A DNA stretch of 64,000 nt, from contig DYIY01000007.1 of the NCBI GenBank assembly GCA_020723405.1, positions 62,001 to 126,000 of the forward strand. The letters run 5' to 3'. This document shows, piece by piece, positions 1 to 64,000 of this stretch (position 1 is its first letter; every line of letters starts with the position of its first letter). The stretch comes from Thiobacillus denitrificans. GTDB taxonomy: Bacteria; Pseudomonadota; Gammaproteobacteria; Burkholderiales; Thiobacillaceae. The notes under the pieces are model-generated. The model did not search any database, was not told the DNA's origin, and saw only the letters and a program-made list of their open reading frames with translations. Made by a program: the position numbers and the translations under genes.

Positions 1-191
1 TGTCTTACCGCCGCCTGGCCAGCCTGGAGGAATACGTCCTGGTGGACCAGAACCGGGCCTGGGTGGAGGTGTTCCGCCGCACGGCCGGGGGCTGGACCCA
101 GGACATCTACGAAACCGGCGAGGTGGTGAGCCTGGCCAGCGTGGGGCTGGAGGTGCCCATGGCGGAGCTTTACGCGGATACGGGAATCTGA
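1..191 (+). CDS. Uma2-family (DUF820) protein, 3' end only
   Basis: Only the last 62 codons are present, in the frame starting at base 3 and ending at TGA 189-191; the gene begins upstream of the window. The visible piece (LEEYVLVDQNR, then VSLASVGLEVPMAELY) matches position for position the C-terminal end of the next gene (LEEYVLLAQDR, then IELASVGLSVALDTLY). That makes it a tandem paralogue of a Uma2-family protein. Uma2 proteins have a PD-(D/E)XK nuclease-like fold and are typically found in several copies; their function is not established. The catalytic half lies outside the window. Confidence 0.8.
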   Translation, partial: SYRRLASLEEYVLVDQNRAWVEVFRRTAGGWTQDIYETGEVVSLASVGLEVPMAELYADTGI

Positions 192-247
192 ACCTGACGC
201 TTCATGGGACCAATATGCAGACATTCGTTTCGTCATGTGCATCCATC

Positions 248-808
248 ATGAATCAGCCTGAGTTCAAGACCCCGCTTTCCGTGGAAGCCTACCTGGAGGG
301 CGAACTGCATTCCGAAATGCGCCACGAGTATCTGGCCGGCGAGGTGTATGCCATGACCGGCGCCAGCGCGGCACACAACATCATTGCCGGCAATCTGTTC
401 ACCGCCTTGCACACCCACTTGCGCGGTGGACCCTACCGGGTCTTCATGAGCGACATGAAATTGCGTCTGCGCCATGCCCGGGATGACTACTTCTATTACC
501 CGGACGTGATGGTGGCCTGCCGGCCGGAGGACAACGCCCGCTACTGGCGGGAGCAGCCTAAACTGGTGGTGGAAGTCCTGTCGGACAGCACTGAGCGCAT
601 TGATTCCCGGGAAAAGCTGTTCGCCTATCAGCACATCGAAGCGCTGGAAGAGTATGTGCTGTTGGCCCAGGACCGGCGGGAGGCGACCGTCTATCGAAAG
701 ACGGATGGCTGGAGCGCGACCCGGCGTTACGGCGCGGAGACGATCGAGTTGGCCAGCGTGGGGTTGAGCGTTGCCCTGGATACGTTGTATGAGGGGATCG
801 ACCAGTAA
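248..808 (+). CDS. Uma2-family endonuclease-like protein (DUF820)
   Basis: 186 residues. Residues such as PDVMVAC, followed by LVVEVLSDST and a downstream Lys (SREKLFAY), form the PD-(D/E)XK-like core of Uma2 proteins. I chose the ATG at 248 rather than the one at 215, because family members begin close to the PLSVEAYLEGE segment and the upstream 11 residues are not family-like. It lies 56 bases after the preceding paralogue, so the two are probably a tandem duplication. Family membership is clear. A DNA-cleaving role is inferred from the fold only. Confidence 0.8.
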   Translation: MNQPEFKTPLSVEAYLEGELHSEMRHEYLAGEVYAMTGASAAHNIIAGNLFTALHTHLRGGPYRVFMSDMKLRLRHARDDYFYYPDVMVACRPEDNARYWREQPKLVVEVLSDSTERIDSREKLFAYQHIEALEEYVLLAQDRREATVYRKTDGWSATRRYGAETIELASVGLSVALDTLYEGIDQ

Positions 809-889
809 ACCCGGCTGGACTGGGACCACGGCACGTTGGATGGGGCCCCCGCCTTGACCACGCTGATGGCGAGTTGCCGGGAAAAGGGG

Positions 890-1753
890 CTACGCCGGAT
901 CACCCGCTGTTGAACCGGGCGCCAACTTCGCCAATTTCACCGGCAGATAGTCCCGGGTGGTCTGGTAGCCGGTCTGGTAAAGCGTGAGTTTCTGCTCATG
1001 GCTCATGCGGAACTCCAGGGGCGACATGCCCTCGGTTTCGATGAGCACGGTGTTGAGCCACAGGGCTTCGCTGAGATATTCCCGGGACAGGGTGCTCATG
1101 AAGGTGCGGATGAGCATGAACAGGTAGTCGGCCAGGGGCAGGATGCGCCGCGAGAAGTGGTTGGCGGCGATGCGCTTGTCCCGCAGGCGGAAACAGACCA
1201 CCGGGGTGTGGTCGCCGGCCCAGTCCCGGAACAGGCCATCCTCGGCCAGGATGCTGCCGTCCACCAGGACGTGGTCGCCGTGGTGGTGGAAGGGAAACAG
1301 CAGGGGGATGGAGATGGAATACAGCACCGCCCTGGCCACCGGCAGGTCGGGGGAGGTCTGGCGGTTGAAGGCCACGGGCTGGCCGGACCGCACGTCGGTG
1401 GCCACCACGTGCAGTTCCACGTCCAGATCCCGGAATCTGGCGCCGCCCAGTTCCCCGTCCATCCAGCGCTCGAAGCGCTTGCCGGTGGAGAGGCCGCCGC
1501 GCAGGAACAGGTTGATCAGGGAATAGCCGCGGAACTGGCTGAAGTCCACGTCCCGGAACAGGGCCTGCATGTAGTCGATGTCCTTGCCCACCGCCGCCAG
1601 GGCCGCCACCACGCTGCCGCCCGACACGCCCACCAGATGCCGGTAGCCGATGCCCAGATCCCGCAAAGCGCTCAGCACCCCCACGTGGGCGGGCAGGCGG
1701 GTGCCGCCGCCGGCCAGGACGGGCACGATGCGCTGGGGTACGGTGGTATCCAC
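890..1753 (-). CDS. Patatin-like phospholipase
   Basis: 287 residues. The N-terminus carries the oxyanion-hole motif GGGTRL, followed by the nucleophile elbow GVSGGS (Ser of GXSXG) and later the catalytic Asp in VDGSI. This is the Ser-Asp dyad of bacterial patatins, which hydrolyse acyl esters of phospholipids. No signal peptide is seen. The start is the GTG at 1753, preceded by AGGA about eight bases upstream; the open frame extends far beyond it over miaA, but that part has no homology-like character. The gene is divergent from miaA, with about 105 bases between them. Confidence 0.8.
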   Translation of the reverse strand: MDTTVPQRIVPVLAGGGTRLPAHVGVLSALRDLGIGYRHLVGVSGGSVVAALAAVGKDIDYMQALFRDVDFSQFRGYSLINLFLRGGLSTGKRFERWMDGELGGARFRDLDVELHVVATDVRSGQPVAFNRQTSPDLPVARAVLYSISIPLLFPFHHHGDHVLVDGSILAEDGLFRDWAGDHTPVVCFRLRDKRIAANHFSRRILPLADYLFMLIRTFMSTLSREYLSEALWLNTVLIETEGMSPLEFRMSHEQKLTLYQTGYQTTRDYLPVKLAKLAPGSTAGDPA

Positions 1754-1837
1754 GGTTTGCGTTCCTATTTGTATATGGGCACGGCGCTGCTCTCCCTCCC
1801 GGTCTCCCACCCGCCGGATGGGGGCCGGACTCCGCGC

Positions 1838-1852
1838 ATTATCCAGGATAAT
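1838..1852. promoter_or_regulatory. Short perfect palindrome before miaA
   Basis: ATTATCC-A-GGATAAT is a perfect 15-base inverted repeat ending seven bases before the miaA start codon. Its right arm contains GATAAT, which resembles a -10 hexamer, but no good -35 lies at the right distance. It could be an operator for the divergent lipase/miaA pair or chance. Confidence 0.25.
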
Positions 1853-1858
1853 CCGTCC

Positions 1859-2791
1859 ATGTCCGTACACGCCATCAGCCTCATGGGCCCCACCGCCAGC
1901 GGCAAGACCGATCTGGCCGTCTGGCTGGCCGAGCGATTCCCCCTGGACATCATCAGCGTGGATTCGGCCCTGGTGTACCGGGACATGGACATCGGCACCG
2001 CCAAGCCCGACGCCGCCACCCTGGCCCGGGCACCCCACCGGCTCATCGACCTGCTGCCCCCCACGGAGGCCTATTCCGCCGGGCGCTTCAAGCGGGATGC
2101 GGAAGCCGCCATGGCCGAGATCGCCGGCCAGGGAAGGATTCCCCTGCTGGTCGGCGGCACCATGCTCTACTTCCGGGCCCTGGCGGGCCATCTGGACGAC
2201 CTGCCCCAGGCAGCGCCGGAACTGCGGGCCGAACTGGAAGCGCGCGGCAAGCGGGAAGGCTGGCCCGCCCTCCATGCCCAACTGGCGGGATTGGATCCCG
2301 AAGCGGCGGCCCGCCTCCAACCCAACGACAGCCAGCGCATCCAGCGGGCTCTGGAGTTGTGCCTGACCACCGGCGCCCCTCTGTCCGCCCTGCTGGGCAA
2401 GGGTGAACGGGAAGTCCCCCCCTGGCTGGAGATCGCCCTGTTCCCCCAGGATCGGGCCTGGCTCCACGAACGGATCAACCTCCGCTTCCGCCTGATGCTG
2501 GAGCAGGGCCTGGTGGACGAACTGGAACACCTGCGCCGGAAATACCCCCTGACGCCGGACCTCCCCGCCATGCGCTGCGTAGGCTACCGGCAGGCCTGGC
2601 AGCATCTGGACGGCCAGATCGACCGGGACACCCTCTACGCCCAGGGCGCCGCCGCCACCCGGCAACTGGCCAAACGCCAGCTCACCTGGCTGCGCGGCTG
2701 GGCATCGGCGGAGAAGCTGGACTGCGCGGCGCCGGACCTGGCGGACCGGCTGGCCAGACGCATCGAACAGGCGCTGGGCCGGCCGGGCTGA
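1859..2791 (+). CDS. miaA: tRNA dimethylallyltransferase
   Basis: 310 residues, the usual MiaA length. It transfers the dimethylallyl group of DMAPP to N6 of A37 in tRNAs reading UNN codons. The P-loop GPTASGKT is at residues 10-17, DSALVYRDMDIGTAKP follows at about 40-55 and the HRLIDLL segment next. The C-terminal part has the tRNA-binding segments MRCVGYRQ and TRQLAKRQLTWLR. The start is the ATG at 1859, because the P-loop must lie about ten residues from the N-terminus; the frame is open upstream but without family-like sequence. Confidence 0.95.
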   Translation: MSVHAISLMGPTASGKTDLAVWLAERFPLDIISVDSALVYRDMDIGTAKPDAATLARAPHRLIDLLPPTEAYSAGRFKRDAEAAMAEIAGQGRIPLLVGGTMLYFRALAGHLDDLPQAAPELRAELEARGKREGWPALHAQLAGLDPEAAARLQPNDSQRIQRALELCLTTGAPLSALLGKGEREVPPWLEIALFPQDRAWLHERINLRFRLMLEQGLVDELEHLRRKYPLTPDLPAMRCVGYRQAWQHLDGQIDRDTLYAQGAAATRQLAKRQLTWLRGWASAEKLDCAAPDLADRLARRIEQALGRPG

Positions 2792-2856
2792 GCCCTTCCC
2801 CTGTCGCCCGTCCGGTTCCGATGGGACAATGGCGGCCTTTTCCCGCCGCCCGCCCC

Positions 2857-3696
2857 ATGCTCAGCTACCGCCACGCCTTCCATGCCGGCAACCACGCCGA
2901 CGTGCTCAAGCACTTCGTCCTGGTCTGCCTGTTGCGCCACCTGGCCCAAAAGGACAAGGCCTTCTGGGTGGTGGACACCCACGCGGGGGCCGGCGCCTAT
3001 GGCCTGGACGAAGGCTACGCCACCAAGAACGCCGAATGGGAAGGGGGCATCGCCCGCCTCTGGGAACGGCGGGATCTGCCCCCGGCCCTGGCCGATTACG
3101 TGGATCTGGTGCGCGGCATGAACCCGGCGGGCCGGCCCAGCTTCTATCCCGGCTCGCCCTACATCGCCGCCCAGCTGCTGCGTCCCCAGGACCGGTTGCG
3201 CCTCTATGAAATGCACCCCACCGACGTGGACCTGCTGGGCAAGACCTTCCAGGCCGACAAGCGGATCATCGTCACCCGGGGCGACGGCTTCGCCTCCCTG
3301 AAATCCCTGCTGCCGCCGCCCCCCCGGCGGGCCCTGGTGCTCATGGACCCGTCCTACGAGGACAAGACCGACTACAACCAGGTGGTGACCGCCCTCAAGG
3401 AGGGCATCAAGCGTTTCCCCACCGGCACCTACGCCCTCTGGTACCCGCAACTGGCCCGGCCGGAAGCCCGCCGCCTGCCCGAGCGCCTGCGGGCCCTGCA
3501 CGGCGTGGACTGGCTGGACGTGAGCCTGGCGGTGAAGAAGGCCGCCCCCGGGGAGCCGGGCATGCACGGCAGCGGCATGTTCGTGGTCAACCCGCCCTGG
3601 ACCCTGGCCGACACCCTGCGCCAGTGCCTGCCCGTGCTGGGCCAGGCCCTGGGCGTGGAGGGCCGGGGCGAAACCCGCCTGGAAATTTCAGCCTGA
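2857..3696 (+). CDS. rlmJ: 23S rRNA (adenine-2030-N6)-methyltransferase RlmJ
   Basis: 279 residues, as in the family. It starts MLSYRHAFHAGNHADVLKH, the diagnostic N-terminus of RlmJ, so the internal ATG at 2857 is preferred over 2821. VVDTHAGAGAYGL is the SAM-binding segment. The catalytic D-P-P-Y tetrad of N6-adenine methyltransferases reads DPSY here (LMDPSYEDK). It is 65 bases after miaA on the same strand, and the two tRNA/rRNA modification genes may be co-transcribed. Confidence 0.93.
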   Translation: MLSYRHAFHAGNHADVLKHFVLVCLLRHLAQKDKAFWVVDTHAGAGAYGLDEGYATKNAEWEGGIARLWERRDLPPALADYVDLVRGMNPAGRPSFYPGSPYIAAQLLRPQDRLRLYEMHPTDVDLLGKTFQADKRIIVTRGDGFASLKSLLPPPPRRALVLMDPSYEDKTDYNQVVTALKEGIKRFPTGTYALWYPQLARPEARRLPERLRALHGVDWLDVSLAVKKAAPGEPGMHGSGMFVVNPPWTLADTLRQCLPVLGQALGVEGRGETRLEISA

Positions 3697-3716
3697 CTTC
3701 TGTTACGGAGCCCCCC

Positions 3717-4697
3717 ATGTCCGTTCCCCTGCCCCCCATGCACCACGACCACGGCATCCACACCCTGGACGCGGAATACGTGCGCCCCGGCCTGGCCTCG
3801 GTACATCTCATCGTCCAGAACGGACGGGCCGCCATCATCGACACCGGCACCCACCAGGCGGTGCCCCACGTGCTGTCGGCCCTGGCCGGCCTGGGCCTGG
3901 GCCCGGACGCCCTGGACTACGTCATCGTCACCCACGTGCACCTGGACCACGCCGGGGCGGCGGGGGCCTTCCTGGCCGCCTGTCCCAAGGCCCGGCTGGT
4001 GGTCCATCCCCGGGGGGCCCGGCACATGATCGACCCGGGCAAGCTGGTGGCCGGCTCCGTCGCCGTCTACGGCGAAACCGTCTTCCGGGAACTTTACGGC
4101 GAGATCGTGCCGGTCCCGGCGGACCGGGTCATCGAGGCCGGGGACGGCTTCGAGCTGGATTTCCACGGCCGCACCCTGGTGTTCCTGGACACTCCGGGCC
4201 ACGCCCGGCACCACTTCTGCGTCCTGGACCGGGGCAGCAACAGCCTGTTCACCGGCGACACCTTCGGCATCTCCTACCGGGAATTCGACGTGGCGGGCCG
4301 GCCCTTCGTGTTTCCCACCACCACCCCGGTGCAGTTCGAGCCGGAAGCCCTGCACGCTTCCTTTGACCGGCTGGTGGCCACCGGGGCCCAGGCGGCTTTC
4401 CTCACCCACTACGGTCGGATCACCGGCCTGTCCGACCTGGTGCCGGACCTGCACGCCATGCTGGACGAATTCGTGGCCCTCACCCAGGCCACGGCGGGGG
4501 AAGGCCAGGCCCGGCACCGGGGCCTGGGCGCCGGCATCGAACGGGCCCTGCTGACCCGGTTGCGGGAACACGGTTGCCAACTGGATGACGCCACCTGCCG
4601 GGCCCTGCTGGCCAACGACGTGGAACTCAATGCCCAGGGGCTGCTGGTCTGGTGGGATAAGGTAAAGGAAGGACAGGCCTCCCAGGGGGCCGACTGA
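3717..4697 (+). CDS. Metallo-beta-lactamase-fold hydrolase
   Basis: 326 residues. The metal-binding motif THVHLDH is at about residue 70, followed by a second His in TPGHARHH, the bridging Asp in FTGDTFG and a late His in LTHYGRI. This is the dinuclear site of MBL-fold hydrolases. The approximately 100-residue C-terminal part is helical-looking and not a known nuclease domain. The substrate cannot be read from sequence. The ATG at 3717 follows a purine-rich stretch (acggag) and removes about 30 low-complexity residues. It is 20 bases downstream of rlmJ and convergent with the TolC-type gene. Confidence 0.8.
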   Translation: MSVPLPPMHHDHGIHTLDAEYVRPGLASVHLIVQNGRAAIIDTGTHQAVPHVLSALAGLGLGPDALDYVIVTHVHLDHAGAAGAFLAACPKARLVVHPRGARHMIDPGKLVAGSVAVYGETVFRELYGEIVPVPADRVIEAGDGFELDFHGRTLVFLDTPGHARHHFCVLDRGSNSLFTGDTFGISYREFDVAGRPFVFPTTTPVQFEPEALHASFDRLVATGAQAAFLTHYGRITGLSDLVPDLHAMLDEFVALTQATAGEGQARHRGLGAGIERALLTRLREHGCQLDDATCRALLANDVELNAQGLLVWWDKVKEGQASQGAD

Positions 4698-4715
4698 GCC
4701 AGCCCGGAGCGTGAA

Positions 4716-6038
4716 TCAGGGCGCGGCCGGTTCCCGCAACAAGGCGTCCACGGCCTTCAGATCCTCGGCATCCAGGCTGCCGGCGGCGGCCTTGAGCTGG
4801 AGCCCGGCCAGCAGGGTCTGATAACGAGCGGCAGCCAGGTCCCGGCGGGTGGTGAACACCTGCTGCTGGGCATTCAACACGTCCACCCGGGTGCGCACCC
4901 CTACTTCCAGACCCAGCTTGGTGGATTTCAACTGGGCCTCGCTGGACACCAGGGCCTGTTCCAGCGCCTTCACCTGGGCATCCCCGGAAAGTACACCGAG
5001 GAAACCCTGGCGGGCGTCCAGTCGGGCCTGGCGGCGGGCTTCCTCCAGATCGTGGCGGGCCTTCTCCTGGTTGGCCACGGCCTCCCGGACGGCGGCGGAC
5101 AAGCCGCCCCCCTGGAACAACACCCAGCCGAACTCCAGGCCCAGCACCCCCGAACGGCTGTCGATGGTGGTGGCGCCGGAGCCCACGTTGCGGTTGTCCG
5201 AATAGGTGGCGGCCAGGTCCAGGGTGGGGTGGTGGCCGCCCCGTTGCCGGGCCACTTCCCGGCGGGCCAGTTCCAGGCCGCTCTGGCCCAGGGCCACGGC
5301 CAGGCTGGATTCTTCCGCCTGCCTGAGCCAGGGATCCAGGCTGGCGGGCTCGGGCAGGGGCATGGCAACCTTGTCATCGAGCGTGGCCAGGGCCGGCGCC
5401 TCCCGGTCGATGATCTTTTCCAGGGCCCGCCGCTTCACTTCCAGGTCATTGAGGGCAGCGATTTCCTGGGCGGTGGTCAGGTCGAAGCGGGCCTGGGCCT
5501 CATGGGTGTCGGTGATGGTGGCCGCCCCCACCTCGAAGCTCTTGCGCGCCTGGGCCAGTTGCTCGGCGAAGGCCTTTTTCTGGGCCTGGGCGGTGGCCAG
5601 GGCGTCCTGGGCCAGCAATACGTCGAAATAGGCGGTGGCCACCCGCAACAGCAAATCCTGTTCCGCCACCTTGAATTGCTGGTCGCCCAGCAGGGACTGG
5701 AGCTTGGCCTGCTCGTAGGCCTCCAGGTTCTGCCGACGGTAGAGGGGCTGCACCAGGGCCAGGGAATAGCCGTGGGAGGTGTAGTCGTTGCTGGTGGTGC
5801 TGGTGCGGCTTTCGGTGCGGCGCAGGAAGGCATCCAGGCTCAGGCTGGGCAACAAACCGGCCCGGCCCTGGGGAATCTTCTCCTGGCTGGCCTTCTGGGC
5901 CTCCCGGGCAGCGGCCAGCTTGGCGTCGCTTTCCCGGGCCAGCAGATAGACGTCACCCAGCTTGGCGGCCGGGGCCAGGCCGGGCAGCAGGGTCAGCAGC
6001 AGAGCGGAGAGCAGGGAAAGGGGCAGCGGGCGGGACAT
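4716..6038 (-). CDS. TolC-family outer membrane efflux protein
   Basis: 440 residues with an N-terminal signal peptide (MSRPLPLSLLSALLLTLLPGLAPAA, cleavage after about residue 25). The rest is two repeats of long, Ala/Gln/Leu-rich helices with the repeat-typical NDYTSHGYSLALVQPLY and VLGLEFGWVLFQGG strands, as in TolC-type trimeric channels of type I secretion or efflux. It is the last gene of the pcm-rhodanese-tolC run, only two bases after the rhodanese gene. No inner-membrane partner is nearby, so the exported substrate is unknown. Confidence 0.9.
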   Translation of the reverse strand: MSRPLPLSLLSALLLTLLPGLAPAAKLGDVYLLARESDAKLAAAREAQKASQEKIPQGRAGLLPSLSLDAFLRRTESRTSTTSNDYTSHGYSLALVQPLYRRQNLEAYEQAKLQSLLGDQQFKVAEQDLLLRVATAYFDVLLAQDALATAQAQKKAFAEQLAQARKSFEVGAATITDTHEAQARFDLTTAQEIAALNDLEVKRRALEKIIDREAPALATLDDKVAMPLPEPASLDPWLRQAEESSLAVALGQSGLELARREVARQRGGHHPTLDLAATYSDNRNVGSGATTIDSRSGVLGLEFGWVLFQGGGLSAAVREAVANQEKARHDLEEARRQARLDARQGFLGVLSGDAQVKALEQALVSSEAQLKSTKLGLEVGVRTRVDVLNAQQQVFTTRRDLAAARYQTLLAGLQLKAAAGSLDAEDLKAVDALLREPAAP

Positions 6039-6040
6039 GA

Positions 6041-6364
6041 TCAGTAGGTTGCCATCGTGTGATCCACCACCTTGGCCCAGGCATCCACCCCGCCAGTCAG
6101 GTTGATCACGTTGTTGAAGCCATTGTGTTCCAGAAAACGGGCCACATGGAAACTGCGCACGCCATGGTGGCAGATCACCACCGTTTCCCGTTGCGGATCC
6201 AATAGCCCGATGCTGCCTGGGATGCTGCCCATGGGCAGGAGTTCCGCGCCCTCCAGATGGCAGCGCTCGAATTCCCAGGCCTCCCGCACGTCCAGGAGCA
6301 GGGGCTTGCCGCGCGCCGGATCATCCAGCCAGGCCTTGAGTTCGGCGGGGCTGACGTGGCGCAT
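6041..6364 (-). CDS. Single-domain rhodanese
   Basis: 107 residues, one rhodanese domain. The active-site loop is CHHGVRS with the catalytic Cys at about residue 65, and LLLDVREAWEFE is the conserved first motif. Such proteins carry sulfane sulfur (GlpE/PspE-type thiosulfate or polysulfide sulfurtransferases). Two bases separate it from both neighbours, so it is translationally linked with pcm and the TolC-type gene. The same trio is common in Betaproteobacteria, from my recollection. The physiological sulfur donor is unknown. Confidence 0.88.
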   Translation of the reverse strand: MRHVSPAELKAWLDDPARGKPLLLDVREAWEFERCHLEGAELLPMGSIPGSIGLLDPQRETVVICHHGVRSFHVARFLEHNGFNNVINLTGGVDAWAKVVDHTMATY

Positions 6365-6366
6365 GC

Positions 6367-7020
6367 TCAGAAGCTGAAGCGTTCCGGCTCGAGGGCGTTG
6401 TCCAGGGACTTGACCTTGGTCTCGAACAGGCTGTCGTGGCGGAAAGCGCCGGCCGCTACGCAGGTGACCAGGCGGGCGGACATGATGACCCCCTCGCCGA
6501 TGACGGCGAACAGCCGGCCGCCGGGATTGAGCCTGTGCAGATAGGCCTCGGGCAGCAGGGGGGAGGATCCGGTGAGCACGATGACGTCGAAGGCGCCGTC
6601 ATCGGTCCAGTCCCGGGCCGCGTCGCCCAGGCGGGTCTGGATGTTGGTGTAGCCGTGGGCGTGGAACTTCCTGTCCGCCTCGCTCTTCAGGTCGGCATGG
6701 AGTTCCACGCTGATCACCGCGTTGGCCTGGCTGGCCAGCAGGGCGGTGAAGTAGCCGCTGCCGGTGCCCACTTCCAGCACCCGTTCGTGTCCTTGCACTT
6801 GCAGGGCCTGGAGGGCCCGGGCCTCCACCCGGGGCGGCCACATCTGTTCGCCGTGGCCGAGGGGAATCTCCATGTCCACGAAGGCCAGGGAGCGATACAC
6901 CTGGGGCACGAAGTCCTCCCGCTTCACCTTGGACAAGAGGTCCAGCACCTTGGGATCGAGAACCTCCCAGGGACGGATCTGCTGTTCAACCATGTTGAAG
7001 CGCGCCTGCTCGACATCCAT
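6367..7020 (-). CDS. pcm: Protein-L-isoaspartate O-methyltransferase-like protein
   Basis: 217 residues. MDVEQARFNMVEQQIRPWEV is the N-terminus of the Pcm variant found in Betaproteobacteria. VLEVGTGSGYFTALLA is the SAM-binding motif, and INPGG-like RLNPGGRLFAVIG is motif III. It repairs L-isoaspartyl residues by carboxyl methylation, if functional as its relatives. I chose the ATG at 7020 because a GGGAG lies eight bases upstream; GTG at 7029 and ATG at 7026 are alternatives. It is the first gene of the run with the rhodanese and TolC-type genes. Confidence 0.85.
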   Translation of the reverse strand: MDVEQARFNMVEQQIRPWEVLDPKVLDLLSKVKREDFVPQVYRSLAFVDMEIPLGHGEQMWPPRVEARALQALQVQGHERVLEVGTGSGYFTALLASQANAVISVELHADLKSEADRKFHAHGYTNIQTRLGDAARDWTDDGAFDVIVLTGSSPLLPEAYLHRLNPGGRLFAVIGEGVIMSARLVTCVAAGAFRHDSLFETKVKSLDNALEPERFSF

Positions 7021-7056
7021 GACCATCACTCCCGGCGAATCGAAAACCTGCGGATT

Positions 7057-7947
7057 CTATCCGACTTCGGTGGCCCCCATGGCCGCCAGCAGGGCGGTGG
7101 CGTCGGGGAGTTCGTGGCAGACCTGGATTCCGGGCAGAGGCTTGCAATGGGCCATCCCTCCTCCCCCCGCCCAGATCTGGCAGCCAGCCGGCAGTTGTTC
7201 GCGCAATGCCGTCAATTGGGGGCCGATGCGCCGCCGGGGAAACGCCCGACTGAAAGACAGGGCCAGCACCCGGGCGCCGTGGCGTTCCACGGCCAGAAGG
7301 ATTTCCGGAATGGGCGTGTCCACACCCAGGTTGATGCAGCGGGCATCCTCGGCCCGCAACAGGGCTTCCACCATGAGCAGGCTCAAGCCGTGGCGCTCCT
7401 CGGACAGGGTGGTGAGCAGGATGGTGGGGCCGGTCCCCGGCGGCAGGGCGTCGATGGCCCCGCGCAACAGGCGGCTCATCATTTCCGAATACAGATGCTC
7501 CTCATGGACGCACAGGCGGCCCGCCGCCCAAGCATCCCCCACGGCCCGGGTGAGGGGCTCCAGGAGACCGGTGGTGACGCTGGCCAGGGGCTCCCGGGCC
7601 ATGCGCCGGCGCAGCCAGTCCCGAGCGCCTTCCGCGCCGGGCCGGCGCAGCAGGGTGAGGAAGTCCTCCAGGCCCTCAGCAACCTCCGGCATTTCGGTCC
7701 GGGCCGGCACCTCCAGCCGGGCCAGGGCCTTCACCCCCAGCGGCACCAGCTTGCCGGGCCGGTGGCCCTGATCCATGAGGCGTTTGATGCGGCGCAGGCG
7801 GTCCATGTCCCCCTGGCTGTAAATCCGGTCCCCCTGGGCATCCCGGGCGGGAGCGGGAAAGCCATAGCGCCGCTCCCAGATGCGTAGAGTCTCCCGGCTG
7901 ATGCCGGTGGCTCGTTCGATGAAGGCGATGGGGTACCCGTTGTGCAC
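7057..7947 (-). CDS. MerR-family regulator with B12-binding domain (CarH/LitR type)
   Basis: 296 residues. Residues 1-70 are a MerR winged helix (YPIAFIERATGISRETLRIW, then RIYSQGDMDRL). Residues about 95-165 form a helical cap carrying W-x9-EH (WAAGRLCVHEEH), which in CarH packs over adenosylcobalamin. The remainder is a Rossmann-like domain with E-R-H (LSEERHGLSLLM), where the His is the expected lower Co ligand, and LGVDTPIPEIL. Known relatives are light- and B12-dependent repressors. The last Gly of the usual E-x-H-x-x-G is Ser here. The GTG at 7947 is the start because it places YPIAFIE at the N-terminus. Divergent from the SpeE-like gene. Confidence 0.85.
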   Translation of the reverse strand: MHNGYPIAFIERATGISRETLRIWERRYGFPAPARDAQGDRIYSQGDMDRLRRIKRLMDQGHRPGKLVPLGVKALARLEVPARTEMPEVAEGLEDFLTLLRRPGAEGARDWLRRRMAREPLASVTTGLLEPLTRAVGDAWAAGRLCVHEEHLYSEMMSRLLRGAIDALPPGTGPTILLTTLSEERHGLSLLMVEALLRAEDARCINLGVDTPIPEILLAVERHGARVLALSFSRAFPRRRIGPQLTALREQLPAGCQIWAGGGGMAHCKPLPGIQVCHELPDATALLAAMGATEVG

Positions 7948-7950
7948 GAC

Positions 7951-7961
7951 TGTCCAGGACA
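7951..7961. promoter_or_regulatory. Candidate operator between MerR regulator and SpeE-like gene
   Basis: TGTCC-A-GGACA is a perfect 11-base palindrome just upstream of the regulator's start codon, in the 126-base divergent intergenic region. MerR proteins bind palindromes and this one could serve autoregulation. It is short, so chance is possible. Confidence 0.25.
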
Positions 7962-8073
7962 AACACAGCAACGGGAAGGTTATCTCCCCGGGAAGAAAAA
8001 GCCAAACGAAGGCGCCCGGACACCGGGTTAGAATCCGGCGCCCCCAACCTGTCCCAACCCGCACCCATCTGCC

Positions 8074-8850
8074 ATGAGCCTTTTCTCCCGCCGCCGCGCC
8101 GCCGGCCAGACCGCCGTGGAGATCAGCGAACGCCAGGGCGTGCGCTACCTGCACCTGGGCGGACCGGCGGTGCAAAGTGCCATGCGCCTGAAGGACCCGG
8201 ACGCCCTGGAACTGGAATACGCCCGGGCCATGCTGGGTTTCCTGCTCTTCCATGACGCGCCCCGGGACATCTGCCTGATCGGACTGGGGGGCGGCTCCAT
8301 CGCCAAATACATCCACCGGCACCTCACCGCCAGCCGGCTGACTGCCCTGGAGATCAACCCGGAAGTGGTGGCGGCCGCCCGGGGATACTTCCACCTGCCG
8401 GCGGACGACGAGCGCCTGAGCGTGCTGACGGGAGACGGGGCCGCCTTCGTCCACGCCCATCCCGCCAGCCAGGACGTGCTGCTGGTGGACGGCTACGACG
8501 CCAAGCGCATCGTGGAGGACCTGGCCAGCCCCGAGTTCTACCGGGCCTGCAAGGCCATGTTGCGCCCCGGCGGCATGGCCGCCTTCAACCTGTGGGGGTC
8601 GGACAGTTACTTTCCCCGCTACCACGATCGGCTGGCCCGGGCCTTCGGCGAACATGTGCTGCAACTGCCCGCCGAGAAGAAGGGCAACATCATCGTCTTC
8701 GCATTCAACAAGCCCCTGCCCGACGCCGGCTTCGCCCCCCTGACCGCCCGGGCCGAGGCACTGGACGGCAGCCTGGGCCTGGGTTTCACCGGGTTCATCC
8801 AACGCATGCGCGACTGGAATCCTGCCTGCGGCGACGGCTTCATCCTCTGA
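8074..8850 (+). CDS. Spermidine synthase-like (SpeE-fold) transferase
   Basis: 258 residues, a SAM/decarboxylated-SAM-binding fold. ICLIGLGGGSIAKYI is the glycine-rich motif I, LTALEINPEVV gives the acidic residue after strand 2, and LLVDGYDA plus MLRPGGMAAFNLW are the following motifs. The N-terminal beta-hairpin domain of true SpeE is short here, so the substrate is uncertain. Similar stand-alone SpeE-like proteins are common in Betaproteobacteria, as far as I recall. Divergent from the CarH-like regulator, which makes it a candidate regulatory target. Confidence 0.75.
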   Translation: MSLFSRRRAAGQTAVEISERQGVRYLHLGGPAVQSAMRLKDPDALELEYARAMLGFLLFHDAPRDICLIGLGGGSIAKYIHRHLTASRLTALEINPEVVAAARGYFHLPADDERLSVLTGDGAAFVHAHPASQDVLLVDGYDAKRIVEDLASPEFYRACKAMLRPGGMAAFNLWGSDSYFPRYHDRLARAFGEHVLQLPAEKKGNIIVFAFNKPLPDAGFAPLTARAEALDGSLGLGFTGFIQRMRDWNPACGDGFIL

Positions 8851-8928
8851 GCCGGCCCCGCCCGTCTTTCCAAGGCCCGGGAAGGGTGGGAGAATTCTTC
8901 TCAGTTAACTGATTGATTCGAGGCGGCC

Positions 8929-9471
8929 ATGATCGACAAGGACGGTTACCGGCCGAACGTGGGCATCATCATCTGCAATGTCCGGAACGAGGTCTTCTGG
9001 GGCAAGCGGGTGCGCCAGAACTCCTGGCAGTTTCCGCAGGGCGGCATCAAGCACGGGGAAAGCCCCGAGCAGGCCATGTTCCGGGAACTGATGGAGGAAG
9101 TGGGCCTGGAGCGGAGCCACGTGCGCATCCTGGGCCGCACCCGGGACTGGCTGCGCTATGACGTGCCCAAGGATTGGGTGAAGCGGGAGTGGCGCGGCCA
9201 TTACCGGGGCCAGAAGCAAATCTGGTATCTGCTCCGCCTGGTGGGCCGGGACTGCGACGTGCGTCTGCGGGCATCGGACCATCCGGAATTCGACGCCTGG
9301 CGCTGGAACGAGTACTGGGCCCCCGCCGAGACGGTGGTGGAGTTCAAACGGGAGGTTTACCGCTCCGCCCTGACTGAGCTGGAACGCTTCCTGACGGGGG
9401 GAACCGAAGCCCACCGCCACTGCCACCCCTACATGTTGGCCATGCGCACCCAGGGCGCCGGCCGCCCCTGA
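8929..9471 (+). CDS. rppH: RNA pyrophosphohydrolase
   Basis: 180 residues, a single Nudix domain. It begins [17 protein letters not shown] as in RppH, and the Nudix box G-x5-E-x7-RELMEEVGL runs from GGIKHGES onward. The WQFPQGGI segment is also typical. RppH removes pyrophosphate from 5'-triphosphorylated mRNA and so triggers RNase E decay. The C-terminus is slightly longer than in E. coli (176 residues). The start at 8929 is supported by GAGGCGG just upstream. Confidence 0.95.
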
Positions 9472-9494
9472 CCTGAACCGCAGCGAGAACCATC

Positions 9495-10088
9495 GTGACC
9501 CGAACCTTCAACGTCATCCCCACCGCCCCCTTGCAGAAGGGCGCCACCTTCCACAAACCCCGGCAGGCCCTGCCCGAGCAGGTGGGCCTGGAATCCCCGG
9601 CATCCCACGTGATGACCGATTTCAAGGTCGTCACCGCCTACACCATCTTCCCCCTGGAAACCATCGAAGCGGCCCGGGCCAAGATGATCCACCGGGGCGT
9701 GCGCATGCTGCTGGTGGTGGACGACCAGAACCACATTCTGGGCCTCATCACCTCCACCGACCTGACCAGCGAAAAGCCCATGCAGGTGGTCCAGACCCAG
9801 GGCATCCGCCACTCCGACGTCATGGTGAAGGACATCATGACACCCCGGGAAAAGCTGGAAGTCCTGTGCATGGATGACCTGCAGAAGGCCAACGTGGGGG
9901 ACATCGTGCACACCCTGAAGAGCCATGGCCGGCAACACGCTCTGGTGGTGGAGAAGGGCGGCGACCAAAGCCAGATCCTGCGGGGCATGTTCTCCGTCTC
10001 CCAGATCAGCCGCCAGTTGGGCACCACCGTGGAGACTGCCGGCGTGGCCCGCACCTTTGCCGAGTTGGGCAACGAACTGGGCAGATAG
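9495..10088 (+). CDS. CBS-domain pair protein
   Basis: 197 residues. The N-terminal 40 residues are unstructured-looking (TAPLQKGATFHKP), then come two CBS motifs: VVTAYTIFPLETIEAARAKM with LLVVDDQNHILGLITSTDL, and VMVKDIMTPREKLEVL with HALVVEK and IRGMFS-like ILRGMFSVSQI. CBS pairs bind adenosyl nucleotides and act as sensors. No enzymatic domain is attached. It follows rppH by 23 bases and precedes the next small gene by one base, suggesting an operon. Confidence 0.85.
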   Translation: MTRTFNVIPTAPLQKGATFHKPRQALPEQVGLESPASHVMTDFKVVTAYTIFPLETIEAARAKMIHRGVRMLLVVDDQNHILGLITSTDLTSEKPMQVVQTQGIRHSDVMVKDIMTPREKLEVLCMDDLQKANVGDIVHTLKSHGRQHALVVEKGGDQSQILRGMFSVSQISRQLGTTVETAGVARTFAELGNELGR

Positions 10089-10089
10089 G

Positions 10090-10455
10090 ATGCACCTGGC
10101 CCGCCGAGCCAACCTGCTGCCCGGCGACCCCGGCCAGTGGGAGTGCGGCGAGCCCCTCTGGAAACGGGCCCCCAAGCGCGATGACGAGGGCCGGCCCTAT
10201 GTGGACTTCATGCTGCTGGCCCCGGGCCTGAAACAAAAATCCGCCCACGAGATCGAATGCCTCGCCCGGGTGGTACAAGCGGTACTTACCCGGTACGAGG
10301 AGTGGGTGGTTTTCGCCGACTTCAACCTGAAACTCAACGTGTTGTGGGTCTCCTTGAGATACCAGCCCGGCGTCATGGCCCAGGTGGTTGCCTCCCTGCG
10401 GGCCCAGGCTCCGGAATTCAAGCTGGTGGCCCACCATCCGGAACAACGGGGATGA
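10090..10455 (+). CDS. Conserved hypothetical protein
   Basis: 121 residues, no signal peptide or membrane segment. ALLRYEEWVVFADFN-like text (VLTRYEEWVVFADFNLKLNVLW) is flanked by charged helices and predicts a small alpha/beta protein. I do not recognise a named family. It begins one base after the CBS gene stop and its TGA overlaps the ATG of the next gene, so it is in a tightly coupled operon rppH-CBS-this-repeat protein. Confidence 0.7.
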   Translation: MHLARRANLLPGDPGQWECGEPLWKRAPKRDDEGRPYVDFMLLAPGLKQKSAHEIECLARVVQAVLTRYEEWVVFADFNLKLNVLWVSLRYQPGVMAQVVASLRAQAPEFKLVAHHPEQRG

Positions 10456-11450
10456 CCATGAGGATGTCCAGTCGCAACCGCCTGCTGCCCCTGGGCACGG
10501 CCCTTTTTCTTGCCCTGTCCGGCGCCGTCCAGGCCCAGCAGGCCACCCTGCCGGTGGTCCCCTTCTGGCTGGTGCCCGTGCCGGTGGCCGGCCCCGGCAC
10601 CCCGGCGCCCTTCCCCACCCCCTTCTGGATGTGGCCCGGACCCTTCTGGCCTGCCCCCCTGCCGGGGATGCTGCCGTTCCAGCCACCGACCCAGCCCCCC
10701 GTTCAATCACCCGCCCAACCCGCACCCATGGCCTCCCCCCAGGCCACCCCGACAGCCCCGGCCCCTGCCCGCGAAGAGCCGGCCGAAACCCCCATCAAGA
10801 CAGCCCCTCCCTCTCCGGCACCTGCTCCAGCCAAGATGACCGCCCCCCTGCCCGCCACGGAGCCGGCGCCCCCCGTCAAGGCTGCCGAACCTGCCCCGGC
10901 CCCCGAGTCGGTTCTGATTCCTGTCCCGGCTCCTGTCCCGGCCCCTGTTCCGGCCCCTGTTCCGGCCCCTGTTCCGGCCCCTGTTCCGGCTCCCGTTCCG
11001 GCTCCCGTTCCGGCTCCCGTTCCGGCTCCCGTTCCGGCTCCCGTTTCGGCTCCCGTTTCGGCTCCCGTTCCGGCTCCCGTTCCGGCTCCCGTTCCGGCTC
11101 CTGTTCCGGCTCCGGATTCCGTGCCGACGCCTGCCCCCGCCAATGCGTCGGCTGCCGTGACCGAAACTGCGGCTCCCCCCCCTTCCCTGCCGGCTCCCGA
11201 GACCGTTCCCACACCGGAGCCAGCCACGGCCCACTCCTCCGCCGTCGTCACCACGCCGGCCCCCACCCCCGGCATCGCTGCCACCCCCCTGCCCGGGAAT
11301 GCCGCAAGCAGCGGACAAAGCGTGGACATGCCTCCGTCCCCCTCTCCCGCCAAGGCCAAACCCAAGGCCAAGACCCAGGCCAAGAAGAAACCCACCCTCA
11401 AGCCCCGCAAACTGTGCTGGAAGGATGGCCGACTGGACGTCTGCCCCTGA
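10452..11450 (+). CDS. Secreted Pro/Ala-repeat protein
   Basis: 332 residues. The N-terminus is a signal peptide (basic MRMSSRNR, hydrophobic LLPLGTALFLALSGAVQA, cleavage after about residue 30). The mature chain is almost entirely Pro, Ala and Val, with a central run of about 16 PVPA units (roughly residues 157-221). A short basic tail follows (AKAKPKAKTQAKKKPTLKPRK), then a Cys-containing end LCWKDGRLDVCP. Pro/Ala linkers span the periplasm or cell wall in TonB-like proteins, but no TonB domain is present. A role in the envelope is inferred. ATGA overlap with the preceding gene. Confidence 0.75.
   Translation: MTMRMSSRNRLLPLGTALFLALSGAVQAQQATLPVVPFWLVPVPVAGPGTPAPFPTPFWMWPGPFWPAPLPGMLPFQPPTQPPVQSPAQPAPMASPQATPTAPAPAREEPAETPIKTAPPSPAPAPAKMTAPLPATEPAPPVKAAEPAPAPESVLIPVPAPVPAPVPAPVPAPVPAPVPAPVPAPVPAPVPAPVPAPVSAPVSAPVPAPVPAPVPAPVPAPDSVPTPAPANASAAVTETAAPPPSLPAPETVPTPEPATAHSSAVVTTPAPTPGIAATPLPGNAASSGQSVDMPPSPSPAKAKPKAKTQAKKKPTLKPRKLCWKDGRLDVCP
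10914..11112 (+). repeat. 12-bp coding tandem repeat (PVPA)
   Basis: About 16 copies of a 12-base unit, alternating between forms such as cctgttccggcc and cccgttccggct, encode Pro-Val-Pro-Ala in frame. Two units carry Ser (PVSA). Runs of identical third-position choices show recent unit-level duplication, so copy number is expected to vary between strains. Confidence 0.9.
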
Positions 11451-11599
11451 ACGCTACCCGTCCGGGTTATCCCCAGGCAGGCCATTGCCCAGCAAAATGC
11501 TCGGGTAAGGCCCGGACTTGAAATTGGCATCTGCCGCCACCATGTGGATGTCAATTTCGCCCCCGGGCGGCTTTTTTCCCCTTATATCGAGGCCCCACC

Positions 11600-12688
11600 A
11601 TGCCGGTTACCGAACAGAACGTGCAATCCGCACTGAAAGAACTCATCGACCCCAACACCCAGAAGGACTTCATCGCCACCAAGTCCGCCAAGAACATCAA
11701 GGTGGACGGCGGCAAGGTGAGCCTGGACGTGGTCCTGCCCTACCCCGCCAGGATGGTGGCCAGCGAAATCCAGGCCATGATCGAAAACAAGATCAAGGCC
11801 GTTGACGGCGTGGAGAGCGTGGCCGCCAACGTCACCTGGAAAGTGGTCGCCCACAGCGTGCAGAAGGGCGTGAAACTGGTGCCCGGGGTGAAGAACATCA
11901 TCGCCGTGGCCTCCGGCAAGGGCGGGGTGGGCAAATCCACCACTGCGGTGAACCTGGCCCTGGCCCTGGCCGCCGAAGGCGCCCGGGTAGGCATGCTGGA
12001 CGCCGACATCTACGGCCCCTCCCAGCCCACCATGCTGGGCATCACCGGCCGCCCCGAATCCGCCGACGGCCAGAGCCTGGAGCCCATGCTGGGCCACGGC
12101 CTGCAGGCCATGTCCATCGGCTTCCTGATCGACGTGGAAACCCCCATGGTGTGGCGGGGCCCCATGGTCACCCAGGCCCTGGAACAACTGCTCAACCAAA
12201 CCACCTGGAAGGATCTGGACTACCTGGTGGTGGATCTGCCCCCGGGCACCGGCGACATTCAACTCACCCTGGCCCAACGGGTGCCGGTTACCGGCGCCGT
12301 GATCGTCACCACCCCCCAGGACATCGCCCTCATCGACGCCCGCAAGGGCCTGAAGATGTTCGAGAAGGTGGGCGTGCCCATCCTGGGCGTGGTGGAGAAC
12401 ATGAGCCTGCACATCTGCTCCAAGTGCGGCCATGAGGAGCGCATCTTCGGCGAAGGCGGCGGCGAGCGCATGTGCAAGGACTACGGCGTGGAATTCCTCG
12501 GCGGCCTGCCCCTGGACATCCACATCCGCGAGGATGCCGACACCGGCAAGCCCTCCGTGGTGGCCGACCCCAACAGCCGCATCGCCGAGATCTACCGGGC
12601 CATCGCCCGCCGGGTGGCGGTGAAGGTGGGCGACCTGGCGGTGGACCACTCCTCCAAATTCCCCAGCATCGTCATCCAGAACAGTTGA
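11600..12688 (+). CDS. apbC: Iron-sulfur cluster carrier Mrp/ApbC
   Basis: 362 residues. Residues 1-90 are a DUF59/MIP18-type domain; the P-loop GKGGVGKST is at about 104-112, followed by the switch DADIYGPSQPTMLG and VVDLPPGTGD. The CSKCG motif (ICSKCGHEE) supplies the cysteines that hold the bridging Fe-S cluster at the dimer interface. Mrp/ApbC proteins transfer Fe-S clusters to apoproteins in the cytosol. The length and domain order are typical. A strong terminator follows directly. Confidence 0.95.
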   Translation: MPVTEQNVQSALKELIDPNTQKDFIATKSAKNIKVDGGKVSLDVVLPYPARMVASEIQAMIENKIKAVDGVESVAANVTWKVVAHSVQKGVKLVPGVKNIIAVASGKGGVGKSTTAVNLALALAAEGARVGMLDADIYGPSQPTMLGITGRPESADGQSLEPMLGHGLQAMSIGFLIDVETPMVWRGPMVTQALEQLLNQTTWKDLDYLVVDLPPGTGDIQLTLAQRVPVTGAVIVTTPQDIALIDARKGLKMFEKVGVPILGVVENMSLHICSKCGHEERIFGEGGGERMCKDYGVEFLGGLPLDIHIREDADTGKPSVVADPNSRIAEIYRAIARRVAVKVGDLAVDHSSKFPSIVIQNS

Positions 12689-12706
12689 CCGGCCAGGAAA
12701 CCCGTT

Positions 12707-12739
12707 GCAAGAGGCGCCCCGGGGCGCCTCTTGCTTTTT
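12707..12739 (+). terminator. Rho-independent terminator after apbC
   Basis: Perfect 14-base inverted repeat (12707-12720 with 12721-12734) with a GC-rich stem, followed at once by TTTTT. It begins 18 bases after the apbC stop and would end that transcript. Confidence 0.9.
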
Positions 12740-12761
12740 ACCCCCCTACAAACTGGAAACG

Positions 12762-12842
12762 GCAGTTGGACGTGCCCCAGGGTGCGTTCGGGCGCGATTT
12801 TGGCAAATGAGCTGGCGCAATGCGATGAGAGCAGTGCTGTTG
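12762..12842 (+). repeat. Dispersed ~80-bp repeat, copy A
   Basis: This stretch aligns over about 80 bases to 61824-61901 with roughly four of five bases identical, including the shared core GTGCGTTCGGG. It sits just after the apbC terminator. It is followed by a small hairpin (GCCGC-loop-GCGGC at 12842-12855). No protein family is encoded in it that I recognise. Confidence 0.65.
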
Positions 12843-12884
12843 CCGCTTGAGCGGCTTTACGGCCCCTTCAAGCCCGACAGGCTC

Positions 12885-13268
12885 CTAGGGGCGGGGGGGC
12901 GGCCTGGCATCCAACAACACCGTGTCCCCATGGGCATAGGGCGGGCTACAGCAACACAGGATGACCAGGGGCCCGGCTCCGTCAGCCTGGGCGCAATGGG
13001 GTGTCCCAGGCGGAATGCAGAGGGTGTCGCCAGGCGCCACGGCAATCCAGCCATCGGCCAGCCAGACCCAGCCGCAGCCGGCAGTGACGTGGTACAGCTC
13101 CTCGCTGTTGCGATGCAGATGCAGCACGGTCTGGGCACCCGGCGGGAGGGTGGCTTCCGCCAGGCTCTGGGATCGGTTGCCGTGGACGGCGGGGTGCATG
13201 AGCTCCCGGATGGTGGACCCGTCCAGAGTAAGGTAGGGCTTGGCGTCAGCCTTGCGCGACAGGGTCAT
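12885..13268 (-). CDS. Cupin-domain protein
   Basis: 127 residues forming one cupin barrel. Motif 1 is seen as VLHLHRNSEELYHVTAG (two His and a Glu as metal ligands), and motif 2 as PGDTLCIPPGTPHCAQ with the third His. It belongs to the mannose-6-phosphate isomerase-like small cupins; the substrate is unknown. The ATG at 13268 is used because the upstream 14 codons are not cupin-like. Between this gene and 13481 I see only a possible 42-codon minus-strand ORF (13285-13413, starting MNFLRLLPSFQ) with no recognisable family. Confidence 0.8.
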   Translation of the reverse strand: MTLSRKADAKPYLTLDGSTIRELMHPAVHGNRSQSLAEATLPPGAQTVLHLHRNSEELYHVTAGCGWVWLADGWIAVAPGDTLCIPPGTPHCAQADGAGPLVILCCCSPPYAHGDTVLLDARPPPRP

Positions 13269-13480
13269 GGCCGGCGCTTCCGGTTCATCCTTGATGCCTC
13301 GGCCGAACACCCCCGGGGGCGTGGCGGAGCGGGTGTCTGGTGCCCAGGCGGGCGTGTAGCGGGGGCACCCGGCGGGCGATCTGGAAGGAAGGCAGAAGCC
13401 TGAGAAAGTTCATGACGTTACGCTGCCCATGGAGCGATCAACTGGGGTTTTCAGGATCCAGGATAAACCGGTGAAAACGC

Positions 13481-15541
13481 TCAACCAGCCATCATCTGCC
13501 GCAACGTGGCGATGGGCCGGGGCAGGGCGAACAGGTTGCCTTGGGCATAGTCCACCCCCAGGTCTTTCAGGGCCGCCAGGGTGGCTTCATCCTCCACGTA
13601 CTCCGCCACGGTGCGGATGCCCATGATGTGGGCCACCTTGGCAATGGCCTCCACCATGGCGGCGTCCACCGGGTCCCGCACCATGTCGCGCACGAAGGCC
13701 CCGTCGATCTTGATGTAGTCCACCGCCAGGTTTTGCAGGTAGGCGAAGGAGGACAGACCGCTGCCGAAATCGTCCAGGGCGAAGTGGCAGCCCAGCCCCT
13801 TCAAGTCCTGGATGAGTTGCAGCACCGTGTCCAGGTTGGACATGGCGGCGGTTTCGGTGATCTCGAAGCAAAGCCGCCCGGCCAGGTGGGCGTGGCGGCC
13901 CAGGATGTCGCGGATGAAGGATTGGAAGCGGGCGTCGGACAGGGAGGCGCCGGACAGGTTGATGCCGAGCACGGAGCCGTTGTCGGGCAGGGCCAGGAGA
14001 CCTTCCGTGCACTGGCCCAGGGCATGTTCGATGACCCAGCGGTCCAGTTGCGGCATGAGTTGGTAGCGTTCGGCCGCCGGGATGAAGGCCATGGGCAGCA
14101 CGGCTTCGTCACCCTCCGCAAGACGCAGAAGGAGTTCGTAATGGGTGGGTTGGTCCGGGTCGGCCAGGGCGACGATGGGTTGGTAGTAGAGGCTCAGCCG
14201 TCCTTCTTCCATGGCCAGATTGAGACGCCCCACCCATTCCATCTCCCCCCGCCGCCGGGCCACGTCCTCGTCGCCCCGCCGATAGACGCGGACTTTGTTG
14301 CGTCCGGCGTCCTTGGCGGCGTAACAGGCGGCGTCGGCGGCACTCATGAGCTGGGCGGGATCGGGCCAGAGGGGATCGATCTCCACCAGGCCGATGCTGG
14401 CGCCCACCTGGTAGATGCGCTCCTCCCAGCGGAAGCGGAATTCCTCGATGATGCGCCGCAGTTTCTCGGCCAGGGCCTCGCCGGTGGCCACGTCGCAGTG
14501 GCTCAACAACACGCCGAATTCGTCGCCCCCCAGGCGGGCCACCACGTCGCTGCCGCGCAAGGTCTGGCGCATGCGCACGGCCAATTGGCGGAGCAGTTCG
14601 TCGCCGGCCTGGTGGCCGCTGGTGTCGTTGACCACCTTGAACTGGTCCAGATCCAGGTAAACCAGACAATGGCGGATGCCCACTCCGCTCCCCACCTCAT
14701 CCCAGGCCTGGCGCAGGGATTCGTCGAATCCGTTGCGGTTGAGCAGTCCGGTGAGGCCGTCGTGGGTGGCCTGCCATGACAGCCGGGCCGTGGCGGCGCG
14801 GATCTTTTCCTGGAGGGTGTCGTAGGAGGCCTTCAACTCCGCCGCCATGTGGTTCACGCCTTTTTCCAGAACGGCGAATTCGCCGCCACTGTCCACCTGG
14901 ACCCGGACATTCAGGTCCCCTTCGCCGATCTGTTCCACCGCCTGGGTCAACCGGCGCAGGGGGCGGACGATATCCTGGCCCAGGCGCCAGGCCAGCAGGC
15001 CGGCCAGGGTCAGGCCCAGGCCGGTGATGAGCAGACCGGTGACCAGCATGGCCTGCTGGCGCTGGCGGGTGGCGTGGCGGGAGACTTCCAGCGCCACGTA
15101 GCCCAGGCTGATGTTGTCCGTCGGCAGGGCTGCATCGCCGATGTCGAGGAAGCGCTGCAGCACCGGGCTGATGACCAGGATGGCCGTGTCGTCCCGGGCC
15201 ACCACCATGGCTTGATGGACCCGCAAGTCCTGGAAACCCCGGCTTTCTCCCACGTTGAGCAGCGTCTTGCCGTCGGCATCGGCGATGGTCACCGCCTGGA
15301 TGTCCTCGGCCCGATAGAGGGGCCGGGCGATCTGGCCCAGGGTGTCCACGTCGCCGCTGAACAGGGCCAGTTCGCAGGATTTGGCCAATTGCCCAGCCAG
15401 GGCCAGGGCCCGCTCCTCCAGGCTGCGTTCCATCTCGTCGTAGCGGGCCTGGATGAAATACCAGGAGAGGCCCGCCGACACCAGGATCAGCGGGAGCAGG
15501 GCCAGGATCAGCACGCGCTGGCGGATGCCCCGGTCATTCAT
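13481..15541 (-). CDS. Membrane GGDEF-EAL protein with HAMP
   Basis: 686 residues. One N-terminal TM helix (about 10-30), a periplasmic sensor region to about 160, a second TM helix (about 163-182) and a HAMP linker follow. The GGDEF domain has the intact active site RLGGDEF (about residue 337) and an RxxD inhibitory site (RGSD five residues before it). In the EAL domain the signature reads YELLLRL, with EITETAA, DDFGSGLSS and YIKIDGAF conserved, so both synthesis and hydrolysis of c-di-GMP are plausible. Its start overlaps the stop of the solute-binding gene by eight bases, arguing that they form a sensory pair. Confidence 0.92.
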   Translation of the reverse strand: MNDRGIRQRVLILALLPLILVSAGLSWYFIQARYDEMERSLEERALALAGQLAKSCELALFSGDVDTLGQIARPLYRAEDIQAVTIADADGKTLLNVGESRGFQDLRVHQAMVVARDDTAILVISPVLQRFLDIGDAALPTDNISLGYVALEVSRHATRQRQQAMLVTGLLITGLGLTLAGLLAWRLGQDIVRPLRRLTQAVEQIGEGDLNVRVQVDSGGEFAVLEKGVNHMAAELKASYDTLQEKIRAATARLSWQATHDGLTGLLNRNGFDESLRQAWDEVGSGVGIRHCLVYLDLDQFKVVNDTSGHQAGDELLRQLAVRMRQTLRGSDVVARLGGDEFGVLLSHCDVATGEALAEKLRRIIEEFRFRWEERIYQVGASIGLVEIDPLWPDPAQLMSAADAACYAAKDAGRNKVRVYRRGDEDVARRRGEMEWVGRLNLAMEEGRLSLYYQPIVALADPDQPTHYELLLRLAEGDEAVLPMAFIPAAERYQLMPQLDRWVIEHALGQCTEGLLALPDNGSVLGINLSGASLSDARFQSFIRDILGRHAHLAGRLCFEITETAAMSNLDTVLQLIQDLKGLGCHFALDDFGSGLSSFAYLQNLAVDYIKIDGAFVRDMVRDPVDAAMVEAIAKVAHIMGIRTVAEYVEDEATLAALKDLGVDYAQGNLFALPRPIATLRQMMAG

Positions 15542-16460
15542 CGCGGGCTCCCAGTTTGCGGCGGATGTCCGCCTCGTCGGGCATGGCCAGGCCCATGGAG
15601 CGGCCCACCCGGGCGTTGAAGGCGAGGGAAAACTCACCGGCAGACTGGGCCGGTGGCAGTTCGCCCTCGTCGTGCAGCCAACGCACGGCCATCTGGGCCC
15701 CCTGGCGCCCGATCTGGGCGGGGGAGGAATACACCGAAGCGATGGCCCCCGCCTTGCTCAGTCCCTGGGAGAAGCCCATGACCGGGACCCGGTAGCGGTA
15801 GGTGGTGAGCAGCACGTTCTGGGCATTGCCGGAATTGATGGCCAGGCTGTCCGGAACCAGCAACAAGGCATCCACCGTCGGCAACAGCCGGCGCAGGGCC
15901 GGGGCCAGGCCATCGGCGCTGTCGATGGTCTCGACCACGAGTTCCTGCTTGCGCCGGAGCGCTTCCTGGAGCAATTGCCGGACCTGGGACTGGTTTTCAT
16001 CCGACACCACCAAGCCGATGCGGCGCAGGTTGGGGAAGGCCATATCCAGCAGACCCAGGGTGCGCGCGGCTGGCTGGTCGATGTAGACGTGGGAAACGCG
16101 ATTGCGCGGCAGGCTGGCCGGCCAGGGCAGTTGCTCCGCCGCCGCCCGGGGCAGCAGCAGGGTGAGCACAGGCGCCCGGCCCCCATGCTGCTCGGCCAGC
16201 ATGCGGGCCGTCTTCAGTCCGACGGGCACCAGCAGATCCCCCCCCCGGCTCAGGACCTGCAACTGGGCAGCATTCAGCTCGGCCGGGTTCCACACCCGCA
16301 GGGGCCGGCGGCCACCCAAGCCCGCGCGAAAGGCTTCGGCAGCTTCCTGGTAGGCGGGCCCGGGGTCCCCCAGCAGGATGTGCACCATTCCCTCGGCGTG
16401 GGCCGGCATGGCCAGCAGCCAGGCCAGCCCAAGGACGAACAGGCGGATCATCCTGGCCAT
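15534..16460 (-). CDS. ABC-type solute-binding protein (PF04392-like)
   Basis: 308 residues from the ATG at 16460 (GTG at 16469 or 16478 are possible). Signal peptide: MIRLFVLGLAWLLAMPAHAEG. The two-lobed binding fold is visible as strands LLVPVGLKTARML, LRRIGLVVSDENQSQV, ALLLVPDSLAIN and VPVMGFSQGLSKAGAIAS. This is the ABC_sub_bind type. No permease or ATPase gene is nearby; it is sandwiched between a TonB receptor and a GGDEF-EAL enzyme. That suggests a sensor role in which ligand occupancy is passed to the membrane cyclase, which is inference. Confidence 0.82.
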   Translation of the reverse strand: MARMIRLFVLGLAWLLAMPAHAEGMVHILLGDPGPAYQEAAEAFRAGLGGRRPLRVWNPAELNAAQLQVLSRGGDLLVPVGLKTARMLAEQHGGRAPVLTLLLPRAAAEQLPWPASLPRNRVSHVYIDQPAARTLGLLDMAFPNLRRIGLVVSDENQSQVRQLLQEALRRKQELVVETIDSADGLAPALRRLLPTVDALLLVPDSLAINSGNAQNVLLTTYRYRVPVMGFSQGLSKAGAIASVYSSPAQIGRQGAQMAVRWLHDEGELPPAQSAGEFSLAFNARVGRSMGLAMPDEADIRRKLGARDE

Positions 16461-16481
16461 GGGGGGCACGGGGAACACCCT

Positions 16482-18458
16482 TCAGAAATCCATCTGGGCA
16501 TGGAGATACCAGCGGCGGTCGTACAGGTTGTCCGGCACCTCGTCGGAGAACTCCACGTAATTGCCGCCCAGGTTCTGGCCGGTAAGGCCAAGCCGGACGT
16601 TGCGCCCAAACCAGCGGAAATGCCGGGACAGGCTCAAGTCCAGCCGCCGGAAGGCCGGCAGGGGCCCCTGGCCGATGGGCTCGAAGGCGGACACCCAGTA
16701 ATGGGACAGCATGAGTTCGATCTCCCCGGGTAGGCGTTGCTGGACATGCAGTCCAGCTTGCTGAGGAGGGGAATATCGCCGCTCTCCGAAATGGCTGTCT
16801 ATATGCAAAAAGGCATAGTTGACCCACACCTGGGTGGCGGCCCGGGGCTGGGCCTTCAGTTGAAACTCCAGACCCCACTGCCGGGTTGAGCCGCCGTTGT
16901 CCCAATCCCGGGCCAGATAAAGAGGGTTGCCGCCGGGTTTGCAATCGGCCGACACCCCGCTGGGGCAGACCACGTCCACCACCTGGCTGACCCGTTCCCG
17001 GAACAGCCGCAGGTCCAGACCGAGGCCCAGTTCCGGCCACTGGCCCAGATAGCCGATCTCCTGACTGAGCATGCGTTCCGGTTCCAGGTTGCCCGAGGAG
17101 ATGTAGAAAGGCCGGGCGGCGAACAAGGGCGTGCCGGCACTGTCCAGCAGGGTGAGCTGGTAATAACCGCTGGTCTCGAACAGCACGGGATTGCGATAGG
17201 CCTGGGAAACGCCAAGACGCCAGGCATGGCGGGTCGAAGGTTGCCAATGCAGGGTCATGCGCGGCGACAGGTGCACCCCGTCCACCAGCTCGTAGTCCTC
17301 CAGGAACACGCCGGCATTGATCAGCCAGGCCGGCGCCAGGCGCCACTCCAGATGGGCGAAGGCTCCGGCCGATCCGGCGGTCAGCTTGTCGGAAGAATTG
17401 AAGTAGGTCTGGGAGCGGACGCCGTCCCGGCGCAGGTAACCGCCCAGGGAAGCGCGCAGGTCCTGGCCCAGTTCCAGGTCATACTGGACTTCGCCGTGCC
17501 AGCGCTCGGAGAGCAGGTCCACATCGAAGTAAGCGCCCGGCGCCAGTAGGGTGGGCACGTCTTCCCGGGTATCCAGGCCGTTGTAATACAGCTTGGCCAG
17601 CAACATCCGGCCCGGCTCCGCCTCATGGCGGTAGTCCACCTGGAAAAAGCGGCTGTCCACCAACTGGTCGTGGGGTTGGTCGGTGGGATTGCTGGCCTTG
17701 CCGTTGCTGCGGGTTCCCGTGAGCAGGCCCGCCTGAAGGCTCAGGCCCCCACCCCGGCCCAGGGCCAGATCGCCCCGGTAGCTGAATATCCGGGAGAATT
17801 CGTCGTCGTTCTGATGGACGAAGCCCCCATCCTGGCGCAGGCCCAGGGTGACCCGCTGGCGCAGGCGTTCGTCGCCACCGGCCCAGCGGAACCAGCCCTC
17901 GCCGTGGCGCTGGTCGCCCCCCACGATGCGCAGCAGGCGGCCGGCCACATCGGCCGGATCCCGGGTGATGATGTGGATGGTACCGGTGAAGGCATTGGCG
18001 CCGTAGCTGGCGGCATTGGGCCCCCGGGTCACCTCGATGCGTTCGATGTCGTCCACCGCCAGGGGCAGGGTATCCCAGCGTGCACCGCCGATGGAGGGCA
18101 GGTAGATGGAACGGCCGTCCACCATGACCTGCATGCGGTGGGGATATTCATCCACGAAACCATGGGAGACGTTGTGGAACCAGCCGGTCTTCTGGCCCAC
18201 GAACATGCCCGGCACCAGGCGGAACAGATCGGTGAGGGTGTGGTAACCGGAGGCCTCGATGAGCTTGCGGTCAATGATCGTCACGGCGTTGGGGGCGTCA
18301 GCCAGGGGCTGGACCAGGCGGCTGGCGGTGAGCACCACCGGCAGGTCCGCCAGGAAATCCGCTTCGCTCAGTTCCCCCGCACCGGCCCGGACGGAAATCA
18401 AGCCGGCCAGATACAGGACGGCAAGCTTCCTTATCACCAAGGAGGTATCTCCCCGCAT
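16482..18458 (-). CDS. TonB-dependent outer membrane receptor
   Basis: 658 residues from the ATG at 18458; TTG 18440 with a GGAG eight bases upstream is an equally good start and leaves a cleaner signal peptide (VIRKLAVLYLAGLISVRAGA). The plug domain follows (VVLTASRLVQPLADAPNAVT, then VDGRSIYLP, IERIEVTRGP and ANAFTGTIHIITR). The beta-barrel ends in the aromatic YLHAQMDF as outer-membrane proteins do. The substrate class is not readable. The gene overlaps the 3' end of dnaQ and is followed 21 bases later by a solute-binding gene. Confidence 0.92.
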   Translation of the reverse strand: MRGDTSLVIRKLAVLYLAGLISVRAGAGELSEADFLADLPVVLTASRLVQPLADAPNAVTIIDRKLIEASGYHTLTDLFRLVPGMFVGQKTGWFHNVSHGFVDEYPHRMQVMVDGRSIYLPSIGGARWDTLPLAVDDIERIEVTRGPNAASYGANAFTGTIHIITRDPADVAGRLLRIVGGDQRHGEGWFRWAGGDERLRQRVTLGLRQDGGFVHQNDDEFSRIFSYRGDLALGRGGGLSLQAGLLTGTRSNGKASNPTDQPHDQLVDSRFFQVDYRHEAEPGRMLLAKLYYNGLDTREDVPTLLAPGAYFDVDLLSERWHGEVQYDLELGQDLRASLGGYLRRDGVRSQTYFNSSDKLTAGSAGAFAHLEWRLAPAWLINAGVFLEDYELVDGVHLSPRMTLHWQPSTRHAWRLGVSQAYRNPVLFETSGYYQLTLLDSAGTPLFAARPFYISSGNLEPERMLSQEIGYLGQWPELGLGLDLRLFRERVSQVVDVVCPSGVSADCKPGGNPLYLARDWDNGGSTRQWGLEFQLKAQPRAATQVWVNYAFLHIDSHFGERRYSPPQQAGLHVQQRLPGEIELMLSHYWVSAFEPIGQGPLPAFRRLDLSLSRHFRWFGRNVRLGLTGQNLGGNYVEFSDEVPDNLYDRRWYLHAQMDF

Positions 18459-19111
18459 TCCTTGCTCATGGCCACCAGGTAGGCTTCGTGGGCAGCCCGT
18501 TCCGCATCGCCGGCCCGCATCACCGGCAGGGGCCCCCGACGGGTACCGGCCAACCCGGCGCTGCGCGGAGGCGGCGCCACCTCGATGCCCAGGGTTTCCT
18601 GGCCACGGGTCATGGCCAGGAACACCTCGGCCAGCAACTGGGCATCCAGCAGGGCGCCGTGGAAGGAACGGCCCGAATTGTCCACCCCGTAACGTTTGCA
18701 CAGGGCATCCAGGTTGTTCTTCTGGCCCGGGTGCAGCCCCTTGGCCATCTTCAGGGTATCGGTGACGCCGCAGTAGCGTTTTACCGGCCCCTCATCCAGA
18801 CGGGCCAGTTCGGCGTCCAGGAAACCCACGTCGAAGGGGGCGTTGTGGATCACCAGTTCGGCGTCCCGCACGAATTCCAGGAACTCGCCCATCACGTCGG
18901 CGAAGCGGGGCTTGTCGCAGAGGAACTCCCGGGTCAGGCCGTGGACCTGGACCGCACCGGCGTCGATGTCCCGTTCCGGGTTGATGTACACGTGATAGGT
19001 GGCACCGGTGATGCGCCGGTTGAGGATCTCCAGGCAACCGATCTCGATGACCCGGTGGCCCTGGGCCGGATCCAGGCCCGTGGTTTCCGTATCCAGCACC
19101 ACCTGACGCAT
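18434..19111 (-). CDS. dnaQ: DNA polymerase III epsilon subunit
   Basis: 225 residues, the proofreading 3'-5' exonuclease. Exo I is LDTETTG (DxE), Exo II HNAPFDVGFLD, and Exo III HGALLDAQLLAEV with the catalytic His and Asp. The C-terminal tail is shorter than in E. coli but retains a polymerase-binding-like end. The ATG at 19111 overlaps the rnhA TGA by one base, the classic rnhA-dnaQ coupling. Its stop lies inside the start region of the TonB receptor gene. Confidence 0.95.
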   Translation of the reverse strand: MRQVVLDTETTGLDPAQGHRVIEIGCLEILNRRITGATYHVYINPERDIDAGAVQVHGLTREFLCDKPRFADVMGEFLEFVRDAELVIHNAPFDVGFLDAELARLDEGPVKRYCGVTDTLKMAKGLHPGQKNNLDALCKRYGVDNSGRSFHGALLDAQLLAEVFLAMTRGQETLGIEVAPPPRSAGLAGTRRGPLPVMRAGDAERAAHEAYLVAMSKECGEIPPW

Positions 19112-19587
19112 CAGCTTTTCCCTTCCCGGGCCCGGCGGACCCCCTCGTTGGCCAGGGCGTCGGCCCGCTCGTTCTCCGGATGGCCGGCGTGGCCCTTCAC
19201 CCAGCGCCATTCCACCTGATGACGGCCGGCCTGGTCGGCCAGTTGCTGCCACAGATCCTGGTTCTTCACCGCCCCGCCGCCCGCCGTCTTCCAGCCCCGG
19301 CGGATCCAGTTGGGCAGCCATTCGGAAATGCCCTTCTGCACGTATTGGGAGTCGGTGTGGACCCGCACCTGGCAGGGCCGGTTGAGGGCCTTGAGCCCTT
19401 CGATGACGGCCAGCAGTTCCATGCGGTTGTTGGTGGTCTGGGCAGCGCCGCCGCACAGGGCCTTTTCCACCGTGCCGAAGCGCAGCAGGGCGCCCCAGCC
19501 CCCCCAGCCCGGATTGCCCTTGCAGGCCCCGTCGGTATAGATATCCACGGATTTGTCGGTGTCCTTGCCGGACGCGCTGTCGTTCAT
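19111..19587 (-). CDS. rnhA: Ribonuclease HI
   Basis: 158 residues. [14 protein letters not shown] starts the domain, with catalytic acids in YTDGAC (Asp), [11 protein letters not shown] (Glu) and VHTDSQYV (Asp), and the late Asp in NERADALAN. It cleaves RNA in RNA-DNA hybrids. The start at 19587 gives a short non-conserved leader ([13 protein letters not shown]). It overlaps the methyltransferase gene by four bases (ATGA) and dnaQ by one, so the three are translationally coupled. Confidence 0.95.
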
Positions 19588-20291
19588 GGGCGTTTGCTTT
19601 TCTGGATGGAAGTGGTGGTCGATTGGGCCCAGGCCGGCCGGCTCCGCCAACTGCTGTCCCACTTGGGGGCGATGAGGCGCATGCCGTGGACCCGTTTCAC
19701 CGCGTGCAACAGATACACCCCGCCCCCCAGGGCCCACCAGCGGTCCCCGGCCGCCTCCAGGAAACCGAAGCCGGACAGCCAGCGGCTGCGGTTGATGGGC
19801 GGGGCATAGCAGGCCATGCGTCCACCGGCCAGTTCAAAACCCAGCAGAGCCAGCCAGTCCTTGATGCGGGCAAGGTGGATGAAACGGCCTTCCCAGGGCC
19901 CCGGCGCCTCCCTGGAGCCGCCCACCCGGCGCAGCCCCCACAGGCTCAGGGGATTGAAACCGGCAATCAGGAGACGCCCTTCCGGACGCAGCACCCGCTC
20001 CGCCTCCCGCAGGACCTGGTGGGGATTGCTGGAAAACTCCAGCACGTGGGGCAGGGCCACCAGATCCAGACTCTGGCCGGCGATGGGCAGGGATTCCGGC
20101 TGGCCCCGCACCACGCCCTCCCGGGGGCACAGGCAGAAACGCTGGGGCATGCGGTTGGCCCGCAGGTAGTCGATGGCGCAGTCGCCGATCTGTACGGCAT
20201 GAAAGCCGAACAGGTCGCTGCTCACCGCATCGAACCAGTCCAGTTCCCGTTCCAGGACATAGCGCCCCAGGTCGCTTTCATACCATTCCAT
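19584..20291 (-). CDS. SAM-dependent methyltransferase (YafS-like)
   Basis: 235 residues. The methyltransferase core is atypical: [20 protein letters not shown] and [15 protein letters not shown] are the class I motifs after strand 4, while the glycine-rich motif I is replaced by [17 protein letters not shown]. coli has yafS next to rnhA, dnaQ, gloB and mltD, and all these genes are neighbours here, which supports the YafS assignment. The substrate is unknown. The C-terminus is basic (SIQKSKRP). Confidence 0.8.
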
Positions 20292-20329
20292 GATTGCGCC
20301 GCGCGCCGGACCTCAATGAAAATGCCTTG

Positions 20330-21088
20330 ATGATGATCGTGGAAGCCATCCCCATCCTGGCGGACAACTACGTCTGGGCCCTCCATGACGGCCGCTCGGC
20401 CGTGCTGGTGGACCCGGGTGATGCACCGCCGATTCTAGCGTGGCTGGAGGCCCGTGGCATCGTCCCCTCCGGCATCCTGGTCACCCATCACCATTGGGAC
20501 CACGTGGGCGGCCTTCCGGCCCTGCTCGATCGCTTCCCCGTGCCGGTCTTCGGACCCACCCGGGGCGCCGCACCGAGCCGGCCGGTGGCCGACGGGGACA
20601 TCCTGGACCTGCCCGGCCTGCCCTGGCAGGTGCGGGTCATCGACACCCCGGGCCATACCCGGGACCACGTATGCTTCGTCGGCGAAGGGCATCTCTTTTG
20701 CGGCGACACCCTGTTCTCCTGCGGCTGTGGGCGGGCCTTCGAAGGGGACCCGCCCACCCTGTACGCCTCCCTGTCCCGCCTCATGGAACTTCCCGGAGAG
20801 ACCCAGGTCCACTGTGCCCATGAATACACCCTGGCCAACCTGGATTTTGCCCTGGACGTGGAACCGGACAACCCGGCCCTCCAGGCGCGGGACCGGGAAG
20901 CCAGGGCCCTGCGCCGGACCGGACAGCCCACGCTGCCGGTAAGCCTGGCCAGGGAACGGGAGACCAACCCCTTCCTGCGTTGCCATCTGGAAAGCGTCCG
21001 TGTTGCCGCATCGCAACACACCGGCCGGGCTTTGGCCCCGGGAGCCCAGACCTTTGCCGCCGTGCGTGCCTGGAAAGACGAGGAATAG
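20330..21088 (+). CDS. gloB: Hydroxyacylglutathione hydrolase (glyoxalase II)
   Basis: 252 residues. The metal motif THHHWDHVGG, then His in TPGHTRDHVC, Asp in FCGDTLFSCGCGR and the C-terminal His in VHCAHEYT make up the binuclear site. The CGCGRxFEG stretch and the glutathione-binding C-terminal segment (NPFLRC) are GloB-specific. It hydrolyses S-lactoylglutathione to lactate and glutathione. Divergent from the YafS-like gene with 38 bases between starts. ATG 20330 and ATG 20333 are both possible. Confidence 0.95.
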   Translation: MMIVEAIPILADNYVWALHDGRSAVLVDPGDAPPILAWLEARGIVPSGILVTHHHWDHVGGLPALLDRFPVPVFGPTRGAAPSRPVADGDILDLPGLPWQVRVIDTPGHTRDHVCFVGEGHLFCGDTLFSCGCGRAFEGDPPTLYASLSRLMELPGETQVHCAHEYTLANLDFALDVEPDNPALQARDREARALRRTGQPTLPVSLARERETNPFLRCHLESVRVAASQHTGRALAPGAQTFAAVRAWKDEE

Positions 21089-21149
21089 GGGCAGGTTTTC
21101 CCCGTGGGGCCGCTGCTGGCAAGGCCTGAGGCCGGCAGGGAGATTTTCC

Positions 21150-21179
21150 TTGAAATTGGACCGTAAGGCGGGGTAAAAT
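21150..21179 (+). promoter_or_regulatory. Sigma70-type promoter of mltD
   Basis: TTGAAA (21150-21155), an 18-base spacer, and TAAAAT (21174-21179), each five of six to consensus. It lies 55 bases before the mltD start. A small stem (AGGGG-tttcga-CCCCT) sits in the untranslated leader. Confidence 0.7.
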
Positions 21180-21233
21180 TGCAATCACATCAAGATGTTG
21201 CGAGGGGTTTCGACCCCTGAACCCCGAAACAAC

Positions 21234-22559
21234 ATGAATCGATACCTTTCCTTGTTCAGCGCCGGTTTCCTGCTCATCGGCGCCCAGTTGATCCCCCAGA
21301 CGGCCCAGGCCGACCTGTTCGGTTCCAACCCGGAACTGAAGATCAGCTATTCCCTCACCACCCTGTCCGAAGCCCGTGACGACGAAGCGTCGGCCCAAGA
21401 CGGCGACCTGTGGGAGCGCATCCGGACCGGTTTCAAACTGCCCGAATCCGACCCCCGCCTGACCCGGGTCCACGAACAGTATTTCGCCGGCAACCCGGGC
21501 TATCTGCAGCGGGCCGTCCAACGCAGCCGCCTGTACCTGTTCCACATCGTCGAGGAAGTGGAAAAGCGCGGCATGCCCACGGAAATCGCCCTGCTGCCCA
21601 TCATCGAGTCGGCCTTCAATCCCCAAGCCCAATCGCCCATGAAGGCCTCCGGCATGTGGCAGTTCATTCCCTCCACGGGCCGCATCTACGGCCTGGAGCA
21701 GAACGCCTGGTACGACGGCCGGCGGGACGTGCTGCAAGCCACCGACGCCGCCCTGGACTACCTGCAGAACCTCTACGCCATGTTCGGCGACTGGGAACTG
21801 GCCCTGGCCGCCTACAACTGCGGCGAAGGCTGCGTGGCCCGGGCCCGCAACCGGGGCAACGGCAGCGACTACGCCAGCATCAAGCTGCCCAACGAAACGC
21901 GCAACTACGTGCCCAAGCTGGTGGCGGTGCGCAACATCATCCAGGATCCCCAGCGCTTCGGCTTCAACCTGGAATCGGTGGTCAACGAGGCCTACTTCAT
22001 GCAGGTGACCCTGAGCCGGCCCATGGAAGCCCACCAGGCCGCCAAGATGGCGGAAATGAGCCTGGACGAGTTCCTGTCCCTGAACCCCGCCTTCCAGCGC
22101 CGGGTCATCTACGCCGACAGCCGCAACGTGCTGCTCCTGCCCGTGGATCGGGTGGAAACCTTCCAGTTCAACATGCACCGCCAGGGCGCCGAGAAACAGT
22201 TGCAGACCTACACCGCCCAGCGGGGCGAGAGCGCCTCCAGCATCGCCAGCAAGTTCGGCGTGAGCCTGGATTGGCTCAAGGAGTACAACCCCCTGAACCT
22301 GATCAAGGGCAAGGTGGCCAAGCCCACCACCCTGGTGGTCCCCGCCACCCGCACCGCCCAGGCGGCGCCGGCGGCCCAGGCCAAACCCCGCGCCGTAGCC
22401 AAGCCCGCCGCCCGCGTCCATACCGTGCGCCGGGGCGACACCCTGTCCCATCTGGCCAAGCTCTACAACGTGAAGGTGGCCGACCTGCGCCGGGTGAACA
22501 GCAAGGCCGAACCCCTCAAGCCGGGCACCAAACTCACCATTCCCCCGGTAGCCAGCTAA
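21234..22559 (+). CDS. mltD: Membrane-bound lytic transglycosylase D
   Basis: 441 residues. Signal sequence MNRYLSLFSAGFLLIGAQLI (the ATG at 21234, not 21195). The transglycosylase (SLT) domain has the catalytic Glu125 in IIESAFNPQAQSP and the ASGMWQFIPSTG and LAAYNCGEG motifs. Two LysM motifs close the protein (about residues 325-370 and 395-440; the last is VRRGDTLSHLAKLYNVKV). There is no lipobox Cys, unlike E. coli MltD. It cleaves the glycan strand of murein to 1,6-anhydro ends. Confidence 0.93.
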   Translation: MNRYLSLFSAGFLLIGAQLIPQTAQADLFGSNPELKISYSLTTLSEARDDEASAQDGDLWERIRTGFKLPESDPRLTRVHEQYFAGNPGYLQRAVQRSRLYLFHIVEEVEKRGMPTEIALLPIIESAFNPQAQSPMKASGMWQFIPSTGRIYGLEQNAWYDGRRDVLQATDAALDYLQNLYAMFGDWELALAAYNCGEGCVARARNRGNGSDYASIKLPNETRNYVPKLVAVRNIIQDPQRFGFNLESVVNEAYFMQVTLSRPMEAHQAAKMAEMSLDEFLSLNPAFQRRVIYADSRNVLLLPVDRVETFQFNMHRQGAEKQLQTYTAQRGESASSIASKFGVSLDWLKEYNPLNLIKGKVAKPTTLVVPATRTAQAAPAAQAKPRAVAKPAARVHTVRRGDTLSHLAKLYNVKVADLRRVNSKAEPLKPGTKLTIPPVAS

Positions 22560-22663
22560 ACCACCACCCGGCCGGCCGGCAAGGATGGGGTGAACATAGC
22601 GAACCGCATCATCGACGGGCCGGGCCTGGTGCGGGTCGCTGTGCTCACCCCTTCCTACCGGGC

Positions 22664-24541
22664 CTACTTATCCGGAAGGACCTGTCCCGGCACGGAATCC
22701 AGAAGCAGTTTCGTGTAGTCGGTCCGGGGCCGGGTGAGCACCTGCTCCACCGGGCCGCTTTCCACGATCTTTCCGCCCCGCATCACCGCAACCCGATCGG
22801 CCAGGTAACTGACCACCGCCAGGTTGTGGGTGATGAACAGGTAGGCCAGGCCGTGTTCCCGGCGCAGGTCGGAGAGCAGGTTGAGGATCTGGGCCTGGAC
22901 CGACACGTCCAGGGCGCTGGTGGGCTCGTCCAGGATGAGCAGTTTGGGGCGCACGGCCAGGGCCCGGGCGATGGCGATGCGCTGCCGCTGGCCGCCGGAG
23001 AATTCGTGGGGATAACGGCCCGCCGCGTCGGCGGGCAGGCCCACCTGGTCCAGCAGTTCCGCCGTGCGCCGTGCGCGCCCCGCCCGGTCCAGGTCCGGCA
23101 ACAGGGCCGCCATACCCTCCGCCAGGATGTCCCCCACCCCCATGCGCGGGTTCAGGGACGAGAAAGGATCCTGGAAGACGATCTGCATCTGGGCCCGTTT
23201 GCGCCGCAGGGCCTCGCCCCGCAGGCCGCCCAGGGGTTCCCCGGCCAGGCGCACTTCCCCGCCGGTGGGCTCGATGAGGCGCAGCACGGCCCGGGCCAGG
23301 GTGGTCTTGCCGCAGCCCGATTCGCCCACCAGGGCCAGGGTCTCACCGGCCGCCAGCGCCAGGCTCACCCCGTCCACGGCCTTCACCTGGCCCACGGTGC
23401 GCTTGAGCAGGCCCTTGCGGATGGGGAAATGGACAGAAAGATCGTCGATGGCCAGGATGGGCGTTCCGGCCTCGCTCCCCCCCTTGCCAAAGGGGGGCCG
23501 GGGGGGATTCTCGCCGGCCGATTCCACGCCACGGCCCTGGCTGTCCGCCGGGGAAGCCGCCTCCGGATCCGCCAGATGGCAGCGCACCCAATGGCCCTCC
23601 GCCACCCCGTGGAAACCCGGCACCTCCTGCCGGCAGCGCTCGAACACCTGGGGACAACGCTCGGCAAAGCGACACCCGGCGCTGCTGCCGTCCAACACCG
23701 GCACCCGGCCGGGCAGGCTGTCCAGGCGCTGGCCCCGCCGCTCCAGGCGGGGCAGCACGGCGAACAGCTTCTGGGTATAGGGGTGGCGGGGCTCGGCCTG
23801 GAGGGCCTGGCCCGGCGCCGACTCCACGATCTGCCCGGCGTACATCACGGCCACCCGGTCGTCGGGGCCCCGGGTCATGTCCCGGGCCACGTCCAGGTCG
23901 TGGGTGATGAGCAGCAGGCCCATGCCCCGTTCCCGGCGCAGATCCTGGAGCAGCTTGAGGATCTGGGCCTGGATGGTCACGTCCAGGGCCGTGGTGGGCT
24001 CGTCGGCGATGAGCACTTCCGGCTCCCCGGCCAGCATCATGGCGATGAGGGCCCGCTGGCGCTGGCCGCCGGATAGCTGGAAGGGATAGGCGTCCAGCTT
24101 GTCCGTGCCCAGGCCCACGGCCTCCAGCAGGCGGCCCGCCTCGCTGCGGGCGGCGACGCCGGTCAGGGCCCGGTGGGCGGCCAGGGTCTCGCCAATCTGC
24201 TCGGCCACGGTCATGACCGGGTTCAGGGAGGTCTGGGGTTCCTGGAAGATCATGGCCAACTGGCCGCCACGCACCTGGCCCATGGCCGATTCGGGCTGGG
24301 CCAGCAGGTCTTCCACGCCGGCCCCCTCCCGGGACAACTCCACCCGGCCGGCCGCCACCCGGCCGCCCTCGGGCAGCAGGCGCATGAGGGCCAGGGCCGT
24401 CATGGACTTGCCGCAGCCCGATTCCCCCAGCAGGGCCAGGCACTGGTCCCGGCCCACGACCAGATCCACCCCTTCCACCGGCGTCAGGGTGCGGCCCCCG
24501 GCGCGGATTTCCACCCGCAGGTCCTTCACCGTCAGGCTCAT
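22664..24541 (-). CDS. yejF: Oligopeptide/microcin C-type ABC transporter, double ATPase
   Basis: 625 residues, two fused ABC ATPases. First: Walker [19 protein letters not shown], Walker [13 protein letters not shown]. Second: [30 protein letters not shown]. The oligopeptide-type C-terminal extension with Cys ([10 protein letters not shown]) follows the first domain. This is the YejF fusion architecture. The linker between domains (about residues 345-360) reads [10 protein letters not shown], encoded by a dispersed G/C-run repeat. It overlaps yejE by four bases. Confidence 0.92.
23475..23515. repeat. G/C-run palindromic repeat inside yejF
   Basis: A C-run, a short TTGCCAAA core, then two G-runs with GATT, on the plus strand. 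The same organisation occurs at 44734-44771, 44791-44828 and 47402-47440 in the hydrogenase operon. Here it is in frame and gives the linker peptide [10 protein letters not shown]. Confidence 0.7.
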
Positions 24542-25881
24542 GGGCGGCTCCCCCGGGGATCCAGGGCGTCCCGCACCGTGTCGGCGAACAGGTTGGCGGC
24601 CAGCACCAGGACGAACATGAACAGGAAGGCGGCGGCCAGTTGCCACCACACCACGGGCTCCCGGGCCAGTTCCAGGCGGGCGCCGTTGATCATGTTGCCG
24701 AAGCTGATCATGGCCGGATCCACCCCCACCCCCACGTAGGACAGCACCGCTTCGGCCAGCACCAGGCCTGAGAAGTCGATGACCAGGCTGATGAGCACGA
24801 GGTGCATGACGTTGGGCAGCAGGTGGCGCGCCAGGATGCGTGCCCGGGTGACGCCGAAGGCCCGGGCGGCCTGGACGAATTCCAGTTCCCGCAGTTTCAG
24901 GGCCTCGGCCCGCAACAGCCGGGCCAGCCCGGTCCAGCCGGTGAGGCCCAGGATGGCGCACAGGGCCAGCAGGCGCACGTCGGTGCGGGCGGCGGCGGTG
25001 GCGAACAGGTCCGGGTGGGTCTCGATCTGCACCTGCACCACCAGCACGGCAGCGGCGATGAGCAGCACCCCGGGAATGGAATTGAGGGTGGTGTAGAGGT
25101 ACTGGATCAGGTCGTCCACCCGACCGCCGAAATAGCCCGCCGCGATGCCCAGGCCGATGGCCAGGGGCAGCACCACCAGGGTGGTGAGGGTGCCGATGAG
25201 CAGGCCGGTGCGCACCGACTTGAGGGACAGGTAGAGCACGTCCTGACCCACCTTGTCGGTGCCCAGCACGTGGTAGTGGGGGGCCAAAGCGACCAGGAGG
25301 CCGAGCACGACCAGTGTGACCAGCAGGGTCAGGGCGAAGGGCCGGCCAGCCGGCCGATTTTTCCAAAGGGGAAAGCACAGCAGCCAGGCGATCACACCGC
25401 CCAGGGCGCCCAAACCACCGCGCAGCAGCACGTCTCCCCAAAATTCCTGGTCCGTATCCGCCAGATGGGCCCCGCCATGGACCAGCCGGGGATAGTCCCG
25501 CACCTGCCTGCCGTCCGGCCCGGTGAGGGTTTCCTTGGCATAGAGGTGGGTGGCGAAGGGGGCGGAATAGGTCTTCTCCACCCGTTCCCGCAGGGGGGTG
25601 AGCAGGGCGTCCAGGGCCGACAGCACCTCCCCGCTGTACTGGGCCTCGCCCTGGGGCCCGTCGGGCAGGCGCTCCACGTAATGGACGGAATCCAGCAGGC
25701 CGATGGCCACGTAGACCCCCAGCACCAGGGCCGTGGCCGCGCCCAGGGGCCGGGCCAGCACCTGGCGCAAGGGCGCCCGGAAGGTCTCGTTGTGGCGCAA
25801 CAGCCAGACCCCCGCCACCACCAGGGCCAGCAGCACCAGGATCAACATGTCGGACCAGAGCAGGACGGGTTTCATGCTCAT
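24538..25881 (-). CDS. yejE: Oligopeptide ABC transporter permease (YejE type)
   Basis: 447 residues, about six or seven TM helices. The first is [20 protein letters not shown]; a long periplasmic loop (about 75-165) follows, as is usual for YejE. The permease EAA loop reads [31 protein letters not shown]. The ATG at 25881 overlaps the yejB stop by four bases, and its own stop overlaps yejF. It forms the channel with YejB. Confidence 0.9.
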
Positions 25882-26855
25882 TCCAGCCTCACCCGGGGGT
25901 CCACCAGGGTGTAGGACAGGTCGGTGAGCACCAGGCCCACGATGTACAGCACCGAGCCCAGGAACACCATGGAGCGGACGATGGCGAAGTCCTGGGCCTG
26001 GATGGCGTCGATGGTGTAGCTGCCCAGGCCGGGGATGCCGAAGAAGGACTCGATGATCAGGCTGCCCAGGAACAGCCGGGGAATCACCACCACCACCCCG
26101 GTGAGGATGGGGATCATGGCGTTGCCCAGCACGTGGCGGAACAGCACCCGCAGTTCCGACAGGCCCTTGGCCCGGGCGGTGCGCACGTAATCCTTGCCGA
26201 TCTCTTCGACGAACAGGGCCCGGTAGAAGCGGGCGGAATCGCCGATGCCCGCCACCAGGCTCACCAGCACCGGCATGAGCAGGAACTTCCAGGCCTCCAG
26301 GCCCGGCTGGTAGCCGGAGATGGGGAACCAGTGCCAGAGCTTGCCCATGAGGTACTGGCCGCCGATCACGTAGAACAGGCCGGAAACGGACATGAGGGCC
26401 ACGCACAGCACCACCCCGGCCGTATCCAGGGCGGTGCCCCGGAAGAACACCAGCAGGAGGGCGAAACTCAGGTAGGCCAGCAGGCCCACCAGGAAGGTGG
26501 GCAGGGCGATGGCCAGGCTGGGCCACATGCGGGTCTTGATCTCCCGGGCGATGTCCCGGCCGTCGTCGGCGGGGCCGAAATCCAGGGCGAACAGCTTGAG
26601 GGATTTCTCCACGAACAGGGTGTCCGTCACCGCCCCCGGACCCGGGGCCTGGTCGTTGAGGAACAGGGGCTTGTCGTAGCCGTGCTCCGTCTTCCAGCGG
26701 GTGATGGCCTCCGGGGTGACGTGCTTGGCGCCCAGGTGGATGCGGGCCATGTCGTCCGGGGTGTTGACCATGAAGAACAGGGCGAAGGTGAGCAGGTTCA
26801 CCCCCAGCAGGATGGGGATGGCGTAGAGGACGCGGCGCAGGAGATAGTTCAGCAC
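25878..26855 (-). CDS. yejB: Oligopeptide ABC transporter permease (YejB type)
   Basis: 325 residues. The N-terminus [20 protein letters not shown] is typical of the DppB/YejB family, with about six TM helices. The EAA loop is [25 protein letters not shown], followed by [17 protein letters not shown]. It is the first of the three overlapping genes yejB-yejE-yejF. The solute-binding partner is probably the gene at 29560-31767, separated by two inserted genes. Confidence 0.9.
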
Positions 26856-26949
26856 GATGGCGGGATTCCGCTGGCGGGGGGCCGGGACTCCGGGAAGGAA
26901 TCCAGCGACCGGGACGGCCGATTATCCCTGTGCAGTGCAGGCGAGGGCG

Positions 26950-27363
26950 TCATGGCCACGCTCCGGATTGACAGCGTCCCAGTTCAAGGACGGGCGCCGC
27001 CGCGTCATGCCATTGGGCGCTGAAGCGGCCCCCATCATCGATGTGCAGGCTGACCAGGCGCCGGTCGCCCCGGTGATCGGCCAGCAAACCGCTGAGCAGA
27101 TAGGCGCTGCCGCTCTCCGTGCGCCGAACCTTTCCCTGGAAACAACCGGACCAGAGGCAGGCGGTCAGCACACCGGACCGGCTGTCGTAGCGATAGGCCT
27201 CGGCATGGGCAAACCCTTCCGCCACCCGCGTGCATCGGGGAGAGGAACATTCGTACTTCACTTCCGGCACGCACTCCACCCCGGCCGCATGTCCCCATGG
27301 CGCAGCCATGGCCCAGGCCACGAGCACAGCCCCAGGCAGGTGGACGTTGCGGCAATAAATCAT
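26950..27363 (-). CDS. Small secreted Cys-containing protein, unknown
   Basis: 137 residues with a signal peptide (MIYCRNVHLPGAVLVAWAMAA, cleavage near GHAAG). The mature part has six Cys in pairs (VECVPEVKYECSS, CTRV, TACLWSGCF, GRC), consistent with disulfides in the periplasm. I recognise no family. Its ATG overlaps the stop of the Sel1-repeat gene by one base, so the two are translationally coupled. It sits between that gene and yejB. Confidence 0.65.
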   Translation of the reverse strand: MIYCRNVHLPGAVLVAWAMAAPWGHAAGVECVPEVKYECSSPRCTRVAEGFAHAEAYRYDSRSGVLTACLWSGCFQGKVRRTESGSAYLLSGLLADHRGDRRLVSLHIDDGGRFSAQWHDAAAPVLELGRCQSGAWP

Positions 27364-29423
27364 CAGTTCATCCCCGGCAGGACGAACATCGGTCGGCCCG
27401 GCACCGACGGGCGGGATGCGTTGTCCAGGACCCGCTGATTGGCGCGCAGCGTCGCTTCAAGTTCACGGCGCAGATTGGCCCGCTCCACCTCGGCGTTCCT
27501 GGCGTCCAACCGGTCGTTGCGCGCCTTCCACTCGGCATTCAAGGCGTCCACCTCCTGCCGAAGGGAGGCATCGATGGCCTTCAGGGCGGCGCCCATGCGC
27601 TTCACGTCCTCTTCGTCCAGGCTGTAGACGGAATTGCCCATGTCCCGCCAGATTTCCTCGCCGACGATCTCCCGGACGTTGCCCTGCTTCACCTCATCCA
27701 GCCAGCGACGGGCGCAGTCCACGAACTCCCGGCTGCGGGCGAGGGACCTGTCCACCTCGCTTTCCGATGCCCGTAGCGAGGCCACCGCCGGGCGGCTGCC
27801 GCAACCCGGGGACGGAGGTTTCCATTCGGATCGGAAATACTGCGCCCGGGTCATCAAAGCCTTGTATTGCGCTTCCTTGGCCGCCTTGAAGGCAGGGTCC
27901 AGACGGGAGATCTTCTCGTCAACGGTGGCCAGGGACTGGTCCAATATCTGCCGATTGACGCTCGCCTTATCCGGGAGCGCCGCCGTCATCTTCAGCAGAA
28001 TCTCCCGCGCTACCAGTTCCCTCGGCATATGGATCAACGAGTCCCAGGCCAGGGCCTTCTTGTTTTGGACATAGCTGACGTAATCCCCCTCGGTCATGGC
28101 CGGCAAGGGCTCCAGGCAGTACCGCCAATCTTCGAGCCCGCCCTTGAGGCCATGCTCGAACTCCCTCAGGGCCGCATGAAGGCACGCCGGCACCGCATTG
28201 ATGCTGGCCGAGCTCAACACGGCCGGCTTGCAGGCCGCGTCTTCGCCCCGCTTCAGACAGGCCCCCAACAGACAGTCGGCCGTCCCCTCCTTCTGCAACG
28301 TGGGCAGGGCCTTGAAGGCATCCACGGAAGCGGCGTCCGCCAGGGCGAGGATGGCCGCGCTGGAATCACCGTCGTAGCAGGCGCCGGCAGCCGCACGGAC
28401 AAGCTGTCCAAGGACGACATCGTTGTGGCTTTCCTTCGTGCGATGTTCCAAATGATAGGTACGAAATTCCGCCTTGGCCTTGTCGGCGTTTTCCCCGTCT
28501 TGAATCCGCTGGGCGGCCTGGTCCCAGCTTGCCTGGAATTCGGACTTCAGCCGCGTGTTCTCCGCCTCCCAGCGCGCTTTCAGCATCAGGGCCAACTCAT
28601 AGCGTGCGGGGGTGTATCCCAGGGACCCGGCACGCAGGAACAGGGCTTCGGCCTTGCCCGGATCCTTCGCGACGCCGGCCCCATGCTTCAACTTTCTCCC
28701 CAGATCGGACAAGGAAGCGGCAAACCCCAGGTCGGCCGCCCTCTGCAGGTAGGGCAGGCCCTGATCGCGGGTGTCCTCGCTCTCGTCCAGCATCGCCGAC
28801 AGGTTGTGCATGGCAAGGGGTTCGTTGGCCTCCATGCCCCGCCGATACCACTTGAGGGCCAGATCAGGGTTCCTGATCGCCGGGTCCTGGCTTTGCTCGT
28901 GTATGCGGCCGAGCAGGGTCATCCCATGGCCGCTGCCCTTGGCAACAGCCTGCTCGAACAGGGCGACGGCACGCTTTTCGTCCTTGGGAAGCAGGCGGCC
29001 GTATTGATAGTGGAGCCCCTTGTCCAGAAGATCTTCCGGGTCGCCGGAATCGGCCCCCGGCGGGTCGTACTGCTTCTTTTCGCCGTCCATCGGCGAGATC
29101 CCCTTGCGATACCCGGTCAGCACGTAAAGCCGCGCATTGGCGTCGCCCTGCCGTGCCGCCCGTCTGAACCAGATCAACGCCTGGGGATGGGCGCCGCGTT
29201 CCGCGAAGACCAGCCCCATCCGGAACTGGGCCTCCAGGTGTCCCTTTCGGGCCATGTCCTCCAGCTTGAGCAGCGTGTCCTCCGAACGGTCCTGGGCGTC
29301 CAGGGCGGCGAACACGGCTTGAGCATCCACGAACTTGGCCCCAGCGCCGGCGGCAAGCGCGGGGGCCGGCAGGGACAGGGCGAGGCACGACAAAACGGAC
29401 AGCAGGATGGATTTTCGTTTCAT
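27363..29423 (-). CDS. Secreted Sel1/TPR-repeat protein
   Basis: 686 residues. Signal peptide MKRKSILLSVLSCLALSLPAPALA. The N-terminal half carries Sel1-like repeats (HLEAQFRMGLVFAERGAHPQ, ALALFEQAVAKGSGHGMTLL-type, NEPLAMHNLSAMLDE, YTPARYELALMLKA). The C-terminal third is charged with long helices, including a coiled coil near the end (ALNAEWKARNDRLDARNAEV). Sel1 proteins mediate protein-protein contacts in the periplasm. It lies between the Yej binding protein and permease genes. The function is unknown. Confidence 0.78.
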   Translation of the reverse strand: MKRKSILLSVLSCLALSLPAPALAAGAGAKFVDAQAVFAALDAQDRSEDTLLKLEDMARKGHLEAQFRMGLVFAERGAHPQALIWFRRAARQGDANARLYVLTGYRKGISPMDGEKKQYDPPGADSGDPEDLLDKGLHYQYGRLLPKDEKRAVALFEQAVAKGSGHGMTLLGRIHEQSQDPAIRNPDLALKWYRRGMEANEPLAMHNLSAMLDESEDTRDQGLPYLQRAADLGFAASLSDLGRKLKHGAGVAKDPGKAEALFLRAGSLGYTPARYELALMLKARWEAENTRLKSEFQASWDQAAQRIQDGENADKAKAEFRTYHLEHRTKESHNDVVLGQLVRAAAGACYDGDSSAAILALADAASVDAFKALPTLQKEGTADCLLGACLKRGEDAACKPAVLSSASINAVPACLHAALREFEHGLKGGLEDWRYCLEPLPAMTEGDYVSYVQNKKALAWDSLIHMPRELVAREILLKMTAALPDKASVNRQILDQSLATVDEKISRLDPAFKAAKEAQYKALMTRAQYFRSEWKPPSPGCGSRPAVASLRASESEVDRSLARSREFVDCARRWLDEVKQGNVREIVGEEIWRDMGNSVYSLDEEDVKRMGAALKAIDASLRQEVDALNAEWKARNDRLDARNAEVERANLRRELEATLRANQRVLDNASRPSVPGRPMFVLPGMN

Positions 29424-29559
29424 GCTCGGCCCCTTGTAGCCCCGTATTCACTTGTTGGTAAACACACCGTGGCCTCTGCGCAAAGCGGCGCCGCTTCGCG
29501 CACCGGGATCTGCCTGAAATTTCCGCGCGGGTTCACGATGGCAACGGAGTTCAAGGCAA

Positions 29560-31767
29560 TCAGATTCCATCCGTGGCGCGACTGCGCATGCGCCGCCGAT
29601 AGGCCGTCACTGCCGGCCACACCAGCGCCGCCAGCAGGGCGACCATGACGAACACGGGCAGCAACGCCGGCTGGTTCCAGCGGGCCTGGTAGGCCTCGCG
29701 AGCGGCCGGGTCCACCCGCCGGTACTTGAGCAGGTTGTGGGCCATGAGATTGGGCTTGGCGTTCTTCACCCAGCCATGGCGCAGGCCGAAGCTCTTGGGA
29801 TGGAAGGCGAAAAGCCAGGGGGCGTCCTGGCGGACCAGCTCCACCATGCGGTCGATGACGGCCTGCCGTTCCGGCCCGTTGTCCATGTCCTTCATCTGCT
29901 CGAACAGCCGGTCGAATTCCGGGTTCTGGTAGTTGGCCGCATTCTCGCCCCCTGCCCCCACCTTCTTGTTGGGGCCGTAGAGGAGGAACAGGAAGTTCTC
30001 CGGATCCGGGTAATCGGCGTTCCAACCCCACTCGAAGAGCTGCTCGCTGCCCTTGAGCATCTTGTCCTGGAAGCGGTTGTAGTCGGTGGCCCGGATCACC
30101 AGCTGGATGCCCAGTTTGGCGAATTGCTTGCGGAACCAGTCCATGCGCGACTTGGCCTCGGGGCCGCTGGCCATGGTGTCGAAATAGAGGGTCAGGGGCT
30201 GGCCGGTCCGGGCGTCCCGACCATCGGGATAGCCGGCTTCCGCCAGGAGCTTCTTCGCGTCCTCCAGTGGCCGCCGCTTGAATTTCCCGCAGGCCGGTTC
30301 GCCCGCGCCGCAGTCCGGTCGGAAGATCACCGGATTGATGCCCTGGGTCCCTTCCCGATGGCCGAATATCCCCGGGGGGATGGGGCCTTGGCCGGGAATG
30401 CCCCGGCCATTGAGAAAGATGGAGATGAACTCCTCGTAATCGACGGCGATGGACAGGGCCTGACGCAGTTTGCGGGCGGCCTCCCCGTTGCCCCCCACCA
30501 CCGGATCCAGCATGTTGAAGCCCATGTAGTTGAGGGACGGCCGGGCGGCGGTGGACAGCTGGATGCCCCGCTCGCGCATGTCCGGGGTCAGGTCCGGCTG
30601 CCCGTCGGCGTTCATGCGGATGGCCTGGTCGAAGCTGTCGGAACTCACCCCGGAGGCGTCGTAGTAGCCCTGGAGGAATTTGTTCCAGTAGGGCACATCC
30701 TCCTTCTCCAGGGAATAGACCACCTTGTCCACCATGGGCAGGCGCCTGCCCGCGTCGTCCAGCAGGCCGGCCTCCCGGTCCCCCGGGTCACCCTCGGCGG
30801 GATAGAAGTCGTCGTGGTAATGGGGATTGCGGGCCAGCACCATGACCCGGTTGGGATCGTTCTCGGCCAGGTAGTAGGCTCCCGTGCCCACCGGCTGCCA
30901 GTCCAGGCTGAAGTTCTTCTCCGCCATGCCGGGCTGGCGGTAGAAGCGTTCCGCCTCCTCCGGCACCGGCGCGAAGAAGGGCATGGCCAGCCAGTAGAGG
31001 AACTGGGGATACTTGCCCTGGATGCGCACCCGGTAGGTGTAGCGGTCCACGCTGTAGGCGCCTTTGAATGCGAAGGCGTTCAGGTCCAGGTAGGCGTCCT
31101 TGGGCTGGGCCTTGGCGGCCTGGCCCAGGGCCTTGGCCAGGTCCCCCAGGCCGACGATGTAATCGGCCATGAGGCCCAGGATCGGCGACTGGACCCGGGG
31201 ATTAGCCAGGCGACGGATCTGGTAGACGAAGTCCTCGGCCGTCAGCTCCCGGGTGCCGGTTTCCGTGAAGTCCTGGAAGCTGTCCATGGCCGCCAGTTCG
31301 TCGGCCCGGATGGGGACGTAACGGGGTTTGCCTTCAGGAGTCCTGGCGAAGCAGGGGTGGGGCTGGTAGCGCACCCCCGGACGGATGCGGATTTCGTATT
31401 CCGACACGGCGATGGCCTTGGCCGGGGCGTCGGCGGGCAGCGGCCTGCCGGCCCCGTCGTAGTAACGCACCGTGGGCATGGCCGCCGCCGTCTGGGGCTC
31501 CAGGGTGTAGGGCCGCTTCAGGTAGTGGTATTGCAGGGGCGGCTCGTAGATGTTGCCCAGGTAGACGTATTCGTTCTCGCTATAGGAACGGGCCGGATCC
31601 AGATGCTTGGGCCGCTCTTCGAAGGCCGAATAGAGGACGGACTGGCCCGGCGGGGCCGGAGGATAGGGGCTGTTGGCCGGCTGGGAGCAGGCGCTGAGCA
31701 AGCTCGCCAGAAGAACCGCCATGACCGCCTTGATCGTGGGGCCGGAAACGGTCGGGTGGCGGGCCAC
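29560..31767 (-). CDS. Oligopeptide-binding protein, SBP_bac_5 family (YejA-like)
   Basis: 735 residues from GTG 31767. An N-terminal lipobox LLSAC predicts a lipoprotein. The body is a family-5 solute-binding protein (PGVRYQPHPCF, LTAEDFVYQIRRLANP, GTGAYYLAENDPNRVMVLAR, LRQALSIAVDYEEFI, WGWNADYPDPENF). The end is unusual: a hydrophobic helix LLPVFVMVALLAALVWPAV followed by basic YRRRMRSR, a C-terminal membrane anchor. The ATG at 31722 would leave no positive N-region, so the GTG is preferred. It is the probable ligand-receiving subunit for YejBEF. Confidence 0.85.
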   Translation of the reverse strand: MARHPTVSGPTIKAVMAVLLASLLSACSQPANSPYPPAPPGQSVLYSAFEERPKHLDPARSYSENEYVYLGNIYEPPLQYHYLKRPYTLEPQTAAAMPTVRYYDGAGRPLPADAPAKAIAVSEYEIRIRPGVRYQPHPCFARTPEGKPRYVPIRADELAAMDSFQDFTETGTRELTAEDFVYQIRRLANPRVQSPILGLMADYIVGLGDLAKALGQAAKAQPKDAYLDLNAFAFKGAYSVDRYTYRVRIQGKYPQFLYWLAMPFFAPVPEEAERFYRQPGMAEKNFSLDWQPVGTGAYYLAENDPNRVMVLARNPHYHDDFYPAEGDPGDREAGLLDDAGRRLPMVDKVVYSLEKEDVPYWNKFLQGYYDASGVSSDSFDQAIRMNADGQPDLTPDMRERGIQLSTAARPSLNYMGFNMLDPVVGGNGEAARKLRQALSIAVDYEEFISIFLNGRGIPGQGPIPPGIFGHREGTQGINPVIFRPDCGAGEPACGKFKRRPLEDAKKLLAEAGYPDGRDARTGQPLTLYFDTMASGPEAKSRMDWFRKQFAKLGIQLVIRATDYNRFQDKMLKGSEQLFEWGWNADYPDPENFLFLLYGPNKKVGAGGENAANYQNPEFDRLFEQMKDMDNGPERQAVIDRMVELVRQDAPWLFAFHPKSFGLRHGWVKNAKPNLMAHNLLKYRRVDPAAREAYQARWNQPALLPVFVMVALLAALVWPAVTAYRRRMRSRATDGI

Positions 31768-31952
31768 CCTCACCCCCGGATCATCCACATCCACCCCGCC
31801 CCTCGAGGCCATCGATGGTCACGCCCTACCCCTTTCTCGGCCCCGGGCCGGGAACGACGATCCCCCGGACCGGCGAAGCAGGTGTTTCGCCGTGGGGTGG
31901 CATTTTGCAGACCCCGTCTGGCATCGATCCGGCGAACCGGGCGGATTGGCGT

Positions 31953-32300
31953 TCACGCCGCCGCTTCCAGCGCCGGGTCGGGGGTGATGCGGTTGCGGTA
32001 TAGATCCATGACCGGGAAGCACAGTTCGTAATCTCCCCAGACCAGCTCGCCATGTTCGATGCGATATTCGGCGCAACGCTCCGGGAATGACCAGGCTCGA
32101 ATATCGGGATGCAGCGCAGTGCTCAGGAAAGTCTTGAAGTCGATGGTCTGCTCAGTCCCGTCGTCAAACTGCACACGCAACTTGAGCTCCCCGACGACCT
32201 CAGCGGCGACCACGTTGATGACGGAAGGAATCACTTCAATCTCCTCGTGATGTGCTCCGGCCGCACTGATCAGGCCGAAGTATTCATAGAGCTTGGGCAT
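31953..32300 (-). CDS. DUF2442 protein with DUF4160-like N-terminus
   Basis: 115 residues. The first ten residues (MPKLYEYFGL) look like the start of DUF4160 proteins, while residues about 22-105 are a DUF2442 domain (LKLRVQFDDGTEQTIDF, then AWSFPERCAEYRIEHGELVWG). Genes for these two domains are often adjacent, so this may be a fusion after loss of most of the DUF4160 part. The function is unknown; a toxin-antitoxin role has been suggested for such pairs but cannot be shown here. Confidence 0.65.
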   Translation of the reverse strand: MPKLYEYFGLISAAGAHHEEIEVIPSVINVVAAEVVGELKLRVQFDDGTEQTIDFKTFLSTALHPDIRAWSFPERCAEYRIEHGELVWGDYELCFPVMDLYRNRITPDPALEAAA

Positions 32301-32326
32301 CGCTCACTTCGTCCTGGCCGGCCTGT

Positions 32327-33667
<1,341 letters not shown>

Positions 33668-34807
33668 TCAGGTATTTTCCACCAACCAGGCGCCGTCGCG
33701 CTTGACCAGCATCCGGTCGCAGCCCAATTCGGCCCGGTGGGCATCGTGGCCGGGCAGGGCCTGCACCACCCGCTCGCCCCGGGCCCGCAGATCGGCCACG
33801 GCGGCCGGGTCGGCGTCGGCCGGGGCCAGGATGCCGGGCCGGCCGGCAGGCTGGGGCAGGCAGTCCAGGATCTGGCGCAGGTCCAGGCTGAAGCCGGTGG
33901 CCGGACGGCTGCGCCCGAACACGGCGCCGGCCCCGTCGTAGCGGCCCCCCAGGGCCACGGCCCGGGACTGGCCGCCGGCGTAGGCGGCGAACATGACGCC
34001 GTTGTGGTAGCCGTCGCCGCGCAGGTCCGACAGGTCGATGCCCAGGTCGGCCCCCTGCCCCGCCGCCAGCAGCCGGTCCAGGTCGTCCAGGGCCCGGCGG
34101 ATGGCCGGCAGGTCGGGCAACACGGCACGGGCCCGGTCCAGGGCCTCCCGGCCGCCGTACAGGTTGGGCAGGGCCCGGATGGCGCTCTGCCAGGGTTCGT
34201 TGAGGCTGGCGGTGAGGGCGTCCACTTCCGGCCCGTCCTTGTCGCGCAGGGCGGCGAACAGGGCGCCGGCGGTTTCCGGCGCGAGGTCGGCCCCCTGGGC
34301 CAGGGCGCGGAACACCCCGGCGTGGCCCAGGCTGACCCGCCAGTCCGGCACACCGGCCAGATTGAGGGCGGCCAGCAGCAGGGCCTGGATCTCCAGGTCG
34401 GCTTCGATGCCGGCGTGGCCGAACAGTTCGGCCCCCACCTGGAAGGGCTCCCGGCTGCCCAGGCCGGCGGGCTTGGTGCGCAAAACCGGGCCCGCATAGC
34501 AGAGCCGGGTGGGGCCCTGGTGATTGATGAGGTGGGCGTCGATGCGTGCCGCCTGGGGAGTCATGTCGGCCCGCACGCCCATCATGCGGCCGGACAGGCC
34601 GTCCACCACCTTGAAGGTTTTCAGGTCCAGGTCCCGGGCGGCGCCGGTGAGCAGGGATTCCAGGTATTCCACCAGGGGCGGGCTCACCAGTTCGTAGCCG
34701 TGGCCGTCGAACAGGTCCAGCAGGCGCCGGCGCAGGCCTTCGGCCGCCCGGGCGTAGTGGGGCAGGATGTCTTCCAGGTATTCGGGGAGAAGCCAGGCGG
34801 GGGTCAT
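33668..34807 (-). CDS. hisZ: ATP phosphoribosyltransferase regulatory subunit
   Basis: 379 residues, a histidyl-tRNA synthetase paralogue without the anticodon-binding domain. Class II motif 2-like LRPDMTPQ is seen as VRADMTPQAARIDAH, and motif 3-like ALGGRYDGAGAVFG is near the end. HisZ activates the short form of HisG in the first step of histidine synthesis. Its 5' neighbour DUF2065 overlaps by four bases, and purA follows. This order is typical of Betaproteobacteria. Confidence 0.93.
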   Translation of the reverse strand: MTPAWLLPEYLEDILPHYARAAEGLRRRLLDLFDGHGYELVSPPLVEYLESLLTGAARDLDLKTFKVVDGLSGRMMGVRADMTPQAARIDAHLINHQGPTRLCYAGPVLRTKPAGLGSREPFQVGAELFGHAGIEADLEIQALLLAALNLAGVPDWRVSLGHAGVFRALAQGADLAPETAGALFAALRDKDGPEVDALTASLNEPWQSAIRALPNLYGGREALDRARAVLPDLPAIRRALDDLDRLLAAGQGADLGIDLSDLRGDGYHNGVMFAAYAGGQSRAVALGGRYDGAGAVFGRSRPATGFSLDLRQILDCLPQPAGRPGILAPADADPAAVADLRARGERVVQALPGHDAHRAELGCDRMLVKRDGAWLVENT

Positions 34808-34998
34808 GGTTGGGTGAAAAGCAATAGCAACAGGCCGGCCAGCATGGAGACGAGGCCCATGAAACGCAGTTGGCCGTCGCTGAACTGGATCATCCGGGTG
34901 AAGGCCTCCCGCCAGGCCGCCGGGGCCAGGAAGGGGAGAACCCCTTCCATGACCAGCATGAGGGCCAGGGCGGGCATGAAAATGTCGCCAAGACTCAT
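34804..34998 (-). CDS. DUF2065 small membrane protein
   Basis: 64 residues with two TM helices (IFMPALALMLVMEGVLPFLA and LRFMGLVSMLAGLLLLLF). The length, two-helix layout and position between hflC and hisZ fit the DUF2065 (YjeT) family. The role is unknown; association with the HflKC complex is inferred from gene order only. Its stop overlaps the hisZ start by four bases. Confidence 0.85.
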   Translation of the reverse strand: MSLGDIFMPALALMLVMEGVLPFLAPAAWREAFTRMIQFSDGQLRFMGLVSMLAGLLLLLFTQP

Positions 34999-35016
34999 GG
35001 CCGACCGGACAGGCGC

Positions 35017-35895
35017 TTACTTGCCGCCGCCCTTCGAGGACTTCATGTAGCGGAAGAACTCGGAATTGGGCTGCACGACCATCAGGTCGGACTTGTTGCG
35101 GAAGCTGTTGCGGTAGGACTCCATGCTCCGGTAGAAGGCATAGAACTCCGGGTTGCGGCCGTAGGCCTCGGCATAGATGGCGGAGGCCTTGCCGTCGCCT
35201 TCACCCTTGATGCGCTGGGCGTCCCGGTAGGCTTCGGCGACGATGACTTCCCGCTGCTTGTCGGCGTCGGCGCGGATCTTCTCCGCCTCGGCGGCGCCGG
35301 TGGAGCGCAGTTCGTTGGCCACCCGTTTGCGTTCCGCGTCCATGCGCCGGTAGACGGATTCACTCACCTCGCTGGGCAGGTCCACCCGCTTGATGCGCAC
35401 GTCCAGCACCTGCACGCCGAAGCGGCGGGCATCGGCGTCGGCGGACTGGCGCAGGCTTTCCATCACGTCGTCCCGCTGGCCGGACACCACGTCGTGGACG
35501 GTGCGCTTGCCGAACTCGGCGCGCATGCCGTCGTTGACCGTCTGGGCCAGGCGGTTGATGGCGCTGCGCTCGCCGTCCTTGAAGGACACGTAGAACTTCT
35601 CCACGTCGAACACCCGCCATTTGACGAAGTAGTCCACCAGGACGTTCTTCTTCTCGGAGGTGATGAAACGCTCCGGATCGGCGGCGTCCAGGGTCAGCAC
35701 CCGGGTGTCGAAATAGCGGATGTTCTCGATGACGGGGATCTTGAAGTAGAGGCCCGGTTCCTTGTTGATGCGGACGATCTCCCCAAGACGGAAGACGATG
35801 GCCGCCTGGCGCTGGTCCACGGTGAACAGGGACAGGGCCAGGAGCAGCAGGGCCACCACCAGGGTGATCACCACGCCGGTCATGTTCTTCATCAT
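35017..35895 (-). CDS. hflC: HflC, SPFH-domain partner of FtsH
   Basis: 292 residues. One N-terminal TM helix (MTGVVITLVVALLLLALSLF) with the remainder periplasmic, then a prohibitin/SPFH domain (VDQRQAAIVFRLGEIV, GLYFKIPVIENIRYFDTRVL) and a helical region with EGDGKASAIYAEAYGRNPEFY. With HflK it forms the large cage around the FtsH protease. Four-base overlap with hflK. Confidence 0.95.
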   Translation of the reverse strand: MMKNMTGVVITLVVALLLLALSLFTVDQRQAAIVFRLGEIVRINKEPGLYFKIPVIENIRYFDTRVLTLDAADPERFITSEKKNVLVDYFVKWRVFDVEKFYVSFKDGERSAINRLAQTVNDGMRAEFGKRTVHDVVSGQRDDVMESLRQSADADARRFGVQVLDVRIKRVDLPSEVSESVYRRMDAERKRVANELRSTGAAEAEKIRADADKQREVIVAEAYRDAQRIKGEGDGKASAIYAEAYGRNPEFYAFYRSMESYRNSFRNKSDLMVVQPNSEFFRYMKSSKGGGK

Positions 35896-37106
35896 GGCCG
35901 TTCCTCCCGTTCCCGGTTGCGGAAGGCGTCGCGGCTGCGGAACAGGCCTTCCTGGGACGGGCTGGCCGACTGCTCGACGGGGCGCGGCGCCGCCGCCTCG
36001 GGGGCCGGCGCGCCACCGGTCTGGGTCATCTGCATGAGCTTGTCCAGGGGCAGGTAGAGCAGGTTGCCGCCCTGCTTGTCATCCACCAGCACCTTGGTGG
36101 TGTTGGACATGACCTGCTGCATGGTGTCCTGGTAGAGGCGCTCCCGGGTCACCTGGGGGGCCTTGGTGTATTCCACCAGGATCTGTTTGAAGCGGGAAGC
36201 CTCGCCCTCGGCCTCTGCCACCACCTTCAGCTTGTGGCCGTTGGCCTCTTCCATGAGCCGGGCCGCCACGCCCCGGGCCCGGGGAATCACGTCGTTGGCG
36301 TAGGCCTGGCCCTCGTTCTTCAGGCGCTCCCGATCCTGGCCGGCCTTCACGGCGTCGTCGAAGGCCGCCTGGACCTGCTCGGGGGGCTGGGCATTCTGCA
36401 TGTTGAGCTTGCTCACGTTGATGCCGGTCTTGTAGCGATCCAGGATGTCCTGCATGAGCTTGGTGGCCCGGGCGGCGATGTCGGCCCGGCCCTCGTAGAG
36501 CACGTAGTCCATCTTGCTCTTGCCGACGATCTCCCGCATGGCCGTCTCGGCGGCCTGCTTGACGGCCTCGTCGGGTTCCCGGTTGGCAAACAGGTAGTCC
36601 TCGGCATCCTTCAGGGTGTATTGCACCGAGAATTGCAGGTCGATGATGTTCTCGTCGTCGGTAAGCATGAGGGATTCCCCCAGCACCTTGGTCTTGACGC
36701 TGTTCTTGTAGCCCACCTCCACGGTGCGCACCTGTTCCACGTTGACCAGTTCCACGCTCTCCACGGGATAGGGCAAATGCCATCGGGGCCCGGGCTGGGT
36801 GCTTTCGGCGTACTTGCCGAAGCGCAGCACCACGCCGCGCTCGCCGGCATCCACGATGTAAAGACCGGAACCCAGCCAGATGAGGACCGCCAGGGTCACC
36901 ACCAGGCCGGCGCCGCCGGGCAGGTTGAATTCGGGCACACCGCCACCGGGACGAGGCGGCGGCTCATTGCCACCCCCACCCTTGCGGTTGAACAGGCCGT
37001 TCAGCCGGCGGTTGAAGTTCTTCCAGAGTTCGTCGAGATCCGGCGGGCCACCGTTGTTCTTGTTGCCGCCGTTCTGGTTACCCCACTGGGGGTCGTTCCA
37101 GGCCAT
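35892..37106 (-). CDS. hflK: HflK, SPFH-domain partner of FtsH
   Basis: 404 residues. The cytoplasmic Gly/Pro/Asn-rich N-terminus (MAWNDPQWGNQNGGNKNNGG) precedes one TM helix (GLVVTLAVLIWLGSGLYIV) and an SPFH domain (VLRFGKYAESTQPGPRWHLP). The C-terminal region is helical with a Pro/Ala tail. Overlap with the hflX 3' end is 29 bases, unusually long for this gene pair; hflK starts inside hflX at 37106. Confidence 0.95.
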   Translation of the reverse strand: MAWNDPQWGNQNGGNKNNGGPPDLDELWKNFNRRLNGLFNRKGGGGNEPPPRPGGGVPEFNLPGGAGLVVTLAVLIWLGSGLYIVDAGERGVVLRFGKYAESTQPGPRWHLPYPVESVELVNVEQVRTVEVGYKNSVKTKVLGESLMLTDDENIIDLQFSVQYTLKDAEDYLFANREPDEAVKQAAETAMREIVGKSKMDYVLYEGRADIAARATKLMQDILDRYKTGINVSKLNMQNAQPPEQVQAAFDDAVKAGQDRERLKNEGQAYANDVIPRARGVAARLMEEANGHKLKVVAEAEGEASRFKQILVEYTKAPQVTRERLYQDTMQQVMSNTTKVLVDDKQGGNLLYLPLDKLMQMTQTGGAPAPEAAAPRPVEQSASPSQEGLFRSRDAFRNREREERP

Positions 37107-38340
37107 CGATTTCGTTGTCCATGAAGGTTGGGAGGGGATCGGGGGAATGGGCCGCCGCCTCGCGCGCATCCTTTGCCCATTCGGCCAGGGCGCCGCGCAG
37201 CAGCTCGATTCCCGCGCCAGTCCTGGCGGAAAGCCAGACGGCCGCGATCTTACCATACTCGTCCCTGGCCACATGGGGCTCCGCCCCGGTCAGGTCGATC
37301 TTGTTCATGACCCGGAATTGGGGAACTTGTTCCGCACCGATCTCCTTCAGCACCTTGTCCACCTCGGCCATCTGCCGTTCCCGGTTGGCACTGGCGGAAT
37401 CCACCACGTGCAGCAACAAGTCCGCCCGGGCCGTTTCCTCCAGGGTGGCGTGGAAAGCGGCCACCAGGGTGTGGGGCAGTCGGGTGATGAAACCCACGGT
37501 GTCGGACAGCACCACTTCCCTGCCCGCCGCCGGACCGCCCCAAGGCGGGCAGTGCGCCCCCTCGGGGGGCAGCGAACCCGAGTGAGCGAGGGGGTCGTAC
37601 CCTCCAGCTTCCGGCACCCAGACCCGCCGGGAGGTGGTGTCCAGGGTGGCGAAGAGCTGGTCGGCGGCGTAGGCCCCGGCCTTGGTGAGGGTGTTGAACA
37701 GGGTGGACTTGCCGGCGTTGGTGTAGCCCACCAGCGAGACCTGCACGACCCCGCTGCGTTGCCGGCTGCGCCGTTGCAGGGCCCGGCTCTTGGCCAGCTT
37801 GTCCAGCCGCGACTCGATGGTCTTGATCTTGTTGCCGATCATGCGCCGGTCCAGTTCCAACTGGGTTTCCCCGGGGCCGCCGCGCATGCCGATGCCGCCC
37901 TTCTGCCGTTCCAGGTGGGTCCAGCCCCGCACCAGGCGAGTGGAATAGTGGCGCAACTGGGCCAGTTCCACCTGCAGCTTGCCTTCGTTGCTGCGGGCCC
38001 GCTGGGCGAAGATGTCCAGGATCAATGCGGTGCGGTCCAGCACCCGGCATTGCAGGCGCCGTTCCAGGTTGCGCTCCTGGATGGGGGACAACTCATGATT
38101 GAAGATGACCAGGGAAGCCCCGGCGGCCCGGGCCGCATCGCCGATCTCATCGGCCTTGCCGGAACCGGCGAACAGGGCGGCATCGGGTTTGGCCCGCTTG
38201 CCCTCCACCACGGCGGACACGATCAAGCCGGCGCTTTCCGCCAGGAGGATCAGTTCGTGGAGGCTTTCGGCGTAATCCGGATCGCCGAAATCGAGAGAGG
38301 CGAGGACGACCGCCTCCCCCCGGTCCGGGCGTTCAAACAT
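37078..38340 (-). CDS. hflX: HflX ribosome-splitting GTPase with insertion
   Basis: 420 residues. The N-terminal HflX domain (about 1-190) includes the glycine-rich RMRGGPGETQLELDRR-like segment (GMRGGPGETQLELDRR). The GTPase has G1 GYTNAGKST (about 205-213), G3 DTVGF and G4 NKID. Between switch I and G3 there is an extra 27-residue stretch (about 246-272: YDPLAHSGS then LPPEGAHCPPWGG) that other HflX proteins do not have at this place. It comes from an in-frame repeat. HflX releases stalled or hibernating ribosomes. Gene order hfq-hflX-hflKC is conserved. Confidence 0.94.
   Translation of the reverse strand: MFERPDRGEAVVLASLDFGDPDYAESLHELILLAESAGLIVSAVVEGKRAKPDAALFAGSGKADEIGDAARAAGASLVIFNHELSPIQERNLERRLQCRVLDRTALILDIFAQRARSNEGKLQVELAQLRHYSTRLVRGWTHLERQKGGIGMRGGPGETQLELDRRMIGNKIKTIESRLDKLAKSRALQRRSRQRSGVVQVSLVGYTNAGKSTLFNTLTKAGAYAADQLFATLDTTSRRVWVPEAGGYDPLAHSGSLPPEGAHCPPWGGPAAGREVVLSDTVGFITRLPHTLVAAFHATLEETARADLLLHVVDSASANRERQMAEVDKVLKEIGAEQVPQFRVMNKIDLTGAEPHVARDEYGKIAAVWLSARTGAGIELLRGALAEWAKDAREAAAHSPDPLPTFMDNEIDGLERPPVG
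37525..37605. repeat. In-frame palindromic repeat within hflX
   Basis: About 81 bases containing inverted G/C runs (CCCCCTCGGGGGG) and related arms. It resembles the intergenic palindromic repeats I know from Betaproteobacteria (GGGGGGCAGCGAA, then GAGCGAGGGGGTC). It adds 27 codons to hflX without a stop. Confidence 0.7.
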
Positions 38341-38367
38341 GGGGGAGGCGTTTCAGGATCGTGGCGA

Positions 38368-38604
38368 TCAGGCGTCGTCGCCGCCGGCGCGTTGCAGCAT
38401 CACCGGACGGGCGGGCACCACCGTGGAGATGGCGTGCTTGTAGACCATCTGGGTGACTGCGTTCTTGAGCAGCACCACGTATTGGTCAAAACTTTCGATA
38501 TGACCCTGGAGCTTGATGCCGTTGACGAGATAAACAGACACCTGCACCTGTTCCTGGCGCAATGCGTTCAGGAAGGGGTCTTGTAGTTGCAGCCCTTTGG
38601 TCAT
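38368..38604 (-). CDS. hfq: RNA chaperone Hfq
   Basis: 78 residues. The Sm1 motif [40 protein letters not shown] and the Sm2 motif with [10 protein letters not shown] are complete. The internal ATG at 38604 is used; GAAGGA lies a few bases before it. Hfq hexamers pair small RNAs with mRNA targets. First gene of the conserved block; a TAAAAT lies upstream at 38644-38649 but a matching -35 is weak. Confidence 0.96.
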
Positions 38605-38684
38605 GGCGGATTCCTTCGCGGACAAATTGTTATGGGAGGGCGGATTTTACCCCCGAAATCCGGGAAAAAACCCACCTCAAACGC

Positions 38685-40511
38685 TCAATACTGATTTTCC
38701 TCAAGCACCGGGCGGCCGAAATACCACCCCTGGCCCAGGTGGACCCCCATGTCGCGCAGAATGCGGGCGGTTTCCTCGTCCTCGATGCACTCGGCCACGG
38801 TGATGATGTTTTCCCGCCGGGCGAAGCCGGCCAGGCTTTCGACGATGGCGGCGATCTTCCGCTGTTGCTTCATGTTGGCCACCATCCAGCCCTCGATCTT
38901 GAGATAGCTGATGGGCAGACGGGCCAGATAGAGGAAGGAGGAATAGCCGCTGCCGAAGTCGTCCAGAGCCAGGCGGAAGCCGAAATCCAGCAGGGGCTTC
39001 AGGTCGGCCTCCAGGGTCTCCAGGTTGCTGAGGAACTGGCGTTCGGTGATCTCGAAGACGATGGGCTTCACCGGCCCCAGATCCAGGTTGCAGGACTGGC
39101 AATAGCTCATGGCGTTGGCCAGCATCTCCTCCACCAGATCCCGGCGGGCCAGGAACTGGGGGGACAGGTTGACGAAGTGGGCGAAATCTTTGCCCACCTT
39201 GCCCTGGCTGAGATTGGCAGTGCAGCGGGCCATGGCCTGGCGGGTCACGTAGCGGTCGATTTCCGACATGAGGCCCAGACCTTCCGCCACCTCGACGAAC
39301 TCCCCGGCACTCACCAGGCGGCCGTCGGGCAGGGCCACCCGGGCCAGGGATTCGTCGGCTACCGGCTGGCCCGTCTGCAGATCCACGATCACCTGGGAGG
39401 CCACCCGGACCCGGGCATCCCGCAGGGCCCGCTTGACTACCTGGACGGGCCAGTGGGTGGCCGTGGCATCGAAGGCCTCCACCCGGTCCCGGCCGTTGCT
39501 CTTGGCCTGGTAGAGACAAGAATCGGCCAGTTCCAAGGCCGGGTGATAGTCGGCGTCGTCCCGCTCCGGCAGGCCGATGCCGGCCGACAGGGTGATGGCG
39601 ATGTTGCCCACCTGGGTGGCGATGGGCTGGGCCTTCACGTGGCCGGTGAGACGCTGCATCACGTAGGAAGCCTCCTGAACGTCGGCATCGCGCAGGAAGA
39701 TGAGGAACTCCTCCCCGCCCCAGCGGGCCAGCCAGTCGTCATCGCGCAGGCCCGCCTCCAGGCGGCGGGATACCACCTTGAGCACCTGGTCCCCCACGGC
39801 GTGGCCGTAGCGGTCGTTGACCCGTTTGAAATGGTCGATGTCCACCAGGGCCACGGCGAAGGACTCGCCATGGCGCCGGGCCCGGGCCATTTCCTCGTGC
39901 AGGCGGCCTTCCGCCGCCCGGCGGTTGAGCAGACCGGTGAGGGCATCGGTGAGGGCGTGGCGTTCCAACAGCAGACGCTGGCGCACCTGGTAGAGGTGGT
40001 GGCCCAGCCAGCCGGCCACCAGTTCCAGGTAGGCCAGGTCCGCCTCGGCGAAGCCCTCGCCCTCCGGAGGACAGCGGGCCAGGCCGCCGAGCACGCCGGC
40101 CAGGGCGTCGCCGCTCCACACCGGCACCCCGGCATAGAACACCATGCCCGTTTCCCGCCTGAGCACCTGGCCGTCGCCTACCGGATCCCGGGCCAGATCG
40201 TCCAGCACCAGGGGTTCCTGGGAAGCCAGGGCCAGCCCCCGCAGGGCTTCCTCCACGGCCCCGTCCAGGGCGGCCGGATCGCCGTCCAAGCGGACATGGC
40301 GGAAACGCACCCCGGCGATGTCGTCCCACTCGGCCAGGAAAAGCAGGTTGAGCCCCAGGCTGCGGGCCGCCTCGTCCATGATGGCGGTGAAGCGGGCCTC
40401 GTCGTCCAGGTCGTGGCGGGTGGCCTGGCGCAGCAGCCGGTTCAGCCGGCGACCGTGGCGGAACAATTCGTCCGGGTTTTCCCCGGCAGTCACGGCGGCA
40501 TCCAGGGGCAC
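38685..40511 (-). CDS. Cytosolic GAF-GGDEF-EAL protein
   Basis: 608 residues with GTG 40511 as start (GGGGA eight bases upstream; the GTG at 40526 is an alternative). Residues about 25-160 are GAF-like, then a GGDEF domain with GGEEF (about 264) and an RxxD site (RDDD). The C-terminal EAL-type domain keeps DDFGSGYSS and EITERQ but its signature reads ADESLAR where EALLR is expected, so c-di-GMP hydrolysis is doubtful. No TM helix is seen. It overlaps the 5' neighbour by one base (TAGTG). Confidence 0.88.
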   Translation of the reverse strand: MPLDAAVTAGENPDELFRHGRRLNRLLRQATRHDLDDEARFTAIMDEAARSLGLNLLFLAEWDDIAGVRFRHVRLDGDPAALDGAVEEALRGLALASQEPLVLDDLARDPVGDGQVLRRETGMVFYAGVPVWSGDALAGVLGGLARCPPEGEGFAEADLAYLELVAGWLGHHLYQVRQRLLLERHALTDALTGLLNRRAAEGRLHEEMARARRHGESFAVALVDIDHFKRVNDRYGHAVGDQVLKVVSRRLEAGLRDDDWLARWGGEEFLIFLRDADVQEASYVMQRLTGHVKAQPIATQVGNIAITLSAGIGLPERDDADYHPALELADSCLYQAKSNGRDRVEAFDATATHWPVQVVKRALRDARVRVASQVIVDLQTGQPVADESLARVALPDGRLVSAGEFVEVAEGLGLMSEIDRYVTRQAMARCTANLSQGKVGKDFAHFVNLSPQFLARRDLVEEMLANAMSYCQSCNLDLGPVKPIVFEITERQFLSNLETLEADLKPLLDFGFRLALDDFGSGYSSFLYLARLPISYLKIEGWMVANMKQQRKIAAIVESLAGFARRENIITVAECIEDEETARILRDMGVHLGQGWYFGRPVLEENQY

Positions 40512-41674
40512 TAGTCGGTTCCCCACTGGGCCGTGGCGATGGGGCTGCCCAGATCGGCTGCCACCAGGCGGCGGCGCACGGCCAGCAACCTGTCGATGAG
40601 GGCCGGTTCGGCCTGGCCGTAGGCATCCGCATCCGGCACCCGCTTCACCACCACGCCCAGCAACTCGGTGATGGCGTTGCCGATGGAATTCTGGCTGATG
40701 GTGACGATGAGCTTGCCCGCGTCGTTGCGGTAGATGAGTTGCTTGAAGGCCGGCTGCCAGCGGATGGAGTTGGCGTACTTGGCGTCCTTGATGCAGCGGT
40801 CCCGGACCATCTTGGCGGTCTTCAGCAGGTCGTTGTTGAACAACAGCTTGTTCTCCACCAGGTCGGGGAAGTGGATGTCCCGGGCCATGGGGGCGTTGCG
40901 GGTGGACACCTGGCCGAAGAAGGTCCGGTAGAAGTCGATGAAGCCCTTGAGAATCGTGTCGTACTCCTTCCAGAAACGCACTTCCTTCAGGGATTCGGCG
41001 CCGCCGGTCACTTCCCAGGAAGGCAGGCCCTGGGGATAGCCGGTGATGGCGATCTTGCAGGAGCCGGGAACGCAGGGACGCAGGATCTCCAGGTCCAGTT
41101 CGTCGAAGAAGGCCCGGTACACGTCGCGCATGTAAGCCTGGAACAGGGAATGCTGGCCCCCGTCGGTGAGGTTGGGGTTGCTGGCGTCGGCGATGGGGGC
41201 ATCGCGCAACTGGGCCTTGTCGAAGACGATGAAGTGGTTATGCAGCATGCGGATGCTGGGCACCCCGGGGGACGTCAGGGGCCAGGTGGCGTCCAGGCTG
41301 GCCTCGCCGGCCAGCACCAGATGCCGTTCCGGGTCTGGATACTGTTCCAGCATGTACTCGTAGAGGATCTCGTTCATCCGGTTCCACACGTGCTTCACCC
41401 CCTCCGGCACCTGGGTGCGCCGAACCGGCCGGCCCAGAGGGTCCAGGATGGACTGGGAGGTGTTGTAGATGATGGACGTGTCGAACTCGTTGCTGTGGCC
41501 CAGAGCCTTGCGGTAGAGCAGCAGCCCTTCCGGATTCTGCAGGAGGCCGTTGTTGTGGACCAGGTCGTTCAGGTTCTCGGTGCTGTTGAAGAACTCGTTG
41601 GGCTTCATGCCCTCGGGCACTTCCAGGGGGATCTGGCGGAAGGGGGTGACGATTTCGCGGGGACCGGACTGCAT
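40511..41674 (-). CDS. Unrecognised conserved-looking protein beside hydrogenase operon
   Basis: 387 residues, soluble, no signal peptide. The start ATG at 41674 precedes MQSGPREIVTPFRQI; the upstream open stretch is low-complexity. Segments rich in aromatic and conserved-looking residues (SIRMLHNHFIVFDKA, LRPCVPGSCKIAITGYPQGL, WKEYDTILKGFIDFYRTFFG) show a folded enzyme-like protein. I recognise no family. It is transcribed in the same direction as the hydrogenase operon (110 bases after the protease gene) and is immediately followed by a GGDEF/EAL gene. Confidence 0.7.
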   Translation of the reverse strand: MQSGPREIVTPFRQIPLEVPEGMKPNEFFNSTENLNDLVHNNGLLQNPEGLLLYRKALGHSNEFDTSIIYNTSQSILDPLGRPVRRTQVPEGVKHVWNRMNEILYEYMLEQYPDPERHLVLAGEASLDATWPLTSPGVPSIRMLHNHFIVFDKAQLRDAPIADASNPNLTDGGQHSLFQAYMRDVYRAFFDELDLEILRPCVPGSCKIAITGYPQGLPSWEVTGGAESLKEVRFWKEYDTILKGFIDFYRTFFGQVSTRNAPMARDIHFPDLVENKLLFNNDLLKTAKMVRDRCIKDAKYANSIRWQPAFKQLIYRNDAGKLIVTISQNSIGNAITELLGVVVKRVPDADAYGQAEPALIDRLLAVRRRLVAADLGSPIATAQWGTD

Positions 41675-41784
41675 GGGTTGAACCTCGGTTTTAGGGATGG
41701 TTGCTGGCCGTCGGAAAAGCCTCCACACGGCTGGACAGCATCTTAGTCCAAGCGCCCCCGGCCGGCATGCCCCAATGGGGGGGA

Positions 41785-42243
41785 TCACCCCTCCAGCAGG
41801 GCCAGCACCCGGGCCGTGGCGCCGGAAATCGCCTCTGCCACCGGTGTGCTCAGGGTTTCCCGGAAGGCGAAATCCGGCAGGGCTTCCACCCCCACCACCC
41901 GGATCTCCTCCGGCAGTTCCAGGCCCAGGGTCCGGCCCAGGTCCAGGGCGGCGGTCAGGCCCAGGTCGTGGGCCGAAGCGGTATGCCGGGCGCCGGCCAA
42001 GTCGGCGGCCGGCACGTCATGCAGGGTGCCCGGCGCGGCGCCGGTGGTCATGGCATCGACGATGATGGCCCGCCGGTAGCCGGCCAGGTGTTCCACCAGG
42101 GCCAGCCCCCCCAGGGACAGGCAGGCCACGTCCACGTCCCTGCCGGCCAGGGCGGGCCTCAGGCCTTCGGCCACCCGCCAGCCCACGCCGTCGTCCCCCA
42201 GGATGGGGTTGCCCAGGCCCACCACCAGGGTGGTCGCGTTCAT
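41785..42243 (-). CDS. Hydrogenase maturation endopeptidase
   Basis: 152 residues of the HycI/HoxW family. VVGLGNPILGDDGVGWRVAE is the signature with the metal-sensing Asp/Glu, DAMTTGAAPGTL gives the second Asp, and the conserved His is in ASAHDLGL. It removes the C-terminal peptide of the large subunit after nickel insertion. It overlaps the large-subunit gene by four bases, and that gene indeed encodes a cleavable extension. Confidence 0.9.
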   Translation of the reverse strand: MNATTLVVGLGNPILGDDGVGWRVAEGLRPALAGRDVDVACLSLGGLALVEHLAGYRRAIIVDAMTTGAAPGTLHDVPAADLAGARHTASAHDLGLTAALDLGRTLGLELPEEIRVVGVEALPDFAFRETLSTPVAEAISGATARVLALLEG

Positions 42244-43697
42244 CCCCGCAGCACTTCCAGCAGGGCGCCGCTGGCGTCGTGGAGGCTCACCTGGAGGGGA
42301 ATCTTGCCGGGCAGGGCATGGGTGGCGCAGCCCAGGCAGGGGTCGTAGGCCCGGTAGGCCATCTCGATGCGGTTGAGCAGGCCTTCGGTGACCACCGTGC
42401 CGGCCTGGATCAGGCTCTTCGCCGCCTTCTGGATGGACAGGCTCATGGCGGCGTTGTTGTTGGTGGTTCCCACCACCAGGTTGACCAGGGTGAGCAGACC
42501 CTGCCCGTCGGTCCGGTAGTGGTGGGTCAGGGTGCCCCGGGGAGCTTCCACGATGCCCACCCCTTCTCCGGGGGGATTGCTGGCCACGACCCGTACTTCC
42601 GGCGAGGTGATCTGGGGATCCCGGGCCAGTTGCAACCAGCGTTCAGCGGCATAGAGCAGTTCGATGAGGCGGGCCCAGTGGATGGCCAGGCGGCTGTGGG
42701 CCGGCTTGCCCAGGGTGGCGACGAACTTTTCATACTCCGCCTGGGCCAGGGGGGTGGCCATGCCTTCGGAGACGTTCAGGCGGGCCAGGGGGGTGGCCAT
42801 GTAGATGCCCGAATCGGCCCCGTCGGTGAAGCCCTTCCAGCCCACCTTCTTGAGATAGGGGAACTTCAGGTAACTCCAGGGTTCCACCCGTTCGGCGATC
42901 CATTCCCGGTAGTCGGCGGGGGCGTAGAGGGCGTGTTCCCGGCCGTCCGGACCCACCACCCGCACCCGGCCGTCGTAGAAGTTGACCCGCAGGTCATCGT
43001 CCACCAGGCCCATGTAATAGGTTCGATGGGTATAGGCCTCGCCCAGAATCATGTCCCGGTATTCCGGGTTGCCCAGCACCAGATCGTGGAAGGCTTGCAG
43101 GGCAAACTGGCCGAACTCCACCGCCCAGCGGCCCATGGCCTCGATCTCCTTGCGCTCGCTTTCCACCAGGGCCTTGGTCTGCCCCCCGGGCACGGCAGTG
43201 CAGGGATGGACCTTGCGGCCGCCGATGATCTCCACGGTGCGATGGCCGAATCTGCGCGCCTGGATCACCTTGCCGCCGATCTCCAGGCCCAGCTTGTGGA
43301 TGACCCCCAGGATGTTGCGCTCGGCCACCGGAGTCTCCGGGCCCATGATGAAATCCGGCCCCCCCAGGATGAAGAAGTGGGTGGTGTGGTCGGCAAAGAA
43401 GAAGGCGGAATAGAGCAGTTCCCGCAGCTTGCGGGCGGCGGGGGGGATGCTCAGGCCGTAGACCGCGTCGGCAGCCTTGGCTGCGGCCATGTGGTGGGCC
43501 TCGGGACAGACGCCGCAGATGCGGTTGGTGAGGGTGGGCATCTCCTCCACCGGGCGGCCCAGGCAGAAGCTCTCGAAGCCGCGCAGTTCCGGCACCTGAA
43601 GATAGGCGTTGGCCACCTCGCCGGCCTCGTCCAGGAAGATCTCGATCTTGCCGTGGCCTTCCAGGCGGGTCAGGGGGTCGATGCTGATGCGTTCCAT
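42240..43697 (-). CDS. mvhA: [NiFe] hydrogenase large subunit, MvhA type
   Basis: 485 residues. L1 is RICGVCPEAHH (Cys61, Cys64) and L2 is DPCLGCATH (Cys454, Cys457), the four Ni ligands. Twenty-five residues follow His460 (ALPGKIPLQ...), the peptide expected to be cut off by the protease next door. The N-terminus is ERISIDPLTRLEGHGKIEI. With a small subunit, MvhD and HdrABC in the same operon this is a group-3c (F420-non-reducing, Hdr-linked) hydrogenase. It would supply electrons from H2 to MvhD and HdrA. Confidence 0.93.
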   Translation of the reverse strand: MERISIDPLTRLEGHGKIEIFLDEAGEVANAYLQVPELRGFESFCLGRPVEEMPTLTNRICGVCPEAHHMAAAKAADAVYGLSIPPAARKLRELLYSAFFFADHTTHFFILGGPDFIMGPETPVAERNILGVIHKLGLEIGGKVIQARRFGHRTVEIIGGRKVHPCTAVPGGQTKALVESERKEIEAMGRWAVEFGQFALQAFHDLVLGNPEYRDMILGEAYTHRTYYMGLVDDDLRVNFYDGRVRVVGPDGREHALYAPADYREWIAERVEPWSYLKFPYLKKVGWKGFTDGADSGIYMATPLARLNVSEGMATPLAQAEYEKFVATLGKPAHSRLAIHWARLIELLYAAERWLQLARDPQITSPEVRVVASNPPGEGVGIVEAPRGTLTHHYRTDGQGLLTLVNLVVGTTNNNAAMSLSIQKAAKSLIQAGTVVTEGLLNRIEMAYRAYDPCLGCATHALPGKIPLQVSLHDASGALLEVLRG

Positions 43698-43700
43698 GGC

Positions 43701-44690
43701 TTACTCCTGTTCCGCCAGGGCCTGGCGGTTGGCCCGCAGCAGGGAATGGGCCAGGCTGAAGCGGTAGAAGCTGCCGGCCGGGTCCACCAGGCCGTCCAGC
43801 ACCCGGTCGATGGCCTCCGGCTCCTTTTCGTCCACCACCGAGGCGATGGCGGTCAGCAGCCGGGCGCCCTGGTCCACCACCCCCGGAGCGGCGCCGTAGC
43901 AGCCGATGCAGGGGGCACCCACGGCGGGACAGCGGGACCGGCAGCCGCTGCGGGTGGCCGGACCGGCGCAGACCAGGCCCTGCTCCAGCAGGCACAGGTC
44001 GGTGGCCAGTGGCGGCAGGTCCTGGATGCGGGCCAGCCGGTGGATGGCCTTCACGTCCCGCTTGCGGGCGCACTCGTCGCACACGGTGGAATCACCGGCC
44101 CCCAGCACCGCCCCCCGGGGGGGCAGCTCGGCCTCCCCCTTCACCACCCGGATGAGCAGATCGAGTATGGCGGCGATCTGGTGGGATTCCGGCGGGCAGC
44201 CGGGCACGTGGTAATCCACCGCCACCACCTGGTCCAGGGTGCGCACCACGGCTTGCAGGGGCGGCAGGGTCAGGGTGCCTTCGGGGACCTGGCTCACGGC
44301 CTGGGGGCGCAGATGGTCCGGGTTGTCCGTGCTGGGCGATTCGAAGGCCCGCGCGAAGATCTGTTCCCGGGGGCTCAGGTTGGCCAGCCCCGGAATGCAG
44401 CCCTCGTTGGCACAGGAACCGAAGGCCACCAGGATCTGCGACTTGCGCCGCAGCAGCCGGGCCATGTGTTCGTTCTCGTCGGTGCGGATGCTGCCGTTGA
44501 ACAGGGTGACCAGGAGGGACCCGTCCGCCAGGGCCTCCACGTCCTTGTATTTGGCGTCCATGGCCGCCGGCCAGAAGGCCACGTCGAAGTGGGCGTCCAG
44601 GTCCAGCACCTTCTCGTCGGTGTTGAGCACCGCGATCTCGCAGCCGCCGCAGGCAGCGGCCCAGTACATGGCGAATTGGGGTTTGCTCAT
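43701..44690 (-). CDS. mvhG: [NiFe] hydrogenase small subunit, MvhG type
   Basis: 329 residues, without the Tat signal of uptake hydrogenases. The proximal cluster motif is CGGCE at residue about 14, with GSCANEG and the later Cys in PGCPP. The C-terminal third has extra Cys (VCDECARKRDVK, then CRSRCPAVGAPCIGCYG) for the medial and distal clusters. Such cytosolic small subunits pair with group-3 large subunits. The start ATG at 44690 is 3 bases after GGGGTGG. Confidence 0.92.
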   Translation of the reverse strand: MSKPQFAMYWAAACGGCEIAVLNTDEKVLDLDAHFDVAFWPAAMDAKYKDVEALADGSLLVTLFNGSIRTDENEHMARLLRRKSQILVAFGSCANEGCIPGLANLSPREQIFARAFESPSTDNPDHLRPQAVSQVPEGTLTLPPLQAVVRTLDQVVAVDYHVPGCPPESHQIAAILDLLIRVVKGEAELPPRGAVLGAGDSTVCDECARKRDVKAIHRLARIQDLPPLATDLCLLEQGLVCAGPATRSGCRSRCPAVGAPCIGCYGAAPGVVDQGARLLTAIASVVDEKEPEAIDRVLDGLVDPAGSFYRFSLAHSLLRANRQALAEQE

Positions 44691-44733
44691 GGGGTGGCCT
44701 TATGGAGCTGTGGCAGAGATGGGAAGCGGGGCG

Positions 44734-44828
44734 AAATCCCCCCCGTCCCCCCTTTTGCAAAGGGGGGAACCCTCAAACCCGCAGCACGGTAACTCCCCCC
44801 TTTGGAAAAGGGGGGCTGGGGGGAGGGT
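44734..44828. repeat. Two copies of the G/C-run palindromic repeat
   Basis: Copies at 44734-44771 and 44791-44828, each a C-run, a TTTGCAAAA or TTTGGAAAA core and a G-run, fill most of the 148-base gap between mvhD and mvhG. The stem-forming capacity suggests an mRNA structure or a mobile repeat. A related copy is in yejF. Confidence 0.75.
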
Positions 44829-44838
44829 TGCAGGTGCG

Positions 44839-45312
44839 TCATGCAGCCACCTCGTCTGCATGGGCGCGTCCCTCCGGCACCGGCCGGGCCGGCCAGTTCA
44901 GGGGCCCCAGGGCCTTCACCTGGTCCACCATGGCGGCGATCTCCCCGGCGAACTTCGCCCCTTCGGCGGCGCTGGCCCAGGCCAGGCGCACCCGCGCCGG
45001 CTCGATGCCGAACTGGGCCAGGGTCTTCTGCAACAGCCGGTGCCGGCGCAGGGCCTTGTAGTTCTGCTCCAGGTAATGGCACTCGCCGGGATGGCAGCCG
45101 GCGATGAGCACCCCGTCGGCGCCTTCTGACAGGGCCTTGAGCACCAGGGTGGGGTCGATGCGCCCCGAGCACATGACCCGGATCAGGCGCACGTTGGGGG
45201 GGTACTTGATGCGTGCCGTGCCGGCCAGGTCGGCGGCCCGGTAGGAGCACCAGTTGCAGGTGAAGCCGATGATGACGGGCTCGAAGGGGGTTGGCGTGGA
45301 TGGGGTGCTCAT
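44839..45312 (-). CDS. mvhD: MvhD-type electron-transfer subunit
   Basis: 157 residues. FTCNWCSYRAADLAGTARI and VMCSGRIDPTLVLKALSEGADGVLI, then GCHPGECHYLEQN, are the MvhD/FlpD signature holding a [2Fe-2S] cluster. In the methanogen complex it links MvhAG to HdrA. The ATG at 45312 overlaps the hdrA stop by four bases. The C-terminal tail (RPVPEGRAHADEVAA) is variable. Confidence 0.94.
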   Translation of the reverse strand: MSTPSTPTPFEPVIIGFTCNWCSYRAADLAGTARIKYPPNVRLIRVMCSGRIDPTLVLKALSEGADGVLIAGCHPGECHYLEQNYKALRRHRLLQKTLAQFGIEPARVRLAWASAAEGAKFAGEIAAMVDQVKALGPLNWPARPVPEGRAHADEVAA

Positions 45313-47372
45313 GCGGCCTCCGGTTCCCGTTGCACGTCCCGCAGCAGGCCCTCGATCTGGGCGAACAACTGCGCGTCGCTGAAGCCGGTGCCCTGGATGG
45401 CGCCCGCCGGGCAGGCGGCCACGCAGGTGCCGCAACCCTGGCAGAGGGCGGCGTTGATCTCGCTGACCTGGCGTTCCGCGACGAAGGAGATGGCGTTGAA
45501 GGGGCACAGGCCGTTGCAGATGCGGCAGCCGGAACACTGGGCCTCCAGCACGCTGGCCCGCACCGGTTCCAGGGCCAGTTCCCCCTGGCGGATGTAGTTC
45601 AGCACCCGGGCTGCTGCCGCCGAGCCCTGGGAGACGCTGGCGGGAATGTCCTTGGGCCCGGCGGCGCAGCCGGCGATGAACACCCCCTCGGTCATGGTGG
45701 CGATGGGGTCCATCTTGGCGTGCTTCTCGATGAACCAGCCGCTGGTGGAACAGGCGATGCCGAAGGTCTTGCCCACTGCCGCGCTGTCCCGGCGGGGCTC
45801 CAGGCCCGCCGACAGCACCACCATGTCCACCGGGATGCGCCGTTGCAGGCCCGCCAGGGTGTCTTCCACCTGGACGTAGAGGGTGCCCTCCACCTCGCGG
45901 CCGGCTTCGGCGGGGTCGAAGGGCACGTCGGTGATTTCCGCCACCTTGCCGCGCACGAAGTGGACGCCGTCGTCCAGCACCCGCTGGTAGAACTCGTCGT
46001 ATTCCTTGCCCGGGGTGCGGATGTCGATGTAGAAGTTGTACACCTCGGCGCCTGTGCGCTCCTTCACCAGGTGGGCCAGCTTCAGGCTCTGCATGCAGCA
46101 GATGGCCGAGCAGTGGCGGTTGTAGTGGCGGTCCCGGCTGCCCACGCAATGCACGATGCCGACGCGCTTGGGCGCGTTCTGGCCGTCCCGCAGCACCACC
46201 CGGCCCCCCGTGGGCCCGGCGGCGTTGCACATGCGCTCCAGCTCCAGGTTGGTGAAGACGTTGGCCAGGCGGCCGTAGCCGTACTGGGGGATGCGCCGGG
46301 CGTCGAACAGGTCCCAGCCGGTGGCCAGGATGATGTTGCCCACCCGCAGGGTGACCCGCTCCTCCGTCTGGTCGAACTTGATGGAGTTGGGCACCGTGGG
46401 GCAGAACTTCTCGCAGGCCTTGCAGCCGCCCCCGGCCCCGCCTTTCCCGCCGACGTAGTAGGTGCAGGTGTCCGGGTCCAGCACCGGCAGGTTGGGCACC
46501 GCCTGGGCGAAGGGCCAGTAGATGGCCTTGCGGTAGCCGATGCCGGCCTCGAACTTGTCGTCCACCACCAGGACGGGGCACTTCTCCACGCAGATGCCGC
46601 AGCCGGTGCAGATGTCCTCGTCCACGTAGCGGGGCTTCTTCCGCACGGTGACCGTGTAGCTGCCCACGAAGCCTTCCACCTTCTCCACCTCGCTCCAGGT
46701 GTAGAGATGGATCTTCGGGTGGGCGCCCGCCGCCGCCATCTTGGGGGTGAGGATGCAGGCGGCGCAGTCCAGGGTGGGGAAGGTCTTGTCGAACTGGGCC
46801 ATGTGGCCGCCCAGGGAGGCCTCCCGCTCCACCAGCACCACGTCGTAGCCGGCCTCGGCCACCTCCAGGGCCGCCTGGATGCCGGCGATGCCGCCGCCCA
46901 CCACCAGGGTCTGGGCGTCGATGGGCACCTTGATGGCTTCCAGGGGGTCGTTCTGCAGCACCCGTTCCACCGTGCCGCTGACGATGGCCTTGGCCTTGGC
47001 CGTGGCCGCCGCTTTGTCGGCATGCACCCAGGCCACGTGCTCGCGGATGGAGGCCATCTCGGACAGGTAGGGGTTCACCCCGGAACGTTCGCACACGCCC
47101 CGGAAGGTCTTCTCGTGCAGGTGGGGGGAACAGGCGGCCACCACCACCCGGGTGAGGCGCTGCTCGTGGATGTCCTGTTCGATCAGTTCCTGGCCGGCCA
47201 CGGAACACATGAAGGTGTAGTCCCGGGCCAGCACCACGCCCCGGTCCTTCAGGTCATCGGCGGCGAAGCGGGCCACGGATTCCACGTCCACCACCCCGGC
47301 GATGTTGCTGCCGCAGTGGCAGACGTAGACGCCGATGCGTTCTTGGCCTTCGGGTTGCTTGTCAGATGCCAT
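45309..47372 (-). CDS. hdrA: Heterodisulfide reductase subunit A
   Basis: 687 residues. The N-terminal domain begins IGVYVCHCGSNIAG, FAD-binding GGGIAG follows (about 157), and the Fe-S motif LDCAACILTPKM lies after it. Two 4Fe-4S sets come next (DICTGCGICVEKCP and GGCKACEKFCP). The FAD domain continues (HCVGSRD..., GVFIAGCAAGPKDI), then a C-terminal 2x[4Fe-4S] ferredoxin (CSGCRICNGLCP, CQGCGTCVAACP). HdrA is the electron-bifurcating flavoprotein in methanogens. The length is near the archaeal norm. Confidence 0.94.
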   Translation of the reverse strand: MASDKQPEGQERIGVYVCHCGSNIAGVVDVESVARFAADDLKDRGVVLARDYTFMCSVAGQELIEQDIHEQRLTRVVVAACSPHLHEKTFRGVCERSGVNPYLSEMASIREHVAWVHADKAAATAKAKAIVSGTVERVLQNDPLEAIKVPIDAQTLVVGGGIAGIQAALEVAEAGYDVVLVEREASLGGHMAQFDKTFPTLDCAACILTPKMAAAGAHPKIHLYTWSEVEKVEGFVGSYTVTVRKKPRYVDEDICTGCGICVEKCPVLVVDDKFEAGIGYRKAIYWPFAQAVPNLPVLDPDTCTYYVGGKGGAGGGCKACEKFCPTVPNSIKFDQTEERVTLRVGNIILATGWDLFDARRIPQYGYGRLANVFTNLELERMCNAAGPTGGRVVLRDGQNAPKRVGIVHCVGSRDRHYNRHCSAICCMQSLKLAHLVKERTGAEVYNFYIDIRTPGKEYDEFYQRVLDDGVHFVRGKVAEITDVPFDPAEAGREVEGTLYVQVEDTLAGLQRRIPVDMVVLSAGLEPRRDSAAVGKTFGIACSTSGWFIEKHAKMDPIATMTEGVFIAGCAAGPKDIPASVSQGSAAAARVLNYIRQGELALEPVRASVLEAQCSGCRICNGLCPFNAISFVAERQVSEINAALCQGCGTCVAACPAGAIQGTGFSDAQLFAQIEGLLRDVQREPEAA

Positions 47373-47401
47373 ATCGAACCTCTTTCATCCTGCGCCGGGG
47401 A

Positions 47402-47440
47402 CCCCCTCCCCTTTCACTCACCCTTTGCAAAAGGGGGGTG
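47402..47440. repeat. G/C-run palindromic repeat between hdrA and hdrB
   Basis: Another copy of the C-run/TTTGCAAAA/G-run element, lying in the 100-base gap before hdrA. It may form a hairpin in the operon mRNA. Confidence 0.65.
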
Positions 47441-47472
47441 ACCTGTGGGAATGTCATGGCACAACCCATGCC

Positions 47473-48438
47473 TCACTCCATGCCCGGCATGGGCAGCGCA
47501 TCCCCCGGCTTGGGCCGGCGCTTGCGCTTGGTCTCGGCCACCTTGGGGGCCTCGGCCTGGATGCGGGCCAGGGCCGGCGCGGCGGACACGAACTCCTTGC
47601 CGATACCCAGGGCCTTGGCCGGCTTGCCGAAGGCCAGGCCCATCAACTGGGTGAAATACAGCACCGGCATCCGGTAGTCGCTGTGGAAGTGCCGGTTCAT
47701 CTCCACCTGGTAGGCGTCCAGGTTCAACTGGCACATGGGGCACAGGGTCACCACCAGGTCGGCCCCCGCCTGCTGGGCCCCGTGGACCAACCGGCGGATC
47801 AGCCCGTAGGCCACCTCCGGGCCGATCACCGACATGTGGCCGCCGCAGCACTGGGTCTTCAGGGCCCAGTCCACCGGCTCGGCGCCCAGGACGGCCAGGA
47901 GCTTGTCCATGGCGGTGGGATGCTCGTGGTCGTCCCAGCGGCCGTCGTAGTCCGGGCGCACCACCTGGCAGCCGTAGTAGGCCGCCACCTTGAGGCCGTG
48001 CAGGGGCTTCACCACCCGGGCCTTCACCGCTTCATAGCCGATGTCGTGGCAGACCAGGTCCAGCAGATGGCGCACCTCCAGGCTGCCCGGCCGGTATTCC
48101 AGGCCGCCGGCCGCCAGGGCCTCGTTGACCGTGGCCTTCAGGTGGGCATCCTCGCCCATCCGGGCGTCGGTCTTGGCCAGGTTCAGGTAGCAGGCGCTGC
48201 ATCCGGCGGCCAGCACCCGGGTGTCTCCGGCCTGGTCCTGGGCCAGGGCCAGGTTGCGGCCCACCAGGGCATGGGCCGCCACCCGGTACACCGACATGTA
48301 CTCGGTGGCGCCGCAGCAGTTCCAGTCCTCCACCTCCCGGAGTTCCAGGCCGATGTCCTCGCGGATCGCCTGGAGTGAATCCAGGTAGGGCCGGGCATTC
48401 TTCTGCATGGCGCAGCCGGGGTAGAACAGCGCTTTCAT
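47473..48438 (-). CDS. hdrB: Heterodisulfide reductase subunit B
   Basis: 321 residues. Two CCG domains: DWNCCGATE with GCSACYLN, and KTQCCGGHM with LCPMCQLN, that hold the noncubane [4Fe-4S] cluster pair where disulfide cleavage takes place in HdrB. It starts MKALFYPGCAMQKNARPYLD. The C-terminal tail is basic (KRKRRPKPG). The start overlaps the hdrC stop by four bases. The disulfide or other substrate in a bacterium is unknown. Confidence 0.94.
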   Translation of the reverse strand: MKALFYPGCAMQKNARPYLDSLQAIREDIGLELREVEDWNCCGATEYMSVYRVAAHALVGRNLALAQDQAGDTRVLAAGCSACYLNLAKTDARMGEDAHLKATVNEALAAGGLEYRPGSLEVRHLLDLVCHDIGYEAVKARVVKPLHGLKVAAYYGCQVVRPDYDGRWDDHEHPTAMDKLLAVLGAEPVDWALKTQCCGGHMSVIGPEVAYGLIRRLVHGAQQAGADLVVTLCPMCQLNLDAYQVEMNRHFHSDYRMPVLYFTQLMGLAFGKPAKALGIGKEFVSAAPALARIQAEAPKVAETKRKRRPKPGDALPMPGME

Positions 48439-49022
48439 GATGGGCTCTCCAGCGCCTTGGCCTTGTCGAGGATGGCGGTCAGTTGCGCCAGGTTGTCGAT
48501 CCGCTGGGGCAGCAGATCCATGCGCCCGCGCTTCAACATGCCCAGGCCCAGGGGCGCCATGCCCGCCAGGCCGATGGGGTGGTGGCGCAGGTTGAAACGG
48601 GTGGCCAGCCCCAGTTCGAAGCTGCGCCCGTATTTCTCCACGTAGTCCACGAAGGTCTCGGAGAAGTCCGGCAGGGACGCGTCGTGGAACAGCCCGGCCT
48701 CGATGGCCATGGACTTCAGGGTGTACATCAGGTCGGTGATGCGGATGTCCTGGGGACAGCGCACCGTGCAGTAGTAGCAGGAGACGCAGTACCAGGGGGC
48801 ATTGCTGGCCAGCACCGCATCCCGCTCCCCGGCCCGGATCAGGGCGAAGAGCCGGCGCGGGGTGTGGTCCATTTCCGCCCCCGAGGGGCAGGAGCCGCCG
48901 CAGGTGCCGCACTGGATGCAATGGTCCAGGCGGTTGTCCCCCGGCGTGGCGGCCATGACCTGGCCCAGGAAGCCCGCCGCGCCAGCAAAGGCTGGAGTCG
49001 ATGAATGGGATGCCGCAGTCAC
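48435..49022 (-). CDS. hdrC: Heterodisulfide reductase subunit C
   Basis: 195 residues. Two [4Fe-4S] motifs CIQCGTCGGSCPSG and CVSCYYCTVRCPQ pass electrons between HdrA and HdrB. The rest is helical. It is the first gene of the operon hdrC-hdrB-hdrA-mvhD-mvhG-mvhA-protease. The N-terminal 20 residues are Ser/Ala-rich, and an internal start at VMAATPG is possible. Confidence 0.93.
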   Translation of the reverse strand: MTAASHSSTPAFAGAAGFLGQVMAATPGDNRLDHCIQCGTCGGSCPSGAEMDHTPRRLFALIRAGERDAVLASNAPWYCVSCYYCTVRCPQDIRITDLMYTLKSMAIEAGLFHDASLPDFSETFVDYVEKYGRSFELGLATRFNLRHHPIGLAGMAPLGLGMLKRGRMDLLPQRIDNLAQLTAILDKAKALESPS

Positions 49023-49116
49023 GATGCAGTCCTCCAGAGAAGAGGCCAGGCGCCGCAGCCGGAGGGATCGCGGCAGCGGAGAGTCGTGAGGACCGGCGGC
49101 GGGTGCCTTTTATTGG

Positions 49117-49145
49117 ACGTTAGTATCCGCTTATATACTTGTCAA
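49117..49145 (-). promoter_or_regulatory. Candidate promoter of the hdr-mvh operon
   Basis: Read on the minus strand: a perfect TTGACA (49140-49145), a 17-base spacer with TATATAA in it, then TAACGT (49117-49122), three of six to TATAAT. It is 95 bases before the hdrC start, and no other good promoter is seen in the divergent region. Between 49023 and 49206 nothing else is evident. Confidence 0.5.
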
Positions 49146-49238
49146 AGCAGTAGGGGCTTGTTTCTTTCAATGCTGACTATTGAGGACCACCCCCCGCCCC
49201 GGGACAATGACGTTTTACCAGCACGCCCCGCCATGCCT

Positions 49239-49246
49239 CCCCCCCC
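49239..49246 (+). other. rlhA: C8 tract that breaks the rlhA reading frame
   Basis: Eight consecutive C (49239-49246). The ATG at 49207 gives a frame that, if one C were absent, would read MTFYQHAPPCLPPSLELLA and run straight into the RlhA frame. With eight C it is out of frame. No ATG, GTG or TTG precedes 49298 in the RlhA frame after the TGA at 49208. Confidence 0.6.
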
Positions 49247-49297
49247 TCCCTGGAACTGCTCGCCCCGGCCCGCACCGCCGACATCGGCCGGGAAGCC

Positions 49298-51199
49298 GTG
49301 CTGCACGGGGCCGACGCGGTCTATATCGGTGGACCTTCCTTCGGCGCCCGGCACAATGCCGGCAACAGCGTGGCCGACATCGCCGGGCTGGTGAACTTCG
49401 CCCACCGCTACCACGCCCGCATCTACGCCACCCTCAACACCATCCTCCACGATGCGGAACTGGAACCGGCCCGCAGGCTGGTCCACCAGCTCTACGACGC
49501 CGGAGTGGACGCCCTCATCGTCCAGGACATGGGCCTGCTGGAACTGGACCTGCCGCCCATCGACCTGCACGCCTCCACCCAGTGCGACATCCGCAGCCCG
49601 GAAAAGGCCCGCTTCCTGGTGGACGCCGGCTTCTCCCAGGTGGTGCTGGCCCGGGAACTGGCCCTGGCCGAGATCGCCGCCATCCGCGCCGCCCTGCCCG
49701 ACGACGCCGTCATCGAATACTTCGTCCACGGCGCCCTGTGCGTGGCCTTCTCCGGCCAGTGCTACATCAGCCACGCCCACACCGGGCGCAGCGCCAACCG
49801 GGGCGACTGCTCCCAGGCCTGCCGCCTGCCCTACACCCTGAAGGACGAACAAGGCCGGGTGGTGGCCTTCGAGAAGCACCTGCTCTCGGTGAAGGACAAC
49901 AACCAGAGCGCCAACCTGGCCGCCCTGGTGGACGCCGGGGTGCGCAGCTTCAAGATCGAGGGCCGCTACAAGGACGCGGACTACGTGAAGAACATCACCG
50001 GCCACTACCGGCGTCTGCTGGATGGCCTGCTGGAACGGCAGCCCGCTCATGGGCCCAGCCTGGCCCGGGCCTCCAGCGGCCGCACCCGCCTGCTCTTCGA
50101 GCCGGACCCGGACAAGACCTTCCATCGCGGTTCCACCGACTACTTCGCCACCGGCCGCAAGGCCGACATCGGCGCCTTCGACACCCCGGCCTTCGTGGGC
50201 CTGCCCCTGGGCACGGTGACCCGGCTGGGCCCGGACTGGTTCGAGGTGGAGACCGACCAGGCCATGGCCAACGGCGACGGCCTCACCTACCTCAACAAGC
50301 GGGTGGTGGTGGGCCTCCAGGCCAACGTGGTGGAAGCCCTGGGCCCGGGCCGCTGGCGGGTTTTTCCCAACGAACCCCTGGCCGCCCTCCCCGGCCTGAA
50401 ACCCGGCACCGCCCTCAGCCGCAACCGGGACCACGCCTGGGAACAGGCCCTGGCCCGCAAATCCGCCGAGCGGCGCATGACCCTGCACGGCACCTTCCGG
50501 GAAACGGCGGACGGCTTCGCCCTGGACCTGCTGGACGAGGACGGCACCCGGGCCGGCGCCACCGCCCCCTTCGACCGCCAGCCCGCCCGGGACCCGGCCC
50601 GGGCCGAGACCCAGTTGCGGGAACAACTGGACCGCTTCGGCGGCACGGACTTCATCCTGGAAAGTCTTGACGTGGCCTGGTCCCGGCCCTGGTTCGTGCC
50701 CGCCTCATTGGCCAACCGCTTGCGCCGGGAAGCCGTGGAGAAACTGGAGGCCGCCCGCCTGGCCGGCCACCGGCGCCTGCCCCGCCGGCCGGCCGTGGAG
50801 CCGCCCACCCCCTATCCTGAAGAGACCCTGAGCTACCTGGCCAACGTCTACAACCAGGCCGCCCGGCGCTTCTACGAACGGCACGGCGTGCGCCTCATCG
50901 CCGCCGCCTACGAAGCCCACCAGGAAGCCGGCGAAGTCTCCCTGATGATCACCAAGCACTGCCTGCGCTATTCCTTCAGCCTCTGCCCCAAACAGGCCAA
51001 GGGCGTCACCGGCGTCCAGGGCCAGGTGCGGGCCGATCCCATGGTGCTGGTGAACGGCGACGAGACCCTGACCCTCAGGTTCGACTGCCGGGCCTGCGAG
51101 ATGCACGTCATGGGGAAGATGAAGAAGCACGTGCTGAAAAGTCCGCCGCCATCGGCGGTGCCGGTGGTGTTTTACGGGAAGCGGGCGGGGAGCCAGTGA
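49298..51199 (+). CDS. rlhA: 23S rRNA 5-hydroxycytidine C2501 synthase (U32 family), 5' end broken
   Basis: 633 residues are open from GTG 49298. Family homology starts earlier, at SLELLAPARTADIGREAV (49247 onward), which has no in-frame start codon. U32 signature: EYFVHGALCVAFSGQCYISH, then SANRGDCSQACRLPY with Cys; LNTILHDAELEPA and ASTQCDIR also match E. coli YdcP/RlhA, and the C-terminal Cys pair (CPKQAKG, CRACEMHV) is present. The enzyme hydroxylates C2501 of 23S rRNA using prephenate as I recall. See the C8 tract for the likely cause. Confidence 0.9.
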   Translation: MLHGADAVYIGGPSFGARHNAGNSVADIAGLVNFAHRYHARIYATLNTILHDAELEPARRLVHQLYDAGVDALIVQDMGLLELDLPPIDLHASTQCDIRSPEKARFLVDAGFSQVVLARELALAEIAAIRAALPDDAVIEYFVHGALCVAFSGQCYISHAHTGRSANRGDCSQACRLPYTLKDEQGRVVAFEKHLLSVKDNNQSANLAALVDAGVRSFKIEGRYKDADYVKNITGHYRRLLDGLLERQPAHGPSLARASSGRTRLLFEPDPDKTFHRGSTDYFATGRKADIGAFDTPAFVGLPLGTVTRLGPDWFEVETDQAMANGDGLTYLNKRVVVGLQANVVEALGPGRWRVFPNEPLAALPGLKPGTALSRNRDHAWEQALARKSAERRMTLHGTFRETADGFALDLLDEDGTRAGATAPFDRQPARDPARAETQLREQLDRFGGTDFILESLDVAWSRPWFVPASLANRLRREAVEKLEAARLAGHRRLPRRPAVEPPTPYPEETLSYLANVYNQAARRFYERHGVRLIAAAYEAHQEAGEVSLMITKHCLRYSFSLCPKQAKGVTGVQGQVRADPMVLVNGDETLTLRFDCRACEMHVMGKMKKHVLKSPPPSAVPVVFYGKRAGSQ

Positions 51200-51341
51200 T
51201 GCAAGCCCGGGGGGCTGGAAGTCGGCCATTGCGGACCTTGGCTCTTCCGCTGGTGAAGGGCTGGTGTGGCGCAGCTTACGGTCGCTGGCACATAAATGCC
51301 GTGGGCCACTCATCCCGCAGAGGCGTCCGAGTTACTTCGGT

Positions 51342-51689
51342 TCAGGGTGGCTCGCCTGGGAGGATTTCATTGTCTTCGTGCAGCCATGCTGGGATATCTC
51401 GCTGGCTATGCAGTACACGCCAGACGTCGATGTGGCTGGGCAGATCGACGTAGAAGATGAGATACGGATAGCGTTGCAAGGGCCAGAAACGCAAGCCAGG
51501 CAGATTCAGTTCATGGGCGAAGCGAGGAGAGCCAATTGCCGGTTGGCTGGCAATTTGGAGATAGGCATGTTCCAGCGCCTCGATGAAGCCGAGCGCGACC
51601 TGCTTGCCCGCTTCGTTCAAGTAGTAATCGACCGCATCCTCGATATCCCGGTTGGCTAATTCGCGCGGGAGGATAGGCTTGGGCGTCAC
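51342..51689 (-). CDS. parE: RelE/ParE-family toxin
   Basis: 115 residues. DIEDAVDYYLNEAGKQVALGFIEAL is the helical hairpin, LNLPGLRFWPLQRYPYLIFY the beta-core and VWRVLHSQRDIP the C-terminal strand that is typical of ParE/RelE toxins. The GTG start overlaps the antitoxin stop (GTGA). Targets are gyrase (ParE) or ribosomes (RelE); which one cannot be told here. Confidence 0.85.
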   Translation of the reverse strand: MTPKPILPRELANRDIEDAVDYYLNEAGKQVALGFIEALEHAYLQIASQPAIGSPRFAHELNLPGLRFWPLQRYPYLIFYVDLPSHIDVWRVLHSQRDIPAWLHEDNEILPGEPP

Positions 51690-51925
51690 CCTGCAGCGCG
51701 TCGATGGACCCGATTTCTCAGGTCATCAAAATACGCCTTGTCCACAGGCTTTCCTGGTGCAGACTCAGCGCCCTTCAGCAACAAGCCGCGCAGCCGGGTG
51801 CGGTCCTGATCTTTGCGGATCAGCTCGCGCACATACTCGCTGCTCGTGCCATAGCCGCGCAGGTCCACCTGTTCGTCGACGAACGACTTGAGGGAGTCGG
51901 GAAGGGAGATATTCATTGTGGTCAT
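51686..51925 (-). CDS. parD: ParD-like antitoxin
   Basis: 79 residues. The N-terminal ribbon-helix-helix (MNISLPDSLKSFVDEQVDLRG then TSSEYVRELIRKDQ) is the DNA-binding part. The C-terminal half binds toxin (FDDLRNRVHRRAAG). It is upstream of the toxin and overlaps it by four bases. An operator palindrome lies directly before it, so autoregulation is expected. MTTMNIS: the first or second Met may be the start. Confidence 0.88.
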   Translation of the reverse strand: MTTMNISLPDSLKSFVDEQVDLRGYGTSSEYVRELIRKDQDRTRLRGLLLKGAESAPGKPVDKAYFDDLRNRVHRRAAG

Positions 51926-51936
51926 GGCACCACATT

Positions 51937-51967
51937 AGGATGTTTGCCAAATTTTGGCAAACATCCT
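51937..51967. promoter_or_regulatory. Operator palindrome of the parDE operon
   Basis: AGGATGTTTGCCAAA, one T, TTTGGCAAACATCCT: a 31-base perfect inverted repeat with one central base, ending 12 bases before the antitoxin start on the minus strand. ParD-type ribbon-helix-helix proteins bind such sites. No U-tract follows, so a terminator is unlikely. Confidence 0.75.
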
Positions 51968-52189
51968 GTTTGAGCACGGCTCATTGGGTCTGTCATCCAC
52001 CTCCACAGTGCACTAGGCTGAAGCTCAGCGTTCCCCTCCGGCCCCCCCCGCACCGCCCGCTCCCCACTGCACACAGCTGCATCACTCTTAGCATCCGGGT
52101 GCTCCCACTGCTTGCCTGGCAGCGAAAGACCATCAAGTCGCGTTCAGCACAACGTATCCGTACTGGTGTCGGTGCACAGTGCAACCAGT

Positions 52190-52361
52190 CAGGAATACCC
52201 TTGCAAGGGCCAGGAGCGCAATCTGGTTGCCTGCCTCTTACAAGTGGAGATCGACCGTATCCTCCACGTCCCGGCTGGCTGACTCGCGCGGGAGGTTGGG
52301 CTTGGACTTCACCCTGCAGCGCGTCGGTGGACTCGCTTTCGCAATTCGCCAAAATGGCTGA
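52190..52361 (-). pseudogene. Decayed second parDE copy
   Basis: Read on the minus strand, the antitoxin tail FGELRKRVHRRAAG and stop, followed by a GTG-started toxin (KSKPNLPRESASRDVEDTVDL, then a premature TAA after HL), matches the intact copy (FDDLRNRVHRRAAG; TPKPILPRELANRDIEDAVDY). Further similarity to EAGKQVAL appears as EAGNQIAL in the next codons. The first part of the antitoxin and the rest of the toxin are lost. Apart from this relic, I see no gene in the 51968-52506 stretch. Confidence 0.75.
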
Positions 52362-52506
52362 CGCCTATGCCCAGGATTGCATGCCTCCCCCTCAGGTTTT
52401 CCCCCAACGTTCCGATACTGATATCAGTGGTGTGAACCAATGAGAAAACCAGGGGCTCGGGTAGACATCCAAATGGATCAAAGCCCCTCTGAATGGCTGA
52501 TCGACG

Positions 52507-53595
52507 ATGGAGCCCCTTTCCCAGACCATCCTGATAGTGGACGACTCGGCCGAGAACCTGAACGTTCTCAGCGAGTTGCTGCACCCCGCCTACCGGGTGC
52601 GGGCCGCCAACAGCGGCGAGAAGGCCTTGCGCATCGCCGGGGGTCCGTCCCGGCCCGATCTGGTGTTGCTGGACGTCATGATGCCCGGCATGGATGGTTA
52701 CGCGGTGTTCACCCGGCTGCGCGCCGATCCGGCCACGGCCGACATCCCGGTCATCTTCGTCACGGCCATGGACAGCGTGGATGCGGAACTCCACGGTCTC
52801 GGGGTGGGGGCGGTGGACTACATCACCAAGCCCATCGTGCCCGACATCCTGCTGGCCCGGGTGCAGAACCAACTGGAGTTGAAACAGGCCCGGGACCGCC
52901 TGCGCAACCAGAACGAATGGCTGGAGGCGGAGGTGCGCCGCCGCATGCGCGAAAACGATCTGATCCAGTTGGTGAGCATCCGCGCCCTGGCCCACCTGGC
53001 AGAAACCCGGGACTCGGAGACCGGCAACCATATCCTGCGTACCCAGGGTTACGTGAGCCTGCTGGGTTCCCTGCTGGGGCGGCATCCCCGCTTCAGTGGC
53101 GTGCTCAACGAGCGTCACGTCGAATTGCTGGCCCGGTCCGCCCCCCTGCACGACATCGGCAAGGTGGGCATACCGGATGCCATCCTGCAAAAACCCGGCC
53201 GCCTGGACGCTGGGGAATGGGAAATCATGAAGACCCATGCAAAGCTGGGCACGGATGCCATTGCCCTGGCAGAACGGGATGCGGAAACCCCCGTGGAATT
53301 CCTGGCCCTGGCCAAGGAAATCGCCCATTGGCACCACGAGAAGTGGGACGGCAGTGGTTATCCGGATGGCCTGGCAGGCGCGGACATTCCCCTGTCTGCC
53401 CGGATGATGGCCCTCGCCGACGTCTTCGATGCCCTCATTTCGCGCCGGGTGTACAAGGCCGCCCTCCCCTTTGAAACGGCCAAGGCGATGATTGCCGAGG
53501 GGCGGGGCCGGCATTTCGATCCGGACATGACCGACGTTTTCCTGGAGCACTACGATGACTTCCGCGCCATCGCCGAACGGCATCGGGATGCCTGA
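52507..53595 (+). CDS. Response regulator with HD-GYP domain
   Basis: 362 residues. REC domain first (ILIVDDSAENLNVL, phospho-Asp in VLLDVMMPGMDG, Lys in YITKPI), a coiled linker, then HD-GYP: HDIGKVGIPDAILQKP, and HHEKWDGSGYPDGL with the GYP motif. HD-GYP proteins hydrolyse c-di-GMP. It lies 60 bases upstream of the PAS receptor and hybrid kinase genes on the same strand, which makes the kinase its likely input. The upstream RBS is weak. Confidence 0.92.
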   Translation: MEPLSQTILIVDDSAENLNVLSELLHPAYRVRAANSGEKALRIAGGPSRPDLVLLDVMMPGMDGYAVFTRLRADPATADIPVIFVTAMDSVDAELHGLGVGAVDYITKPIVPDILLARVQNQLELKQARDRLRNQNEWLEAEVRRRMRENDLIQLVSIRALAHLAETRDSETGNHILRTQGYVSLLGSLLGRHPRFSGVLNERHVELLARSAPLHDIGKVGIPDAILQKPGRLDAGEWEIMKTHAKLGTDAIALAERDAETPVEFLALAKEIAHWHHEKWDGSGYPDGLAGADIPLSARMMALADVFDALISRRVYKAALPFETAKAMIAEGRGRHFDPDMTDVFLEHYDDFRAIAERHRDA

Positions 53596-53655
53596 CCCCC
53601 TGGCACAGCACCGCCCGGTTTTCCGGGGCGGCTGGACGTCCACCCGGTTCCAGCC

Positions 53656-56600
53656 TTGAACGCCGCGCCCAACGGAACCCCGAACCGGCCGGCCAACATG
53701 GGCGCGCTGGTTCCGGCCCTGCTCTATGCGATTTTCGCCGCCCTGTGGATTCTGGTGTCGGACCAAATGGTCACCTGGCTGTTCAAGGACCCGCTCCACG
53801 TCTCCCTGGCCAACACCCTGAAGGGCTGGCTGTTCGTCTCCGTCACCGCCCTGCTGTTCTACTTCCTGCTGCGACGCCGCAGCATTGAATCCGGGTATCC
53901 GTCCCCCGGGCCCATTGCCCCGGCACGCTACGCCTGGCCTGCCCTGGTCGTGCTGCTGGCCATCGTCGCCGTCACCGCAGGCGGCATCGCCAGCACCCTG
54001 GCCCAGAAGCGCGAGGTGGAAGCTGCGCGTCTGCACGCCATCGCCGACCTCAAGGCCAACCAGATCAACGACTGGCTCCAGGAACGCATGGGGAATGCCC
54101 GGTTCGTCCAGAGCAGCCTCTTCTTCGCCGAGCAGTACGAGGCATGGGCCAACCATCATCAGGACACGGCATGGCAACGGCTGACCACCCGCCTGGAGCA
54201 ATTGCTCAACAACCGGGGATTGCATGCCGTCTCCCTGCTGGACCCCAACGGCAAGCGGCTGTGGGCGTCCAAGGAGGCCCCCGGGCAACTGGCCCCCCCG
54301 TTGCTTGCCGCCGTGGAGCTGGCCTGGGACGGCCAGGTCCGGCGGGTGGGCCCCTACGTCGGCAACAACGGGCACCGGCGCATGGATTTCGTCGTGCCCC
54401 TCACCGTGAGCGAGGGTTTGCCGCCCATGGTGGTGCTGCATCTGGACCCGGAAGGCTGGCTCTACCCCATGCTGCAAGCCTGGCCGGTGGCCAGCAGGAG
54501 CGGTGAAATCCAGTTGGTGCGCCGGGACGGGGAGCAGATTCAGTTTCTCAACGACCTGCGCCATCACAAAGGCGAAGCGGTGACCTTTCGCGTGCCCCTT
54601 GGCAACAGCAGCATGCTGGCCGCCCAGGCTCTGGCCGGCAAGACCCGGGCCGTGGAAACCCTCTCGGGCGTTGACTACCGGGGCGTGCCGGTGCTCGGCA
54701 AGGTGCGCGCCATTCCCGACACGGACTGGTTCCTGGTGGCCAAGATGGATCGTTCGGAGATCTATGCCGACGCCTACCAGGACACCATCTGGATGGGCCT
54801 GACGGGCATTCTGGCCCTGTTCATCATCCTGGCCAGCCTGGCCATCCTGCGCCAGCGCCATCGCCTGGCCCTGGCCGAACATGCCCGGCAGGCCGAGATG
54901 GAACGGACCCGGGCCCTGAAACTGCTGGGCGCCTTCGCCGAAAGCTCGGATGACGCCATCTTCGCCAAGGATCTGTCGGGCCGCTACATTCTCTGCAACC
55001 GGGCCGCCGGCCTGTTCGTCGGCAAGCCGGTGGAGGCCGTGTTGGGCCGGGATGACAGGGCCCTGTTCCCCCGGGAGCAGGCGGAACTGATCATGGCCCT
55101 GGATCGCCGGGCCATCGAGGAAAACCGCATCCGCACCCAGGAGGAAGTGCTGTCCACGCCCCAGGGAAGCCGGATATTCCTGGCCACCAAGGGCCCCCTG
55201 CGGGACGAGAACGACCAGATCATCGGCACCTTCGGCATCTCCCGGGACATCACGGAAAGCCAGCAGGCGGAAAACCGGCTGATGGATCAGATGCGCCGCT
55301 TCCGCCTGCTCCTGGACTCCTCCCGGGATGGCATCGTCATCATCGACCAGAATCACCGGGTGGTTGAGGCCAACCAGCGCTTCGCCGACATGCTGGGCTA
55401 CAACCATGAAGACCTGCTGCAACTCCACACACGGGATTTCGAGTCCCCCCAGGGCGAGGCGGACATCCTGGCGAATCTGTCCGACCCAAGCCAGACCCGG
55501 CGCCTGTTCGAGACCCGCCACCGGCGCCAGGACGGCAGTGAGTTCGACGTGGAGGTCAGCGTCAGCGGTGCAAGCTGGGGCGGGGAGAACCTGGTGCTGT
55601 GCATCTGTCGGGACATCAGCCAGCGCAAGCACATCGAGTCCGCCATCCGGGAAAGCGAGGCCCGCTTCCGGGCCCTGGTGGAACAGTCCCTGGCCGGCAT
55701 CTACATCATCCAGGACGGTGGCTTCCGCTACGTCAACCCGGGCTTTGCCGCCATTTTCGGTTACGCCGTGCCCGAGGACATCTTGGGCAAAAACACCATG
55801 GAACTGGTGGCCCCCGAGGATCGGGAACGGGTGGGGGACAACGTGCGCCGCCGGGTCGAAGGGGAAATCGCCGACATCCATTACGTGTTCAAGGGCCTGC
55901 GCCGGGACGGCAGCCGCATCGACGTGGAAGTCCACGGCCGCGCCTTCGACTACGAGGGCAGGCCGGCGGTCATCGGCCTGATTCTGGACATCACCGCCCG
56001 CAAGGCCGCTGAAGATGCCTTGCGGGCCAGCGAGCTGCGTTTCCACGACATCGTCAACGCCTCCGCCGACTGGGTCTGGGAAGTGGATGCCCAGGGCCGT
56101 TACACCTACGCCTCGGAAAGCGTCCGGGACCTGCTGGGCCACTCGGCGGCGGACATCCTGGGCAAGACCCCCTTCGATCTGATGCCGGCGGGGGAAGCGC
56201 AGCGGATCAGGGCCGAGTTCGCCGACATCGCCGCCCGCAAAGCGCCCTTCCGCGACCTGGAGAACATCAACCTGCACCGGGATGGCAGCCTGCGCTACAT
56301 CCAGACCAACGGCATGCCCATCCTGGACGAAGCCGGAGAACTGTTGGGTTACCGGGGGCTGGATCGGGACGTGACGGAACGGAAACTGGCGGAAATCGCC
56401 CTCCGGGAGAGCGAGGCACGCTGGATCATGGCCATCGAGAGCGCCGGCCACGGGGTCTGGGACTGGAATATGGAAACCCGCAGGGTGTTTTTCTCGCCCA
56501 CCTGGAAAACCATGCTGGGCCATGGCGAGGACGAAATCGGCAGCGGTCAGGAAGAATGGTCCAAGCGGGTGCACCCGGAAGATCTCCCCCACTGCCGAGC

Positions 56601-56978
56601 CGCCCTGGAACGGCATTTCCGCGGCGAAACGGAAACCTACATCTGTGAACACCGGATGCGCTGCAAGGATGGCCGCTACAAGTGGATCCTGAACCGGGGC
56701 CGGGTGGTGGCCCGGGCCGCCGATGGTGAACCAGCACGGATGATCGGCACCCATACCGACATCAGCCTCACCAAGGCCGCCGAGGCGGAAATGCGCCGCA
56801 AGACGGAGGAACTGGCCGAGCGCAACGCCGAGCTGGAACGCTTCAACCGGGCCACCGTGGGCCGGGAACTGGACATGATCGAACTGAAGAAGCAGGTCAA
56901 CGAACTGGCCCGCGAACTGGGCCAGCCTGAACCCTATGATCTGTCCTTCACGGCGGGCCCCGGTGGGGCCCATGCGCC

Positions 56979-56982
<4 letters not shown>
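53656..56982 (+). CDS. Multi-PAS membrane receptor without output domain
   Basis: 1108 residues from TTG 53656 (ATG 53698 is an alternative). Three or more TM helices near the N-terminus ([56 protein letters not shown]), an extracytoplasmic Cache-like region to about 370, a further TM ([18 protein letters not shown]), then five PAS domains beginning near 429, 550, 672, 795 and 922. It ends in a coiled coil (about 1045-1090, [20 protein letters not shown]) with no HisKA, GGDEF or other effector. The last four bases overlap the next gene (ATGA). Confidence 0.88.
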
Positions 56983-61823
<4,841 letters not shown>

Positions 61824-61901
61824 GCAGTTGGACGCGCCCCATGGTGCGTTCGGGTGCGACGTTGGCGAACGCGCTGGCGCGACCTGAGAGCGGGGCTGTT
61901 C
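61824..61901 (+). repeat. Dispersed ~80-bp repeat, copy B
   Basis: Starts one base after the kinase stop and aligns to copy A (12762-12842). It is followed by hairpin-forming sequence: GGGGCTG-TT-CAGCCCC (61892-61907) and GGCCCGCCC...GGGTGGGCC. No T-run follows, so termination is not certain. From 61908 to 62066 nothing else is recognised. Confidence 0.65.
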
Positions 61902-62066
61902 AGCCCCGGCCCGCCCCTTGCGGGTGGGCCGCTTCTCCTGACGCATGCCACCAAGCCGGAGCCCCGGACGGGCTACCGCCCGGGCAAGGGCCGGTTTGAT
62001 CCGCGAACCGGACTGCCCGCCCCCGTGCTGGCGTGCCCCACAGGCCGCACCCGGATGGGCCCCGGC

Positions 62067-63857
62067 TCAGGCCCCCGGGGTGCCCGCCGGGTTGCGCAGG
62101 CGGATGTGCAGTTCCCGCAACTGTTTCTCGTCCACGGCGTTGGGGGCGTCGGTCATCAGGCAGGAAGCCCGCTGGGTCTTGGGGAAGGCGATGACGTCGC
62201 GGATGGATTCGGCGCCGGTCATGAGGGTCACCAGCCGGTCCAGGCCGAAGGCCAGGCCGCCGTGGGGCGGGGCGCCGTACTTGAGGGCGTCCAGCAGGAA
62301 GCCGAACTTGTTGCGCCGTTCCGCTTCGCCGATGTTCAGGGCGGCGAAGACTTTTTCCTGGACTTCTTCCTTGTGGATACGCACGGAGCCGCCGCCCACT
62401 TCCCAGCCGTTGAGCACCATGTCGTAGGCCTTGGACAGGGCCTTGCCCGGGTCGCTGGTCAGGTAGTCATCATGGCCGTCCTTGGGACTGGTGAAGGGGT
62501 GGTGCAGGGCGTCCCAGCGGTTTTCGTCCTCGTTGTACTCGAACATGGGGAAGTCCACCACCCACAGGGGGGCCCAGGCGCGGCCGTCCACGTGGCCCTT
62601 CTCGTGGCCCACCTTGAGGCGCAGGGCGCCCAGGGCGTCGTTCACCACCTTGGCCTTGTCGGCGCCGAAGAAGATGAGGTCGCCGTTCTTGGCGCCGGTG
62701 CGCTCCATGACCGCCTGAAGGGCGGCTGCGTTCAGGTTCTTGACGATGGGGGATTGCAGGCCGGTTTCGTTGAGCTGGCTCACGTCGTTGACCTTGATGT
62801 AGGCCAGGCCCTTGGCGCCGTAGATCTTCACGAACTCGGTGTAGCCGTCGATCTCGCCCCGGGACAGGCTGGCGCCGCCGGGAATGCGCAGGGCGGCCAC
62901 TCGGCCCTTGGGGTCGTTGGCCGGGCCGGAGAAGACCTTGAAGGCCACGTCCTTCATGGCATCGGTGACTTCGGTGATCTCCAGGGTCACCCGCATGTCC
63001 GGCTTGTCGGAGCCGTAGCGGCCCATGGCTTCGGCGAAGGTCATGCGCGGGAAGGGGTCCGGCAGGTCGATGTCCTGGGCCTTCTTGAACATGTCCCGGA
63101 TCATGCCTTCCACCAGGGTCATGATCTCTTCCTCGCCGAGGAAGGAGGTCTCCAGGTCCACCTGGGTGAATTCGGGCTGGCGGTCGGCGCGCAGGTCTTC
63201 GTCGCGGAAGCACTTGGTGATCTGGAAGTAGCGGTCGTAGCCGGCCACCATCAGCAACTGCTTGAAAAGCTGGGGTGACTGGGGCAAGGCGTAGAACATG
63301 CCGTCGTGGACCCGGGAGGGAACCAGGTAGTCCCGGGCGCCTTCCGGGGTGGAACGGGTCAGCATGGGGGTTTCCACTTCGATGAAGCCGTTCTGGTCCA
63401 GGTAGTCGCGCATCAGCTTGGACACCCGGTAACGCAGGCGCATGTTGGCCTGCATGGCCGGCCGGCGCAGGTCCAGGTAGCGGTATTGCAGGCGGATGTT
63501 CTCGTTGATGGTGTCGTCATCCATCTGGAAAGGGGGGGTCAGGCTGGCGTTGAGGATTTCCAGTTCCTGGGTGAGCACCTCGATCATGCCGGTGGGCAGG
63601 TTGGGGTTTTCGGTGCCGGCGGGACGGGGGCGCACCTTGCCCACCACCCGCAGGACGAATTCGGAGCGGGTCTCCTCGGCCAGCTTGAAGGCTTCCGGGG
63701 TATCCGGGTCGATCACCACCTGCACCGTGCCCTCCCGGTCGCGCAGGTCGATGAAGATGACGCCGCCGTGGTCACGCCGGCGGTGGGCCCAGCCGCACAG
63801 GTTGACGATCTGGCCGATGTGGTCGGCGTTGACGGCGCCGCAGTAGTGGGTACGCAT
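62067..63857 (-). CDS. aspS: Aspartyl-tRNA synthetase
   Basis: 596 residues. It begins [20 protein letters not shown], with OB-fold ([17 protein letters not shown]). Class II motif 1 lies near [18 protein letters not shown], motif 2 is [18 protein letters not shown], motif 3 is GLDRLVTLM near the end. The inserted GAD domain lies between motifs 2 and 3. It is the bacterial-type, possibly non-discriminating enzyme; this cannot be decided here. The C-terminus ([13 protein letters not shown]) is typical. Confidence 0.95.
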
Positions 63858-63878
63858 GCTGTTTTCCTAGTGTGTGAC

Positions 63879-64000
63879 TCAGTCGCCCGGGTAGGTGGCG
63901 CTGGCGGTTTTGACGGGGGAGGCCACCACGCCCATGGAGACGATGGCCTTGAAGGCGGCGTCCACGCTCATGTCCAGTTCGATGACCTCATCGCGCCGGA
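63879..64000 (-). CDS. DUF502 family membrane protein, C-terminal end only
   Basis: Forty codons before the TGA at 63879-63881, open to the window edge. IELDMSVDAAFKAIVSMGVVA is the characteristic C-terminal stretch of DUF502 proteins, which I know as upstream neighbours of aspS in Betaproteobacteria. The N-terminal TM part is outside the window. It lies 21 bases upstream of aspS. Confidence 0.75.
   Translation of the reverse strand, partial: RRDEVIELDMSVDAAFKAIVSMGVVASPVKTASATYPGD

Follow-up and report, generated by a model that had tools for sequence, protein, structure and literature searches.

The window, a 64,000-nucleotide stretch of Thiobacillus denitrificans DNA, contains an intact minus-strand operon that runs from position 49022 down to 41785 and comprises hdrC-hdrB-hdrA-mvhD-mvhG-mvhA plus a maturation protease gene (Table 1). 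It probably encodes a functional cytoplasmic MvhADG-HdrABC complex of group 3c, which would carry out H2-driven flavin-based electron bifurcation to ferredoxin and a disulfide-type acceptor. The sequence-only reading of this DNA had proposed a complete MvhADG-HdrABC set with its protease in a betaproteobacterial setting, and open frames, subunit matches and intact ligands all agree with that proposal. Its range of 42240..49022 encloses the six subunit genes, but the protease gene falls outside.

Table 1. Genes of the operon and the intergenic region that interrupts it, in window coordinates
Feature	Position	Strand	Description
hdrC	48435-49022	-	195 aa with GTG start, or 173 aa with ATG at 48956; two [4Fe-4S] motifs
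hdrB	47473-48438	-	321 aa with two CCG domains; ends in the basic tail KRKRRPKPGDALPMPGME
hdrA	45309-47372	-	687 aa; FAD domain and ferredoxin domains; 8rvu_a E 1.2e-192
mvhD (FlpD)	44839-45312	-	157 aa, [2Fe-2S] protein; PF02662 179 bits; 8rvu_F E 1.2e-49
mvhD-mvhG gap	44691-44838		hairpin repeat CCCCCTTT...AAAGGGGG in two copies (44748, 44796)
mvhG	43701-44690	-	329 aa small subunit, three-cluster type; 9sw2_E E 1e-52
mvhA	42240-43697	-	485 aa [NiFe] large subunit; 25-residue tail after last His; 5odc_F E 3.1e-119
hydrogenase maturation protease	41785-42243	-	152 aa; TIGR00072 112 bits, cut-off 47

Most of the genes overlap or lie close together, as had been noted: 4-base overlaps join hdrC to hdrB, hdrA to mvhD and mvhA to the protease gene, while gaps of 100 bp and 148 bp separate hdrB from hdrA and mvhD from mvhG. 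The two hairpin repeats occupy the latter gap, whereas mvhD and mvhG overlap in three relatives (L068, L070 and L072). The mvhD gene stands alone, with no fusion to hdrA, and its product links the hydrogenase to HdrA. The protease gene follows mvhA in all six complete relatives. The gene at 40511-41674, which adjoins the operon and has no Pfam family, was rejected as a member; of the 23 genomes of the genus, 22 have it. The gene list shows no Flx genes between 40511 and 51199; mvhAG stand in their place.

All six subunits match chains of the methanogen MvhADG-HdrABC complexes (PDB 5odc, 8rvu and 9sw2) across most of their length, at 31-57% identity, lowest for HdrB and highest for MvhD. The best phmmer E-values against these solved chains range from 5.8e-20 (HdrC, to 5odc_C) to 1.2e-192 (HdrA); HdrB, with two PF02754 domains, matches 8rvu_b at 1.8e-47. 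The genes are under purifying selection, with pairwise dN/dS of 0.11-0.25 in seven gene comparisons involving two relatives, and these values together with the E-values exclude chance matches. Methanogens, with which the sequence-only reading compared the operon, are nevertheless not the nearest comparison: among the matches listed, the closest relatives beyond the family are operons of Chloroflexota with this gene order.

The cluster cysteines and MvhA motifs are likewise shared with the methanogen complexes. MvhA carries ICGVCPEAH as L1 and AYDPCLGCATH as L2, fitting the MvhA-type patterns ICGxCxxxH and AYDPCccCATH as defined in the excerpted text of PMC6085437, and the predicted Ni ligands and 25-residue tail are as first described. 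By comparison, two HoxH rows, one of them the genome's own, lack L1 and have AFDPC in the place of L2. MvhG keeps every Cys of the archaeal chain and HdrC has 8 of 8 in common with 5odc_C; MvhD differs by a single archaeal Cys, which is Thr here. The two CCG domains claimed for HdrB are present as two CCG stretches whose ten Cys, for two non-cubane clusters, are common to the archaeal chain; nine occur in 65 of 65 aligned rows and C9 in 63 of 65. The FAD and ferredoxin motifs of HdrA are intact, as had been stated, with the domains found and 26 Cys in common with the archaeal chain (C18 and C20 occur in 69 of 71 rows, the remaining 24 in all 71). In one cluster motif of HdrA the first spacing is longer in the window, CX13CX2CX3C, than in the archaeal row, CX2CX2CX3C. 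The finding of the HdrC N-terminal Cys in 30 of 66 rows most likely reflects start sites set too late by a simple gene caller and no true loss.

Scores fall below the curated NCBIfam cut-offs for VhuA (386.6 bits against 800), VhuG (173.3 against 450), VhuD (131.7 against 215), HdrA2 (794.5 against 1100), HdrB (197.4 against 345) and HdrC (TIGR03290, 86.1 against 160). The Vhu models are strict and were built for archaeal proteins, and since the HoxH of this genome scores 411.8 bits against VhuA, higher than MvhA itself, the VhuA model fails to tell the two groups apart. In the MvhA tree, MvhA is placed with group 3c, as expected from the first reading, and the HoxH rows split off with support of 99. 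Sampling in this tree is narrow, and the archaeal MvhA has a very long branch.

Judged from sequence, the subunits would assemble into a complex in which H2 is oxidised at MvhA and the electrons travel by way of MvhG and then the [2Fe-2S] cluster of MvhD to the FAD in HdrA. The flavin would split each electron pair: one electron would go to ferredoxin at HdrA, and its partner would move via HdrC to the pair of non-cubane clusters in HdrB, where a disulfide or another two-electron acceptor would be reduced. Pyruvate:ferredoxin oxidoreductase (POR), Rnf and nitrogenase are candidate users of the reduced ferredoxin. The host is a betaproteobacterium with sulfur-oxidation genes, and its genome also encodes RuBisCO, Rnf and nifH. 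One POR adjoins rnfB/rnfC-type genes on the same contig as the operon, and the genome has a second POR. The first reading suggested looking for a low-potential electron carrier, and low-potential ferredoxin machinery is present. So are the hyp genes: HypD and HypB, on contig C5, score above their cut-offs, Dsr and Hyp proteins having been scored with NCBIfam models.

The same PORs would also suit a complex running in reverse, in which it would oxidise reduced ferredoxin jointly with a thiol and release H2 as an anoxic electron sink. The reaction is described as reversible in the excerpt of PMC6085437, and that of PMC11650866 infers Mvh/Hdr H2 production for Dehalococcoidia MAGs. We consider this direction unlikely; the genome has other hydrogenases, including a HoxH-type enzyme, and none of the genes linked to the operon is specific for H2 evolution.

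Within the genus, nifH, DsrC and POR do not distinguish genomes with the operon from those without it. Full-length nifH, tried as a reason for the operon, occurs in 3 of 7 carriers against 7 of 16 non-carriers and shows no association; nor does POR, found in 22 of 23 genomes, the exception being an incomplete carrier (G005). That carrier has a fragment of nifH, and a partial nifH occurs in one non-carrier, G018.

Coenzymes M and B, used by methanogens, are not expected in this organism. ComA (PF02679) was not found in the window genome (0 of 1), and coenzyme M seems absent, in keeping with the earlier view that the acceptor is something other than CoM-S-S-CoB. One candidate acceptor of HdrB is a disulfide or trisulfide of DsrC from the Dsr system, by which electrons from H2 would reach DsrC while ferredoxin is charged, joining hydrogen to sulfur metabolism. 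The genome has a Dsr operon (dsrA above cut-off) whose DsrC keeps two Cys at its C-terminus (ACKIAGLPKPTGCI), all 23 genomes of the genus have DsrC-family genes, with seven in the window genome, and DsrC is proposed as a partner of FlxABCD-HdrABC in the excerpt of PMC5296606. Even so, this assignment is doubtful: DsrC is present alike in carriers and non-carriers, and a DsrC-family match was found in only 9 of 30 Chloroflexota-named carriers, most of them MAGs of unstated completeness, with one match weak, which excludes DsrC as the general substrate.

HdrB itself differs from its methanogen counterpart by an extra basic LPMP tail. A basic LPxP tail ends HdrB in 55 of 55 close relatives, and all seven Thiobacillaceae-type rows keep the tail (LPMP in six, LPPP in L067). 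The structure model of HdrB (pLDDT 89.5) superimposes on 5odc_B with TM-scores of 0.86/0.94, but residues 301-321 are predicted to be disordered (pLDDT 49-58), so the model gives no mechanism for the tail. Within Chloroflexota, the HdrB type has switched at least seven times on one conserved core, and nine Chloroflexota HdrBs belong to a shorter type. The LPxP tail and this repeated change of HdrB type are details added by the present analysis.

The operon of the window is not unique. Of 117 genomes in the family, 8 have HdrA of the same kind, at differing chromosomal sites, and one named carrier is a Thiobacillus; among sampled genomes of the class, 1 of 369 has HdrA at window-like identity. 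The same seven genes stand in the same order in six related genomes, with fragments in a seventh. Among the matches listed, the nearest relatives outside the family appear to be Chloroflexota operons (77 of the best 80 relatives listed in one scan). These Chloroflexota (Anaerolineae) operons have the same genes and order in most loci long enough to show it, the LPxP tail on HdrB, and HdrA up to 71% identical. After the protease gene, 34 Chloroflexota loci have a gene of 148-160 aa, and Thiobacillaceae-type loci have none. No plasmid match was found at or above 60% identity among 80 records listed.

Closeness to Chloroflexota might suggest a binning artefact or contaminating DNA. That explanation is for practical purposes refuted: the operon is internal to a contig of 201,606 bases, its GC of 0.68-0.70 resembles the remaining window, it adjoins genes common across the genus in two genomes (G015 and G020), and the related MvhA copies are 83-88% identical to one another and only 67-75% to those of Chloroflexota. 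The small share of carriers in the family and class, the differing sites, and a ntrB-nifJ site that holds the operon in G003 and is empty in the window genome favour, as part of the best overall reading, lateral transfer from a Chloroflexota-type lineage, or sharing with one. An archaeal source as the nearest was rejected, Chloroflexota subunits being far closer. Which way the transfer went is not decided by the trees. A three-protein tree (HdrA, HdrB and MvhD; rerun with LG+G4) nests the family inside Chloroflexota, with an alternative placement not rejected by the AU test (p 0.694); a four-protein tree puts the family beside all Chloroflexota rows with support of 86; and the root differs among these and the MvhA tree, the archaeal row being very long.

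The patchy distribution, and the hairpin repeats that interrupt the window operon, could also point to an unused recent passenger, or to a plain hydrogenase without HdrBC-dependent bifurcation. Either is very improbable given the low dN/dS, the intact frames and ligands, and the retention of the HdrB tail in every Thiobacillaceae-type row.

The operon has partial precedents. According to the excerpt of PMC4053972, Candidatus Symbiobacter mobilis, likewise a betaproteobacterium, has group 3c MvhADG-type genes with HdrA, and a role with NADH is proposed; HdrB and HdrC, present in the window, are absent from that genome as the excerpt describes it. From a betaproteobacterium, then, a group 3c hydrogenase accompanied by HdrA but not by HdrBC had already been described. 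In the FlxABCD-HdrABC clusters found with rTCA genes of sulfur oxidisers, HdrABC and MvhD feed ferredoxin enzymes (PMC6315080, excerpt), but these clusters, as excerpted there, lack [NiFe] hydrogenase genes, unlike the window. Two further genomes in the family (G023 and G034) have such a cluster of HdrA, MvhD and oxidoreductase genes; HdrA of Flx-type clusters is only 41-44% identical to that of the window. A literature search, covering sources available in part, found no report that Thiobacillus or any other betaproteobacterium has a complete Mvh-Hdr set, and such complexes are reported mostly in obligate anaerobes and archaea (PMC6085437, excerpt).

Here a facultative-type sulfur-oxidiser lineage has the complete Mvh-Hdr set in a seven-gene block that probably moved as a unit, which makes it a tractable system for finding the substrate of HdrB in bacteria that lack coenzymes M and B. 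The answer should lie in the part of the enzyme marked out by the tail of HdrB and by the repeated changes of HdrBC in Chloroflexota. As a long shot, HdrBC might be a module for the acceptor side that can be exchanged while the H2-bifurcating core is conserved, and the LPxP tail might be an arm on which a dedicated disulfide-bearing protein docks; the borrowed complex would then tie H2 to a DsrC-family sulfur relay in sulfur-oxidising betaproteobacteria while charging ferredoxin.

Seven linked genes on one strand (Table) encode a complete Mvh-Hdr set, as the sequence-only reading had claimed, and each of the six subunits has its top match among solved structures in a chain from an Hdr or Mvh-Hdr complex of methanogens. 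The best matches are 8rvu for HdrA (E 1.2e-192), HdrB (1.8e-47) and MvhD (1.2e-49), 5odc for HdrC (5.8e-20) and MvhA (3.1e-119), and 9sw2 for MvhG (1e-52); for MvhA the runner-up, the bacterial [NiFe] hydrogenase 7t2r, is nearly equal (2.8e-118). That reading also named the maturation protease, but placed the end of the operon at 42240, which leaves the protease gene outside. Three junctions overlap by 4 bases, and gaps of 100 and 148 bp both contain hairpin-forming or repeat-like sequence. Hairpin repeats of this kind could act within the operon as attenuators or terminators of transcription.

Features of the Mvh-Hdr region and of the Qmo-like cluster elsewhere in the same genome
Feature	Coordinates	Strand	Remarks
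Mvh-Hdr operon	window 49022 -> 41785	minus	hdrC-hdrB-hdrA-mvhD-mvhG-mvhA-protease
Hairpin repeats CCCCCTTT...AAAGGGGG	window 44748 and 44796		between mvhD and mvhG
Degenerate hairpin repeat	window 47410-47440		between hdrB and hdrA
ParE/ParD-type toxin-antitoxin lookalike pair	window 51342-51916	minus	two small adjacent genes, recognized by eye
Qmo-like cluster (locus L063)	9835-14934		contig C42

HdrA shares 26 cluster cysteines with the archaeal chain, and HdrB shares ten. All eight are kept in HdrC and every archaeal cysteine is kept in MvhG, while one in MvhD is replaced by Thr. The L1 and L2 motifs (as defined for MvhA in the part of PMC6085437 consulted) are both present in MvhA and missing from HoxH, another [NiFe] hydrogenase large subunit of this genome. 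The main domains satisfy Pfam gathering scores, and the AlphaFold model of HdrB (pLDDT 89.5) superimposes on 5odc_B with TM 0.86/0.94. None of the six subunits reaches the curated NCBIfam cut-offs; the VhuA model scores HoxH higher than MvhA, and therefore cannot decide identity. The operon is a further member of the known Mvh-Hdr kind.

MvhA of this type occurs in seven of the 23 genomes of the genus, the window's genome included, and in G030, a member of the family from a different genus. Searching 117 Thiobacillaceae genomes with HdrA gave ten matches at E 1e-100 or better, eight at 84-100% identity and two at 43%. In a class sample of 369 genomes the close type was found only in the window's genome, with 43-45% identity in three. 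Matches of the VhuD type occurred in 38 genomes of a phylum sample of 398, at E 2e-30 or better in six; the other 32 showed, among the matches listed, weak ones only, mostly inside long frames, as would be expected of QmoB-like proteins. Six relatives have all seven genes in identical order, and in G005 the seven are scattered across small contigs. Four loci, two from the family (L204 in G034, L205 in G023) and two from the class (L206 in G780, L207 in G874), have HdrA at 41-43% identity. Their HdrA, MvhD, HdrB and HdrC genes are interleaved with what by eye resemble 2-oxoacid:ferredoxin oxidoreductase, fumarate reductase and citrate lyase genes, an arrangement like the FlxABCD-HdrABC clusters alongside rTCA genes described for sulfur oxidisers (PMC6315080, in the part consulted).

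Outside the family, the nearest relatives among the matches listed lie in Chloroflexota. A scan of named genomes, with patterns derived from an alignment rich in Thiobacillaceae sequences, gave 568 confirmed matches, and the best 80 comprise 77 Chloroflexota-named, two Thiobacillaceae and one Chthonomonadales. MvhA is 67-75% identical to the Chloroflexota and Chthonomonadales matches among these 80, and most sufficiently long loci share the gene order, with exceptions and gaps under a simple gene caller. Archaeal subunits are only 31-57% identical, and L074-L076, three group 3c loci of other Pseudomonadota, reach about 59-60% for MvhA and 37-39% for HdrA; since these values are low beside those for Chloroflexota, vertical inheritance within the class is unlikely. 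In these three loci the order is MvhG-MvhA-protease-HdrA-MvhD, with no HdrB or HdrC match in the stretches examined, an arrangement similar to the Symbiobacter type. In a 66-row tree of HdrA, HdrB and MvhD the family falls nested within Chloroflexota, likewise under LG+G4; by the AU test an alternative to nesting stands (p 0.694), the held tree being 16.6 log units better. In a tree of HdrA, MvhD, MvhG and MvhA (68 rows), a position of the family beside the 60 rows of the Chloroflexota group has support 86. All these trees have a very long branch to the archaeal outgroup, and the Chthonomonadales locus (L090) was grouped with Chloroflexota. These trees do not prove the direction of transfer. 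At least 34 Chloroflexota loci among the matches listed have, immediately 3' of the protease gene, a conserved gene encoding 148-160 aa; four inspected by eye resemble a cyclic-nucleotide-binding-type domain.

Published accounts, so far as the parts consulted go, place Mvh mainly in archaea and obligate anaerobes (PMC6085437), record Chloroflexota MAGs that carry mvh and hdr genes (PMC11650866), and describe a betaproteobacterial group 3c hydrogenase with HdrA and without HdrB and HdrC (PMC4053972). An account listing functions of deep-groundwater Thiobacillus names group 3c, in the part consulted, solely for Methanobacteriaceae (PMC12596165). Our literature search found, in the parts of the sources covered, no publication that describes a complete Mvh-Hdr set from Thiobacillaceae.

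The operon occupies different sites. It adjoins a core block (U387, hfq, hflX, hflKC) in the window's genome, G015 and G020, and lies on a different contig from that block in G007, G019 and G003. In G003 it is flanked by a nifJ-type and an ntrB-like gene (ntrB and ntrC named by eye). BLASTN found both flanks in the window's genome (80% over 1006 bp and 77.5% over 209 bp), where these neighbours lie only 337 bp apart with no operon between. The differing sites and this empty site indicate that the seven-gene set behaves as a single unit.

HdrB carries a Lys/Arg-rich C-terminal extension ending in LPMP, disordered in the predicted model. Among 64 HdrB sequences longer than 250 aa, the 55 with over 50% identity to the HdrB of the window end in LPMP (53), LPPP (L067) or LPLP (L107); the nine at 50% or less, and an archaeal row counted apart, have no LPxP-type tail. 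Tailed and short forms change at least seven times on the HdrA/MvhD/MvhG/MvhA tree, quick or careful (62 scored rows, nine short; five Chloroflexota rows and the outgroup unscored; some branches weak), suggesting repeated exchange of HdrB, together with the adjacent HdrC, on one core. In L099, L151 and similar short-HdrB Chloroflexota loci, response-regulator/histidine-kinase-like and receiver-like genes lie directly upstream of hdrC (sequences inspected in two loci; similar lengths elsewhere).

The sequence-only reading had set the operon beside the methanogen complex and held that a bacterium without coenzyme M or B must use another acceptor. Archaeal subunits proved not to be the nearest, Chloroflexota being closer, but HypD and HypB are present, as are possible users of ferredoxin, and ComA was not found in the genome. 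Several further [NiFe] hydrogenases, two RuBisCO matches and a dsr operon (dsrA above cut-off, DsrC included) also occur. Two flavoproteins resembling HdrA, one of which has an FlpD domain at its C-terminus, are followed in the Qmo-like cluster by HdrC- and HdrB-like genes that replace membrane QmoC. None of these, nor the ferredoxin-linked genes, is carrier-specific among the genomes compared.

By homology with the solved complex (PMC5861303, in the part consulted), H2 would be oxidized at MvhA and electrons would pass via MvhG and MvhD to the FAD of HdrA, there to be split between ferredoxin and, through HdrC, HdrB. DsrC, present in all 23 genomes of the genus, is a possible acceptor at HdrB, but of the 30 Chloroflexota-named carriers searched, out of 78, a DsrC match occurs in only nine. 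The genome has seven DsrC/TusE-family genes (L167-L171, on contigs C36, C6, C10, C29 and C27), and by eye only some of the proteins retain both C-terminal cysteines. On the ferredoxin side, a POR gene adjoins rnfB- and rnfC-type genes on the operon's contig, and the genome also has a second POR and nifH; with this gene content the organism can probably make use of reduced ferredoxin.
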